Position numbers and translations under genes: made by a program. A stretch of 49,358 nucleotides of DNA from Candidatus Fermentibacterota bacterium. GTDB lineage: Bacteria > Fermentibacterota > Fermentibacteria > Fermentibacterales > JCC-6. The notes under the pieces were generated by a model. The model had not been told where the DNA came from. It did no database searches and saw only the letters and a program-made list of their open reading frames with translations. Positions within the stretch are counted from its first letter, which is position 1, and each line of letters begins with the position of its first letter. Location: positions 1-49,358 of the forward strand of contig JAKPTG010000084.1 in the NCBI GenBank assembly GCA_029571005.1, written 5' to 3'. This document shows, in pieces, positions 1 to 49,358 of the stretch.

Positions 1-565
1 CCTGCACGATCCCGAAAAGAGCACCCCCGCCGGAGGTGCGAAGGGCGGCCGCCCTCTCCGCCCATCGGAGGGTGAGCCTCATGGACTCCTTGGTTCGCTC
101 CCTGCCGCTGGGCTGCTCCAGGCACTCGTCGAGCACCATCATGATATCGCTGCCCAGGGCTCTTTGCAGATCGATCACCCCTTCAGGGGTGAGGATGTGG
201 CTGGATCCGTCTATGTGGGACTGGAAGCGGTAACCCTCCTCGGACACCTTCCGCAGGGAGGAGAGGCTGAAGAGCTGGAAGCCTCCCGAATCGGTCAGGA
301 TGCAGCGGTTCCACCCCATGAAGCGGTGAAGCCCGCCGGCTTTAGCGATGACGTCCCTGCCGGGCCTGAGGTAGAGGTGGTAGGTGTTGCACAGGATCAG
401 GCCGTAGCCCATCTCCTCCAGGTCGCTGTTCCGGGCCGTTTTCACCGTCGCCTGGGTTCCCACCGGCATGAAGGCGGGGGTCTCCACCCGCCCGTGGGGC
501 AGATGAAGAACTCCGGCCCTGGCCCTTCCGCTACAGGCCGTCAGGCTCAGGAGCGGGTTCGGCAT
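1..565 (-). CDS. tgt: Queuine tRNA-ribosyltransferase, partial (C-terminus beyond window)
   Basis: Exchanges guanine 34 of GU(N) tRNAs for the queuosine precursor (preQ1 in bacteria). The visible 188 residues carry the family motifs in order: HGRVETPAFMPVGTQ near residue 25, CNTYHLYLRPG near residue 57, DSGGFQLFSL near residue 90, and MVLDECLEQP around residue 140. The ATG at 563-565 has a GGAAGGGG ribosome site about 9 nt upstream and overlaps the end of the preceding gene by 35 bp, so the two are probably translationally coupled. queA lies two genes upstream on the same strand, so this is a queuosine cluster. The gene runs off the left edge, so the zinc site and C-terminus cannot be checked. 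Confidence 0.95.
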   Translation of the reverse strand, partial: MPNPLLSLTACSGRARAGVLHLPHGRVETPAFMPVGTQATVKTARNSDLEEMGYGLILCNTYHLYLRPGRDVIAKAGGLHRFMGWNRCILTDSGGFQLFSLSSLRKVSEEGYRFQSHIDGSSHILTPEGVIDLQRALGSDIMMVLDECLEQPSGRERTKESMRLTLRWAERAAALRTSGGGALFGIVQ

Positions 566-1556
566 GTTCGGGTTCCCCTTCCTGTTCCCGACCGGAAACG
601 GTCTCCGCGGAGTCCGGGGTTTCCACGGAATCCGGGGGCTCTACCGTCTCCGGCGTGTCGGGGCCTTCATCGCCTTCCGCGGCTGATGCGTCCCCTTCGA
701 TGAACCGCTCGGGAAGGGTCTCGGCTTCCGCGACTCCGGCGGAATCCCCCTGTGAGCCGGAGGAGTCGGGGGGGGCCTCGGGAATGCTTGGCCCTCCGGA
801 CAAGGAGTCGGCCCGGGAGGATATCAGTTTCCCGGGGGCGACCTCGGAGGCGTCCGCCAGAATCAGCATGGCGTGTTCGGGGTTCAGTCGGCGGATCTCC
901 TCCAGTTGATACCGGAGGTCCGATTCCATGCCGTTCCTGTGGTAAAGGCTCGCCAGCCGCACGTGGTACTCCAGTGCGTCCGGGTGGAGGGCGGAAAGCT
1001 CCAGGTAGGCCGCCAGGAGTTTCTGGTCGGATTTGCTCATCCCCGCCCATTGGGGGTCGGCTCCGAAAAGGGGCTCATCACGGATCGCCGGCATGGAAAG
1101 GACGAACACCGTTCCGGCCACCAGCAGGGTGCTGACGGTGTAGGCGGTCAGCCATTTCTTCGCTGCGGCTCTGCCTGCAAAAATGATGGTCTGGGGCCTT
1201 GGGTCGAGCTGAAGGTCCAGCTCACGGAAGTCGCTCCCGGTGATGGCTTCGGGCAGGGAGAGCTTTCCCCGGAAGCACCTGATGTAGCCGATCATCCCCA
1301 GCAGGAGCATCGGCGGTGTCAGCCCGATTCTCAGGAGCTTCGTCCAGTAGGTTCTTTCACCGTATATGGTTATGCCCAGGGCCGTGGCCGGGCTTCGGCC
1401 GGGGCTGCTCTCCATCTCCACCACAATGCTCAGGGCGAACAGGTAGGAAACGGGCAGCGTCAGGTACCATTTCGACCAGAGCAATGCAACCAGAGACGCT
1501 CCCAGAGCGGTCCAGGAAACAACCAGGAGGGTTTCGAGCCCCGCCAGGGCTATCAC
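531..1556 (-). CDS. Membrane protein with RDD-like N-terminus, TPR-like middle and acidic Pro-rich tail
   Basis: 341 residues. The first ~65 residues form two hydrophobic segments. They are followed by a stretch resembling the RDD family (a SPATALG motif, then a hydrophobic helix, then GKLSLPEAITGS, like the terminal loop of RDD proteins). A third membrane helix lies near residues 135-155. Residues ~175-235 look like two TPR repeats (ALEYHVRLASLYHRNG, DLRYQLEEIRRLNPEHA). The last ~95 residues are low-complexity Glu/Pro/Ser/Asp and probably disordered. It sits between queA (48 bp gap) and tgt (35 bp overlap), but nothing in it suggests a role in tRNA modification. The RDD link is a weak pattern match; the function is unknown. 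Confidence 0.7.
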   Translation of the reverse strand: MIALAGLETLLVVSWTALGASLVALLWSKWYLTLPVSYLFALSIVVEMESSPGRSPATALGITIYGERTYWTKLLRIGLTPPMLLLGMIGYIRCFRGKLSLPEAITGSDFRELDLQLDPRPQTIIFAGRAAAKKWLTAYTVSTLLVAGTVFVLSMPAIRDEPLFGADPQWAGMSKSDQKLLAAYLELSALHPDALEYHVRLASLYHRNGMESDLRYQLEEIRRLNPEHAMLILADASEVAPGKLISSRADSLSGGPSIPEAPPDSSGSQGDSAGVAEAETLPERFIEGDASAAEGDEGPDTPETVEPPDSVETPDSAETVSGREQEGEPEHAEPAPEPDGL

Positions 1557-1604
1557 CCTTCCGGGTCTGGGCCTTTTTCTTCCGCTTTTTATACCATTAT
1601 CCTT

Positions 1605-2633
1605 TCAGACTATGAGCATGGCATCGCCGTAGCTGTAGAACCTGTACCCCAGCTTCACCGCCCGGCGGTAGGCGCTCATCACCGGTTCCAGGCCGGCGAA
1701 GGCCGCCACCAGGGCGATGAGCGAGCTTCCGGGAAGGTGGAAGTTCGTCAGCAGGGCGTCCACGTTCCCGAACCGGTAGGGTGGGAATATGAAGAGAGAT
1801 GTCTCTCCGGACAGCGGGCCCTTCATGTTCATGTCCACCGTTTCGAGGACCCGGGCGGCGGTGGTTCCCACGGAGACTATCCGGCCGCCCGATCTCCTGA
1901 CCGCCCTGAGGGACTCGAGGGTCTCTTCCGGAACGTGATACTCCTCGCAGTCGAGACTGTTGTCCTTAAGAACCTCCCGGCGGAGGGGCTCGAAGGTTCC
2001 GGGCCCCACCTTCAGGGTTACGGTGCGGTTTTCTATCCCGGATTCGCCGAGCCGCCGAAGCATTTCCCGGGTGAAGTGCAGCCCGGCGGTCGGGGCGGCC
2101 ACCGCTCCCTCGACGTCGGCGTACACCGTCTGGTACCTTTCCTCGTCCAGGGAGTCGGCGGGTCTTCTGATGTAGGGCGGAAGGGGCACGCTGCCGACGG
2201 TTCGCAGGGTCCGGTCCAGATCCTCCTCCGGAGTGAAGCTCACCAGAGCCCTTCCGTTCCCCAGCTCTTCCGTCACCGTGGCGGCGAGGCCGCCGGGAGC
2301 CGACAGGACGATTCCCCGCCGACAGTATCGGCCGGGCCTGAGGAGGACCTTCCACACCCGTCCCGCAATCTTCCGGAGAAGGAAAATCTCGGCTTTCCCG
2401 CCGGTGTCGGACCGCACGCAGCGGATTCTTGCCGGGAACACCCTGGCGTCGTTGAGAACCAGGATGTCTCCGGGGCGCAGGAACTCCGGAAGATCGCTGA
2501 AAAGACGGTCCTGAACGCCGCCCCCGCTCCGGTCGAGAACCATCAGCCTGGAAGCGCCCCTGACCGGCGTCGGGTGCTGGGCTATCAGCCCCTCCGGCAG
2601 AGGGTACAGGAGGTCCTTTTTCGTCAGTTCCAG
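1605..2633 (-). CDS. queA: S-adenosylmethionine:tRNA ribosyltransferase-isomerase, probable CTG start
   Basis: Transfers and isomerises the ribosyl group of SAM onto preQ1 in tRNA to make epoxyqueuosine. Family motifs: LPEGLIAQHP at the N-terminus, LVLNDARVFPARI, GAVAAPTAGLHFT, LKVGPGTFEPL, and TNFHLPGSSL near the end. The first ATG (2543) would cut off the conserved LPEGLIAQHPTP block, whose codons continue upstream without a stop. No ATG, GTG or TTG exists at the right place. A CTG at 2631-2633 with AGGGG 8 nt upstream gives 342 residues, the normal family length. A second CTG at 2625-2627 is also possible. The start overlaps the stop of the kinase-like gene by 10 bp. Confidence 0.93.
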   Translation of the reverse strand: MELTKKDLLYPLPEGLIAQHPTPVRGASRLMVLDRSGGGVQDRLFSDLPEFLRPGDILVLNDARVFPARIRCVRSDTGGKAEIFLLRKIAGRVWKVLLRPGRYCRRGIVLSAPGGLAATVTEELGNGRALVSFTPEEDLDRTLRTVGSVPLPPYIRRPADSLDEERYQTVYADVEGAVAAPTAGLHFTREMLRRLGESGIENRTVTLKVGPGTFEPLRREVLKDNSLDCEEYHVPEETLESLRAVRRSGGRIVSVGTTAARVLETVDMNMKGPLSGETSLFIFPPYRFGNVDALLTNFHLPGSSLIALVAAFAGLEPVMSAYRRAVKLGYRFYSYGDAMLIV

Positions 2634-5164
2634 TTCGGTTTCCCCTGGAGCAGCCCGGACTTGAATCTCAAGGTGAAGCGGGTTCCCATGTCCGGGGACG
2701 AGAAGACCGTGATGGTTCCGCCCATGGCTTCGGTCAGGGTCTTTGCCAGGGGAAGGTTCAGGGCGGTGGCCGTAAGCAGGCGGCCCTGGGTTTCACCATC
2801 CCATCCCTTGAACAGGCCCGGGATCGCCTCCGCCGGGATGCCCCCGCCGCCGCTTTCCACCTGTACGGACCAGTGTTCGCCGCCCGCTGCCAGGGAAACC
2901 CTGACGGTGCCGCCTTCTTCGGATATTTCCATGGCGGTTCTCACCAGGCCGCCAAGGGCTATCTTGAACCACGACGGGTCGAAGCAGGCCATGAAGCCCC
3001 GGTCATCCTCCGTCAGGTGCAGTGCCGCGGCGGAGGACGAAGGGGTTTCCCTCATCCTTTCGACCACCTCCCGGGCCGAGGCCGCCGGATCGAGCCACTG
3101 CATGTCGGGCTTCCCCCCCAGGGCGGCGGCCCTGAGCCATTCCGAAAGCAGGGAGGATGAATCGGCGACATGCCCGGCGGACTCCATGATGATATTCAGG
3201 AGTTCTTCCGTCGCCCCGCTCCCGGCGGGGGCCGCTGAAAGGCGCCTGGCGGCGTGGAGCAGGGCCGCCGAGGAGGCGCTGAGCCGGTGGTCCAGCTCCG
3301 ATACGGCCGATTCCGGCAGCTCGCCCTGAATCGGGCTTCGGCAGGATTCCCGGGAACCGGAGGCCTGTGCCTGCTCCAGGGCCGAAAAAATTCCGGCGGC
3401 GGTCTCCAGCAACCCGAGGGCGTCCCTCTGGAACCCCTTCTGTGAAGATGTCGCCAGAAGCACCACTCCGGTGACCATCCCCTCCCTGGTGACCGGGGCC
3501 GCTATCTCTCCCCCGGAGTCCGGGAAAACCGCCGACATCCTTGCATCCAGCATCGGATCCGCCAGGAAGATGCTTCTTCCGTGCACCGACGCCCACGCCA
3601 TTATGCTGCCGGAGTTCATGGGAAGCCCTGGCAGGTCGCCCTGTATTCCCACCGAAACCACCGGAAGCAGCATGGTGCCGTCGGAGCTGATTTCCGCTTT
3701 TATCCCCTTGTCGGCGTTGCATGCGGAGGCCAGTTCCCGGAGGGCTTTCTCCATGCCCTCGCTTCCGGCTGCGGCGAGCCCGGTGATTCTGCCGATATGT
3801 TCCAGGACCGTTCCGACCCTGGAAACCCTGCCGCCGACGCCGGTGAAAACGGGGTGGAGGGAAGCCAGTTGCAGGGCCGCTTCACCGCAGGAAAGCAGGG
3901 CGCCGGTCTTCAACCCGCCCAGGACAAGGGTGCCTCGAACGCCCCCTTTCGCCATCGGTTGATACAGGCTCCAGGTCCCGCCGGATTCGGCCCATACCCT
4001 GGCCTCGACATCCTGAGGCATTTCTTTGGTCAGTGTTTCGGCGGAGCCGACGGTCACGGTTCCGCCGGGGGTGACCAGGGCCGCCCCGTCGGCTTCGGTG
4101 GTGTTCATCAGGAAGCGGAGCAGTGCCTCCGGGCTTTCCGGAGACCGCCGCATCGCATCAACCGCGGTCTTCGGAATCCCGCACCGCTCCCTGGGGGGCA
4201 GCCTTCTCTGCATGAATACAATCGAATCGCCGCTCTTCGCCAGGGGGAAGACGGATATGTCCATGAGCGGAGAATCATCCTTGAGATCCGGCTTCAGTAC
4301 CAGGGGATAGCTGGCGGGGATGAAATAGCCCATTGCACGCTTGTCATGGTTGGCTTTGGCCTTCTCACGGTACTCCTCCGCCACCCATTTCCAGAAGTAG
4401 GTACCTTCGAGCCGGATGTCGCCGTAGGCCTCCCGGGCCTGTTCCACGGCGGCGGCGTTCAGCTTGGTGATCAGCCCGCTTTTGTCCAGCATTACGGTCG
4501 GGGCCGGGTTCTCCTCTACGATGGCGCGGAGCAGCTCGTCGGAGGCTGCGCCGGTGTCAACCAGCGCCAGGGACGGTACGGAGAGGTCACAGAGAATCAG
4601 CTTTCCGGGCGCGGGTACGGCCTCCATGGAAACCACCCAGTTTCCCCTGCCGTCCCGGATCGAGCCGGAACTCGCCAGAAACTCGTCCATCCTTCCCGTG
4701 GCGGAGCAGTTTTTCAACGCCGCCTGCACCGCCGGCCTCGAACCCGGATCGAACAGGGACTGCACGGTTTCGGCCGTTCTGTCCATTTCTTCCGGAGCGT
4801 GGCTCGACATGGACACGAGCCGCCCGGCGGGGGTGCACAGGAGGGTCTTCCGGCTGCCCCTGAGGGCGTCCAGAAGGGCCGTCGCCCGGGAGGCGTCCAT
4901 GGGGTGGAGGAGAACAAGGGTCTTCCCGTCTTTCAGAAGGGTGCTGCCGACCTCCAGGAGCCTGCCGCCCACGGAACAGGGCCATCGGCCCGGGACGACA
5001 CCGCGGAAGAGCCTGACGAACTCCACCGGATCGGAACCGCATTCTTCAGCAAGCGATTGCCATTCCGTGGAAAACAGAGGCTCGTCGTCACCCCCGGAAG
5101 TCAGGGACCAGGCCGATCCCTCGAACCATCGGAAAGGAGTTGCAGAAGACGGGATTTCTTTCAT
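2624..5164 (-). CDS. Large PAS/GAF sensor with degenerate histidine kinase core
   Basis: About 846 residues, predicted cytoplasmic (no signal peptide or membrane helix in this reading). A PAS-like domain begins at LLRAIVEENPAPTVMLDKSG. GAF-like segments follow in the middle, the clearest around GIQGDLPGLPMNSGSIMAW and EIAAPVTREGMVTGVVLLA. An H-box-like ELDHRLSAS and a HATPase_c-like C-terminus end the protein. The ATPase motifs are eroded. The N-box reads GGLVRTAME without the Asn. The G1 box reads SGGGGIP where DxGxGIP is expected. The G2 box reads ATALNLPLAK instead of GxGLGL. No response regulator is adjacent. The start at 5162-5164 was preferred because the upstream ATG (5278) would overlap the divergent gene; a purine-rich AAAGAAG precedes it. 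Confidence 0.75.
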   Translation of the reverse strand: MKEIPSSATPFRWFEGSAWSLTSGGDDEPLFSTEWQSLAEECGSDPVEFVRLFRGVVPGRWPCSVGGRLLEVGSTLLKDGKTLVLLHPMDASRATALLDALRGSRKTLLCTPAGRLVSMSSHAPEEMDRTAETVQSLFDPGSRPAVQAALKNCSATGRMDEFLASSGSIRDGRGNWVVSMEAVPAPGKLILCDLSVPSLALVDTGAASDELLRAIVEENPAPTVMLDKSGLITKLNAAAVEQAREAYGDIRLEGTYFWKWVAEEYREKAKANHDKRAMGYFIPASYPLVLKPDLKDDSPLMDISVFPLAKSGDSIVFMQRRLPPRERCGIPKTAVDAMRRSPESPEALLRFLMNTTEADGAALVTPGGTVTVGSAETLTKEMPQDVEARVWAESGGTWSLYQPMAKGGVRGTLVLGGLKTGALLSCGEAALQLASLHPVFTGVGGRVSRVGTVLEHIGRITGLAAAGSEGMEKALRELASACNADKGIKAEISSDGTMLLPVVSVGIQGDLPGLPMNSGSIMAWASVHGRSIFLADPMLDARMSAVFPDSGGEIAAPVTREGMVTGVVLLATSSQKGFQRDALGLLETAAGIFSALEQAQASGSRESCRSPIQGELPESAVSELDHRLSASSAALLHAARRLSAAPAGSGATEELLNIIMESAGHVADSSSLLSEWLRAAALGGKPDMQWLDPAASAREVVERMRETPSSSAAALHLTEDDRGFMACFDPSWFKIALGGLVRTAMEISEEGGTVRVSLAAGGEHWSVQVESGGGGIPAEAIPGLFKGWDGETQGRLLTATALNLPLAKTLTEAMGGTITVFSSPDMGTRFTLRFKSGLLQGKPNWN

Positions 5165-5247
5165 ATCTTCTTTCAGTGATTGCTGTGCGCAAAGACACGA
5201 TGACATGAACACCGGCATGGGTAATTCTATTAGATTCGGGAGAGAAA

Positions 5248-5709
5248 ATGGAAGGTTCGCCTTTGAAGTATCACGCATACTGTCGCTTTGATCTTGAGGC
5301 AGCTTCGAGGGGGGAGGCCCTCGAGGAACTCCTCAACGTCGTCCCGTTGAACAAAAATTCACTGAGACTCATCCACGGAGCCCTGGAGATGAGGGAACAG
5401 GCCGGTCCCACCACCATGACGCCCGGGATCGCGATCCCCCATTGCAGAAGCATCCTGGTGGACGACCTGACGGTGGTGGTGGGGAGAAGCTCCGCCGGAG
5501 TGCCGTGGCCGGAAGAACCGGTAAAGGTGATGATCATGTTCATTTCACCGGTGAGGCCGGACGGTCCCCATGAGCACCTCGCCTTCATCAGCCATGTGGC
5601 GTCCCGGATCAGAAAGTCGCCGGAGGCGGTTCTCAATGCGGAGAGCCCCGATTCCCTGCTGGGTGTTCTGGGCCTGGAACCCGTCCATGGAGGTGTTGAT
5701 GAACCTTGA
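5248..5709 (+). CDS. ptsN: PTS EIIA domain protein, PtsN (nitrogen-type) family
   Basis: 153 residues forming a single fructose/mannitol-type EIIA domain. The phosphorylatable His sits in GIAIPHCRS (about residue 60), preceded by a REQ helix and followed by the core VMIMFISPVRPDGPHEHLAF. No EIIB or EIIC is near, which fits the regulatory EIIA-Ntr type rather than a sugar transporter. The ATG at 5248 has GGGAG 6 nt upstream. It is divergent from the degenerate kinase gene (about 80 bp between starts) and overlaps the next gene by 11 bp. The symbol rests on the domain only, since the Ntr and fructose branches look alike at this level. Confidence 0.85.
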   Translation: MEGSPLKYHAYCRFDLEAASRGEALEELLNVVPLNKNSLRLIHGALEMREQAGPTTMTPGIAIPHCRSILVDDLTVVVGRSSAGVPWPEEPVKVMIMFISPVRPDGPHEHLAFISHVASRIRKSPEAVLNAESPDSLLGVLGLEPVHGGVDEP

Positions 5710-6052
5710 TCTCGAAAGACTCATCGGTCTTCACGACCTGGATGTAATGATCGCCGACCTGGAGAGAAAGGAAGTCCAAGACAGGGAAAAGATGATGGGT
5801 CTCAGCCCGGAAAAGGCCCGGGAAGAACTGATTGCTATGCGTGCGGAGTACATCAAAAACATCAACAAAAGATGGCTGGGGCTCTACAACCAGCTCACCA
5901 GGCACTACGGCAACGCAGTAGTGCCGGCGGTCGCATACCGGTGTACCGGCTGTCTGACCCGGTTGCCCACCGCCATGTGCTCCGACCCCGAAAGGAACGA
6001 TAGGATAAACACCTGCCCCACTTGCAGCAGGATAATGTACTGGGCGGAGTAG
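5699..6052 (+). CDS. Short C4-type zinc-ribbon protein
   Basis: 117 residues. A charged helix (residues ~5-65, ending near INKRWLGLYNQL) is followed by a four-Cys zinc ribbon, CTGC then CPTC about 25 residues later. The layout is that of the C4-type zinc-ribbon/coiled-coil family, whose members are usually about 240 residues with a longer coiled coil, so this is a shortened version. The second ATG (5699) was chosen because GGAGG lies 5 nt upstream; the earlier ATG at 5687 overlaps that site. It overlaps the EIIA gene and is 21 bp before guaB. The role is unknown; nucleic acid or ribosome binding is a guess. Confidence 0.75.
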   Translation: MNLDLERLIGLHDLDVMIADLERKEVQDREKMMGLSPEKAREELIAMRAEYIKNINKRWLGLYNQLTRHYGNAVVPAVAYRCTGCLTRLPTAMCSDPERNDRINTCPTCSRIMYWAE

Positions 6053-6073
6053 CCGAGCCCTGGGGAACCGAAA

Positions 6074-7543
6074 ATGAACCCGATGCTATCGGAAACAGCT
6101 CTGACTTTTGATGATGTCCTCATCCTTCCCGGGGCCTCCTCGGTGCTTCCCTCCCAGACCGTCCTGAAAACCCGTATCTGCCGGGAAATCACCCTGAACA
6201 TCCCCGTTCTCAGCGCCGCCATGGATACCGTCACCGAGAGCGCCATGGCCATCGCCATCGCTCAGCTTGGGGGCATGGGGGTCATCCACAAGAACATGTC
6301 CGCAGAGGAACAGGCCATGAAGGTCAGGCAGGTCAAGCGGGCCGAAAGCGGAATGATCGTTGACCCCATCACCCTTGACATTGACTCCACCGTGGCGGAT
6401 GCGGTGACTCTGGCGGAGAAAACCGGGGTGTCGGGTTTTCCCGTACTTTCCGGCGGGCGGCTGGCGGGGATGCTCACCCATCGAGACTACCAGTTCGAAG
6501 AAGACGGTTCCAAGCAGGTCAGGCGGTTGATGACCCCCTTGTCCGAGCTGGTGACGGCTCCGGAGAAGACCGATATCGAGAAGGCCCTTGCGCTCCTCAG
6601 GAAACACCGGCTCGAGAAGCTTCCCCTGGTGGACGGCGAGGGCCGGGTGGTGGCGCTGATCACGGTGAAGGACATAATCAAGGCCCAGAGGCATCCGGAT
6701 GCAAACAAGGACTCCCGGGGGAGCCTGAGGGTGGCGGCGGCGGTGAGCGTAGGCGATTCGGCGCTGGACAGGGCCGCAGCACTGGTGGAGGCGGGGGTGG
6801 ACTGTCTCTTCGTGGACACCGCCCACGGCCACAACGCCGGGGTCATAGAGACCACCGAAAGGATACGGGCGGCGTATCCGGATCTGCCGCTGTGTTCCGG
6901 AAACGTGGTCACCCGGGAGGCCACTCTGGCCTTGCTGGACGCCGGCGCCGATATGGTGAAAGTGGGGGTGGGCCCCGGGTCCATATGCACCACCAGGGTG
7001 GTGGCCGGGGTCGGCTGCCCCCAGATCACCGCGGTGTACCAGTGCTCCGAGGCGGCCATGGAGAGGGGCGCCACGGTGATAGCCGACGGCGGGGTGAAGT
7101 ATTCCGGAGACATTGTGAAGGCCCTGGCGGTGGGGGCTTCCTCGGTCATGATCGGAAGCCTTTTTGCGGGCGTGACGGAGAGCCCCGGAGAGGCGGTCAC
7201 CTACAAGGGCAGACGTTTCAAGATTTACCGGGGAATGGGTTCCCTTGGGGCCATGAAGATGGGCAGTGCCGACCGTTACTTCCATAAGGACGAGAAGAAG
7301 CCGGTGCCCGAGGGGATAGAGGGTATGGTTCCGTTCAAGGGCCCCCTGTGTGACTTCATGCACCAGCTGATGGGGGGTCTCAGGGCCGGAATGGGTTACG
7401 TGGGTGCGGCCGAGATATCCGAGTTGCGTGAGAAGGCGAGGTTCGTTCGGATCACCAGCGCCGGGCTTCGGGAAAGCCACGTCCACGACGTGATGATCAC
7501 CAGGGAAGCACCCAACTACTCCCTCGATGGCCATGCATTCTGA
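6074..7543 (+). CDS. guaB: Inosine-5'-monophosphate dehydrogenase
   Basis: Oxidises IMP to XMP with NAD+, the first committed step to GMP. 489 residues, full length. The N-terminus has TFDDVLILPG. A CBS pair spans ~90-205 (GVSGFPVLSGGRLAGMLTHRD and LEKLPLVDGEGRVVALITVKD). The catalytic loop GPGSICTTRVVAG places the nucleophile at Cys305. The phosphate-binding ADGGVKYSGD and the flap region with YRGMGSLGAM are intact. guaA, the next enzyme, is in the same window at 35.8 kb but in another operon. The 3' end overlaps the pseudokinase gene by 17 bp. Confidence 0.98.
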   Translation: MNPMLSETALTFDDVLILPGASSVLPSQTVLKTRICREITLNIPVLSAAMDTVTESAMAIAIAQLGGMGVIHKNMSAEEQAMKVRQVKRAESGMIVDPITLDIDSTVADAVTLAEKTGVSGFPVLSGGRLAGMLTHRDYQFEEDGSKQVRRLMTPLSELVTAPEKTDIEKALALLRKHRLEKLPLVDGEGRVVALITVKDIIKAQRHPDANKDSRGSLRVAAAVSVGDSALDRAAALVEAGVDCLFVDTAHGHNAGVIETTERIRAAYPDLPLCSGNVVTREATLALLDAGADMVKVGVGPGSICTTRVVAGVGCPQITAVYQCSEAAMERGATVIADGGVKYSGDIVKALAVGASSVMIGSLFAGVTESPGEAVTYKGRRFKIYRGMGSLGAMKMGSADRYFHKDEKKPVPEGIEGMVPFKGPLCDFMHQLMGGLRAGMGYVGAAEISELREKARFVRITSAGLRESHVHDVMITREAPNYSLDGHAF

Positions 7544-9182
7544 AACCCTCAGGGGTTGCGGCATCCTGGTGGAGTCGCTCCTTCTCAGGGAGAAGGGCTA
7601 CTTCCTGGCCAGGGCCGTCCGGGGTACAAGGCGCCTGGTGGTGGAGATCACTCCCCTGAGTTCCGGCTACACCCATTCATGGCCGGCTTCCATGCACCTT
7701 GCGCAGCCGGTGGAGGCCAGGAACCTTCCCGGAGAACTCCGCCTCCTTGTTTTTGACACCGGACGGGCAAGGTTCCTTCTGGAGGACCTCCGGGAAAGGC
7801 CGTTCAATTCGGAGGAGGCCGCCGAAGTGGTGTCGAAGACGGCGGAGATCATGGCGGCGCTGCACGCTTCGGGCCTGGTGATGGGCTATGTGGGGCCGGA
7901 GAACCTTCTCAGGGGCCCGGACGGCGGTGTGACGGTGTTGGCTGGCCGCCGCGGGGTGCCCTCCATTCCCTTCGCGCCGCCGGAGGCGGTGGGGCGCAGG
8001 CCCGTTGATCCCAGGAGCGACGTGTTCACCCTGGGCACCCTTTACCTGAGGCTTCTGGCGGGCAGCGACGAGAGGGAAACCCTGGTGTACATCTGGAGCC
8101 GGCTGAGCGACCGGGAGACCGGGCACCTCTCGGCGATGCTCGCTCAGAATCCGATGAACAGGCAGCCCGGAGTGGCCCAGGCGGTATCCGGTCTGATGCC
8201 CGCCGGGAACGCTTCTATCCCCTCCCCGCCCCCGGTGTCCGCAGGGAGGAGCGTCCGGTCCGTTCCTGCGGCGCGTCCTGCGATCAGGAGCGGGAGGAAG
8301 GGCGGTAAAAGAACGCATCTTCCCTGGATCGCCTTGGGGACGGCGGCGATACTGGCCGTCCTTTTCATCGTGAACCCGTGGAGAGGCGATCCGGAACCCC
8401 GGAACGAGCCCACGGCGACGAACTTCGAGACCGTTCCCCAGGAGGGCGCGGAGGTGGAGGCCTCGCCGGACACCGTCCCTCCGGCCGAGACGATCCCTTC
8501 GAACGGCCTGCATGACACCGCGGTCGTATGGATCAGCAACGGCACCGGAACCGAGGGTGCCGAACATTCCTTCCGGGCCGGCCCGGCCGGCGGGTTTTCC
8601 TTCGTCTATCCCGCAAGATGCACCACCCGCCGCAGGACAAGCCTGATTCTGGTTCGGAGGGAGGAACCCGGAGTTTCCCTTTCCACGTCCGATTACTTCA
8701 CGGTCGCCCGGGACTTTTCTGCGGCGGACACCGCAATGGATATCAGACCCACCGACCTCACCATACTTCTGGGAACGGACCTGTACCACCCGGGGATCAA
8801 CCCGGGGAACCTCGCCGTACCGGGCGGACCGGGAGACACCCTTTTCATTGATATCGCCAACCACGGTATCCAGTACACCCTGGAGGGGATGGGGGCGGCC
8901 TCCTGGATGGCCTCCAAGCTCGATGGGAGGGAGGTGACTGTTCAAGGGCGCAACTGGATACTGAAGATCAGCGACATTCGGGACGGCGACCGGCTCAGCG
9001 AGGAAGTGGGAATCCCCACTGCTCTCGAGACCACTACCTTCCTTTACAGGCCCGACTCCCCGGTTTGCGGCGAACTGGAGGGAATCATCAGGGCGACGTT
9101 CCAGGCCCTTCCAGGTCGGGTCCAGGGGCCTCCCCCGGGGGTTCCGGTGCCGGACATTCACGTGCTGATAGGCGCTCCATGA
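7527..9182 (+). CDS. Pseudokinase-like domain / TM helix / LytR_C domain fusion
   Basis: 551 residues. Residues ~1-230 have the layout of a Ser/Thr kinase C-lobe: MAALHASGLVMGYVGPENLL at the catalytic-loop position, FAPPEAVGRRPVDPRSDVFTLG as the APE/helix-F block, then a helix ending in LLAG. The catalytic motifs are gone. HRD-K-N is replaced by GYVGPEN, no DFG is present (LAGRRG instead), and no clear VAIK Lys is seen. A Pro/Arg-rich linker leads to one membrane helix (~residues 268-285, WIALGTAAILAVLFIV). The outer part is Pro/Glu/Thr-rich and ends in a LytR_C-like domain (VVWISNGTGTEGAEHSFRA, later TTFLYRPDSP and PDIHVLIG). Likely an inner-membrane protein with a cytosolic pseudokinase. 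Start ATG 7527; an ATG at 7533 is equally possible. Confidence 0.75.
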   Translation: MAMHSETLRGCGILVESLLLREKGYFLARAVRGTRRLVVEITPLSSGYTHSWPASMHLAQPVEARNLPGELRLLVFDTGRARFLLEDLRERPFNSEEAAEVVSKTAEIMAALHASGLVMGYVGPENLLRGPDGGVTVLAGRRGVPSIPFAPPEAVGRRPVDPRSDVFTLGTLYLRLLAGSDERETLVYIWSRLSDRETGHLSAMLAQNPMNRQPGVAQAVSGLMPAGNASIPSPPPVSAGRSVRSVPAARPAIRSGRKGGKRTHLPWIALGTAAILAVLFIVNPWRGDPEPRNEPTATNFETVPQEGAEVEASPDTVPPAETIPSNGLHDTAVVWISNGTGTEGAEHSFRAGPAGGFSFVYPARCTTRRRTSLILVRREEPGVSLSTSDYFTVARDFSAADTAMDIRPTDLTILLGTDLYHPGINPGNLAVPGGPGDTLFIDIANHGIQYTLEGMGAASWMASKLDGREVTVQGRNWILKISDIRDGDRLSEEVGIPTALETTTFLYRPDSPVCGELEGIIRATFQALPGRVQGPPPGVPVPDIHVLIGAP

Positions 9183-9187
9183 TACGG

Positions 9188-9216
9188 TTGACAAAGTCGT
9201 ATCTGCATGTTATACT
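9188..9216 (+). promoter_or_regulatory. Near-consensus sigma-70-type promoter for carD
   Basis: TTGACA at 9188-9193, a 17 bp spacer, and TATACT at 9211-9216. The start codon of carD is 42 bp downstream of the -10 box. It is the best -35/-10 pair in the window and lies in the only gap between the fusion gene and carD. Confidence 0.8.
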
Positions 9217-9257
9217 TGTCGCTACCAAGTCTATAGCAATGGAGGCGTCCGTCGCTT

Positions 9258-9767
9258 ATGGATTTCGATGTACACGACAAAGTTGTTCATCCCCTTCACG
9301 GTGCCGGGGTTGTAACTGAGATCTGCCGGAAGGACATATCCGGCGACATGGTGGACTGCATCGTCATCAAGCTGGTGGCCGGCAGGGCAGGCATACTCCT
9401 CCCCTTCGACAGTATCCGGGAGTCCGGGCTGAGAAGGGTTTGCTCCAACGAGGACATGGACGAGGCCCTGACGGTTCTGAGTAATACCGCGGAGGATCTC
9501 CCGAGGGACTGGAGGCGTCGCATAGAGGTGCTCCGGGAGAGGGTCCACTCCGGCGATCCCAGCATGATCGCCTCCGCCGTCCGCGATGTGCTGGCCAGAT
9601 CCTCCATCAGCAAGATGAACCCATCCGAAAAGAGGGTTTTCACGGAAGCCATCGGTGTGCTTGCGGGGGAATTGTCCCTGGTGAACAACATCGAGTTCCA
9701 GGGCGCCCGGCAGATGATCGAGAAGAGGGTCACCGGGGCCCGCCGGAAAAAGAAGCAGCAGGCCTGA
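9258..9767 (+). CDS. CarD/CdnL-family transcription regulator
   Basis: 169 residues. The N-terminal half is a CarD/TRCF RNA-polymerase-interacting Tudor-like domain (DVHDKVVHPLHGAGVVTEI, then an IVIKL strand and ILLPFDSIRESGLR). The C-terminal half is helical and ends in a basic tail RRKKKQQA, fitting the DNA-binding bundle that stabilises open promoter complexes. Length and order match CdnL proteins. GGAGG at 9241-9245 lies 12 nt before the ATG, rather far. It has its own near-consensus promoter and is followed 6 bp later by hflX. Confidence 0.9.
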   Translation: MDFDVHDKVVHPLHGAGVVTEICRKDISGDMVDCIVIKLVAGRAGILLPFDSIRESGLRRVCSNEDMDEALTVLSNTAEDLPRDWRRRIEVLRERVHSGDPSMIASAVRDVLARSSISKMNPSEKRVFTEAIGVLAGELSLVNNIEFQGARQMIEKRVTGARRKKKQQA

Positions 9768-9773
9768 TTCTCA

Positions 9774-11039
9774 TTGACAACCCTGGAGAGAAGCACTCCG
9801 CCGGAAAGAGTCATCCTGGTGACCGTGGGGCTCGGACGGAGCGCCGGTGCCGGGGGGGATGAGGAAATGGTCCGTCTGATCGGCACCGCCGGAGGCGCCG
9901 TTCTGGACACCATCCACCAGAATCTGGCCAGGCCCGATGCGGTTTCCTTCGTAGGCAGGGGCAAGGTTGAAGAGATAACCCGCAGGGCGGAGGAACTCGA
10001 GGCTACCACCATCGTCCTGAACCACAATCTGACCCCGGGGCAGGTCACCCGGCTCGAACGGGCAACCCGCTGCAAAGTCATAGACCGAACCGAACTCATC
10101 CTCGCGATATTCGCCCTGAACGCCAGGACGGTGCAGGCAAGGCTGCAGATCGAATTGGCTCAGCTCAGATACACCCTTCCCAGGCTTTCAGGCATGTGGC
10201 ACCACTTCTCCAGGCTCGGCGCGGGCATAGGAACCCGGGGTCCGGGGGAAACCCAGCTGGAGGTGGACCGCCGTCGGGCCAGGGCAAGGATCAGTACCCT
10301 GGAAACCCGCCTGGCCGCGCTGGAAACCGGTGCCCGTCTCCGGCGCTCCGCCCGGGCGGAAATGTTCAAGGTTTCCCTCGTGGGTTACACGAATGCAGGT
10401 AAGAGTTCGCTTCTCAACGCCCTCTGCGAGGCCTCCGTTCCGGTGGAGGACAAACTGTTCGCCACCCTTGACACCACCTCCAGAAGACTGTCCCTGCCCG
10501 GTTCCGGAACCGCTTTGCTGTCGGACACGGTGGGGTTCATAGACAGGCTCCCCGAAACCCTGGTGACAAGTTTTCAGGGAACGCTGGATGTGGTGCGGGA
10601 AGCCGACCTTCTTCTGCTGGTGGCCGACATAAGCTGCCCCGACCGTGAGGAGAGGCTGGCGGTGGTCACCTCCACCCTGGACCGGATCGGCGCCGGAGGG
10701 ATTCCGAGGCTTCTGGTCTGGAACAAGGCCGACCTGTCCCCTCGGCGTCCTCCCGGGGGGCTGTCGGTGTCCGCCCTTACCGGGGAGGGGCTGGAGGACC
10801 TTATGGACGCGGTTTCCGGGTTCTGGAAGAAGACACTGGCCTGGTACACCGTATCCATGGATATTCCCCACGGGGGGCTGGAAAACTGGATCCGTAGGAA
10901 CTGTTTAGTGGAAAGTTCGGTGAAGAGCGACTCGGGACGCACGGTGATTCACTGCGCGCCCCTCAGGGGGAAGGGGGAGCTGGTGTCCCGGGTAAACGCC
11001 GCGTCCGCCGAACTGCAACCGTCGGAGGATGCCGGATGA
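9774..11039 (+). CDS. hflX: GTPase HflX, ribosome-splitting factor
   Basis: 421 residues. The N-terminal nucleotide-binding-like domain contains DAVSFVGRGKVEEI and ATTIVLNHNLTPGQ. A helical linker includes the HflX signature GAGIGTRGPGETQLE. The G domain shows G1 GYTNAGKSS, G3 DTVGF and G4 NKAD. The start is TTG at 9774, 6 bp after carD's stop; no good ribosome site is seen, so expression may depend on translation of carD. The stop overlaps the next gene as ATGA. Confidence 0.95.
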   Translation: MTTLERSTPPERVILVTVGLGRSAGAGGDEEMVRLIGTAGGAVLDTIHQNLARPDAVSFVGRGKVEEITRRAEELEATTIVLNHNLTPGQVTRLERATRCKVIDRTELILAIFALNARTVQARLQIELAQLRYTLPRLSGMWHHFSRLGAGIGTRGPGETQLEVDRRRARARISTLETRLAALETGARLRRSARAEMFKVSLVGYTNAGKSSLLNALCEASVPVEDKLFATLDTTSRRLSLPGSGTALLSDTVGFIDRLPETLVTSFQGTLDVVREADLLLLVADISCPDREERLAVVTSTLDRIGAGGIPRLLVWNKADLSPRRPPGGLSVSALTGEGLEDLMDAVSGFWKKTLAWYTVSMDIPHGGLENWIRRNCLVESSVKSDSGRTVIHCAPLRGKGELVSRVNAASAELQPSEDAG

Positions 11040-11467
11040 GGGGCGGAAACCGGGCACGGCAGGGGAAAAACCTGGTGAAAAGGGTGGAATCCCTGTCGGA
11101 ACTGTATTCCAGAGGCGTCGTCACCGGGAGCCTGCTGGGCAGTCAACTCCTTAAACTTCTGGCATCCCCCGAGGCCAGGGCCATGTTCCGCGAGGAGGTG
11201 GAGCCCGACTCCCGGGCCCTCCGCATCTACTACCGCCTGGTCAATCCGGCGGGTTGGCGCTTCAAGTCCGGGCTCGCCCGGGAAGAGAGGCTTCAGGAGT
11301 TCATGCTCGACCTGGAGGGTATCATGTCGTCCAGCCTCACCCCCGAGGAGAAGCTGCGGGAAATGCTGGTGCTTGCATGTCTTCCTTTCTTCAAGGGCTT
11401 CACCACGCCGAAAAGCGATCCGGGGCCGCCGCCGGTGACGACCAGTCGGGTAAGCGTTCTGGACTGA
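11036..11467 (+). CDS. Unknown small helical protein
   Basis: 143 residues, not recognised. Mostly predicted helix with a basic N-terminus (MRGGNRARQGKNLVKR), an amphipathic middle (SLLGSQLLKLLASPEARAMF) and a Pro-rich tail (SDPGPPPV). No signal peptide, membrane helix or metal motif. The ATG overlaps the hflX stop (ATGA) and the next gene begins 2 bp after its stop, so it is a real member of the carD-hflX operon by context. The full-length reading without a frame break supports a coding gene. Confidence 0.65.
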   Translation: MRGGNRARQGKNLVKRVESLSELYSRGVVTGSLLGSQLLKLLASPEARAMFREEVEPDSRALRIYYRLVNPAGWRFKSGLAREERLQEFMLDLEGIMSSSLTPEEKLREMLVLACLPFFKGFTTPKSDPGPPPVTTSRVSVLD

Positions 11468-11469
11468 GC

Positions 11470-12459
11470 ATGGCGGAAAAGTCCGGAGGTCGGGGAAGCC
11501 GCTTGGCCGGGGTCGCGGGGTTCCTTTTCGTCGCCGTGTCCGGCTACTATCTGGTGTCGTCCTTTCTCAGGGGAATCAGGGAGGCCGGAGGCCTTGGCGG
11601 CCTCGTTCGCGTGAATCCCGGGTACCTGCTGCTTTCGGTGGTAGTCCTGGAACTGCACCTGTTCAGCTGCGGCTGGGCGTGGCGGCAGGTGGTCCGGCTC
11701 GCCGGCTTCCGGCTGTCCGTCTGGAAGGCCTACGCCATACACTTCCTGGCCCAGATCGGCAAGTACGTACCGGGCAAGGTCTGGGCCGCGATAGGCAAGT
11801 ACGCCCTTTCCTGCGACTCCGGTCTCACCAGAACCCAGGCCGGCCACGCCCTGGCTCTGGAAACGGTTTTCATCGTGTTCGGCAGCCTTATCACCGCCAT
11901 GCCTCTGGTTCCCGGGGCCGCGGCGGCCGCGGGGATGGAGAAGGCCGGAGCCGTCCGGCTGGCGGTGGGAGCCGGGCTTCTGATACTGGCGGCCCTTCAC
12001 CCTTCCGTACAGGCGCGTCTGCTTCGAATTCTCGCCGGGATCACCCGCAGGAGAATCGCCATCAACCGGCCCACCTTCGGGCAGACCCTTCGCACGGTGC
12101 CGATCTACTGTATCGTGTTCGTCGCCCTGGGAACCGGATTCTGGCTGCTCACCCTGAGCCTGGGCATGAACATCCCCGCCTTTCCCGGGGTGTTTCTCTA
12201 CCCTACCGCCCTGGGGATCGGCTACCTGGTGCTGCCGGCTCCAGGGGGGCTCGGCGTCCGGGAGATGGTGCTGGTATGGCTCATCCGCATGGCTGCGCCG
12301 GGCTTGGAACCGGGAGCCGCCGAGTTCGCCGCGATCGTGGGCAGGCTTTGGATCACTGCGGGAGAGGCACTGGCCTTCGTATGTTCCCTGCCGCTCTACG
12401 GTTCCGGCTTCGGCAGGATTCTAAGCCTGATCCGCCTACAGGAGCCTACCGTATCCTGA
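11470..12459 (+). CDS. Polytopic membrane protein, lysylphosphatidylglycerol synthase TM (UPF0104) family
   Basis: 329 residues with about 8 hydrophobic segments. Family markers are GKYVPGKVWAAIGKY near residue 100 and PAPGGLGVREMVLVWLI near residue 260, the two conserved loops of the flippase-like MprF membrane domain (also named AglD/YbhN type). The aminoacyl-transferase half of MprF is absent, so it may move a lipid or glycolipid rather than make lysyl-PG. The ATG at 11470 was chosen because the longer reading would lie inside the previous gene. The 3' end overlaps the convergent pmbA stop by 14 bp. Confidence 0.8.
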   Translation: MAEKSGGRGSRLAGVAGFLFVAVSGYYLVSSFLRGIREAGGLGGLVRVNPGYLLLSVVVLELHLFSCGWAWRQVVRLAGFRLSVWKAYAIHFLAQIGKYVPGKVWAAIGKYALSCDSGLTRTQAGHALALETVFIVFGSLITAMPLVPGAAAAAGMEKAGAVRLAVGAGLLILAALHPSVQARLLRILAGITRRRIAINRPTFGQTLRTVPIYCIVFVALGTGFWLLTLSLGMNIPAFPGVFLYPTALGIGYLVLPAPGGLGVREMVLVWLIRMAAPGLEPGAAEFAAIVGRLWITAGEALAFVCSLPLYGSGFGRILSLIRLQEPTVS

Positions 12460-13744
12460 CCCCTTCGGAGGTTACCGGCGGGAGCAGATCGCTTCCGGTC
12501 CTTCCCGGAAACCCTCCCACATCGGTCACCCCCGCGAGAATCTCGTAGGCGCTTCCTGAAATGAGACAGCCGGAGACCCTTCCCGTGATTTCTCCCCCGG
12601 AGACGGCCCAGGCGGTTCCGCAGTCCAGCAGCATATCCCCGCAGGCGGCGTTGCTGCCTTCGGCGCTCAGGATGCTCGATACCAGAACACCGCTTCCCAT
12701 CCTGGCGGCCATTTCCTCCAGGGTGCCGCCGGCCCCGGGGTCCACCAGAAGGTTGGTGCATACCGGCATGGGATGGCCGCCCAGGTTCTTGCCGGCGTTT
12801 CCGGTGGAGGGAAGCCCGGCCTGGAATCCGCTGGCCAGGTCGTAGATGAAGCCGTTGAAAACACCTTTCCGGAAGAGAGCCTTGTCTCCGGTGGGGACAC
12901 CTTCGGTGTCGAAGGGGGCTGAACTGGCGCAGGAGCCGTGGCGGGGGGCCTCCCTCACGGTCAGCAGCGGGGAAAGAACCTTTTCCCCCTGCCTTTCCGC
13001 CAGCGGCGATGCCCCGTCCAGCAGAGTCCGGCCGCTGACCCCGGTTCTGACCGCCTGGAGCAGCACCCCTAAGGCGGGGGGGGCGAAGAGCACGGTCTTT
13101 CTCCCAACGACCGTTTCCGGCGGGGCTCCGGCGTGCTTCAACCCGGGGAACAGCCAGCCCAGGGCGTCTTCCGGAGAGGGGAGTTCCGCGGCTTCGAAGC
13201 CGGAGGCGCTCCGGTACAGGCCGTCGCCGGTGGCGGCGCTCACCGTGGCGTCCACCCTCACCCTGTTCCGGAGGTACTCCCCGGAAAGACCCATGCTGTT
13301 CACGATGCCCACCAGGTCACGGCCCCAGGCGACTTTTACGCTGAGCAGGGCGCCGGGGTACGAAGCCTTCGCCAGAAGGGCCAGCCGGTTCACGAAGTCC
13401 AGGGCTTCCTGGTGGGACGGGAGGGGTGCCCTGCTGTCGAAGCCATCCACCGGGGGGTTATCGGACGGGAGTTCGTAATCGAAGTCCGGGCCGGACCTGG
13501 CTGAGCAGATGGCCTCCTCGGCGAGTGCGGTCGGACGGATTCTCCCTTCCGCCCCCGAGGTGCCGGCCTTTCCGTTCCTCTGGATTCTCACGCTGTATGA
13601 GGCTACGGCCCCCGAACCCGACACGGGGGAGCCGGTTCCGGCCATGATGGTGTTCCTCCGCCGGTGAATCCAGTTCACCTCCGAGGCTGTGGACACCTGC
13701 CTGAGCACGTCCAGGATACTGCGGGCCCTGTCCATCGCCTTCAT
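12446..13744 (-). CDS. pmbA: TldE/PmbA-like subunit of the TldD/TldE protease
   Basis: 432 residues of the PmbA/TldE subfamily, the non-catalytic partner of TldD in a heterodimeric metalloprotease that trims unfolded or peptide substrates. The C-terminal half carries family blocks: FDTEGVPTGDKALFRKGVFNGF, a GNAGKN-G segment, TNLLVDPGAGG, and a VSGGEITGRVSGCLISG end. It has no HExxxH. The start codon follows the tldD stop by one base (TGAGATG), so the pair is coupled. The N-terminal ~50 residues match the family only loosely. Confidence 0.88.
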   Translation of the reverse strand: MKAMDRARSILDVLRQVSTASEVNWIHRRRNTIMAGTGSPVSGSGAVASYSVRIQRNGKAGTSGAEGRIRPTALAEEAICSARSGPDFDYELPSDNPPVDGFDSRAPLPSHQEALDFVNRLALLAKASYPGALLSVKVAWGRDLVGIVNSMGLSGEYLRNRVRVDATVSAATGDGLYRSASGFEAAELPSPEDALGWLFPGLKHAGAPPETVVGRKTVLFAPPALGVLLQAVRTGVSGRTLLDGASPLAERQGEKVLSPLLTVREAPRHGSCASSAPFDTEGVPTGDKALFRKGVFNGFIYDLASGFQAGLPSTGNAGKNLGGHPMPVCTNLLVDPGAGGTLEEMAARMGSGVLVSSILSAEGSNAACGDMLLDCGTAWAVSGGEITGRVSGCLISGSAYEILAGVTDVGGFPGRTGSDLLPPVTSEGVRIR

Positions 13745-13745
13745 C

Positions 13746-15124
13746 TCATCCCACTCCGATTCCGTTCACCATCACGTGCGGCCCTCCGTAGCTCACGGGG
13801 ATGGCGTTCTCCCCGGCTCTGCCGCAGCCGGCGATGCTGCCGGTGATCTCCAGGTCGCCCCCCACCAGGGTGAGGGCCTTCAGGGTGTCGAAGACGCTAC
13901 GGTCACCACCACCGGCCCGAGGGGCTTTTCGAGCCTGCCCCTTCTCACGGTCCATCCGCTTTCGGCGATGATGCTGAACCGGTCCATGTCGGTGGCGCCC
14001 CCGAGACAGCCTTTCAGGTAAACACCGTTCTCCATCGCTTTCAGCAGGTCGTCCCTTCCGCCCTGTCCGGGCTCCAGAATGATGCACCGCATCCTGGCGG
14101 CCGGGATGCTTCCCGCGCCCCATGCTCTGGCGTTGCCGGCGGGGGGCACACCCTCCTTGGCGGCGGTGGACAGGGTATGCAACCGGTTTTTGATCACTCC
14201 GCCGGACACCAGCACGGCCCTGGTCCCCCTGGTTCCCTCGTCGTCCCAGCTGCAGCTTCCCGGCATGCGGTAGTGGGTGGGATCGTCAACTATGTTCAGG
14301 CATTCCGCTCCGACCCGCCTTCCGGGGTTCACAAGGGCCTGCAGCGCCGGGCAGCGGCCCGGCAGATCGGATTCGGCCAGATGTCCGAAGGCTTCATGGA
14401 TGAGCATTCCCGTGAGTTCCGGCCCCAGCACCGCGGGAACCACCCCGGGGGTCGGGCCGGAAGGGGAGGCCCTTCGGGCCAGGTCTTCCGCTATCTCCCG
14501 GACAAGGTCTTCCCGGTGCCGGACGTTCTCCATGCCTCCGCGGCAGGCGATGACCCTGGATGAGGTGATGTTGCCCGGAAGGGCCGCCTGCATCCTGATG
14601 CCGCACAACTCCTCCACCTCCCGCACACTGGTGCCGGAGGAGTTCACCACCACCCTGTCCCTTACCGTCTCGCTGTAGTCAACCCTGGCCGAGGCGCCGG
14701 GATTGGTCATGCCGAGCAGTTCGCAGTAGTGCCGGCAGAGGAACGCCTTGTCCTTCAGGGGGACCTGCCGGAAAGGCTCCGCCGTGCCGGGCGAGAAGCT
14801 GCCCCTTTCGGGAGCCGGGGCGGTGAAGGCTTCCCCTCCACCTCCCCCTCCTGCCAGGGCGGCTCCGGCGGCCCGGTCCACCAGGGTTTCCAGGGACATG
14901 AAGCCGGACCCCCACGCGAAGCCCCAGTTGCCGGAAACCAGGGCCCGCACCGTGCATCCGTCCCTTCGGACCGGGCCGGTACTCAATACCCTTCTGCCGG
15001 CCTGGGCCAGCTCCAGGGCGAGCACCCTTTCCAGCCTTACTTCGACAAAGTCCGCTTCAGAGGACTGAACCGCCCTCTCGGCCCTCTCCCTGATGTCCTG
15101 CATCGCGTCCCCGGGGGTTGTCAT
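13746..15124 (-). pseudogene. tldD: TldD metalloprotease, interrupted by a -1 frameshift near the 3' end
   Basis: Catalytic subunit of TldD/TldE. The main frame (15124 to about 13902) has the zinc motif HEAFGH at residues 243-248 and the conserved MRCIILEPG and ENGVYLKGC blocks. It then hits a stop at 13880 soon after EKPLGPVVV. The missing C-terminus continues in another frame (VFDTLKALTLVGGDLEITG, then GENAIPVSYGGPHVMVNG) to a stop at 13746, one base before pmbA. The break lies in a GTG/GGT repeat at about 13901-13913, and one extra base there would restore a normal TldD. It may be a sequencing or assembly error, a true mutation, or recoding. The start overlaps the TPR gene stop (ATGA). Confidence 0.85.
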
Positions 15125-15855
15125 GGGACGTACAGACCTTCCGCGGCCAGGGAGTCCAGCATGCGGGAAACCGCCGGTTCCAGCCGGGAGGACGGGGAGA
15201 GGGCCAGGCACCGGTGAAGGCAGTCGGCGGTTCTCAGATAGTCGCCTTCCGCCAGATGGGTTTTCGCCATGATGAACAGCGCTTCCGGGAGGCTCGGGAA
15301 CGGCGGGGTCGAAAGAAGCGCCCGGGCTTTCCCGGTCATCCCCATCCCGGTAAGCAGGGAAGCCGCCGTGAGCCCGGCCTCCACCTGGACAGGGCTTTCC
15401 CGCCCCGCCAGCGGTTCCAGCTCCCGCAGGGCCGCGATTGTGTCGCCCTCGGCCATGAGCAGTTCCGCCACGGCGAACCGCACCTCCGGGAGTGACGGGT
15501 TCATTGATTCCGCCATACGGATCAGCGTTCCCGCGGCGGAAAGGCTGTCGGGTACGCCAAGGAGCAGTGTTCCCAGCTCCAGGGGAGCCCTGCCGTCGTC
15601 GGCGCAATTTGTCATGAAGAGCCTGTACCAGTAGGATGCCAGGGGTATGCAGCCGTCGAGGGCGGACACCCTGGCAAGGCCCAGTACGGCGTAGTCTTCC
15701 CCGGGGTTGATGTCCAGGGCGGTGGAGAACTCGTCCCTCGCCTGGGTCAGGAGCCCCTGCCCCATCAGGGCGTTGCCCGCCTCGAGGTGGAGCCTGGCCG
15801 AAAGAATCTCGGGGGTTGTCGCGGCGGAGAGGGCGCAGAGCAGAAGCGGAAGCAT
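15121..15855 (-). CDS. Exported TPR-repeat protein
   Basis: 244 residues. The N-terminus MLPLLLCALSAATTP looks like a short signal peptide. The rest is TPR-like helix pairs, for example EAGNALMGQGLLTQARDEF, LPEVRFAVAELLMAEGDTIAAL, and PEALFIMAKTHLAEGDYL. The start at 15855 has GGAGG 7 nt upstream; longer readings run back through the promoter and the divergent gene. It is the first gene of a TPR-tldD-pmbA operon, so a substrate- or assembly-related role next to the protease is possible but only inferred. Confidence 0.8.
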   Translation of the reverse strand: MLPLLLCALSAATTPEILSARLHLEAGNALMGQGLLTQARDEFSTALDINPGEDYAVLGLARVSALDGCIPLASYWYRLFMTNCADDGRAPLELGTLLLGVPDSLSAAGTLIRMAESMNPSLPEVRFAVAELLMAEGDTIAALRELEPLAGRESPVQVEAGLTAASLLTGMGMTGKARALLSTPPFPSLPEALFIMAKTHLAEGDYLRTADCLHRCLALSPSSRLEPAVSRMLDSLAAEGLYVP

Positions 15856-15885
15856 TCGGTTTCCTCCGTTGTTCAAAGCTTGATT

Positions 15886-15914
15886 ATCATAGCCCGGTAA
15901 TCCGTCGGCGTCAC
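15886..15914 (-). promoter_or_regulatory. Candidate promoter of the TPR-tldD-pmbA operon
   Basis: Read on the minus strand: GTGACG (-35, four of six consensus bases), a 17 bp spacer, TATGAT (-10, five of six). It lies in the 84 bp gap between the divergent TPR and lpd genes, about 30 bp before the TPR start. Confidence 0.5.
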
Positions 15915-15939
15915 CGTTACTAACAGAGGGAGAGGTGTC

Positions 15940-17301
15940 ATGCAGAAGGCTGATCTGGTGGTGGTGGGCGGCGGGCCCGCCGGTTACGTGCCCGCCGTGA
16001 GGGCTGCGCAGCTTGGCAGGAGCGTTGTGCTCGTAGAATCCGCGGACCTCGGCGGAACATGCCTGAACCGGGGGTGCATACCCACCAAGACCCTTGCATC
16101 CACGGCGCACCTTATACGGCAGGCCGGCGCCTGTTCGAAGTTCGGCCTGACCGGTCGGCTCGAGATGAACTGGGGTGAGGTTTCCAAAAAGAAGAACCTC
16201 GTCGTGACGCGGCTCAGAAAGGGGATAGAGGCCCATCTCGCCCACCTTGGGGTGAGGGTGGTCCGGGGGAAGGGCTTACTGAAGGGGCCCGGGCTGGTGG
16301 CGACGGAGGACGAGGAGATCTCCGCTTCCAAGGTCCTGCTGGCGCCGGGATCGCTTCCCCTGATTCCCCGTTTTCTCCAGGTTCCGGGCGTGCTGACCAG
16401 CGATGACATACTGGCCTGGGAGACCCTTCCGGAGTCCCTGCTGATAATAGGCGGAGGGGTGATAGGATGCGAGTTCGCATCCATACTGTCCGTCATGGGC
16501 GTGAAGGTGACCATAGTGGAGATGCTCCCTTCGATCCTCCCGGGAGTGGACAGGGATGTCTCCGATGTGGTGGCCAGGTCCCTCTCCAGGTCGGGGGTCG
16601 GCGTCATCACGGGAAACGCCACCGAGGCCGTGGAAGTGGAAAATGACCGGGCAACGGCGCGCCTGGCGGACGGAACCGTGCTCGAGGCCCAGAAAGTGGT
16701 GGCCGCCATAGGCCGTAAGGCCCGTACCGAGGGAATGGGGCTGGAGGAGGCGGGTGTCGAACTCGATTCCCGGGGCTGCATCCGGGTGGACGCCGATGGA
16801 ATGACGAGCCTGCCGGGGGTGTACGCCGCCGGTGACGCTACGGGGATATGGTGGCTTGCCCACGCCGGCAGCGCCCAGGGGATCGCCGCGGTGCACCACG
16901 CCTTCGGCGGCCCGGAGAGGCGCGTGAATCCCGACTGTATGCCCGGGTGCGTATTCACCCATCCGGAGGTTGCCACCGTGGGGCCCGGAGAGGAGCAGTG
17001 GCGCAGTCGAGGCGTAGCGGTGCGTACGGGATTCTCCCGGTACATAGCCAACGGCAAGGCCGTCGGCATGAACGAGACCGAGGGTTTCGTGAAGATCGTA
17101 GCCCGGGAGGACGATGACCGGGTGGTGGGTGTTCAGATCGTGGGCGCCGACGCCTCCAGCCTGGTTTCCGGTGCGGTGGCGGCGGTGGGCGCCGGGGTGA
17201 AGGCCGGCGACTGGGCCCGCTTCATTCATCCGCATCCGACCCTGTCGGAGCTGCTGATGGAGGCGTCGGAATCCCTGGGAATAGGGGCCATCCATGGATG
17301 A
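15940..17301 (+). CDS. lpdA: Dihydrolipoyl dehydrogenase
   Basis: Flavoprotein E3 that reoxidises lipoyl groups with NAD+ in 2-oxoacid dehydrogenase or glycine cleavage complexes. 453 residues. FAD site VVVGGGPAGYVPAVRAAQLG at the N-terminus. Redox disulfide CLNRGC with Cys41 and Cys46. NAD site IIGGGVIGCEFASILSVMG. Second FAD motif GVYAAGDATG. Dimer-interface His/Glu in HPHPTLSE near the C-terminus. All catalytic parts are present. No E1, E2 or lipoate gene is adjacent, so the parent complex is encoded elsewhere. The ribosome site is GAGGGAGAGG just upstream. Confidence 0.95.
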   Translation: MQKADLVVVGGGPAGYVPAVRAAQLGRSVVLVESADLGGTCLNRGCIPTKTLASTAHLIRQAGACSKFGLTGRLEMNWGEVSKKKNLVVTRLRKGIEAHLAHLGVRVVRGKGLLKGPGLVATEDEEISASKVLLAPGSLPLIPRFLQVPGVLTSDDILAWETLPESLLIIGGGVIGCEFASILSVMGVKVTIVEMLPSILPGVDRDVSDVVARSLSRSGVGVITGNATEAVEVENDRATARLADGTVLEAQKVVAAIGRKARTEGMGLEEAGVELDSRGCIRVDADGMTSLPGVYAAGDATGIWWLAHAGSAQGIAAVHHAFGGPERRVNPDCMPGCVFTHPEVATVGPGEEQWRSRGVAVRTGFSRYIANGKAVGMNETEGFVKIVAREDDDRVVGVQIVGADASSLVSGAVAAVGAGVKAGDWARFIHPHPTLSELLMEASESLGIGAIHG

Positions 17302-17950
17302 CGGCACCCCGGCGGTCGAAAGGCTCCGGGAAACGATCAGGGTCCTCCGGGGTCCGGAAGGCTGCCCCTGGGACCGGGAACAGACCCTGGAGAGCCTCCG
17401 CCCCTATCTGCTGGAGGAAGCCCACGAGGCGGCGGAAGCCGTTGAACGCGGCGACTGGGCTTCCGTGGCGGTCGAATTGGGCGACCTCCTGCTGCATGTC
17501 CTCATGTGGTGCGAAATCGGGTCGGACAAGGGCAGGTTCACCCTGGAGGAAGTGGCGGAAGGAGCCAGGGGCAAGCTGGTGAGACGCCACCCCCACGTGT
17601 TCGCCGATAAGGCCTCTCTTGGTCCGGAAGAGGTGGAAAGGCAGTGGGAGGACATCAAGCGGCGGGAGCGGGAGTCGAAGGGGGGAGGCGGCCTCTTCGA
17701 TTCCGTTCCCCGGAGCCTGCCCGCCCTGCAGACCGCATGGAGGGTCTGTCGGCGGGCCAGTGACGCCGGCTCCGCACCTTTGCCCGATGATTCCAGCCTT
17801 GCCCGGGAGTGGTCCGGTTTTCTGTGCAGTCCCTCTGAAGAGACCCTGGGCGGTCTTCTGCTGACCCTGTCAGGTTATGCCTGCGGTCTGGGCGTCGAAC
17901 CGGAACTCGCCCTGAGAAAAGCCGTGAACAGGTTTATGGAGGCGCAGTAA
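17294..17950 (+). CDS. mazG: Nucleoside triphosphate pyrophosphohydrolase MazG
   Basis: 218 residues. The first domain has the family motifs: LRGPEGCPWDREQT, then LLEEAHEAAEA (EExxE) and VELGDLLLHVLM (ExxxD), the metal-binding acidic helices that hydrolyse NTPs to NMP and PPi. KLVRRHPHVF is also typical. The second half (SLPALQTAWRVCRRAS to ELALRKAVNRFMEAQ) is the usual second MazG domain, shortened and without clear acidic motifs, so the protein is about 40 residues below normal length. It overlaps lpdA by 8 bp. Confidence 0.92.
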   Translation: MDDGTPAVERLRETIRVLRGPEGCPWDREQTLESLRPYLLEEAHEAAEAVERGDWASVAVELGDLLLHVLMWCEIGSDKGRFTLEEVAEGARGKLVRRHPHVFADKASLGPEEVERQWEDIKRRERESKGGGGLFDSVPRSLPALQTAWRVCRRASDAGSAPLPDDSSLAREWSGFLCSPSEETLGGLLLTLSGYACGLGVEPELALRKAVNRFMEAQ

Positions 17951-18020
17951 CCGGAAGCAACCGATTTCACAACCGCTTATCCGCCGTCGTGATAAAAGAA
18001 TCGGTCGGTCTCTGCGTCCC

Positions 18021-18218
18021 CTAACCTCCGGAGATGAGGTGGATCACGTCCACCGAAGCACCGTCCGGAACGAGGGCGGTGTCGAAATCCTTCTTCCGGA
18101 TCAATGAGCCGTCAATGCGGACGATCAGCATCCTGAAGATGTAGTTCCGCTTCCTCAGAACGTCCCTTACGGTCATGCCCTCGTGCCAGTCCATGGGTTC
18201 GCCGTTCACTTGTATCAT
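18021..18218 (-). CDS. thiS: ThiS-like ubiquitin-fold sulfur carrier protein
   Basis: 65 residues: a beta-grasp protein beginning MIQVNGEPMDWHEGMTVRD and ending DVIHLISGG. The C-terminal Gly-Gly is the site adenylated by ThiF-type E1 enzymes and thiocarboxylated for thiazole synthesis. GGAGG lies 7 nt before the ATG, and a TATAAT -10-like box is at 18238-18243. No thiazole gene is adjacent; a ThiF homologue lies 15 kb away in this window. It could serve another sulfur-transfer route (MoaD/CysO type) instead. Confidence 0.8.
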   Translation of the reverse strand: MIQVNGEPMDWHEGMTVRDVLRKRNYIFRMLIVRIDGSLIRKKDFDTALVPDGASVDVIHLISGG

Positions 18219-18317
18219 TAGGAGCCCTCCCGGCTGGATTATACCCTGCGGGAATGAAATCCGCCCCGCCGATGTAGAACCGTTCGAGTTCATGGCGTGC
18301 CCGAAAGGAGAAACGAG

Positions 18318-20603
18318 ATGGCTGCGATCCTTGTGTTGTTCGTCGTGTCGGCGGTTTTTCCCGGCTGCACCGGCGTAGGGGTGGCGGAGGAGGACGGGCC
18401 GGCGGCCGACCTGCCCCTGAAACACATGTCGGCGGAAATCACGGTCAGCGGGATGTACCAGACCGGGGTGGTCAGGCAGGTCTTCGGCAACCCCTACGAC
18501 AGACCTGTCGAAGCGGTGTACGTTTTCCCGCTCCCGGAGGACGGTGCGGTGTCGGTGATGGATATGCACATCGGCGAAAGGCATGTATCCGGGGAAATCC
18601 GGGAGAGGAGCCGGGCTCTGGAGATGTACCGGGAGGCGATGCGGGAGGGACGGACCGCCGCGCTCCTGGAGCAGGAGAGACCCAACGTCTTCACCCAGAC
18701 CGTGGGCAACATCCTGCCCGGGGACAGCATCGTCATCCGGATAGAGTACACCGCCCCGGTACCGTACGAGTCCGGCACGTGGGAACTCTCGTTTCCCATA
18801 GTGGTGGGGCCCAGGTTTGTTCCGAAGGGAGTCTCCGACGCCGACAGGATCGTCCCCCCGGTAACGCCGGAGGGTATCCGGCCCGGCTACGGTATGGAGT
18901 TGTCGGTGCTGCTTGACCCCGGGATGCCGGTTCGCCGGCTGGAGTCGCTGAACCACGGGATCGTGGTGGAGAAGCGGGGCACTCTGCCGCTCATCAGGCT
19001 GGCTCCCGGAGAAAGCGTCCCGGACCGGGACTTCGTTCTCAGGTACGGCACGGCCACGGAAGGAATAGGGACCGGATTCGTGGCCCATAACGGAAACCTG
19101 GGCGGGCACTTCATGCTCATGCTGGAACCGGACGCCGCGGTGGACAGGAGCCTCGTCGCGCCGAAGGAGATGTTCTTCGTGATAGACTGTTCCGGCAGCA
19201 TGATGGGGCAGCCCATGAATGTGGCCCGGGAGACGGTGCGGCGTTTCGTGGAGGGGATGAATCCCGGAGACTCGTTCCAGATTATGCGGTTCAGCGAGAC
19301 CGCCGGCTCGATGAGTCCCCGTCCGATGCCCAACACTCCGGAGAATGTCCGGGCGGGGGTGGCCTACATAAACTCCCTCAGCGGTCAGGGCGGAACCATG
19401 ATGATCGAGGGGATAAGGGCCGCCATCGGCTATCCCGAGGATCCGGAGAGGATGAGGTACATCATCTTCCTCACCGACGGATACATCGGCAACGAATCGG
19501 AGATACTGGGCGAGCTTCAGGCCACCGTGCGGGACAACACCAGGCTTTTCAGCATCGGCGTGGGTTCCAGCGTAAACAGGTACCTCATCGAGGGGCTCGC
19601 GGCGGAGGGGATTGGGAGTGCGGCCTACGTCGGCCTCAACGAAGACCCGGAGACCGCCGTGGCGCAGATCTACAGGAAGATCAACAACCCGTACCTGGTG
19701 GGGATAGAACTGGACTGGGGCGACCTTCCGGTGGAGGACGTTCAGTTCGGCGGAACCGGGGACCTCTATGACGGGGAACCCCTGGTCATCACCGGCAGGT
19801 TCCTCCGGCCCGGTTCGGGATCCGTGCGGATTTCCGGTACCCTGGGAGGGAAGGTCTGGTCCCGGGAGGTGGAGGTGACCCTGCCGGAGGAAGGAGAGGG
19901 CGGCGAGGCCGCCGACAGACTCTGGGCCTCCCGAAGGCTGGCGGCGCTGAGAAGGGCCGGGTACTCACCGGAACTGTCATCCTCCGAGAGGGAGGATCTC
20001 ACCGAAACCATGATAGGCGTCAGCCTGGATTACCGGGTGCTCTGCGAATACACCGCCTTCGTGGCGGTGGATTCGGAGAGAAGGACCCGGGGCGGGGCTG
20101 CCTCCACGGTGGAGATACCCCTGCACATGCCCGAGGGGGTGAGCTACCAGGGTGTGTTCGGCACCCGGGCCCCGTGCCGGGGGGGCGTCTGCGGTTACTA
20201 CAGCATGAACGGCGGACCGGGCGGGGCGGTGATGAACCCCGTTCCACTCGAGCAGCGCTTCGCGACAGAGGAGTGGCCGTCTTACGAACAGGAGGGGGCC
20301 GCCCCCGTCGTCCGTCTCGTGGCGGCGGACGATCCTCTTGGCGCCAGGCCGTCGCTTTTCCGGAGCCTCATGATCGAACTGGCGAGGGAACTCCAGGCTT
20401 TTCTGGAACGTAAGACCGGGGTGTCCGGCGCCCTGGTTCTGGAACTCACTCTGGACTCCTTCGGCAGGATCACGGGGGTGGCGGTCCTGGAAAACACCAC
20501 CGGAATTCCACGGCTGGCGAGAGAGTCCGGAGACTTTCTGGTGGGTAGAACGCTGGACGGCGCCGGAGCGGGAACCACCAGGGTGGAGTTCGCCGTGGAA
20601 TAG
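18318..20603 (+). CDS. Exported VIT/von Willebrand A domain protein with TonB-like C-terminal domain
   Basis: 761 residues. The N-terminus MAAILVLFVVSAVFPGC is a signal peptide with a possible, weak lipobox at Cys17. A vault/inter-alpha-trypsin (VIT) domain follows (MYQTGVVRQVFGNPYDRPVE, VYVFPLPEDGAVS, RPNVFTQTVGNILPGD). A VWA domain starts near residue 283 with the metal site DCSGSMMG and IIFLTDGYIGNE. The C-terminal ~65 residues (VSGALVLELTLDSFGRITGV to TTRVEFAVE) resemble the TonB/AgmX-type C-terminal fold. The ATG at 18318 has AGGAG 7 nt upstream. Such proteins are usually envelope-associated adhesion or assembly factors; the exact role is unknown. Confidence 0.85.
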   Translation: MAAILVLFVVSAVFPGCTGVGVAEEDGPAADLPLKHMSAEITVSGMYQTGVVRQVFGNPYDRPVEAVYVFPLPEDGAVSVMDMHIGERHVSGEIRERSRALEMYREAMREGRTAALLEQERPNVFTQTVGNILPGDSIVIRIEYTAPVPYESGTWELSFPIVVGPRFVPKGVSDADRIVPPVTPEGIRPGYGMELSVLLDPGMPVRRLESLNHGIVVEKRGTLPLIRLAPGESVPDRDFVLRYGTATEGIGTGFVAHNGNLGGHFMLMLEPDAAVDRSLVAPKEMFFVIDCSGSMMGQPMNVARETVRRFVEGMNPGDSFQIMRFSETAGSMSPRPMPNTPENVRAGVAYINSLSGQGGTMMIEGIRAAIGYPEDPERMRYIIFLTDGYIGNESEILGELQATVRDNTRLFSIGVGSSVNRYLIEGLAAEGIGSAAYVGLNEDPETAVAQIYRKINNPYLVGIELDWGDLPVEDVQFGGTGDLYDGEPLVITGRFLRPGSGSVRISGTLGGKVWSREVEVTLPEEGEGGEAADRLWASRRLAALRRAGYSPELSSSEREDLTETMIGVSLDYRVLCEYTAFVAVDSERRTRGGAASTVEIPLHMPEGVSYQGVFGTRAPCRGGVCGYYSMNGGPGGAVMNPVPLEQRFATEEWPSYEQEGAAPVVRLVAADDPLGARPSLFRSLMIELARELQAFLERKTGVSGALVLELTLDSFGRITGVAVLENTTGIPRLARESGDFLVGRTLDGAGAGTTRVEFAVE

Positions 20604-20744
20604 GGCCTTCCTCCGGTTATCCGGGGTCCGGGCTATATTCGATGCATGCGGTCAGCCGGCCTTCGCCGCCGCCGTACCCGGAGAAGCATCCGGCGACATT
20701 CCCAAAGGGATTTTACCCTGAGATTCAGGCGGGAAAGGACGATT

Positions 20745-22259
20745 ATGAAACTGAGACCGGCTCTCGCCGTCATTCCGGCATGCATCATTTCTGGGTGCAC
20801 CCCTGAAAAGATCAGCGGAGGAAGCTGGTTCATCGCGTCCGCGGTGGACACGGTAACCGTGGCCGAAGCCGCGGAGACATGGAGCGCCATGGGTGTCAGG
20901 GAGAGGGCTCTCCTGACGGAATCGGCGAATCCGGCGGTTTTCTTCGGCGAGGCGCTGGCCGGAAAGATGGCCCTGGAACTTGCCGTCGCCGAAACCGGAG
21001 CCGCCGGGGATCCTTCACTGGACCGGAGTACCGAGTCCTGGCTCAGAACCGAATCGGCCGGCGCCGCCCGGAGGCTGATCGCCGCCGGTGAGACCGCCGC
21101 GGTGACCGACTCGGATCTGGAGTTCTACCGGCGCAACGGGGGCGTCCAGGTTCTGTTCACCACGGAGATTCCAGGCCCCTCGGGCCCTTTTTCCCTCGCT
21201 GAGCTTCCCAGGGACCTGGCCCTTGCCCTGGAAAGCCTGGCTCCGGGGGAGAGCGTTTTGCTGGACGGCTACGGTACCGTAACCCTGGGCTCGTCCATCC
21301 CCCCGGAACTCGAACCCTCCCTGGAACCGGACAGCGTCGTCGCCCGGATAATCGGCATGGGAAGGGAAAGGTACAGGTATCTCCGGGAGTACGAGAACCT
21401 CATCCGGGATCCTGATACCCGGATTCTGGAGGATTTTTCCATTCTTGCCGCCCTTCCCCCGGATTCGGTGGTGATCAGCTCCCAGGTGGGGGTATGGACC
21501 AGGGAACAGCTCGAGCGGGAGGTATCCTTCTTTCAGACCAGACTCGCGCCCATTCGGGCGAACGCCCAGTGGCGGGACATGTTGGTGGAGAACCTGCTGA
21601 TGCAGAGCCATTACCGGCGCATCCTGGAAAGCGGGTACCCCGCAGCGGCGGACTCCGTGGCCGCCGAAGCTTCAGGGTACAGAACCGGGCTGGCCGCCGA
21701 GAGGCTGGTGACGGCCTTCCTGGACAGCGCGGTCACCGTTACCGACCGGGACCTGGAGGAGGAGTACCTGCTTCTTCCCGCACCGGTGATCCTGGCCCAG
21801 TTGCGGGTGTTCGATACCGCCCGCTGCGGGTTGGATGATCTGCCGGCCCTCAGACTGGCGGTGAGCACGGGAACCGGATTGGATGCCTTCCCCGGGGTGG
21901 AAGGGCTGGCCGGCGGCCGGGCCGGTTCCAGATACACGAGGCCGCTGATGAGGGCCGAACTCCCGGGGGGCTCGGCGGAAACCCTGTTCGCCCTCGAGCC
22001 CACGGATACGCTGACATGGCACGGCCCCTTCGAGGTGGAACCGGGTGTCTTCGCGGCTTTCCGCCTGGTCCGGGACGTTCCTGCCCGGCCCGCGGCTCCC
22101 GGGGATATCGAGGACCAGCTCCGGGAGTCGGCCCGGGTGAGGCTCCGGAACCGGGCGCTGGAGACGCTGCTGCTGGATTTGAGGGAGCGCCACGGAGTGG
22201 AGATCAACGGGAGGGTTCTCGAAGAACTCCCGCCGGATCCCGCCCTCTGGCCCCGGTAG
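20745..22259 (+). CDS. Parvulin/SurA-like periplasmic lipoprotein (peptidyl-prolyl isomerase family)
   Basis: 504 residues. Lipoprotein signal ending IISGC (Cys18). The body has the layout of SurA/PrsA-type chaperones: helical N-terminal region, a degenerate parvulin-like segment, a linker helix set, and a C-terminal block (PVILAQLRVFDTARCG, later GPFEVEPGVFAAFRLV) that resembles a second parvulin domain, followed by the closing helix RLRNRALETLLLDLRERHGVEIN. I see no intact PpiC active-site signature, so isomerase activity is doubtful. The start was taken at 20745 with AGGA 6 nt upstream rather than the Arg-rich longer reading from 20646. Confidence 0.65.
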   Translation: MKLRPALAVIPACIISGCTPEKISGGSWFIASAVDTVTVAEAAETWSAMGVRERALLTESANPAVFFGEALAGKMALELAVAETGAAGDPSLDRSTESWLRTESAGAARRLIAAGETAAVTDSDLEFYRRNGGVQVLFTTEIPGPSGPFSLAELPRDLALALESLAPGESVLLDGYGTVTLGSSIPPELEPSLEPDSVVARIIGMGRERYRYLREYENLIRDPDTRILEDFSILAALPPDSVVISSQVGVWTREQLEREVSFFQTRLAPIRANAQWRDMLVENLLMQSHYRRILESGYPAAADSVAAEASGYRTGLAAERLVTAFLDSAVTVTDRDLEEEYLLLPAPVILAQLRVFDTARCGLDDLPALRLAVSTGTGLDAFPGVEGLAGGRAGSRYTRPLMRAELPGGSAETLFALEPTDTLTWHGPFEVEPGVFAAFRLVRDVPARPAAPGDIEDQLRESARVRLRNRALETLLLDLRERHGVEINGRVLEELPPDPALWPR

Positions 22260-22293
22260 AACGAACAGACTCCGGGGCGTCTTTTTGCACGGG

Positions 22294-22322
22294 TTGACAC
22301 CGCCGCTCCGCGGGGCTATTTA
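22294..22322 (+). promoter_or_regulatory. Strong promoter of the secreted-protein gene
   Basis: TTGACA at 22294-22299, a 17 bp spacer, and TATTTA at 22317-22322, about 48 bp before the ATG. It is followed by a clean ribosome site, AAGGAG, 6 nt before the ATG. Confidence 0.75.
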
Positions 22323-22370
22323 ACGTCCGTACCCCCTACGCGGGTAACCCAAACCTTTAAGGAGTAAATC

Positions 22371-23036
22371 ATGAAGTTTGTTGCCATGCTTTCCCTTGTG
22401 CTTGCAGGCTTCGCCTTTGCAGCCGACACCAGCCTCGGCCACATCGATGCCGTGCAGATCGTCCCGGAAATCGCCGGCGAAGACATCATCTGTTCCCAGC
22501 CCTTCAACTACAGCGCCCTTGCCAACGGCCTCAGCTTCCTTGGCGCCAACGGCTGGATGATGGCCGACGATTTCACCTATGACCAGGACGCCTACATTGA
22601 CTTCATCGAGATCTGGGCCATCTACGCCGGCGGCAACCCCGCCGACTACAACATCGAGTTCCGCGAAGACACGGGCGGCTCGGGCCCCGGCGAGCTCTAC
22701 GAGAGCTTCAACGCCACCGGCGTGGACCACACCAACACCGGTCTTACCCAGTGGGGCTACCAGCTGTGGTACAGCGAGATCACCGTTGATCCGCAGAGCT
22801 TCACCGGCGGCACCAAGTACTGGCTCGCCATGCAGACCTCCGGCTCCGCCGGCAACGACTTCTGGCTGTCGGCCAACCAGACCTGGGCCGACATGAACTA
22901 CTTCAGCCAGGATAACGGCACCTCCTGGACCAGCAGCCAGGGCATGTGGGGCACCGCCTACGAGTGCTTCATGATCCTCAGCGGCGGCACCTCCCTCACC
23001 CGCGACTCCTGGGGCGCCATCAAGACCCTCTTTTAG
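22371..23036 (+). CDS. Secreted protein of unknown function, probably highly expressed
   Basis: 221 residues. Signal peptide MKFVAMLSLVLAGFAFA with cleavage after AFA. The mature part is acidic and rich in aromatic residues and Asn/Gly/Thr/Ser (YIDFIEIWAIYAGG, KYWLAMQTSGSAGNDFWLS), probably all-beta, like extracellular beta-sandwich modules. No catalytic motif and no type IX-style tail. Gly is almost only GGC, Asn AAC and Ile ATC, while neighbours use many GGG/GGA codons. With the strong promoter, AAGGAG site and a textbook terminator this suggests an abundant monocistronic product, such as a surface-layer or extracellular matrix protein. The function is inferred from expression signals only. 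Confidence 0.85.
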   Translation: MKFVAMLSLVLAGFAFAADTSLGHIDAVQIVPEIAGEDIICSQPFNYSALANGLSFLGANGWMMADDFTYDQDAYIDFIEIWAIYAGGNPADYNIEFREDTGGSGPGELYESFNATGVDHTNTGLTQWGYQLWYSEITVDPQSFTGGTKYWLAMQTSGSAGNDFWLSANQTWADMNYFSQDNGTSWTSSQGMWGTAYECFMILSGGTSLTRDSWGAIKTLF

Positions 23037-23055
23037 TCCGCCGGTTTCCGGCTTC

Positions 23056-23085
23056 GGGGGAGGCTTCGGCCTCCCCCTTTTCTTT
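23056..23085 (+). terminator. Rho-independent terminator
   Basis: Perfect 9 bp stem GGGGGAGGC/GCCTCCCCC closed by a TTCG tetraloop (23056-23077), followed by TTTTCTTT. It lies 20 bp after the secreted-protein stop codon. Confidence 0.95.
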
Positions 23086-23122
23086 GTCCGCCCGGAGTGA
23101 GCCGGGGAGAAGGGAGGTTGAT

Positions 23123-24103
23123 TTGCTGGGGGTGATAGTGACCGCCGCGGCGTGCTCCCTAAGGGTGGGGGAATGCGTGGATTTCCTCCTGGAAAGGTCC
23201 CCCGCCGGAGACGGTTGCGAACCGAACCTTTCGTTGATCGTCGAGAACGTGGAAACGGCCCTGGAGACCAGGGAGGAGTTTCCATGGGGGCCGACCATCC
23301 CCGACAGCGTTTTTATGAGGTACGTGCTCCCCGCCCGGGTGAGCCAGGAGCCCCTGGTCGGCTGGCGCCCCGTCTTCCACGACGCCGTGGCTCCCCTCCT
23401 GTCCGGAGTGACGGACATCGAGGAGGCGGTGCTTATCGTATCGCAATGGAGTGATTCCCTGACCGACTATATGCCCACCCAGTTCAGGGATCAGTCTCCG
23501 TTTACCACCTGGTCCTCCGGTATAGGGAGGTGCGAGGAGCTGACGGTTTTCTTCATGGACGCCCTGAGGAGCGTGGGTATCCCCTGCCGCCAGGCGTACA
23601 CACCCTGGTGGCTCACGGTGGACAGCAACCACGCCTGGCCCGAGGTGTGGACCCCCGGGGGCTGGAAGTGTCTGGAAAAGGTGAGCACCGAGGAAAGGCT
23701 CCCCCTGGAGAATTGGTTTACCGAGAGGGTCCGGAGCGCCGGCCTGGTGGTGGCCGTCGCCGCCGACTCGATTCCAGGCGCCCTGACCTATTCCGCCGGG
23801 GTCTCTATTCTGCCGGTGACCGGCTCCTACGCGCCCACCGGGACTCTGATGATTGCGGACGACACCACGGAGGTATGGGTGAGCATCGCCAACTACGGCG
23901 CCCCCAGACGGCTTCTCCGGATGGCGCCCCCCCTGAGGTCGGCGGACCTGGGGGCCGGGGTGTTCCTCCTCACCTGGGGCTGGCCTGTGAGGTCGGACCT
24001 GGTGGAGGTGGTCCCGGGGGATACGACCCTCTTCCTGCCCCGGGGGGACTCGTTCATTCCGGCGGTATTCCACTTGAATTCGGTTCCGGGAGGTGGGTCA
24101 TGA
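23123..24103 (+). CDS. Transglutaminase-like domain protein, catalytic residues present
   Basis: 326 residues. The transglutaminase-like core has the nucleophile in GIGRCEELTVFFMDALRSVG (Cys137) and the catalytic His in DSNHAWPEVW (His170). The usual following Asp is not obvious (CLEKV instead). The N-terminus MLGVIVTAAACSLRVG is weakly hydrophobic and may be a poor signal peptide. The TTG at 23123 has AGGGAGG 5 nt upstream and starts after the terminator of the preceding gene. Its stop overlaps the paralogous gene (ATGA), so the two are translated together. Substrate unknown; a cysteine protease or peptide-processing role is as likely as cross-linking. Confidence 0.8.
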   Translation: MLGVIVTAAACSLRVGECVDFLLERSPAGDGCEPNLSLIVENVETALETREEFPWGPTIPDSVFMRYVLPARVSQEPLVGWRPVFHDAVAPLLSGVTDIEEAVLIVSQWSDSLTDYMPTQFRDQSPFTTWSSGIGRCEELTVFFMDALRSVGIPCRQAYTPWWLTVDSNHAWPEVWTPGGWKCLEKVSTEERLPLENWFTERVRSAGLVVAVAADSIPGALTYSAGVSILPVTGSYAPTGTLMIADDTTEVWVSIANYGAPRRLLRMAPPLRSADLGAGVFLLTWGWPVRSDLVEVVPGDTTLFLPRGDSFIPAVFHLNSVPGGGS

Positions 24104-25095
24104 TAGCCGCGGGTCTGTTTCTGCTGTTATTCGAGGCGTCCCTCCTGGACAGCCTTCTGGCGCAGACCCAGGGCAACACCGGGGTCTGGATGCAAGCCTT
24201 TGAGAACCTGGAGGGGGAGGAGCTGCTCTGTGCGGAGTATCTCTTCGAGAACATCCCCAGGCTCGACAGACTGGAGATGACCGGGGAAGCCCTGGAGGAT
24301 CACGTCATGGGCGCCCTTGGGGCGCGGCACCTGTTCTACGATGGGGAGTCCATCCCCGACTCCGTCTTTCTGCCCTTTGTCCTCGACTACCGGGTGGACC
24401 AGGAACCGGTTACGCCGTACAGGAAAGCCCTTGGCGGGTTCTGGAGAGACGCGGTGTCCGGCGATTCCGATCCCCACTCCGCGGCGACGGTGATTTGCCG
24501 GGAGATCGGAAGCCGCACCGCGATCACGCAACCGGGCTACCTGGGCGGCGTGGAGCCTCCCCTGGCGGTCCTGGAATCTGCCTCCGGAACTCCGGGGGAG
24601 TGCACGGTGCTTCTCTGCTCCAGCCTGAAGTCTCTGGGGGTGGCGTGCCGGCAGGTGGACGGCTGGTTCTCCGGCCCGGACGGCGGCAGAAGGCGATGGG
24701 TGGAGGTCTGGACCGGGGCGGAGGGGTGGAAGCCTGTGCTTCCGCCCTGGGAGGACGTGCCGGAGGGATTCCGTGGGCTTGCCCTGGCGGTTTGTGAGGC
24801 CGCCGGTGAGATCGTCACCGAAGGGCGGGCCCCGGTGGGAAGACTGGTGATCGCACCTTCGGAGGTCCCCTCCGGGGAAGAGTGGATGGGCACCGTGAAC
24901 ATTCCGGTCACGTCCGGGTATATCCCTTTGGACTGGACGGGGTTTGACCCCGCCGCCGGCGACACGCTGGTCCTGGGGGCCGGGGAGTACCTGCTCTGCG
25001 TCTGTCGCCGGGAGCCCTGGGGAGGCGTGCTCATGAGGACGGAAACGGTGGTGCTGGAGCCGGGCTCGGACCTGGTGTTCCGGCCCTTTCAATGA
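24100..25095 (+). CDS. Transglutaminase-like paralogue lacking the catalytic His
   Basis: 331 residues, with the same order of blocks as the preceding protein: PDSVFLPFVLDYRVDQEP matches PDSVFMRYVLPARVSQEP, and the core GECTVLLCSSLKSLGVACR aligns with its partner's Cys block (Cys168). At the position of NHAWPEVW it reads RRRWVEVW, so the catalytic His is Arg. It starts with a hydrophobic signal-like segment MIAAGLFLLLFEASLL. The natural reading is a tandem duplicate turned into a non-catalytic partner or binding protein. It overlaps both neighbours by 4 bp. Confidence 0.8.
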   Translation: MIAAGLFLLLFEASLLDSLLAQTQGNTGVWMQAFENLEGEELLCAEYLFENIPRLDRLEMTGEALEDHVMGALGARHLFYDGESIPDSVFLPFVLDYRVDQEPVTPYRKALGGFWRDAVSGDSDPHSAATVICREIGSRTAITQPGYLGGVEPPLAVLESASGTPGECTVLLCSSLKSLGVACRQVDGWFSGPDGGRRRWVEVWTGAEGWKPVLPPWEDVPEGFRGLALAVCEAAGEIVTEGRAPVGRLVIAPSEVPSGEEWMGTVNIPVTSGYIPLDWTGFDPAAGDTLVLGAGEYLLCVCRREPWGGVLMRTETVVLEPGSDLVFRPFQ

Positions 25096-25541
25096 GTTCG
25101 GGTTGCATCGCTCCCGGGGGAAATGTCCGGCGGGAACTGATCCGCCTCCGCCGTGTGGTGTGGCCTCTCCGGGAGGCGCTTGCGGCCCTGACCCGGGACG
25201 CACCGGCGCTTTTCAGCCCCGGAACGGTGCCCTGCATGAGGGACCTCCACGATCATGTCGTGCAGGTAATGGACACGGTGGAGAGTTTTCGTGATACCGC
25301 TTCGGGTCTTCTGGATGTGTACCTTTCCGGCATGAGCAATTGGATGAACCAGATCATGAAGGTTCTCACGGTGATAGCCACGATATTCATTCCCCTTTCG
25401 TTCGTTGTCGGAGTATATGGCATGAACTTCCGGCACATGCCCGAACTGGGGTACCCCTGGGCGTATCCGGCGGTATTGGCTCTGTGCGCCGTTATCGCTC
25501 TGGGCATGCCGGCCGTGTTTAAAAGAAAGGGCCGGCTCTGA
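25092..25541 (+). CDS. CorA-like protein with only the C-terminal membrane region
   Basis: 149 residues. It contains the stalk-helix end and both membrane helices of CorA (MNQIMKVLTVIATIFIPLSFVVGVYGMNF and a second helix PAVLALCAVIALGMPAVF), with the signature YGMNF and the basic end KRKGRL. Normal CorA is about 310-350 residues; the cytoplasmic alpha/beta domain is missing. The ATG overlaps the preceding stop (ATGA), and the gene in front is an unrelated protein, so the front half was lost or replaced rather than hidden in another frame nearby. It could be an aberrant divalent-cation channel or a decaying fragment. Confidence 0.75.
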   Translation: MSSGCIAPGGNVRRELIRLRRVVWPLREALAALTRDAPALFSPGTVPCMRDLHDHVVQVMDTVESFRDTASGLLDVYLSGMSNWMNQIMKVLTVIATIFIPLSFVVGVYGMNFRHMPELGYPWAYPAVLALCAVIALGMPAVFKRKGRL

Positions 25542-25565
25542 AGGGCCGTATTTAGAATATGTTCA

Positions 25566-25575
25566 TTATCAATAA
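25566..25575. promoter_or_regulatory. AT-rich inverted repeat before the porin-like gene
   Basis: TTAT-CA-ATAA inside a 40 bp AT-rich stretch (25548-25582) in otherwise GC-rich sequence, 30 bp before the porin-like start. It may be an operator or part of the promoter of the polyP/CotH operon. No clear -35 box is seen. Confidence 0.25.
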
Positions 25576-25606
25576 CAATAGCCGGGTATGGAGGGGAGGG
25601 TGCCTT

Positions 25607-26617
25607 ATGTCCCGGGCGGTGTTTCTGCTCGTGCTTCTTCCGGTCTCGTCCGTAGCGGCAGTGGAGGTCTCCGGCCATGTATTCACCCGTTTCGTGAACC
25701 ACGGGAATGTTTCAGCGGGTCCCTCCGGCGAATTCCTGATCAGAAGGGCGGGGATAACCGTGAAATCCCCCCTGGGCAGCAACCTCGAGATGGAAGCGGA
25801 ACTGGAAGCCCTGCCGGGGAGCGCCGCCCTGAACGACTGTTTCATCCTCTGGAGCCCCTCCGACGCCCTGGGTTTCACCATGGGCTATTTCAAGATGCCG
25901 TTCTGCGCCGCCACCACCAAATCCAACTGGAACCTCCTCTCTGTCGAGCGTACCCTGACCCACGAGATAGCCAAGGACCTGGACTACTCCGGAAGATTCC
26001 CGGGGATGGCCGCGGAGTTTTCTCCGCCCCTTCCCCTGTCCCCGGTGTTCACCGCCGGAGCCTTCAGCCGGGGGGGAGTGCATGAGGATCTGGAGATGCG
26101 GTACGCTGCGGTTCTGGACATCAGCCCGGTTTCGGGTCTCACGGTCGGAGGGGGTATCGCGTGCCTGAGGGTCGGGGAGACAAATCTCATGGAACCTTCC
26201 GGTTACTCGGTTTCATCCATTCAGAAGGCCTTTGCCGGCCATATCGCCCTGAAACACTCCTTCTCCTTCAATACCTCCCTTCGGCTGGAGGGGGAGTACA
26301 TGACCGGAGAGAACTGGGAGGAAGCCGATGTCGCCTTCGGCGAGGAGCCGCCCCGGTTCAGGTCCTGCTGGGCCTCCGGCCTTCTGGAGCACAGGCTCAG
26401 GGGGGTGCCGGGCCTGAGATCCCTGGAGGGGGGGCTTTCCTGGTCGTTATCGGTGCCGGAAACCGACGGGGAGTATGAATCCAGGGTGCTGGCCCCCATG
26501 ATCGGGGTCGGAATCACCTCCAGCGCCAGGGTGAGGTTCACCATGATCAATAGGACCTTCGAGGATGACGGCCCGGACTACAGCGACATCGTAGCGGAAC
26601 TGGCGGTCAGATTTTGA
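25607..26617 (+). CDS. Outer-membrane beta-barrel (phosphate-selective-porin-like) protein
   Basis: 336 residues. Signal peptide MSRAVFLLVLLPVSSVAA. The mature chain is an alternating amphipathic beta pattern starting VEVSGHVFTRFVNHGN and ending in a terminal Phe (AELAVRF), the usual signal for barrel insertion. IRRAGITVKSPLGSNLEMEAELE and WSPSDALGFTMGYFKMPFC resemble the porin O/P group. The ATG at 25607 has GGGGAGGG about 6 nt upstream. Its stop overlaps the VTC gene start, making it first in the operon, where a role in phosphate or polyphosphate passage is tempting but unproven. Confidence 0.75.
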   Translation: MSRAVFLLVLLPVSSVAAVEVSGHVFTRFVNHGNVSAGPSGEFLIRRAGITVKSPLGSNLEMEAELEALPGSAALNDCFILWSPSDALGFTMGYFKMPFCAATTKSNWNLLSVERTLTHEIAKDLDYSGRFPGMAAEFSPPLPLSPVFTAGAFSRGGVHEDLEMRYAAVLDISPVSGLTVGGGIACLRVGETNLMEPSGYSVSSIQKAFAGHIALKHSFSFNTSLRLEGEYMTGENWEEADVAFGEEPPRFRSCWASGLLEHRLRGVPGLRSLEGGLSWSLSVPETDGEYESRVLAPMIGVGITSSARVRFTMINRTFEDDGPDYSDIVAELAVRF

Positions 26618-27399
26618 AGGAGACCGTCCCCGAGAAGCTGCATTTCCACAGGTACGAGTTCAAGTACCTGCTGTCCGGGGCAAGAAGGGATGCGGTGCTT
26701 TCGGCTCTGGAGAGGAGGATGGAGCGGGACGCCCACTCCGCTGCGGACGGTTCTTACTGGGTGAGGAGCATGTACTTCGACACCGTTGACTTCGCCTATC
26801 ACCGCGAGAAGGAGTCGGGCCTTCATTACAGGTACAAGTTCAGGATCAGATCCTACGGGGCTGGAACCAAGTCGCCGGTGTTCCTGGAACTGAAGGGCAA
26901 GTACGACAACCTGGTGTTCAAGCATCGTCAGAACCTGGCGGCGGAGGGTCTGGCGGAAGCTCTTGAAGCGGGTACCGGGGCTATGTGTGATTTCGTCACG
27001 GGGAGCGGTCAGTGCAGCGACGTGGGGCTGCACTTCGCCGCGGACTGCTTCCGCAGAAGGCTGTCCCCCAGCCTGGTGGTCGATTACCGCAGAGCGGCCT
27101 TCGAGAATCGGGCCAACCTGGACTTCAGGGCCACGATGGATAGTGATGCGCGGGCCTGGAGGGCCCGCCGGAACGGGGCGCCTACGGGGATCCCCCGGGA
27201 AATTTCACCTTTTTTTTCAATCCTCGAGATAAAGTTCCGATACCGTATGCCGTCCTGGTTCCACAAACTGGTGCAGAATATGAACCTTGTCCGGATTTCG
27301 TTCTCCAAGTTCCACAGGGCCGGGGAGATGCTCTGGATGAACGACGCCTCCGCCAGGTTGAACAGGATGGTGGAGAGGGGGCAGAATTGGCCGCTCTGA
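26614..27399 (+). CDS. VTC-domain polyphosphate polymerase
   Basis: 261 residues: a complete VTC (vacuolar transporter chaperone-type) catalytic domain of the triphosphate-tunnel fold. Markers are RYEFKYLLSG at the N-terminus, WVRSMYFDTVDF, YRYKFRIRSYG, VFLELKGKYDNLVFKHR, VVDYRRAAFE and ILEIKFRYRMPSW. The repeated basic and acidic strands line the tunnel that in yeast Vtc4 makes polyphosphate from ATP. No SPX domain or membrane helix is present; the next gene may provide the membrane part. The start is uncertain: TTG at 26614 overlaps the porin stop, and AAGGAG lies after it, so a later non-ATG start is possible. Confidence 0.88.
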   Translation: MKETVPEKLHFHRYEFKYLLSGARRDAVLSALERRMERDAHSAADGSYWVRSMYFDTVDFAYHREKESGLHYRYKFRIRSYGAGTKSPVFLELKGKYDNLVFKHRQNLAAEGLAEALEAGTGAMCDFVTGSGQCSDVGLHFAADCFRRRLSPSLVVDYRRAAFENRANLDFRATMDSDARAWRARRNGAPTGIPREISPFFSILEIKFRYRMPSWFHKLVQNMNLVRISFSKFHRAGEMLWMNDASARLNRMVERGQNWPL

Positions 27400-28079
27400 T
27401 TGATTGGTTCACCCAGGTTGACGAGACCATGGGCTACAGCCTGCTGTATATCCTGGAGAACCTGCTGGCCGCCCTTGCGGCCGGCCTGTTCGTCGGCTGC
27501 CTTTACAGGAAGACCCACCGGGGGCTCTCCTACTCCCAGTCCATGGCGGTGACCCTGGTGATGATGTGCGTGATAGTCGCAGCGGTGATGATGGTCATCG
27601 GCAGCAACCTGGCCCGGGCCTTCGCCCTGGTGGGAGCCCTCACCATCGTTCGCTTCAGAACCGTGGTGAAGGACACCCGGGACACCGCCTTCATCTTCTT
27701 CGTTCTGACCGAGGGTATCGCCTGCGGCACGGCCAACCTCAAGCTGGCGACGCTGTCAACCCTCTTCATCGGCCTGGTGGTGTGGATTCTCGCCAAAACG
27801 AACTATGGCAGCATAACCCAGAGCGAATACATCCTGCGGTTCCGTTACGACAGACATGGGGGCGGTGATGAGAACTACGTCCAGACCATCCGCCGGCTCA
27901 CCCGGAACAGTACGCTGATCCATGTGGAGCCTTCCGGGGAGGGCAGGTACCTTACTCTGACCTACGACGTCCGCCTGGCTCCGGGAACGGCTCCCGCGGG
28001 TCTGGCCGCCGCCCTGGAGGCGCAGGTCGGGGTGGACGGGGTGAGCATGGTATCCTCCTGTAACGACGTGGAGTACTGA
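27387..28079 (+). CDS. DUF4956 family membrane protein
   Basis: 230 residues. Four membrane helices in the first ~140 residues (LLYILENLLAALAAGLFVGC, SMAVTLVMMCVIVAAVMMVI, and onward) with the family core LARAFALVGALTIVRFRTVVKDTRDTAF. A soluble C-terminal alpha/beta domain of ~90 residues follows. The TTG at 27387 lies behind GAGAGGGGG and overlaps the VTC gene by 13 bp; an ATG at 27429 is the alternative. DUF4956 proteins commonly sit beside VTC and CotH genes, suggesting a membrane partner for polyphosphate handling; the function is not established. Confidence 0.85.
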   Translation: MAALIDWFTQVDETMGYSLLYILENLLAALAAGLFVGCLYRKTHRGLSYSQSMAVTLVMMCVIVAAVMMVIGSNLARAFALVGALTIVRFRTVVKDTRDTAFIFFVLTEGIACGTANLKLATLSTLFIGLVVWILAKTNYGSITQSEYILRFRYDRHGGGDENYVQTIRRLTRNSTLIHVEPSGEGRYLTLTYDVRLAPGTAPAGLAAALEAQVGVDGVSMVSSCNDVEY

Positions 28080-28102
28080 GGAAGGCTCGGGAAGGGACGC
28101 GG

Positions 28103-30637
28103 ATGGGTATTGCGCCGGTTTTATGCCTGCTCCTGTCCGGTGGCCTTCCGCATTACCGGGTCACGATGCTTCCGGAAGACCTGGAAGCCCTCTACGGGGA
28201 TCCGGAGTCGGGGATCCTGTACCCGGCCCATGTCTCCTGCCCCTACGGAGAGAGCGACTGCCTCATCGGCTTCAGGGGAACCACCGCGCTTTACCTGCCC
28301 AAGAAGTCATGGAGGATGGATTTGGAGGATCCCGGCATGGCGGGCGGGCGCCGGATCAACCTGGACGCCCACTACAGGGATCTTACAATGATGCGGAACC
28401 ACCTGGCCATGGAACTGGTGCGCCGTATGGGGCTTCCGGCCCCCGCAACCCGCCATGTGACCCTCTCGATCAACGATGAGGCCATGGGGGTGTACCTGGA
28501 GACGGAAAGGGTGGATACGGACTTCCTGGTCCGAAACGGCCTCCCCGACGGAAGCGTGTTCAAGGCCAGGAAAGATACCGCCCGTTTCGTTTCCTACCTG
28601 TCCGGGGTGGATCCGGCGCTCGGGTTCGAAAGCAGGACCGACTCGGAATGGCAACTTCCGGAACTGGGCGGCCTCATCGGGGCGGTATGCCTGGGGGAGG
28701 ATCTGCGGGGACTGTTCGACGTGGAACTCCTTGTGGGCAACATGGCGGCGAACCTGGCCATGATGGAGTCCGACGCTCCGGCCAAGAACTACTACCTGCA
28801 CCTGGGGTCGGACGGAGTCTGGCGCTTTTTCCCCTGGGACCATGACGCCAGTTTCGGCAACGACTGGCGGGGGGCCTTCCACCCTGATTATGTGGATTAT
28901 GTCTTCGCCCCCCATATGCAGGTTTTCACGCCCTTTATCGTGATGATGGGAGACGATGGCCTCATGGAGTCCTTCCGGGGCCGGCTCCTGGAGAGCGCCG
29001 GCATTATGGCCCTGGAGCTGGTGGAAAGCCTCGACTCGGTAAGAACGGCGATCCGGGATGATGTGTACATGGATCCCCTGCGGCAGGGAAGCCCGGAGGA
29101 TTTCGAGGCCGCCTGCGACAGCCTGAGGTGGTTCATACTGAGAAGAGCCGACGTTGTGGCGGGTCTCTCCGCCCACCACGGCACCCCGGATTCCATGAAA
29201 ATCACCGTCACTCCCGCATGGCTGGAACCCGGTGCCGAAAGCCTGCTGGTGACCGTTTCCTGCACCGATTCGCTTCGCTCGTGCCTGCTGGGTTACTTCG
29301 CCGACGGCGACACCCTGTGGAGGACGGCGGAGATGGCTCCGGTTCCCGGCGGCGGGAAGCGGGAATGGTTTCTGGAAATGTCCCCGGAGAGCTTCGGCGA
29401 GAGTATCAGGTTCTTTGTGGAGGCCTGCCAGGCGACCCTTCCCCTGCCGGCCCCACCGATATTTTGTCCGCGTTACGGCGTGGTCGCAGGGAAGTACAAG
29501 GGTGAAGCCCTGCCTTCGGCGGTGCACGTGAGTCGGACGCCGGATGCCGGAGACCTCACTCCGGCGATCCAACTACGTCTGGGACCAGATTTATGGGCTC
29601 TGCCCCTCGTGAACACCGGCGGGACGGTCATGGACCTGTCGCTTTGCCGGCTCGCCCTTGGCGCCCCCCTCAGGATGGTTTTCCTTCCGGAAAGCCTCAC
29701 TCTCCTTCCGGGAGAGACCCTGTTCGTATCCAATCGGAAAAGCATTCTGGACATGGAGCTGCCCGGGAGGAAGATCGTGGGGGACTGCACCGCCGCTACC
29801 GCCGCCGGAACCCGGCTGGAGGTGAGCGATCCGGGCTGGAGCCGGGTTGCGGTTCACTCCGTGCCGGCCGGGGAGAGAAACCTCAGGCTCCTGACCGGTT
29901 TCCCCACGGTCACGGAGATAAGCTACAACCAACCCGGTGCTGATCCACCGGGGGACTGGCTGGAGATCTACAACCCGGGGAACGAACCTCTGGACCTTTC
30001 CCTCGCCCGGATTTCCGATTCGCCCCAGGGTGGGACGGTCTTCCCCCGGGGCACCGTCATCCCTCCCTTCGGGTTTCTGGTGATGGCCTCGGACCCGGAC
30101 CGGTTCCAGCCCTTATACCCCGATCTGCCGTGCAGCCTTCTGGACCTGGGCTTCAAGCTCGCCTCCGAGGGGGAGCCCCTGTGTTTCACCGGAAGGGACG
30201 GGGTCTGCATGACCCTCCTGGAGTTCACCGACCGGAGCCCGTGGCCCGAAACCGACGAAGGGATAATCGCCCTTCTGCACCCCGGCCTGGACCAGGCCGA
30301 CCCTTCCTCCTGGGTCTCCGTGGAGCGGCCGGGGTCGCCGGGCGCGCCGAACCCGGTGTGGGCCCTGGGGAGCGGGTCAACCGTACGCATTGAGGGGTTG
30401 CGCCCTAACCCCTCCCCGGGAGCCGTGATGTTTTACAGCGTGTACGGCGGGGTGGGCCCTGTGACGGCTTCCGTGCTGGACCTGGCGGGAAGGGTGGTGT
30501 ACGACGCCGGTACGCTGGAGCCCGGAGCCCGGAGCTATACCCTGCGGCTCCCCGGCGACCTCCCATCGGGGGTTTACTTTCTGGTGGCACGGTCCTCCGG
30601 GTCGGCCGCCGTGAGGAAGTTTCTATGGTTGCCCTGA
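28103..30637 (+). CDS. CotH kinase-family protein with lamin-tail and type IX-like tail domains
   Basis: 844 residues, probably exported by a short hydrophobic N-terminus. The CotH atypical kinase domain occupies ~15-380: FRGTTALYLPKKSWRMDL, NHLAMELVRRMGLPAP, GVYLETERVDTDFL, and the metal-binding PWDHDASFG at 244-252. A lamin-tail-like domain lies at ~610-740 (TEISYNQPG, DWLEIYNPGNEPLDLS, FGFLVMASDPDRF). The end looks like a type IX secretion sorting domain: IEGLRPNPSPG, VLDLAGRVVYD, SGVYFLVARSS, FLWLP. CotH kinases phosphorylate Ser residues of surface proteins in Bacillus. Here the layout suggests a cell-surface kinase exported by a type IX-like system. Confidence 0.88.
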   Translation: MGIAPVLCLLLSGGLPHYRVTMLPEDLEALYGDPESGILYPAHVSCPYGESDCLIGFRGTTALYLPKKSWRMDLEDPGMAGGRRINLDAHYRDLTMMRNHLAMELVRRMGLPAPATRHVTLSINDEAMGVYLETERVDTDFLVRNGLPDGSVFKARKDTARFVSYLSGVDPALGFESRTDSEWQLPELGGLIGAVCLGEDLRGLFDVELLVGNMAANLAMMESDAPAKNYYLHLGSDGVWRFFPWDHDASFGNDWRGAFHPDYVDYVFAPHMQVFTPFIVMMGDDGLMESFRGRLLESAGIMALELVESLDSVRTAIRDDVYMDPLRQGSPEDFEAACDSLRWFILRRADVVAGLSAHHGTPDSMKITVTPAWLEPGAESLLVTVSCTDSLRSCLLGYFADGDTLWRTAEMAPVPGGGKREWFLEMSPESFGESIRFFVEACQATLPLPAPPIFCPRYGVVAGKYKGEALPSAVHVSRTPDAGDLTPAIQLRLGPDLWALPLVNTGGTVMDLSLCRLALGAPLRMVFLPESLTLLPGETLFVSNRKSILDMELPGRKIVGDCTAATAAGTRLEVSDPGWSRVAVHSVPAGERNLRLLTGFPTVTEISYNQPGADPPGDWLEIYNPGNEPLDLSLARISDSPQGGTVFPRGTVIPPFGFLVMASDPDRFQPLYPDLPCSLLDLGFKLASEGEPLCFTGRDGVCMTLLEFTDRSPWPETDEGIIALLHPGLDQADPSSWVSVERPGSPGAPNPVWALGSGSTVRIEGLRPNPSPGAVMFYSVYGGVGPVTASVLDLAGRVVYDAGTLEPGARSYTLRLPGDLPSGVYFLVARSSGSAAVRKFLWLP

Positions 30638-32799
30638 TCCTTCTCCCGATGCTCCTGTCGGGATCACCCTGGCCCGATTCGGTGGTGACTATTGACCTGC
30701 GGTTCGATCCGGAACACTGGGCCTACGCCTGCGCCCATCCCGACCTGGAAATCCTGGTTGACGCCGAGATAGCCATCGGCGACCGGTCGTCCGATTGCAC
30801 CATGCAGATCCGGGGACAGACCGGCTCCTTCCATCCCAAGAAATCCATCAAGGTCAGAATCCTTGGAGGCGGAGAGTTCTTCGGCTTCGACGAACTCAAC
30901 CTGAACGCCCAGTACTCCGACAGGAGCCGGATCCGGGAGAACCTGTCGTACCTGTTCCATGCCTCCTGCGGCCAGATCACCCCCGTCACCGCCATGACCA
31001 GGGTTCTGTTCAACGGGGTCCCCCAGGGGCCCTACCTGTTCGTGGAGGATGTTGACGGGGATTTCGCCCTTAGATCATGGCTTCCGGACGATGCGGTGAT
31101 CTACAAGTGCAGGGAGTACGGAGCCTCGCTGGCCTCGCCTTACCGCCTGGACCTCTACAGGAAGAAAACCTTCGAGGACCGCCCCCCGGACGACCTGGAA
31201 TGGTTCATCCGCTGGCTGGGAACCGCTCCGGACAGCGTATTTCTGGCGGACATATCCCGGTGGGTCCACCTGAACGAACTCCTTACCTGTGTAGCCGTGA
31301 ACACCCTGATAGGACACGGCAGCACCTATTACCACAACTACCACATGGTCCTGGACGCTCCCGGGCTCTTCGGAAGATGGCGCATGATCCCCTGGGACAT
31401 GGACAAGACGTGGGGTTCCGGCTACAGACCCGATCTGCCTTACTACTGGGTGACGAACAATCTCTCCGTGCCGAACACCCTGATGTGGCGGCTCTGGTGC
31501 ATTCCCCACACCCGGGGGCTCCTCCTGGACCGGCTCACGGACCTGTCCCCCGGTTTCGTCTCCTGGGCCGCCTCGGGGGTGGTGGACTCCCTGGAGGCGC
31601 TGGTGGAGCCTCTGGTGCAGGAAGACCCGTTCAGGGACTACTCCATGGAGGAGTTCCACCAATCCGTCATGATCGTGCGGGACTGGCCGGCGGAGCGCCT
31701 GCGTTATCTGGAACAGATGTACGACCTGTGGCCTCTGCCCTTCCGCCTGTATCCCACGGCCGCGCAGGGCGACGGGTCCGTCGTTGCGCACTGGAGCCCG
31801 GCGGAAAGGTCCTTGGGTTACAGGGTCGCCCTCTCCACGGACTCCACCTTCCTGGATCAGTCGGCGGTTTTCTGGGAATCACAGACTTCGGATACATTCA
31901 TGGTACTCCCTGAAAACAGGGCTCCGTCCATGGGGAAAACCTTCCTGCAGGTAAGGGCGTTCAACCAGTACCGGGAGGAGAGGGCCCTGAATCGCTCGGT
32001 TCCCGCGGCCCCGGCCCCTTCGCTCCCCGGGAGCGGGGATATCGTCATCAACGAGGTGTTTTACCGGAACGGCGACTACATCCGGCCCGGCGACTGGATC
32101 GAACTGGTGAACGCCGGAGACGAACCGGTGAACCTGGCCGGTTGGTCCATCCGGGACACGCAGGACAGGAACCTCCTTGTCCTGGGGGACGAGACGGTTC
32201 CCGCCGGCGGTTTTCTCGTTATCATCGGCGACCCGGAGGCCTTCGGGCGGTTCTACCCTGCCTGCCCCACCCTCTGCAAACCTCTTTATTTCGAGCTTTC
32301 CGCGGAAGGCGAGACCCTCAGGCTCTACGACGCCCTGGGCAATATGGCGGACTACGTTCCCTACAAGCCGGTCCGGCCCTGGCCCATCGAGCCCGCGGAG
32401 GGCGGTTGGAGCCTTTCCCTGGTGAGCCCGGAACGGGACAACTCCCTGCCTTCCTCCTGGAGAGCGACCCCCAACGGGGGAACCCCGGGGCTTTCCAACG
32501 ACGAACCCCCTCTCTGGACGCCCCGGACGATTTTTTCCATGGGGGGCGTCACGCCCAACCCGGCCTTCGACCGGATCACCGTCCGGCTCTTCGCCCCCCC
32601 CGGCGGGCCTTGTGTTCTGAGAATATTCGATCTGGCGGGACGGGTTGCGGCCGGCCCGGAGGAGATCGCCATAGGCCCTGCCGCTCAAGACTTTTCCATG
32701 GATATCGGGGGGCTTCCTCCGGGCCTCTACTTTGTGCATGCCGCCTACGCCGGGTTGCAACGATCCTCCGCCTTCGTCAGGCTGGCGGGTGCACCGTGA
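30625..32799 (+). CDS. Second CotH kinase-family protein with lamin-tail and type IX-like tail
   Basis: 724 residues with the same architecture as the preceding gene but strongly diverged, so an old duplication. Signal-like MVALILLPMLLSG. CotH core: IRGQTGSFHPKKSIKVRIL, NLSYLFHASCG, GPYLFVEDVDGDF, and PWDMDKTWG at 256-264. A fibronectin-like stretch (~375-450) precedes the lamin-tail-like domain (DIVINEVFYRNGDYIRPGDW, IELVNAGDEPVNLAGWSIRD). The C-terminus has VTPNPAFDRITVRL, IFDLAGRVAAG and LPPGLYFVHAAY, a type IX-like sorting region. The ATG at 30625 has AGGAAG 5 nt upstream and overlaps the first cotH by 13 bp. Confidence 0.88.
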   Translation: MVALILLPMLLSGSPWPDSVVTIDLRFDPEHWAYACAHPDLEILVDAEIAIGDRSSDCTMQIRGQTGSFHPKKSIKVRILGGGEFFGFDELNLNAQYSDRSRIRENLSYLFHASCGQITPVTAMTRVLFNGVPQGPYLFVEDVDGDFALRSWLPDDAVIYKCREYGASLASPYRLDLYRKKTFEDRPPDDLEWFIRWLGTAPDSVFLADISRWVHLNELLTCVAVNTLIGHGSTYYHNYHMVLDAPGLFGRWRMIPWDMDKTWGSGYRPDLPYYWVTNNLSVPNTLMWRLWCIPHTRGLLLDRLTDLSPGFVSWAASGVVDSLEALVEPLVQEDPFRDYSMEEFHQSVMIVRDWPAERLRYLEQMYDLWPLPFRLYPTAAQGDGSVVAHWSPAERSLGYRVALSTDSTFLDQSAVFWESQTSDTFMVLPENRAPSMGKTFLQVRAFNQYREERALNRSVPAAPAPSLPGSGDIVINEVFYRNGDYIRPGDWIELVNAGDEPVNLAGWSIRDTQDRNLLVLGDETVPAGGFLVIIGDPEAFGRFYPACPTLCKPLYFELSAEGETLRLYDALGNMADYVPYKPVRPWPIEPAEGGWSLSLVSPERDNSLPSSWRATPNGGTPGLSNDEPPLWTPRTIFSMGGVTPNPAFDRITVRLFAPPGGPCVLRIFDLAGRVAAGPEEIAIGPAAQDFSMDIGGLPPGLYFVHAAYAGLQRSSAFVRLAGAP

Positions 32800-33218
32800 G
32801 GATCCGCCGTTAGGCCGCTGCCCCGCTCCCGGCGCCCTTTGCCCCTGCATGTGGAATCCGGAGACGCCTCCGGAACCCTTCGGCATCCGGCCGTCTCCGT
32901 CTCCTGCAACGTCGTCCCTCGACATCAGGGGCACATCGGAGTTTCCCGCCCTTGTCGGAGTCGTCCTGTTCGATCTCCCGGGAAGGCCGGCGGCGGGTCC
33001 GGGGTGCTGCCGGTGCCTTCGGCGGAGCCGGTGACGGCGGGTTCGTCCGCCGGGCCTCGGGCGGGGTGGTGATGGAGTGTCGGGCGACTCCCCGGCCCCG
33101 GGTCCGCCCCGGGGGGCGTGCTTCCTGGCTTATGCCGCCGAGGCGCGGTATCTTTCGGCGCGGTTCGTCATTTTCTGACGCTGAAAGAAACCGGGGTGCT
33201 TGGAAAGGCGGGTTTCCC
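32800..33218 (+). other. 419 bp without a convincing gene
   Basis: No open frame here has a ribosome site, family motif or sensible composition. It holds a perfect 7 bp hairpin with a 4-base loop (TCCGGAG/CTCCGGA, 32857-32874), possibly a U-less terminator for the CotH operon. Near 33167-33181 is a CGTCA/TGACG hairpin flanked by outer CTTTC/GAAAG arms. A TATCTT box at about 33150 could be a -10 for thiF. No match to RNase P, tmRNA, SRP RNA or a TPP riboswitch core was seen by eye. Confidence 0.4.
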
Positions 33219-34019
33219 TTGGGCGACGGGGAAGAGATTTTCAGAGACAATCCGCCGGGCCTGCGGGACAGGCTGAGGGGGCTCAGGGCCGGGATTGCGG
33301 GTTGCGGCGGCATCGGAAGCAACGTGGCGCTGCTGCTGGCCAGGGCCGGGGTGGGGAGCCTGCTTCTGGTGGACAACGACAGGGTGGAGGAAAGAAACCT
33401 CAACCGGCAGTGCTACTTCAGGGAGCACGTGGGTATGCCGAAGGTGAAGGCCCTGGCCGGCCTGATCCGGGCGACGGGGGCGGAAACCGGGCTTGACGCC
33501 GTCGAGGCGGCGATAGTTCCGGGGAATGCGGCGGAACTGTTCCGGGGGTGTCACGTTCTCGTGGAGGCCCTGGATCTGGACGAGGCCAAGGAGATGCTTC
33601 TGACCGTATGGCTTACGGAGCTGCCCGGGGTTCCGGTGGTGGCATGCAGCGGTCTGGCGGGCATGGGCGATGCGGGCGATGTGCGGGTGGATCGGCGGGG
33701 GACCCTCACCATGGTGGGCGACGGCTCTTCCGAACTGAGCGGAGGCACACTGTCCGCCAGGGTCGGTCTGGTGGCCTCCCTCATGGCTCTGGAGGCGGTA
33801 AGGGTGCTGGCGGGGGAGAGGGGCCCCTGTGAAACCTGTGCGGATCCGTGCTCTCCCGGGGTGGAACTCGCCTGCGACGGCGTCGGGGTCCCCCTGTCGG
33901 GGTTTCCCGCCCGGGCCCTGGACGGCGCCGTGAGGGGCATGCTCTCCACCTTCAGGGGAGTGAACCCCTCGGGGGACATACTCCTCAGGCTTCGGAAACG
34001 GAAGAGTCCCGGCGACTGA
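33219..34019 (+). CDS. thiF: ThiF-type sulfur-carrier adenylyltransferase
   Basis: 266 residues of the E1-like superfamily, closest to the stand-alone ThiF of anaerobes. Rossmann motif GIAGCGGIGSNVALLLARAGVG, then VDNDRVEERNLNRQCYF with the Asp and Arg residues that bind ATP, then GMPKVKAL and VVACSGLAGMGD. It would adenylate the C-terminal Gly of ThiS; a ThiS-like protein is at 18.0 kb. A ~60-residue C-terminal extension has a Cys cluster (CETCADPC). The start is uncertain: TTG 33219 fits family length, and ATG 33132 gives an Arg-rich extension without a ribosome site. Confidence 0.82.
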   Translation: MGDGEEIFRDNPPGLRDRLRGLRAGIAGCGGIGSNVALLLARAGVGSLLLVDNDRVEERNLNRQCYFREHVGMPKVKALAGLIRATGAETGLDAVEAAIVPGNAAELFRGCHVLVEALDLDEAKEMLLTVWLTELPGVPVVACSGLAGMGDAGDVRVDRRGTLTMVGDGSSELSGGTLSARVGLVASLMALEAVRVLAGERGPCETCADPCSPGVELACDGVGVPLSGFPARALDGAVRGMLSTFRGVNPSGDILLRLRKRKSPGD

Positions 34020-34232
34020 CCCCCGGAACGGGCAGTTACGGCGGGGAACGCCGGCCTCGGGGGCGGTTCGTGAGCAACCGGCCCTTCGGGTTCCAGCGGC
34101 TCTCGGCGGAGCTTTTCGACCGGGGCCCTGTGCCGTGCAGTTCCGGCGGCCCGTCCCGGCTGCCCCGGTTCCCCCCGGATCGGATATATTCCCCCCTGAG
34201 TCTTGTTCGGGAATACCTGTAAAAGGAAGGGT
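34020..34232 (+). other. Intergenic region before purF
   Basis: 213 bp with no gene seen. It contains a CGGCG/CGCCG hairpin (34039-34053) just after thiF without a T-tract and a TATATT box at about 34186-34191 that may be a -10 element; no good -35 is seen. Together with the following small ORF the purF leader is about 350 bp. Confidence 0.35.
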
Positions 34233-34371
34233 CATGTCCGGGGAACCGAAGCGTGTCTCCGTCGCCGGAGGGGTGCTTTCTTTCCGGGGAAACGGTGCGG
34301 GTGGGGCGTTTTCAGGGCCGCTTCCCCTTTTCGCCGGCTTCGCGCCGTCGGCGGGGAGGCGCCCGGAATGA
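34233..34371 (+). CDS. Possible 45-residue leader ORF upstream of purF
   Basis: An ATG at 34233 is preceded by AAGGAAGGG 3-4 nt upstream, one of the better ribosome sites around. The frame runs 45 codons, Gly/Pro-rich (MSGEPKRVSVAGGVLSF, ending APSAGRRPE). Its TGA overlaps the purF ATG (ATGA), which would couple purF translation to it. The product resembles no known protein, so it may be a regulatory leader peptide or chance. Confidence 0.35.
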
Positions 34372-35810
34372 ACCGTCCCGGGGAGTACTGCGGGCTCTGC
34401 GGCGTGATCGGAAGCCGGACGGCTCCGTCGGCCCTGGCGGCGGAGGGGCTTCTGGCCCAGCAGCACCGGGGGCAGGAAGCCGCCGGGGTCGCAGCCCTTA
34501 CGGATAACGGGCGGATACTGCTCCATAAACGCAAGGGCCTGGTTTCCGAGGCCATGGCGGATGCTCCTAAGGCCCTCTTCGACGGCTCGGTTAAGGCGGC
34601 GGTAGGCCATGTGAGGTACGGGACCTTCGGCGGCGACGACATTCTGAACGCCCAACCCATACTGGTGAGCATGGCGGGGATACCGGTTGCCATCGCCCAC
34701 AACGGGACGATCAGCAATGCCGGCAGCATCCGCCGGGACCTGCAGCGGAAGGGCCACATCCTCCAGACGGGAACCGACACCGAGATAGTGCTCCACCTCA
34801 TGAGCCGCGAGCTGGAGCGGAACAACTACAACATGAGGCGCTGTTTCGATATAGCCCTCTCCAAGCTCGAAGGGGCCTTCTGCCTGCTCCTGCTCACCCC
34901 GGAGGGGATGTACGCCGTCAGGGACCCCCTGGGCTTCAGACCCCTCTGCCTGGGGCGGATTCCCGAAGGCGGGTGGGTGGTGGCCAGCGAATCCATCGCC
35001 TTCTCCATGACCGGGGCTGAGTACGTCAGGGAGATCGGGGCCGGGGAAATCGTCTTCTTCTCCGGAGACGGATCCCGGCCCTCCGTCGCCCGCTTCGATG
35101 GTGCGGCGGAGCTGTTCCGATCCGGTGACGGGCTGGCCCAGTGCATCTTCGAGCATGTCTATTTCGCCAGGCCCGGGAGCATGGTCTTCGGCGACAGCGT
35201 GTACCGGGTGCGGCTGGAGATGGGCAGGCGGCTGGCCCGGGAGCACCCGGCGGACTGTGACGTGGTCGTGCCGGTTCCGGACAGTGGGATGTTTGCAGCC
35301 ATTGGCTATTCCCGGGAGTCGGGGGTGGACCTGGACATGGGATTCACCCGGAACCACTACGTGGGAAGAACCTTCATAGACCCCACCCAGGCCGCCCGGC
35401 AGTCCATGGTGATGAGGAAGATTCAGCCGATCCCGAGCGCGGTGGCCGGCAAACGGGTTTGCGTGGTGGAGGACAGCATAGTCCGGGGGACCACCAGCAT
35501 AACCCGTATCAAGGCCCTCAGGGAGGCCGGCGCCAGGGAAGTGCACATGCGGGTGAGCTGCCCGCCCCACCGGCATGCCTGCTACTTCGGGATTGACTTC
35601 CCGCAGCAGGATAAACTCATCGCCCACGACAGAAGTGTTACCGAGGTGGCCCGTATCCTGGGGCTGGACAGCCTTGCCTACCTTTCGGTCGAAGGCATGC
35701 TTTCGTGTGTCGGGGCCCATCCTGTCCGGGACTACTGTACGGCCTGCTTCACCGGCGAGTACCCGGTGCTTCCCCCCTCGGATGGTTACCCGGGAAAGGA
35801 GGAGCCGTGA
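34368..35810 (+). CDS. purF: Amidophosphoribosyltransferase
   Basis: First committed step of purine synthesis: PRPP plus glutamine to phosphoribosylamine. 480 residues. A 10-residue propeptide precedes the N-terminal nucleophile Cys11 (in YCGLCGVIGS), as in the Bacillus-type enzyme. Glutaminase motifs QQHRGQEAAG, GHVRYGTFG and AHNGTISN. The PRPP site is VCVVEDSIVRGTTS. C-terminal Cys residues (CPPHRHACYF and DYCTACFTGEYP) match the 4Fe-4S ligands of the clostridial/Bacillus type. The start at 34368 gives the right propeptide length. It overlaps guaA as GTGA. Confidence 0.97.
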   Translation: MNRPGEYCGLCGVIGSRTAPSALAAEGLLAQQHRGQEAAGVAALTDNGRILLHKRKGLVSEAMADAPKALFDGSVKAAVGHVRYGTFGGDDILNAQPILVSMAGIPVAIAHNGTISNAGSIRRDLQRKGHILQTGTDTEIVLHLMSRELERNNYNMRRCFDIALSKLEGAFCLLLLTPEGMYAVRDPLGFRPLCLGRIPEGGWVVASESIAFSMTGAEYVREIGAGEIVFFSGDGSRPSVARFDGAAELFRSGDGLAQCIFEHVYFARPGSMVFGDSVYRVRLEMGRRLAREHPADCDVVVPVPDSGMFAAIGYSRESGVDLDMGFTRNHYVGRTFIDPTQAARQSMVMRKIQPIPSAVAGKRVCVVEDSIVRGTTSITRIKALREAGAREVHMRVSCPPHRHACYFGIDFPQQDKLIAHDRSVTEVARILGLDSLAYLSVEGMLSCVGAHPVRDYCTACFTGEYPVLPPSDGYPGKEEP

Positions 35811-37348
35811 TACCGGGCGGAGTGGCGATCCTGGATTTCGGCAGCCAGTATTCCCAGTTGATAGCCCGTCGGATCAGGGAGCTTGGGGTTTACTGCGAGC
35901 TGCTTCCCGGCGATGCTCCGATGGAGACGGTCATGGGGATGCGGCCCGGAGCGGTCATCTTCTCGGGGAGTCCGTACAGTGTTTACGCTCCGGGGGCGCC
36001 CCGGCCGGCCCCGGAGATTCTGAAGTCGGACCTCCCGATTCTGGGCGTCTGTTACGGGATGCAGCTTTTGGCGCACCTGTCCGGAGGCAGGGTCGAGGGG
36101 GGGCATCACGGGGAGTTCGGTTCCGCGAAGGTTTTCCCCTCCGGGGACAGTGCGCTTTTCCGGGGGCAGAAACCGGGGCTTCAGGCCTGGATGAGCCACG
36201 GAGACAGGGTCACCGCCCTTCCTCCCGGGTACACGGTCGCCGCCTTCACGGAACTCCTTCCCATAGCGGCCATGGAGAATCCATCGGCGAAGCGGTACGG
36301 TGTGCAGTTCCACCCGGAGGTGCACCACACCGTCTTCGGCGTCGAACTCATCGGAAGGTTCCTCTTCGACATAGCGGGGCTCGAACCGCGCTGGAACATG
36401 AATGCTTATGCGGAGGAGGCCTGCAAGACCATCCGCCGGGAACTCGGCCCCGACGGACGGGTTATACTGGGGCTCTCCGGCGGTGTGGACAGCTCCGTCG
36501 TGGCGGCCCTGCTCCACAGGGCGGTCCCCGGCAGGTTCACCCCTATTTTCGTGGATAACGGCCTTCTGAGGGAGGGCGAGCGGGCCCAGGTGGAGAAGAC
36601 CTTCCGGGACCATTTCGGAATGCCTCTGGTGGTCATTGACGGTACGGACCGTTTTCTGGAGGAACTCCGGGGGGTGGAAGACCCCGAGGCCAAAAGGAAG
36701 ATAATCGGCAGGGTTTTCATAGAACTGTTCGAGGAGGCCGCATCCGCCGTCCCGGGGGTCACCCACCTGGCCCAGGGGACTCTTTACCCCGATGTCATCG
36801 AGAGCGTGAGCTTCCGGGGCCCGTCCGTCACCATCAAGACCCATCATAACGTGGGGGGGCTTCCGGAGAAGATGAAACTGAAGCTCCTGGAACCCCTCAG
36901 GGAGTTGTTCAAGGACGAGGTCCGGGAACTGGGACGTGAGCTGGGGCTTCCCGGGCACATCGTTGACAGGCATCCCTTCCCCGGCCCCGGCCTGGCGGTG
37001 CGGATACTGGGTCCGGTGGGTCGCGATGACCTTGACCTTCTGCGGAAAATTGACTCGGTGTTCACGGGTTACCTCCGGGACCACAACCTGTACCGGGAGA
37101 TCTGGCAGGCCTTCGCCGTGCTTCTCCCGCTGAGGACCGTGGGGGTCATGGGGGACGAGAGGACCTACCACCGGGTTGTGGCCCTCCGGGCGGTCACCAG
37201 CATCGACGGCATGACCGCCGACTGGTATCGGATGGATCCGGCGCACATGGCCGGGCTGGCCGGTGAGATAGTCAACCGGGTTCCGGGGGTGAATCGGGTG
37301 GTTTACGATATCTCGTCGAAGCCTCCGGCAACCATCGAGTGGGAATGA
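35807..37348 (+). CDS. guaA: GMP synthase (glutamine-hydrolysing)
   Basis: Makes GMP from XMP, ATP and glutamine. 513 residues. Class I amidotransferase domain first: ILDFGSQYSQLIARRI, the nucleophile in GVCYGMQLLAHL, and QFHPEVHHT for the His/Glu of the triad. The ATP pyrophosphatase domain has the P-loop LGLSGGVDSSVVAALL. The dimerisation domain ends KPPATIEWE, the usual GuaA C-terminus. The start is GTG at 35807 with AAAGGAGG 5 nt upstream, overlapping the purF stop. Confidence 0.97.
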   Translation: MIPGGVAILDFGSQYSQLIARRIRELGVYCELLPGDAPMETVMGMRPGAVIFSGSPYSVYAPGAPRPAPEILKSDLPILGVCYGMQLLAHLSGGRVEGGHHGEFGSAKVFPSGDSALFRGQKPGLQAWMSHGDRVTALPPGYTVAAFTELLPIAAMENPSAKRYGVQFHPEVHHTVFGVELIGRFLFDIAGLEPRWNMNAYAEEACKTIRRELGPDGRVILGLSGGVDSSVVAALLHRAVPGRFTPIFVDNGLLREGERAQVEKTFRDHFGMPLVVIDGTDRFLEELRGVEDPEAKRKIIGRVFIELFEEAASAVPGVTHLAQGTLYPDVIESVSFRGPSVTIKTHHNVGGLPEKMKLKLLEPLRELFKDEVRELGRELGLPGHIVDRHPFPGPGLAVRILGPVGRDDLDLLRKIDSVFTGYLRDHNLYREIWQAFAVLLPLRTVGVMGDERTYHRVVALRAVTSIDGMTADWYRMDPAHMAGLAGEIVNRVPGVNRVVYDISSKPPATIEWE

Positions 37349-38040
37349 CCGGAACTCTGGTGAACACCGCCGCGGTGATCGCGGGTGGAACCCTGGGGAG
37401 CCTCCTGGGAACACGCTTCCCCGAGCGTGTTCAACGGACGGTCATGCAGGCCGTCGGGCTCTTCACCCTGGCAATGGGAGTGGAGATGTTCCTGGAGGCG
37501 GCCAGCACGATAGTCGTTCTCGGAGGAATCATCTCCGGCGGCATCATCGGTGAGGCTCTGGAGTTGGAGGACAGGATTCAGGCCCTGGGCGAGAGGCTGA
37601 AGGGCTGGTGTTCCGCGGTTCCCTTCCTTGCCCGCGGTGATTTCACCAGGGGTTTCGTGACCGCCGGCCTGGTTTTCTGCACCGGCCCCATGACCGTGGT
37701 GGGCTCCATGCAGGACGGCCTTCGGGGGGACCCATCGCTGCTGATCATGAAGAGCACCCTGGACTTCTTCGCCGGGATGTCCTTCGCGGCCGCCATGGGC
37801 ATGGGAGTGACGTTCGCCGCGGTGATAGTGCTGGTTTTTCAGGGGGGGCTGACCCTTGGAGCCTCCGCACTGTCGGGTATTCTCAGCGAAGCCATGACGG
37901 CGGACATGACCGCGGCCGGCGGGGTGATCCTGGTCGGCCTGGCGCTGGTTCTTCTGGACGTGTGCCGGGTGAAGGCCGCCGCCCTGTTGCCGGCCCTGGT
38001 TACGGCACCCGCCCTGTCGGCCCTTGCGGCGTCCCTGTAA
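37345..38040 (+). CDS. DUF554 family membrane protein
   Basis: 231 residues with six to seven hydrophobic segments. Family motifs are the N-terminal GTLVNTAAVIAGGTLGSLLG, GGIIGEALELEDRI, and the central FCTGPMTVVGSMQDGL. The family (YdfK-like) may be transporters, but no substrate is known. The ATG at 37345 overlaps the guaA stop (ATGA), so it belongs to the purF-guaA run. Confidence 0.88.
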   Translation: MTGTLVNTAAVIAGGTLGSLLGTRFPERVQRTVMQAVGLFTLAMGVEMFLEAASTIVVLGGIISGGIIGEALELEDRIQALGERLKGWCSAVPFLARGDFTRGFVTAGLVFCTGPMTVVGSMQDGLRGDPSLLIMKSTLDFFAGMSFAAAMGMGVTFAAVIVLVFQGGLTLGASALSGILSEAMTADMTAAGGVILVGLALVLLDVCRVKAAALLPALVTAPALSALAASL

Positions 38041-38092
38041 AGCGCTTATTATTCGCTTGTAGATTCAATGTTTGATAACTCGGGAGGTTAAC

Positions 38093-38752
38093 ATGAGAGT
38101 TCTGATTCGTACCGTTGTTCCCGCCCTTCTTATCATGGCGGTCTCGTGCGGCGACAACGATCCGTTCAACCCCGGTCGGAACGATGATTCCAGCTTCTTT
38201 CCCCTGGCGGTCGGCAACACCTGGAACTACGTCCGGATAGGGGTTTACAACGTTGACTCCCTGAGTTACACCGTAACCGGCGTTTCCACCGTGAGGATAC
38301 TGGGCACTGCGGAACACTCCGAGGGTTTCCAGGTCTTCCTGGAGGAGACCATGGTGTCCGACACCCTCCAGGGGTTCACGGTGATCAACACCGCCGACAC
38401 CAGCTACATTCGGGTGACCGGGGAAGGATTCTTCGGATACCCCAGCCTGGCGAGCACCGATTTCGGATGGACCGTGCCCTTCCCCATGGTGCCGGGGATG
38501 GTCTGGATGTTCCGGACGGAGCCCCAAACGACCGGGGAGCTGCTCAGTCTGTCGGCCACGGCGACGGTTCCCGCCGGCACCTTCGACAACTGTGCGGAGA
38601 TACGCACCACCTGGCTGGAGGGGGGTAACATGGTGAACACCACCGATTACGCGCCCAACGTGGGGATGGTGAGGAACGTCTGCACCCAGGGCGTCGGGCA
38701 GTTCACCTCCGACATCACCAGCAGGCTCACCGGCTACGAGCCGGCTCCCTGA
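38093..38752 (+). CDS. Small lipoprotein of unknown function
   Basis: 219 residues. Lipoprotein signal MRVLIRTVVPALLIMAVSC with lipobox AVSC, followed by an Asp/Asn-rich stretch (GDNDPFNPGRNDDSS) and an all-beta body (FFPLAVGNTWNYVRIGVYN). FFPLAVGNTW is a motif common in exported lipoproteins of FCB-type bacteria. Two Cys near the C-terminus could pair. GGGAGG lies 5 nt before the ATG. It stands alone between DUF554 and yitT with short gaps. Confidence 0.8.
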   Translation: MRVLIRTVVPALLIMAVSCGDNDPFNPGRNDDSSFFPLAVGNTWNYVRIGVYNVDSLSYTVTGVSTVRILGTAEHSEGFQVFLEETMVSDTLQGFTVINTADTSYIRVTGEGFFGYPSLASTDFGWTVPFPMVPGMVWMFRTEPQTTGELLSLSATATVPAGTFDNCAEIRTTWLEGGNMVNTTDYAPNVGMVRNVCTQGVGQFTSDITSRLTGYEPAP

Positions 38753-38768
38753 TAACCACCGACCCGCA

Positions 38769-39731
38769 ATGATCAGCAAGCTTGGACGAACTCTTCCGAA
38801 CAGGGACTACCTTGGCATCTTGGCCGGGGCGGCCCTGTTCGGCGTGTCCTACTCCTGGTTCCTGATACCGTTTCGGGTCTCTCCGGGAGGGGTTGCGGGG
38901 ATCGCCCAGATTCTGTACCACGTCACCGGCGTCCCGGAGAGCCTGTGGATGTTCGGCCTCAACATACCGCTGTTCATCCTGGGTTACTACCAGGTGGGCC
39001 GGCAGTTTGGAGTGCGGAGCTTCGTGGGAGTGATGCTCACCAACGGGGCATGCTGGCTTTTCGCTCCGGAGCGGCTCTCCTTCATCCCCGGCTTCTCTTC
39101 CCTGGTTTACAACGTGGCCCCCCCGGGGGAATTGCCCAGGCTCGCGGTGTTCTTTTCCGGCAGCAGCGATATGGATATTCTCCTGGTTTCCCTGGCGGGC
39201 TCCTCCCTGCTGGGGATTTCCCTCGGGCTGATCTTCCGGTTCCGGGGTTCCACCGGAGGAACGGATATTCCGGTGGCCATGCTGAAGAAGTACGCCGGGG
39301 TGACGATTTCCACCGGTTACTGGATGGTGGAGAGCTTGATAATCCTTGCGGTGGGGGTGGTCTTCCGCGACCCCAAACTGGTGATATGGGCCTACCTCAA
39401 CCTCTTCCTCACCACGAAGATGACCGACCTGTCCGCCGAGGGGATGCCCTTCGTGAAGTCGGTTTTCATTATCAGCGACCAATCCGAGGATATCCGGGAG
39501 GCCATCTTCCGGCACCTGGACCGGGGGGTGACCTTCCTGAAGAGCCAGGGGGGCTACGACAGGCGGGATCGGGATGTGATATACGTTTGTGTGCACCGGC
39601 GCCAGGTGATGGTGCTGCAGAAACTGGTGAAGGACATAGACCCGGACGCCTTCATGGTGATCCATGACGCCTACGATGTTATGGGGTACGGTTTCCGAAA
39701 GCGGGTCATAGACTACCTGGATGTTGACTGA
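38769..39731 (+). CDS. YitT family membrane protein (DUF161/DUF2179)
   Basis: 320 residues. The first ~220 residues have about six membrane helices with the family loops SWFLIPFRVSPGGVAGIAQ and RFRGSTGGTDIPVAMLKKY. The C-terminal DUF2179 domain (VKSVFIISDQSEDIREAIF, GVTFLKSQGGYDRRDRDVI, VIHDAYDVMGYGF) is a soluble ferredoxin-like fold. The transport substrate is unknown. The 3' end overlaps tatD by 11 bp. Confidence 0.92.
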   Translation: MISKLGRTLPNRDYLGILAGAALFGVSYSWFLIPFRVSPGGVAGIAQILYHVTGVPESLWMFGLNIPLFILGYYQVGRQFGVRSFVGVMLTNGACWLFAPERLSFIPGFSSLVYNVAPPGELPRLAVFFSGSSDMDILLVSLAGSSLLGISLGLIFRFRGSTGGTDIPVAMLKKYAGVTISTGYWMVESLIILAVGVVFRDPKLVIWAYLNLFLTTKMTDLSAEGMPFVKSVFIISDQSEDIREAIFRHLDRGVTFLKSQGGYDRRDRDVIYVCVHRRQVMVLQKLVKDIDPDAFMVIHDAYDVMGYGFRKRVIDYLDVD

Positions 39732-40452
39732 CACCCACTGCCACCTGGCGGACCAGCCCCTGTTCGACGACCTGCCGGGGGTTCTGGAGAGAGCCCGGAA
39801 TGCCGGTGTGAAGGCCATGGTGGTTCCGTCGTCCTCCATGGGCGACTGGGAAAGGGTGGCATCCCTGGCCCGCAGGCCCGGGATAACCGCCGCCTTCGGC
39901 GTCCATCCGTGGAACGCTCGGGAGGGGGTGGATCTGCCTTCCCTCAGAAACCGCCTGGCGGAGGCCGTCGCCCTGGGCGAGGTCGGGCTGGACTGGAAGG
40001 TGGACGTTCCCAGGAACATTCAGATGGACTGTCTGGAGGCCCAGCTCATCCTGGCCCGGGAGCTGGGGCTGCCGGTGCTGCTCCATTGCCGGGGCGCCTT
40101 CAACGAGCTGCTCGAGCTGCTGAAGGCCCATCCCCCGAAAGGGGCCGTGATCCATGCTTTCAGCCGGGGGCCCGAACTCATGAGGCGTTTTTTGGAGCAG
40201 GGCTGCCACATCGGTTTCGGAGGCGCCGTGACCCGGGCCGGCGCCGGGAACGCCAGGGCCAGCGTCGTGGAAGTGCCCGAGGACCGTTTCGTACTGGAGA
40301 CCGATGCCCCCTGGATCGGGGTTGAAGGGGGCCCTTCCGAACCATCGTCCCTGCCCAGGGTGGCCGGGACCGTGGCCTTCCTCCGGGGGGTTTCCCGGAA
40401 GCGCGTGGAAGCCGCTTCGTCGGAGTCCGCCGACAGGCTTGGGCTTTTATGA
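39721..40452 (+). CDS. tatD: TatD-family metal-dependent hydrolase
   Basis: 243 residues, amidohydrolase fold. Metal ligands: TDTHCHLAD at the N-terminus (HxH), ALGEVGLDW (Glu), LPVLLHCRGAF (His), AVIHAFSRG (His) and LETDAPWI (Asp). All are at the family positions, so the DNase/hydrolase site is intact. Slightly shorter than the usual ~255-260 residues. It overlaps yitT upstream and tcdA downstream (ATGA). Confidence 0.93.
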   Translation: MLTDTHCHLADQPLFDDLPGVLERARNAGVKAMVVPSSSMGDWERVASLARRPGITAAFGVHPWNAREGVDLPSLRNRLAEAVALGEVGLDWKVDVPRNIQMDCLEAQLILARELGLPVLLHCRGAFNELLELLKAHPPKGAVIHAFSRGPELMRRFLEQGCHIGFGGAVTRAGAGNARASVVEVPEDRFVLETDAPWIGVEGGPSEPSSLPRVAGTVAFLRGVSRKRVEAASSESADRLGLL

Positions 40453-41291
40453 TGGAAAGGCGGTTCGATCGGGTCCGGGACTTCTTCGGAGAAGGGGGGC
40501 TGAAGCGGATAAGGAGCGCCAGGGTGCTGGTGGCCGGTCTTGGGGGGGTGGGAAGCCACTGCGCCTCCGCCCTGGCCAGGACCGGGGTGGGGGAGCTGGT
40601 GCTGTGCGACTTCGACAGGGTCACCGAGACGAGCCTGAACCGCAGCGCCCTGTTCGGTCCCGGTGACGTGGGCAGGGGCAAGGCCGAGGCGGCGGCGGGA
40701 TTGCTGGCGGCCCTGTGCCCCGGAACCCGGGTTGGGTATCGCACCGTTTTCATCCACTCCGACACCCTTCCGGAACTGTTGCCCAGGGATTGCGGCCTGA
40801 TTGCGGCGGACGCCATTGACAGCCTCAACCCCAAGGCTGAACTCATTTCCTGGTGTCTGGCCCAGGGTATTCCCGTGTTCAGTAGCATGGGCGCCGCCGG
40901 CCGGCGCAACCCCTCCATGGTGAGGGTGGGGAACCTGTGGGAGTCCAGGGGCTGCCCCCTGGCGAGACAGCTTCGCCGCTGTCTGGCTAAAAGAAACGCC
41001 ATGGGCGAAGTGGAATGCGTGTACTCCGAGGAGAGGCCCCTGAAGCCCCTGCCTCCGGACCGGGACGATGCCTTGACGGTCAGGGGCAGGGTCAGGAACC
41101 GGCTGCCGAGCCTCATGACCGTACCCGGCGTCTTCGGCTACGCCCTTGCCCAACTGGTTATCGACTGGATAGTGACGGGGGTTGGCGGGAACGTATGGGA
41201 ATCGAACCCATCCGGGGTGGTTTCAGCACCCGACGCCGGATTTGAAGTCCGGGAGGGACACCAGTCCCCTTCCGCTCCCGCACATCCTTAA
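40449..41291 (+). CDS. tcdA: tRNA threonylcarbamoyladenosine dehydratase
   Basis: 280 residues of the E1-like superfamily, TcdA (CsdL/YgdL) branch, which cyclises t6A37 in tRNA to ct6A using ATP. N-terminus RRFDRVRDFFGEGGLKRIR, ATP site VLVAGLGGVGSHCASALART, then DFDRVTETSLNRSALFG. RNPSMVRVG and GVFGYALAQLVIDW are also typical. The normal protein should end about 10 residues after VIDWIV. Instead the frame continues ~35 residues (GNVWESNPSG to SPSAPAHP), translated from the antisense of a tRNA-Sec gene. The enzyme core is intact; the tail is an oddity. Confidence 0.9.
   Translation: MMERRFDRVRDFFGEGGLKRIRSARVLVAGLGGVGSHCASALARTGVGELVLCDFDRVTETSLNRSALFGPGDVGRGKAEAAAGLLAALCPGTRVGYRTVFIHSDTLPELLPRDCGLIAADAIDSLNPKAELISWCLAQGIPVFSSMGAAGRRNPSMVRVGNLWESRGCPLARQLRRCLAKRNAMGEVECVYSEERPLKPLPPDRDDALTVRGRVRNRLPSLMTVPGVFGYALAQLVIDWIVTGVGGNVWESNPSGVVSAPDAGFEVREGHQSPSAPAHP
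41183..41279 (-). tRNA. selC: tRNA-Sec (anticodon TCA)
   Basis: 97 nt on the minus strand. 5' acceptor GGGAGCG pairs with 3' CGTTCCC (one G-T). The D arm contains CTGG. The anticodon stem CCGGA/TCCGG closes the loop CTTCAAA with anticodon TCA (plus-strand 41243-41245). A long variable arm has a GGGTG/CACCC stem. The T arm ATGGG-TTCGATT-CCCAT precedes discriminator G and an encoded CCA. The extended acceptor, long variable arm and UCA anticodon are those of selenocysteine tRNA. The 8th acceptor pair would be G-A. It lies antisense to the 3' end of tcdA. Confidence 0.93.
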
Positions 41292-41305
41292 ACTTGCTCC
41301 CGACC

Positions 41306-41336
41306 CCCGGCGTTGTCAATGGAAGCGCCGGGTTTT
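41306..41336 (+). terminator. Candidate terminator downstream of tcdA
   Basis: Stem CCCGGCG (41306-41312) with CGCCGGG (41326-41332), a 13-base loop, followed by TTTT. On the minus strand the loop holds TTGACA, which could act as a -35 box for the tRNA-Sec gene, with a poor -10 (TTTAAG) 21 bp on. Confidence 0.6.
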
Positions 41337-41371
41337 ACCCCGTCCATTTTGAGCGGTTCTTCCGTCCCTGC

Positions 41372-41401
41372 TTGACAGGCGAATCCAGCCTGATGTACAT
41401 T
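41372..41401 (+). promoter_or_regulatory. Promoter of a short transcript
   Basis: TTGACA at 41372-41377, an 18 bp spacer, TACATT at 41396-41401. The following 40 bp are strongly AT-rich (to about 41437), unlike the rest of the window, and lead to a GGAGG ribosome site at 41440-41444. Confidence 0.6.
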
Positions 41402-41407
41402 ATCACT

Positions 41408-41600
41408 GTTGATTTATGTAATTCATATATTATTCTGATGGAGGTCATGTCATGGCAAAACCTCAGTCTTGTCAGGATGACGGCCGGCGATCACGTGCTG
41501 CATGGCCGGTTCGTACTCCTGGGCGGCCGGTGATCGTCATCCTCTGAAGATTGGCGCCATTGCCGGGGGTCGGCGCGAGAAGGCTGCTTGTGACCTGCGC
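41408..41600 (+). ncRNA. Candidate structured RNA or short regulated mRNA
   Basis: Downstream of the promoter the RNA can fold strongly: GGATGAC (41475-41481) with GTCATCC (41536-41542), GATCAC (41489-41494) with GTGATC (41530-41535), and GGCCG (41504-41508) with CGGCC (41524-41528), 18 bp in one interrupted stem. A smaller hairpin GAGGT/ACCTC (41441-41445, 41460-41464) hides the GGAGG and two ATGs. From ATG 41452 a frame of 31 codons ends at TGA 41545; past that TGA it stays open to 41790 (112 residues if read through). The 3' end is undefined. Whether this is an sRNA, a small CDS or a UGA-decoding mRNA is open. Confidence 0.35.
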
Positions 41601-41727
41601 CGACGGTTACCCCCCGGGGGGAGTCCGCCCGGATCTATTCCAACCTGCAGGCATTGCCGTTGGGGTATTGACCGGCTCCGGTCCCGGCCGGGCGGCTCTC
41701 CGAAGCGGGAGACGGGGCTGTTCAGAA

Positions 41728-41765
41728 GAGGGCCGGGAGCGAAATCCGGAACGCTCCCGGCCCTC
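41728..41765 (-). terminator. Strong hairpin, probable glgP terminator
   Basis: Perfect 14 bp stem GAGGGCCGGGAGCG/CGCTCCCGGCCCTC with a 10-base loop (41728-41741 and 41752-41765), about 100 bp after the glgP stop on the minus strand and followed there by a weak T-rich TTCTG. It may also stop plus-strand transcripts from 41.4 kb. Confidence 0.6.
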
Positions 41766-41861
41766 ATGCAAGGCATCACTCCTGAAATAAGGGCAAGCAC
41801 CCGGCCTCAAACCCCTCGAAACTCCGAAGGCTATCTCCAAGGGGCTGGTGAGAAATCCAGG

Positions 41862-44408
41862 CTACTCCCACCACCTGATGAGCCCGGGTTCGAGAATCCT
41901 TCCGAAGCCGGGGTGGAACGGGAGTACCCTTACGGTGAAGCCGAACCTGCCGGAGTCGCTGCAGGGGATCGTCCCGGTGAATACCGTGCCTGTTTCCCGG
42001 TGCCCCGAGGGAGACAGCCTGGTGGTCCGTCTGTCGCTGATGTAGCCGTCACCGCCCGCGGCGCCGTGCTGGATTTCCACCGCCAGGTCGTCCGGGGCGA
42101 GGCCTCCGGTGTCCACGGAGACCGTGACCGGGATCACGTCGCCCACTGTGAAGGTGTCCACTCCGGTATCCGCCGTCACTTCCACTATCCGCACGTTCCT
42201 CCACGCCTCCCTGACCCGGGCCTTCCAGGCCGCCAGGGCCTTGGAGCCCGCCGAACCGTCCGCCGATAAGGCCCGGGAATGGGCCAGAGCCGGGAGGTAG
42301 AAGTTCTCGACGTACTCCGCCAGCATCCTGTTGGTGTTGAAACGGGCGAGGACGCCCTTCATGGTCTTCTTCATCATGGCGGTCCAGCCCCTGGGGATTC
42401 CGTCGGCGCCGGTGTTGTAGAAGGTCGGAACCACGCTGTTCTCTATGAGGTCGAAGAGGGTTTTCGCCTCCACCGCATCCCGGAGGGCCGGGTCCTGGTA
42501 GGTTTCCCCCCTGCCGATGGACCATCCGGCGTCCCTCCTGTAGCCCTCGTTCCACCAGCCGTCGGGAATGCTGCAATGCAGGACGCCGTTCATGCACGCC
42601 TTCATGCCGCTGGTTCCGCTGGCCTCCATGTTCATCACCGGGGTGTTCAGCCAGACATCCACCCCCTGAACCATCAGCCGGGCAAGGCTCATGGAGTAGT
42701 CGTCCAGGTAGATGACCCGGCCGTAGAACTCCCGGCTCATGCAGAGGTGGAATATCCTCCTGATCAATTCCTTGCCGCCCTGGTCGTGGGGGTGGGCCTT
42801 TCCCGAGAAGATTATCTGGACGGGCCGGTCCGGGTCGGTCAGGAGCCGGATCAGCCTTGATTCGTCCTGAAGCAGGAGGGCCGCCCGCTTGTAGGTGGCG
42901 AACCTCCGGGCGAACCCGATGGTGAGAACCTCCGGGTTCAGCACCGGCTTTTCGGCGAAGGCCGGAAGAGTGATTCCCATGCCGGAGAGCTGCCGCGTCC
43001 AGTGCTGCCTGGCGTAGGTTACGAGCCGCTCCCTGAGCCTCTCGTGGGCCCTCCAGAGCTCTGAATCGGGTATCCTGTCAATGTGCCGCCAGAACTTCTC
43101 CCCCAGGGGATTGCGGGGGGCGGTGTCGCCTACGTACCGGTCCAGCAGCCTTCGGATTTCACCGCTCACCCATGAGTCCTCGTGGACCCCGTTCGTCACG
43201 TGCCTTATGGGAATGTCCTCCCTGGGCAGGTTGGGCCAGACCCCCATCCAGATGCCGCGGGAGACACGGCTGTGCAGGGCGCTCACCCCGCCGGCCCCGT
43301 GGGAGAACTTCAGGGCGAATACGGTCATGGAGAAGGAAGAGCCCTGCGGGTGTCTGCCCAGTTCCAGGAACTCGTCATCCTTCAGGGAAAGCCGGGAGAT
43401 GTAGGGTCTGAGGTACCTCAGCACCAGGTCGGCCTCGAACTCCTCGTTTCCCGCGGGCACCGGAGTGTGGGTGGTGAAGACGTTTCCGGCGGTGACGTTT
43501 TCCAGGGCCTCCCGGAATGAGAGCCCCCGGGCCATCTCCTCCGTCAGCATCTCGATGATCAGGAAAGCGGAATGGCCTTCATTGATGTGCCTCACCGTCG
43601 GATTGAGCCCCATGGATCTGAGAGCCTTTATCCCTCCGATGCCAAGGAGTATCTCCTGGCGTATCCTTATCTCCTTGTCGCCGCCGTAGAGCTGGTCGCT
43701 GATCATCCGGTCCCCGGGAGGGTTGTCCGGAAGGTTGGTGTCCAGCAGCAACAGTGAAGCCCGGCCCACCGGGAGCCTCCATACCGCGGCCTTCACGATC
43801 CTGTCCGCCATGGGTACCGAGATCACCATCGGCAGGCCGTCGTCTCCCTTCACCCGTTCCACCGGCATGTTGGAGTAGTCGTTCACCGGGTACCGCTCCA
43901 GTTGCCAGCCGTCGCTGTTCAGGTACTGGCTGAAGTAGCCCAGCCGGTAGAGAAGGGTGATTCCCACGAAGGGGATGCCCAGGTCGCCGGCGGACTTGAT
44001 GGTGTCGCCCGCCAGTACCCCCAGCCCTCCCGAGTAGATCGGAAGGCTCTCGTGGATACCGAACTCCGCGGAGAAGTAAGCCACCACATCGCTGCCCGTC
44101 AGCAGATCCGGATGCTCCCTGGCGAACCAGCCGCCCTTGGACATGTAGTGATTCAGGTCCTCCTCCACCTCGCCGAGCCTGGAGAGGAAAACCGGGTCTT
44201 CGGCGAGTTCGTTCATCCTGGCCTGGCTGGTCTTGCCCAGGAGGAGGATCGGGTTGTGGCCGCAGGACTCCCAGAGTTCCCGGTCCACCGATCGGAAAAG
44301 GCTGACGGCGTTTCTATTCCAGGTCCACCATGCGTTTCCCGCAATTCTTCGGAGCGATTCGAGCTTTTCCGGAAGCCGCGGCACCACCCTGAAAACTATA
44401 GACCTCAA
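41862..44408 (-). CDS. glgP: Alpha-glucan (glycogen/maltodextrin) phosphorylase
   Basis: Phosphorolysis of alpha-1,4-glucans to glucose-1-phosphate. 848 residues of the shorter-branch GlgP type with an N-terminal DUF3417 domain (LRRIAGNAWWTWNRNAVSLF). Then YFSAEFGIHESLPIYSGGLG, a GRFATYKRA-like FARRFATYKRAALL, and the PLP-binding Lys in EASGTSGMKACMNG. The TTG at 44406-44408 was chosen: GGGAGG lies 7 nt upstream and the protein then starts at the family's conserved FRVVPRLPEKL. The longer ATG reading (44468) would run into the divergent promoter region. Confidence 0.95.
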   Translation of the reverse strand: MRSIVFRVVPRLPEKLESLRRIAGNAWWTWNRNAVSLFRSVDRELWESCGHNPILLLGKTSQARMNELAEDPVFLSRLGEVEEDLNHYMSKGGWFAREHPDLLTGSDVVAYFSAEFGIHESLPIYSGGLGVLAGDTIKSAGDLGIPFVGITLLYRLGYFSQYLNSDGWQLERYPVNDYSNMPVERVKGDDGLPMVISVPMADRIVKAAVWRLPVGRASLLLLDTNLPDNPPGDRMISDQLYGGDKEIRIRQEILLGIGGIKALRSMGLNPTVRHINEGHSAFLIIEMLTEEMARGLSFREALENVTAGNVFTTHTPVPAGNEEFEADLVLRYLRPYISRLSLKDDEFLELGRHPQGSSFSMTVFALKFSHGAGGVSALHSRVSRGIWMGVWPNLPREDIPIRHVTNGVHEDSWVSGEIRRLLDRYVGDTAPRNPLGEKFWRHIDRIPDSELWRAHERLRERLVTYARQHWTRQLSGMGITLPAFAEKPVLNPEVLTIGFARRFATYKRAALLLQDESRLIRLLTDPDRPVQIIFSGKAHPHDQGGKELIRRIFHLCMSREFYGRVIYLDDYSMSLARLMVQGVDVWLNTPVMNMEASGTSGMKACMNGVLHCSIPDGWWNEGYRRDAGWSIGRGETYQDPALRDAVEAKTLFDLIENSVVPTFYNTGADGIPRGWTAMMKKTMKGVLARFNTNRMLAEYVENFYLPALAHSRALSADGSAGSKALAAWKARVREAWRNVRIVEVTADTGVDTFTVGDVIPVTVSVDTGGLAPDDLAVEIQHGAAGGDGYISDRRTTRLSPSGHRETGTVFTGTIPCSDSGRFGFTVRVLPFHPGFGRILEPGLIRWWE

Positions 44409-44440
44409 AAAACGACCTCCCTTGTTGCGCCGAAGGGCTA

Positions 44441-44468
44441 AAGGTAATCCGGGACGCCCTTCTGTCAA
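44441..44468 (-). promoter_or_regulatory. Candidate glgP promoter
   Basis: On the minus strand a perfect TTGACA (44463-44468), a 16 bp spacer and a weak TACCTT (44441-44446), 33 bp before the TTG start. Confidence 0.4.
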
Positions 44469-44539
44469 CCTCGAACCGGGGAGGGCTTTGAAGGGTACGT
44501 GTAATTGCGGATATTCCGGGTGGAGGAAGGGAGGGTGGC

Positions 44540-46504
44540 ATGTTTGCGATATTGATTCTCTGTGGAGCTTCCCTGACCCGGGAAGTCAGCCTGCCGGAAC
44601 CCGCGGTGTTCCCCTCCTCCGTGCCGGGTTTCTCCACCGTGGTGATCCCGGGCTGCCGCAGGGCATCCCTTCCCGGATACCCGCTGCTGCCCCTGGTTCC
44701 CGTGGTGTTCGCCTTCCGCGGAGAACCCGGACAAGTGTCGCTGAACCTCGACAACTTCAGGCCGGTGGCCCTGGATCTTCCCGTCGAACCTGCGTCGGCG
44801 CCGATGCCCATCGGTTTTGTGGAAGCCAGGATGCCGGTTCCTGCCCCCGAGGTGTACGCCTCCCCGGAGTGCCATCCCCGGGATGCCCTGGCCGGGGTCC
44901 ATGTCGGCAGGCTCATGGGCTGTACCATCTACTCCTGCCTGGTCAGCCCCTGGAGGTACAGGCCCCTCGAGGGTCGGCTCGAAATCGCCGGGAAGGTGTC
45001 GCTGACCCTGGAGTACCGGGAGGAGGCCCCCGAAACGGCCCTTTCCCCTCTCCAGGCCCGGCTGGTCGACGACAGGGCGGCCAGGCTGGCCGGTGAGAGC
45101 GTTCCGCCCGCGCCGGTCGCCGGCCGGGGCTCCGCGGAGTACCTGCTCATAACCGGCGACGGCTATCTGCCGGTGTTCCAGCCGCTGCTGGAAGCCCACG
45201 CCCGGAGGGGGCTGACGGTGAAGGCCCTGGGGATGGGGCGGGTGACGACGGTTTACGGAGGCGTCAGGGAGTGCATCCGGTGGCACTACCTGAACGAGGG
45301 CACGGTATTCGTCCTCCTGGGGGGCGACGCTTCCGTGGTGCCCGCAAAGGAGATTCTGGTGGGGTGCAGCGACGAGAACCTATGGGAGTACGCCCCGGTT
45401 GACCTCTACTACGCCTGTCTTGACGGCGACTGGGACGGCGACGGCGACGGGGTTCCGGGCCAGCCTTGGGACGATCCGGACCTGTACCCCGAGGTCATCC
45501 TTGGGAGGGGCCTGTTCCGCACACAAGCCGGTGCGGCGGCTTTTGTGGACAAAACCGTCACGTACCTCGACAACCCCCCCGAGGGCGGGTGGTCCTCCAC
45601 CGCGACCCTGAACGGGGGGCTGCTCTTTCCGGACATCGGCTACACCGGAGCCAGGGGCTGTGAAGTCATGGCGGGGTATTTTCCGGACGACTGGGAAATA
45701 GTCCGCTCCTACGAGTTCGAGGTCGGGGACTATCCCGACACTTTTTTCGAGCCCATCGCCGCCGGCGCGGGCTGGAACCACTACGCCGGCCACGGCAACA
45801 GCCGGGGGGTTTACTGGTCCACCTTCAGCAGCCAGATCAAGGTGGCCGACCAGTATCTGCTCAACAACGGCCGCAGAACGGGGATTCACACCAGCATCGC
45901 CTGCCATTCCGGCGACTTCACCCACCGGAGAACCTGCCTGGCGGGGATGCTCCTGCACCATCCGGACGGCGGCGGAGTGGCCGTGGCCATGAACACCAGC
46001 TGGGGGTGGGAGGGCTTCTGGCCGGAGCTGGGCCCCAGCGAGAATATGTGTGCGGACATGGTCAGGCTGGTCTTTGAAGAGGGTGTGTCGACCCTGGGAG
46101 GGGCGGTCACCGCCTGCCGGGACCTGCAGGTCCCCCTGATATCCGGGGGCTATGACAGAACCTTCCAGTCCCTGCTGGTTTATACCGCCTTCATGGATCC
46201 GGCTCTCGAGGTTCTCCATACACCGTCATGTCCGCCCCCTCCCCCGCAGCCGGTTCTGCGGGTCTCCCTGGCCGGGCGGAACCCGGTGTCCCACGGCGAG
46301 GCGCTTTTCAAAGTGGACTTCACCGGGGGGCCCGTCACCCTGAGTGTGTTCGACATGGCGGGGAGGCTCGCCTTCAGCTCCGTTCTGCATGAGTCCGGGA
46401 TCGTCGCCTGGGACTGTTCCGGGGTGCCCGCGGGGGTTTACACCGCCGTGGCCCGCCGTGGAGGCTGCGCCGGCAGGGCCAGGGTGACGGTTCTGCGGCC
46501 CTAA
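44540..46504 (+). CDS. C25 (gingipain-like) cysteine peptidase with type IX-like tail
   Basis: 654 residues. N-terminal signal [17 protein letters not shown] is short. A pro-domain-like beta region runs to ~190. The peptidase C25 domain follows: [36 protein letters not shown], an Asp-rich probable calcium loop ([10 protein letters not shown]), the catalytic His in [10 protein letters not shown] and the catalytic Cys in SIACHSGDF. The C-terminal ~80 residues ([32 protein letters not shown]) look like a type IX sorting domain. Secreted protease by architecture. Stands alone, divergent from glgP; its stop overlaps the convergent acyltransferase stop by 3 bp. GGGAGGG lies just before the ATG. Confidence 0.88.
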
Positions 46505-46989
46505 CTCCGGTTCCTGAGGAAGCGGGCGGGGTTTCCCGCGACTATGGCCCCGGGGGGAACATCCCGGGTCACCACGGCCCCGGCGCCGATCACGGCCCCA
46601 CTTCCGATGGTCACCGGAAGGATGGTGGCGTTGGAGCCGATGCTGACACCGTCCTCCACCACGGTTCTCTTCCATTTCGAGGAATCGCTCTGGGGGGGGT
46701 AAACGTCGTTGATGAACATCACGCCGTGCCCCACGAAGCAGTCACTGCCTATGGTGACCAGCTCGCAGATGAAACTGTGGCTCTGGATTCTGGTGCGGTC
46801 GCCGATCACCACCCCTTTCTGTATCTCGCAGAAGCAGCCCACCATGCAGTCCCGCCCCAGGGTGCAGTCGTACATGTTCACGTAGTTCCAGACCTTGGTG
46901 CCTTCGCCGATCCGACAGTTTCTTATCGTCTGCAGGGGGTTATCGGAGGTCTCGTAGGCTTCCCCTTTTCTCTTGCCGAAGAACGGCAT
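46501..46989 (-). CDS. Left-handed beta-helix acyltransferase (WbpD/WlbB-like)
   Basis: 162 residues of hexapeptide repeats: [82 protein letters not shown], closing with [11 protein letters not shown]. The [12 protein letters not shown] loop and its His match sugar N-acetyltransferases that make acetamido sugars for surface polysaccharides. The ATG at 46989 has AAAGGGG about 8 nt upstream; the longer reading runs into the lepA promoter. No other sugar gene is adjacent. Confidence 0.87.
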
Positions 46990-47014
46990 GACGACACCCC
47001 TTTCGTTTAGGGTT

Positions 47015-47043
47015 TTGAAGAATGCATCCTGCCGAAACATATT
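47015..47043 (+). promoter_or_regulatory. Candidate lepA promoter
   Basis: TTGAAG (47015-47020), a 17 bp spacer and CATATT (47038-47043), 23 bp before the GTG start of lepA, in the divergent gap with the acyltransferase. Confidence 0.45.
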
Positions 47044-47066
47044 ACACGACAACCCGGGGAGGAACA

Positions 47067-48863
47067 GTGCGCCGGAAAATTCGTAACTTCTGCATCATCG
47101 CCCATATAGACCACGGCAAGTCAACCCTTGCGGACAGGCTTCTGCAGGCCACCGGCACGGTGAGCGACCGGGAGTTTCAGGACCAGATGCTGGATTCCAT
47201 GGACATCGAGCGGGAGCGGGGCATAACCATCAAGAGCACCGCCGTCACCATGAACCACCGGGGGCGGGACGGGCAGGACTACCTGCTCAACCTCATTGAC
47301 ACTCCGGGCCATGTGGACTTCAGCTATGAGGTCTCCCAGGCCATGGCGTGCTGCGAAGGCGCACTTCTGGTGATAGACGCGGCCCAGGGGGTGGAGGCCC
47401 AGACGCTGGCCAACCTGTACAAGGCCATGGAGCACAACCTCACCATCATCCCCGTGATAAACAAGATTGACCTCCCCTCCGCCTCCATCGAGGAGACCAT
47501 GGAGGAAGTGGAGAACGAGCTGGGACTGGACCCCTCGGACGCCGTCATGGTGAGCGCCAAGACCGGGCAGGGCGTGGAAGACCTGCTGGAGGCGATCATC
47601 CGGAAGATCCCTCCGCCGGAAGGGGATTCCGGGCTTCCCCTGCGGGCCAGGGTGTTCGACTCGATATTCGATCCCTACCGGGGGGTGGTGGTTTACTTCC
47701 GGGTGGTGGAAGGCGTCATGAAGGCCCGGGACGACATCCGGCTGATGGCTTCGGAAAGCGATTACCGGCTCGAGGAGATAGGGTACCTCCGTATCGGCCG
47801 GGAGCCCAGGACGCGCCTGGAGGCCGGAGAGGTAGGCTACCTCATAGCCGGCATCAAGAGCGTGAGTGATGTCCGCAGCGGCGACACCGTGACCACCGCC
47901 CTTTCTCCCTGCGAAACGGCCCTTTCCGGGTACGAGGAGTCGAAACCGGTGGTCTTCAGCTCCATCTTTCCCGTAACCACCGAGGACTACGACAGCCTGT
48001 CGGCGGCCATGGAGAGGCTGAAGCTCAACGATGCCGGCCTCGTTTACGAAAAGGTCAGCTCCACCGGACTGGGGTTCGGGTTCCGTTGCGGGTTCCTTGG
48101 CCTGCTGCATCTGGAGGTGGTGCAGGAGCGGCTGGAGAGGGAGTTTGACCTGGGCCTGGTGCTCACGGCTCCCACGGTGCTCTGCCGTGTAACGCTTTCC
48201 GATGGATCGGTGCTGTTCATAGACAACCCTCTGCTTTATCCGGATCCGTCCCAGATTGTCATGACGGAGGAGCCCTATATAAAAGCGTCCATCATAATGC
48301 CCGACAAGTATATAGGTCCGGTCACCAATCTGTTGCTGGATCGTCGGGCGGAGAACTACAGCAATAACTACGTGGGCAGGATGAGGGTGGAAATCAGGGC
48401 CGAGCTTCCCCTTTCGGAGGTGGTTTACGACTTCTACGACAAGCTCAAGTCCATTACCCAGGGTTACGGTTCCTTCGACTACGAACCCGGCGACTACAGG
48501 AAGAGCGACCTGGTGAAGGTTGACATCCTGGTGAACCACGAGAAGGTGGATGCCCTGTCCATGCTGGTGCACCGGGACAGGGCCCCCGGCTGGGCCCGGA
48601 GAGCCTGCGAAAACCTCAAGGAGGAAATCCCCAGGCAGCAGTTCAAGATTCCGATCCAGGGTGCCATAGGCGGCACCATCATCGCCAGATCCACCATCAG
48701 CGCCCTCCGGAAGGATGTCACCGCCAAATGTTACGGGGGCGACATCACCAGGAAGAGAAAACTCCTGGACAAGCAGAAGGAGGGTAAGAAACGTATGAAA
48801 ATGGTGGGCAAGGTTATGATACCCCAGAAGGCGTTCCTGGCTGTCCTGAAACGGGATGACTGA
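47067..48863 (+). CDS. lepA: Elongation factor 4 (LepA) GTPase
   Basis: 598 residues, full length. G1 [15 protein letters not shown], switch I region with [13 protein letters not shown]3 [13 protein letters not shown]4 NKIDLP, then domains II-IV and the LepA-specific C-terminus ([25 protein letters not shown] split over the hinge, ending [15 protein letters not shown]). The factor back-translocates or remodels stalled ribosomes at the membrane or under salt stress. The start is GTG at 47067 with GGAGG 4 nt upstream; [16 protein letters not shown] is the normal N-terminus. hemW follows, a common lepA-hemN/hemW neighbourhood. Confidence 0.97.
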
Positions 48864-48923
48864 CGGAAGCGGGCTTCCCCCGCGGCGGTCGTTTCGGCGG
48901 GAATCGGCAGCGGTGGGCCGGGC

Positions 48924-49358
48924 GTGACGGACGCCGAAGGCTCAGTTTCCCCGTTCGGCGCTTCTGGAGGACGGCCCGCTCCGGAAAAACGGGGGCTGCG
49001 GACCGGTCCCCATCCGGGGGCGCAGCCTTCGCCGCTCCGTGAGGAGCCGCGGCGACGGTGCCGTGGAGGTCCGGAATCCCGGGGAGAAGGGGCCGGCCTT
49101 TACATCCACATCCCCTACTGTGTCGGTAAGTGCCGTTACTGCGCCTTCACCAGTTCCCCCGGAGCCCCTTCCCGGGCCTTCGCCTCGGCCCTCTCAAAGG
49201 AACTTGACCTGCTGGCGCCGGGAAGGCTGAGCACCCTCCACGCCGGAGGGGGCACTCCCACCCTCATGAAAACGGGCTTCTGGAAGGAACTCCTGGGTCG
49301 GATGGACCTCTCTGGTTGCGAAGAGGCGGCCATCGAGACCAACCCGGCGGTCCTCTCG
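48924..49358 (+). CDS. hemW: HemW-like radical SAM protein, partial (C-terminus beyond window)
   Basis: The reading frame from 49092 shows GLYIHIPYCVGKCRYCAF, the HemW N-terminus with the CxxxCxxC iron-sulfur motif, then LHAGGGTPTLM and AAIETNP. HemW is a heme chaperone related to coproporphyrinogen dehydrogenase. The start is not settled: no ATG, GTG or TTG lies just ahead of GLYIHIP, and the nearest in-frame start found is GTG at 48924, giving a 50-60 residue low-complexity extension that the family lacks. A start codon lost by sequence error or a rare start near 49090 is possible. It runs off the right edge. Confidence 0.85.
   Translation, partial: MTDAEGSVSPFGASGGRPAPEKRGLRTGPHPGAQPSPLREEPRRRCRGGPESRGEGAGLYIHIPYCVGKCRYCAFTSSPGAPSRAFASALSKELDLLAPGRLSTLHAGGGTPTLMKTGFWKELLGRMDLSGCEEAAIETNPAVLS

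Follow-up and report, generated by a model that had tools for sequence, protein, structure and literature searches.

The operon and its surroundings

The window, that is, the whole stretch of DNA analysed here, comprises positions 1 to 49,358 (49,358 nucleotides) of contig JAKPTG010000084.1 from Candidatus Fermentibacterota bacterium (GCA_029571005.1). Between positions 25607 and 32799 it carries five plus-strand genes in the order porin, VTC, DUF4956, CotH1 and CotH2. An initial annotation had described these as a tight overlapping run, and open reading frames and Pfam matches place all five genes on this strand and at the positions it gave. The features are:

25092-25541, + strand: C-terminal half of corA, directly upstream of the operon, covering only positions 181-318 of the 320 of TIGR00383
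25607-26617, + strand: porin, a 16-strand outer-membrane porin with distant likeness to OprP/OprO
26614-27399, + strand: VTC, a putative soluble VTC-domain polyphosphate polymerase (PF09359)
27387-28079, + strand: DUF4956, an inner-membrane protein (PF16316)
28103-30637, + strand: CotH1, with signal peptide, CotH kinase domain, LTD and type IX sorting tail
30625-32799, + strand: CotH2, with a CotH fold that has Ser at the catalytic Asp position, LTD and type IX-like tail

The porin and VTC genes overlap by 4 nt, VTC and DUF4956 by 13 nt, and CotH1 and CotH2 by 13 nt; a gap of 23 nt separates DUF4956 from CotH1. An alternative start of the porin reading frame lies at 25559. The five-gene block recurs at every VTC locus of the Fermentibacterota, as far as the contig reaches, which excludes a chance grouping. 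The truncated corA was absent from the initial annotation; in a sister genome (L020/L004) the gene is full-length (355 aa). Since corA lies beside the operon in this genus only, CorA was rejected as a member of it.

Properties of the encoded proteins

The VTC protein (261 aa) consists of the VTC domain alone and matches the Pfam family at 1.2e-32 (113.8 bits against a curated cut-off of 23). Its profile matches yeast Vtc4 (3g3q) at E 3.1e-9, and residues K17, R77, R79, E205, S231 and K232, invariant across 28 sequences, align with Vtc4 K200, R264, R266, E426, S457 and K458. The strands initially described as intact keep these Vtc4 active-site residues, and an objection on the grounds of missing residues fails for VTC. 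By Pfam, the protein has neither an SPX domain nor a Vtc1-type membrane domain, its partner being DUF4956, and no transmembrane stretch was found in 81 relatives. PPK1 was found in none of the 30 Fermentibacterota that carry VTC and PPK2 in none of the 42 Fermentibacterota genomes; VTC is the sole polyphosphate polymerase found in its carriers. From its sequence, the product of VTC is presumably polyphosphate. The VTC/CYTH superfamily includes other activities. This diversity, together with a link to Vtc4 that is one of sequence, leaves some room for a triphosphate tunnel enzyme of different chemistry, making another short phosphate product that is exported for CotH. We consider this very improbable; R264, R266 and E426 of Vtc4 are all conserved, and their triple mutant has been described as catalytically impaired (PMC9911596).

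DUF4956 (Pfam match 4.8e-16) has five transmembrane helices followed by a putative C-terminal ACT-like domain, a plan like that of MgtC. A Foldseek search with its structure model (pLDDT 72) returned the C-terminal domain of MgtC (2lqj, E 0.011) amid many ferredoxin-like matches, and weak Pfam MgtC matches (E<=0.1, the best at 8.6e-4) came from 27 of 28 orthologues; the window protein falls below the cut-off of that family (13.6 bits vs 31.4), and a sequence search of the PDB gave no significant match. As far as a model with a pLDDT of only 72 allows, DUF4956 resembles MgtC and no known exporter. In the literature searched we found no biochemistry on a bacterial VTC-DUF4956 pair.

The outer-membrane barrel proposed initially is borne out by an AlphaFold2 model with 16 strands (pLDDT 75.5), for which Foldseek returned OprP (2o4v, E 4.7e-10, TMq 0.69) alongside many other porins. 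Pfam gave Porin_O_P at 0.015 only; this family is matched by 17 of 28 orthologues (best 5.7e-8), and a profile search of PDB sequences placed OprP and OprO on top (E 0.036-0.098). In the model, Asp and Glu are estimated to outnumber Lys and Arg on the inner strand faces, and the inward face shows no arginine ladder such as that of OprP. Because its inward residues are acid-rich and the ladder is missing, the modelled porin bears little resemblance to a pore for polyanions; the idea of a dedicated polyphosphate pore was downgraded on these grounds and in view of the weak likeness to OprP/OprO. The cargo may be Mg2+, Pi or nothing of that sort. An acidic porin would suit cations, and this, the likeness of DUF4956 to MgtC and the corA gene adjoining the operon in this genus all favour another explanation, in which VTC and an MgtC-like DUF4956 hold a store of polyphosphate on the cytoplasmic side of the inner membrane for phosphate or Mg2+ homeostasis, while CotH and porin are merely co-regulated (e.g. 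by phosphate or Mg2+ limitation) and never touch polyphosphate. We regard such a store as unlikely, and return to it below.

The initial annotation spoke of two CotH kinases with lamin-tail-like domains. CotH proteins of these loci have N-terminal export signals, and both window proteins match Pfam CotH (5.1e-45 for CotH1, 2.1e-38 for CotH2) and LTD (1.6e-9 and 5.4e-13), so that the tail domains are confirmed on both; the kinase claim holds for the first protein only. The CotH1 profile matches Bacillus cereus CotH (5jd9) at E 1.4e-43, and its catalytic set (K67, E135, D224, N229, D246, D248) is complete and conserved among orthologues, D224 and D246 being the equivalents of catalytic D228 and metal-binding D251 of CotH. 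CotH2 matches 5jd9 in a phmmer search (E 2.3e-21) and retains the PWDxD motif that had been noted, but in 12 of 12 CotH2 sequences a Ser (STYYHNY) replaces the Asp equivalent to D228. A D228Q substitution abolishes the activity of B. subtilis CotH (PMC7821199). With this catalytic Asp missing in all its orthologues, CotH2 was rejected as a kinase and is probably a non-kinase partner or a substrate-binding pseudokinase. The type IX-like tails fared similarly: CotH1 exceeds the TIGR04183 cut-off of 23 (27.5 bits), and TIGR04183 is found in 24 of 24 CotH1 orthologues, whereas CotH2 lies slightly under it (21.3 bits, 2e-4).

Distribution of the gene set

VTC and DUF4956 occur in the identical 30 of 42 Fermentibacterota species, and the porin of this locus is found at full strength in VTC carriers only. 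CotH tracks VTC almost exactly across the 42 genomes; those without VTC also lack CotH, except for three with single or fragmentary matches, two of which are less than 70% complete. SprA (359 bits joined in genome G000) is present throughout the phylum, in genomes with and without the gene set, and type IX secretion was rejected on this ground as the cause of the co-occurrence. On the SprA tree the gene set has undergone at least three gains or losses, genomes G009 and G022 being scattered amid carriers.

In a survey of 392 genomes of the Planctomycetota phylum, CotH was present in 94 of 102 VTC carriers (8 lacking it) against 32 of 290 non-carriers, an odds ratio of 95, uncorrected for relatedness. 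The 32 genomes with CotH in the absence of VTC indicate that CotH does not always depend on VTC. Co-conservation of the two genes therefore holds in two phyla, which removes the objection that they might not be co-conserved. At 61 VTC loci of this phylum, DUF4956 was found 55 times (45 times within 200 bp) and a CotH kinase domain 42 times (37 on the same strand); the initial annotation had noted that the three families recur as neighbours in bacteria. Long reading frames resembling VTC-CotH gene fusions in Planctomycetota were dismissed as out-of-frame start extensions in GC-rich DNA.

At 21 of the 61 loci a gene for an HlyD adaptor follows on the same strand close after the DUF4956 stop codon; in those with a dependable start call the distance is at most about 45 nt. 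Apart from this position, the loci contain no HlyD of the same family. Five of the 21 have a TolC-like OEP right after HlyD, in about three lineages. At two loci (L053 and L059) the operon is complete, running VTC-DUF4956-HlyD-OEP-CotH, and contains no further transporter; no inner-membrane transporter other than DUF4956 was seen in the HlyD-type operons whose genes were read. At a further locus (L097) a true Porin_O_P (2.7e-19) adjoins the VTC-DUF4956-CotH triplet. HlyD directly behind DUF4956, in some loci with a TolC-like channel, is new here. The store of polyphosphate at the inner membrane leaves unexplained both these HlyD/TolC genes within the operon and the co-conservation of CotH in two phyla and in monoderms.

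Elsewhere, DUF4956 of Hymenobacter adjoins TolC and a type IX cargo, the triplet stands alone, free of any outer-membrane component, in the monoderms Planococcus and Pseudobutyrivibrio, and no VTC or CotH matches lie alongside the Sinorhizobium DUF4956. In Gram-positive Pel clusters, CotH, a polyphosphate polymerase and DUF4956 (with DUF4832) are accessory genes; regulation of Pel was conjectured for CotH, and no explanation was given for the polymerase (PMC7112168). These and other exopolysaccharide clusters, the Pseudobutyrivibrio cluster set among glycosyltransferases, and Clostridium perfringens NELoc-2 with its glycosyltransferase (PMC2879425), to which the Planococcus layout is alike, are what one would expect if the VTC product decorated or cross-linked an exported polysaccharide or matrix and CotH were a sugar- or polymer-directed transferase in place of a protein kinase. 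We think this improbable, as the few Fermentibacterota and Planctomycetota operons with genes listed hold no glycosyltransferases.

A candidate trans-envelope polyphosphate module

Relatives in another phylum have the same core with a quite different export channel, which points to synthesis of polyphosphate within the cell and its dispatch to the exterior. Our preferred reading, to which we give an even chance, is that the operon encodes a trans-envelope polyphosphate module. VTC would convert ATP to polyphosphate on the cytoplasmic side of the inner membrane, and DUF4956, translationally coupled to it, would tether VTC to the membrane and pass the growing chain across, the part played in the yeast VTC complex by the membrane helices of Vtc4 and Vtc1. 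The link through the outer membrane would be the 16-strand porin here; in many Planctomycetota it would be HlyD, alone or joined by a TolC-like channel. CotH1 would be exported by the type IX route, held at the surface and act there as a kinase. Since ATP is scarce outside the cell, we propose that exported polyphosphate is the phosphate donor or substrate of CotH1, and CotH1 perhaps uses it as donor.

Synthesis and export of polyphosphate are reasonably supported; transit via DUF4956, the crossing of the outer membrane and consumption by CotH1 are conjectural. The initial suggestion, that polyphosphate arises at the inner membrane and may serve surface proteins, agrees with VTC-CotH co-conservation in two phyla, the sole polymerase, the CotH1 residues, CotH export and the HlyD/TolC-like parts; the objection of missing catalytic residues applies to CotH2 alone, and no result here favours anchoring of surface proteins in particular. 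Evidence against an export module lies in HlyD being found at only 21 of 61 Planctomycetota-phylum loci, in the few lineages with TolC-type loci, in the VTC carriers that lack CotH and the CotH carriers that lack VTC, in the acidic porin and in the MgtC-like DUF4956. A wider generalisation, a widespread bacterial machine that secretes polyphosphate via DUF4956 and interchangeable outer-membrane channels and thereby replaces ATP for extracytoplasmic protein phosphorylation by CotH, is a tentative and somewhat doubtful one. The operons offer bacteria a candidate route for secreting polyphosphate, which may bear on biofilm matrix (Pel clusters) and on gut bacteria, and make the phosphate-donor source of exported bacterial kinases and the function of DUF4956 directly testable hypotheses.

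The module shares with the eukaryotic VTC complex (Vtc1/Vtc3/Vtc4), whose proposed mechanism couples synthesis to membrane transit (PMC9911596, PMC10657179), the active-site residues of the catalytic domain and a membrane partner alongside. It differs in that the bacterial VTC is a separate soluble protein that lacks SPX, its partner is the MgtC-like DUF4956 (5 TM + putative ACT) in place of a Vtc1-type domain, there are two membranes to cross, and CotH and outer-membrane genes sit in the same operon. The window porin is, like the phosphate and polyphosphate porins OprP and OprO, a 16-strand barrel, and these are its best PDB sequence matches, but the similarity is weak, the pore face acidic and the arginine ladder missing. 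With the Bacillus spore-coat kinase CotH (5jd9/5jda) the window proteins share the kinase fold, and CotH1 the D228 and D251 equivalents, the Lys and the Glu; unlike it, they carry an LTD and a type IX tail and are predicted to reach the cell surface, and CotH2 has Ser in place of D228. Finally, the core families also adjoin one another in the Pel clusters (PMC7112168) and in NELoc-2 of C. perfringens (PMC2879425); these are monoderm and lack the outer-membrane parts, type IX tails and HlyD/TolC described here.

A compact five-gene operon

In the window's genome (Candidatus Fermentibacterota, Hyd24-12; G000, contig 18), genes for a porin, a polyphosphate polymerase domain protein (VTC), a DUF4956 membrane protein and two CotH proteins form the tight run described in the initial annotation. 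Porin and VTC overlap by 4 nt, VTC and DUF4956 by 13 nt and CotH1 and CotH2 by 13 nt, and a 23-nt gap separates DUF4956 from CotH1. Genome-wide, a single VTC gene and a pair of CotH genes were found, each of them inside the operon. No convincing sigma-70 promoter was evident.

Features of the window
18297-20603: match to TIGR03788 (marine proteobacterial sortase target), 9e-122 but under the model cut-off; the host is not one of the Proteobacteria
22946-25095: tandem pair of transglutaminase-core proteins; the sister genome has conserved both
25092-25541: corA, C-terminal half only, directly 3' of the transglutaminase-like gene's stop
25607-32799 (+): porin, VTC, DUF4956, CotH1 and CotH2, five ORFs
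41183-41279 (-): predicted tRNA-Sec gene; a ThiF/TcdA-like ORF (40449-41291) overlaps it with its end
44540-46504: C25 peptidase of the gingipain type, its hydrophobic N-terminus very short; identification as PorU was rejected by score

In the sister genome corA is full-length (355 aa) and lies about 5.9 kb farther from the transglutaminase-like gene, so the half-gene probably reflects either a deletion or an assembly error.

Co-conservation and outer-membrane partners

Among 42 Fermentibacterota genomes, VTC and DUF4956 occurred in the same 30 and CotH in 33; the three with CotH and no VTC were G009 (a weak fragment) and two incomplete genomes, G019 and G039. The full-strength locus porin was confined to VTC carriers, the remaining genomes having a distant paralogue or none. 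CotH1, porin, VTC and DUF4956 were contiguous wherever the contig was long enough, with CotH1 downstream in the window's genus and upstream in other genera. On a tree of the type IX translocon protein SprA, the presence of the set required at least three changes. In many Fermentibacterota (L021-L041) a secreted protein of 195-199 aa, little but a lamin-tail domain, adjoins DUF4956 on its downstream side, on the opposite strand.

Co-conservation of VTC and CotH, which the initial annotation had made one test of its proposal, held in Planctomycetota: in a sample of 392 genomes VTC was present in 102, CotH in 126 and both in 94 (raw counts, uncorrected for relatedness). The Planctomycetota genome of locus L016 has the order CotH-VTC-DUF4956, which includes its only CotH. 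Of 61 VTC loci, 55 had DUF4956, 42 had CotH and 21 had an HlyD adaptor immediately 3' of DUF4956 (PF13437, 1.6e-11 in L053 and 1.7e-19 in L072). These 21 are not near-copies, since their DUF4956 proteins have a median identity of 39%, although L053, L057 and L059 are apparently close to one another. A TolC-like OEP followed HlyD at L053, L055, L057, L059 and L068 (1.6e-21 and 8.7e-16 in the two of these that were scanned). L085 is an operon in the order CotH-VTC-DUF4956-HlyD, its neighbouring genes overlapping or separated by only a few bases, and L097 has a true Porin_O_P.

In named records the bare CotH-VTC-DUF4956 triplet is found in Planococcus maritimus and Pseudobutyrivibrio xylanivorans, Nonomuraea has DUF4956-CotH, and on a Hymenobacter volaticus plasmid (L131) DUF4956 lacks VTC and precedes genes for a TolC-family protein and a type IX cargo. 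Outer-membrane parts thus occurred in diderms, and the small sample of monoderms had none, which is what one would expect of an export function. On Sinorhizobium meliloti psymA (L132), a secreted 538-aa, caspase-like-looking protein precedes DUF4956, with no VTC or CotH found nearby.

Active sites and predicted locations

A profile from 28 VTC sequences matched yeast Vtc4 (3g3q) at 3.1e-9. VTC K17, R77, R79, E205, S231 and K232, invariant in the 28, align with Vtc4 K200, R264, R266, E426, S457 and K458 (3g3q chain numbering minus a 3-residue offset, inferred from known residues), which bears out the claim of intact basic and acidic strands. The Vtc4 mutant R264A/R266A/E426N is catalytically impaired (PMC9911596). 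In the 42 Fermentibacterota genomes PPK1 was not found, save one fragment in G004, which has no VTC, and PPK2 was absent from all; if these cells use a known route to polyphosphate, it is VTC.

CotH1 aligned with B. cereus CotH at 1.4e-43 and retains K67, E135, D224, N229, D246 and D248. D224 and D246 correspond to B. subtilis D228 and D251, a match inferred by placing these in the 5jd9 sequence by their 23-residue spacing; B. subtilis D228Q is inactive (PMC7821199). In CotH2 (STYYHNY) a Ser replaces D228 in 12/12 orthologues, with the metal motif retained. Of the two kinases first proposed, CotH1 stands as a predicted kinase, its catalytic residues kept, and CotH2 does not. The type IX-like C-termini were confirmed for CotH1 (24/24). 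Since no membrane stretch was present in 81 VTC proteins, while CotH1 has this tail and CotH proteins have a hydrophobic N-terminus (38 of 39 in Fermentibacterota), VTC is predicted to be cytoplasmic and the CotH kinase extracytoplasmic. In Fermentibacterota CotH proteins the signal peptide is very short and carries hardly any positive charge or none, as in MIYLILLIFQGSLPLYSV.

The DUF4956 model (pLDDT 72) shows five long helices in the membrane, and its C-terminal domain is ferredoxin/ACT-like; the MgtC C-terminal domain came second in its Foldseek list (E 0.011), and 27 of 28 orthologues matched Pfam MgtC weakly. By the positive-inside rule, its two conserved basic loops (KTHRGLSYSQ and RFRTVVKDTRD) would both lie on the ACT-domain side, towards VTC.

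A possible export route and known systems

We propose that VTC would synthesize polyphosphate at the inner membrane, and that the polymer would cross through DUF4956, then pass via an outer-membrane conduit and serve surface CotH1. This proposal reaches from the observed gene content, active-site residues and predicted locations to the product, its transit and its use. That exported polyphosphate serves CotH we judge an evenly balanced proposition; that it is the direct phosphate donor seems rather unlikely. Gram-positive Pel clusters have been reported with the triplet alongside (PMC7112168), and C. perfringens NELoc-2 with part of it (PMC2879425); neither report explained the set. In the open-access papers searched, only three of which name DUF4956, we found no description of the HlyD/TolC or porin link, the type IX tails or the CotH2 active-site loss, which appear to be new here.

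Whether the porin itself might pass a polyanion can be weighed from its model. OprP, OprO and many other porins matched its fold in Foldseek, OprP with the top query TM-score listed (0.69), and Porin_O_P matched 17 of 28 orthologues. In the predicted structure, acidic residues outnumber basic ones on the inward-facing sides of the strands, which argues against a polyanion pore. As modelled, the porin shares a 16-strand fold with OprP and OprO, but its sequence likeness to them, though they are its best PDB matches, is weak (0.036-0.098).
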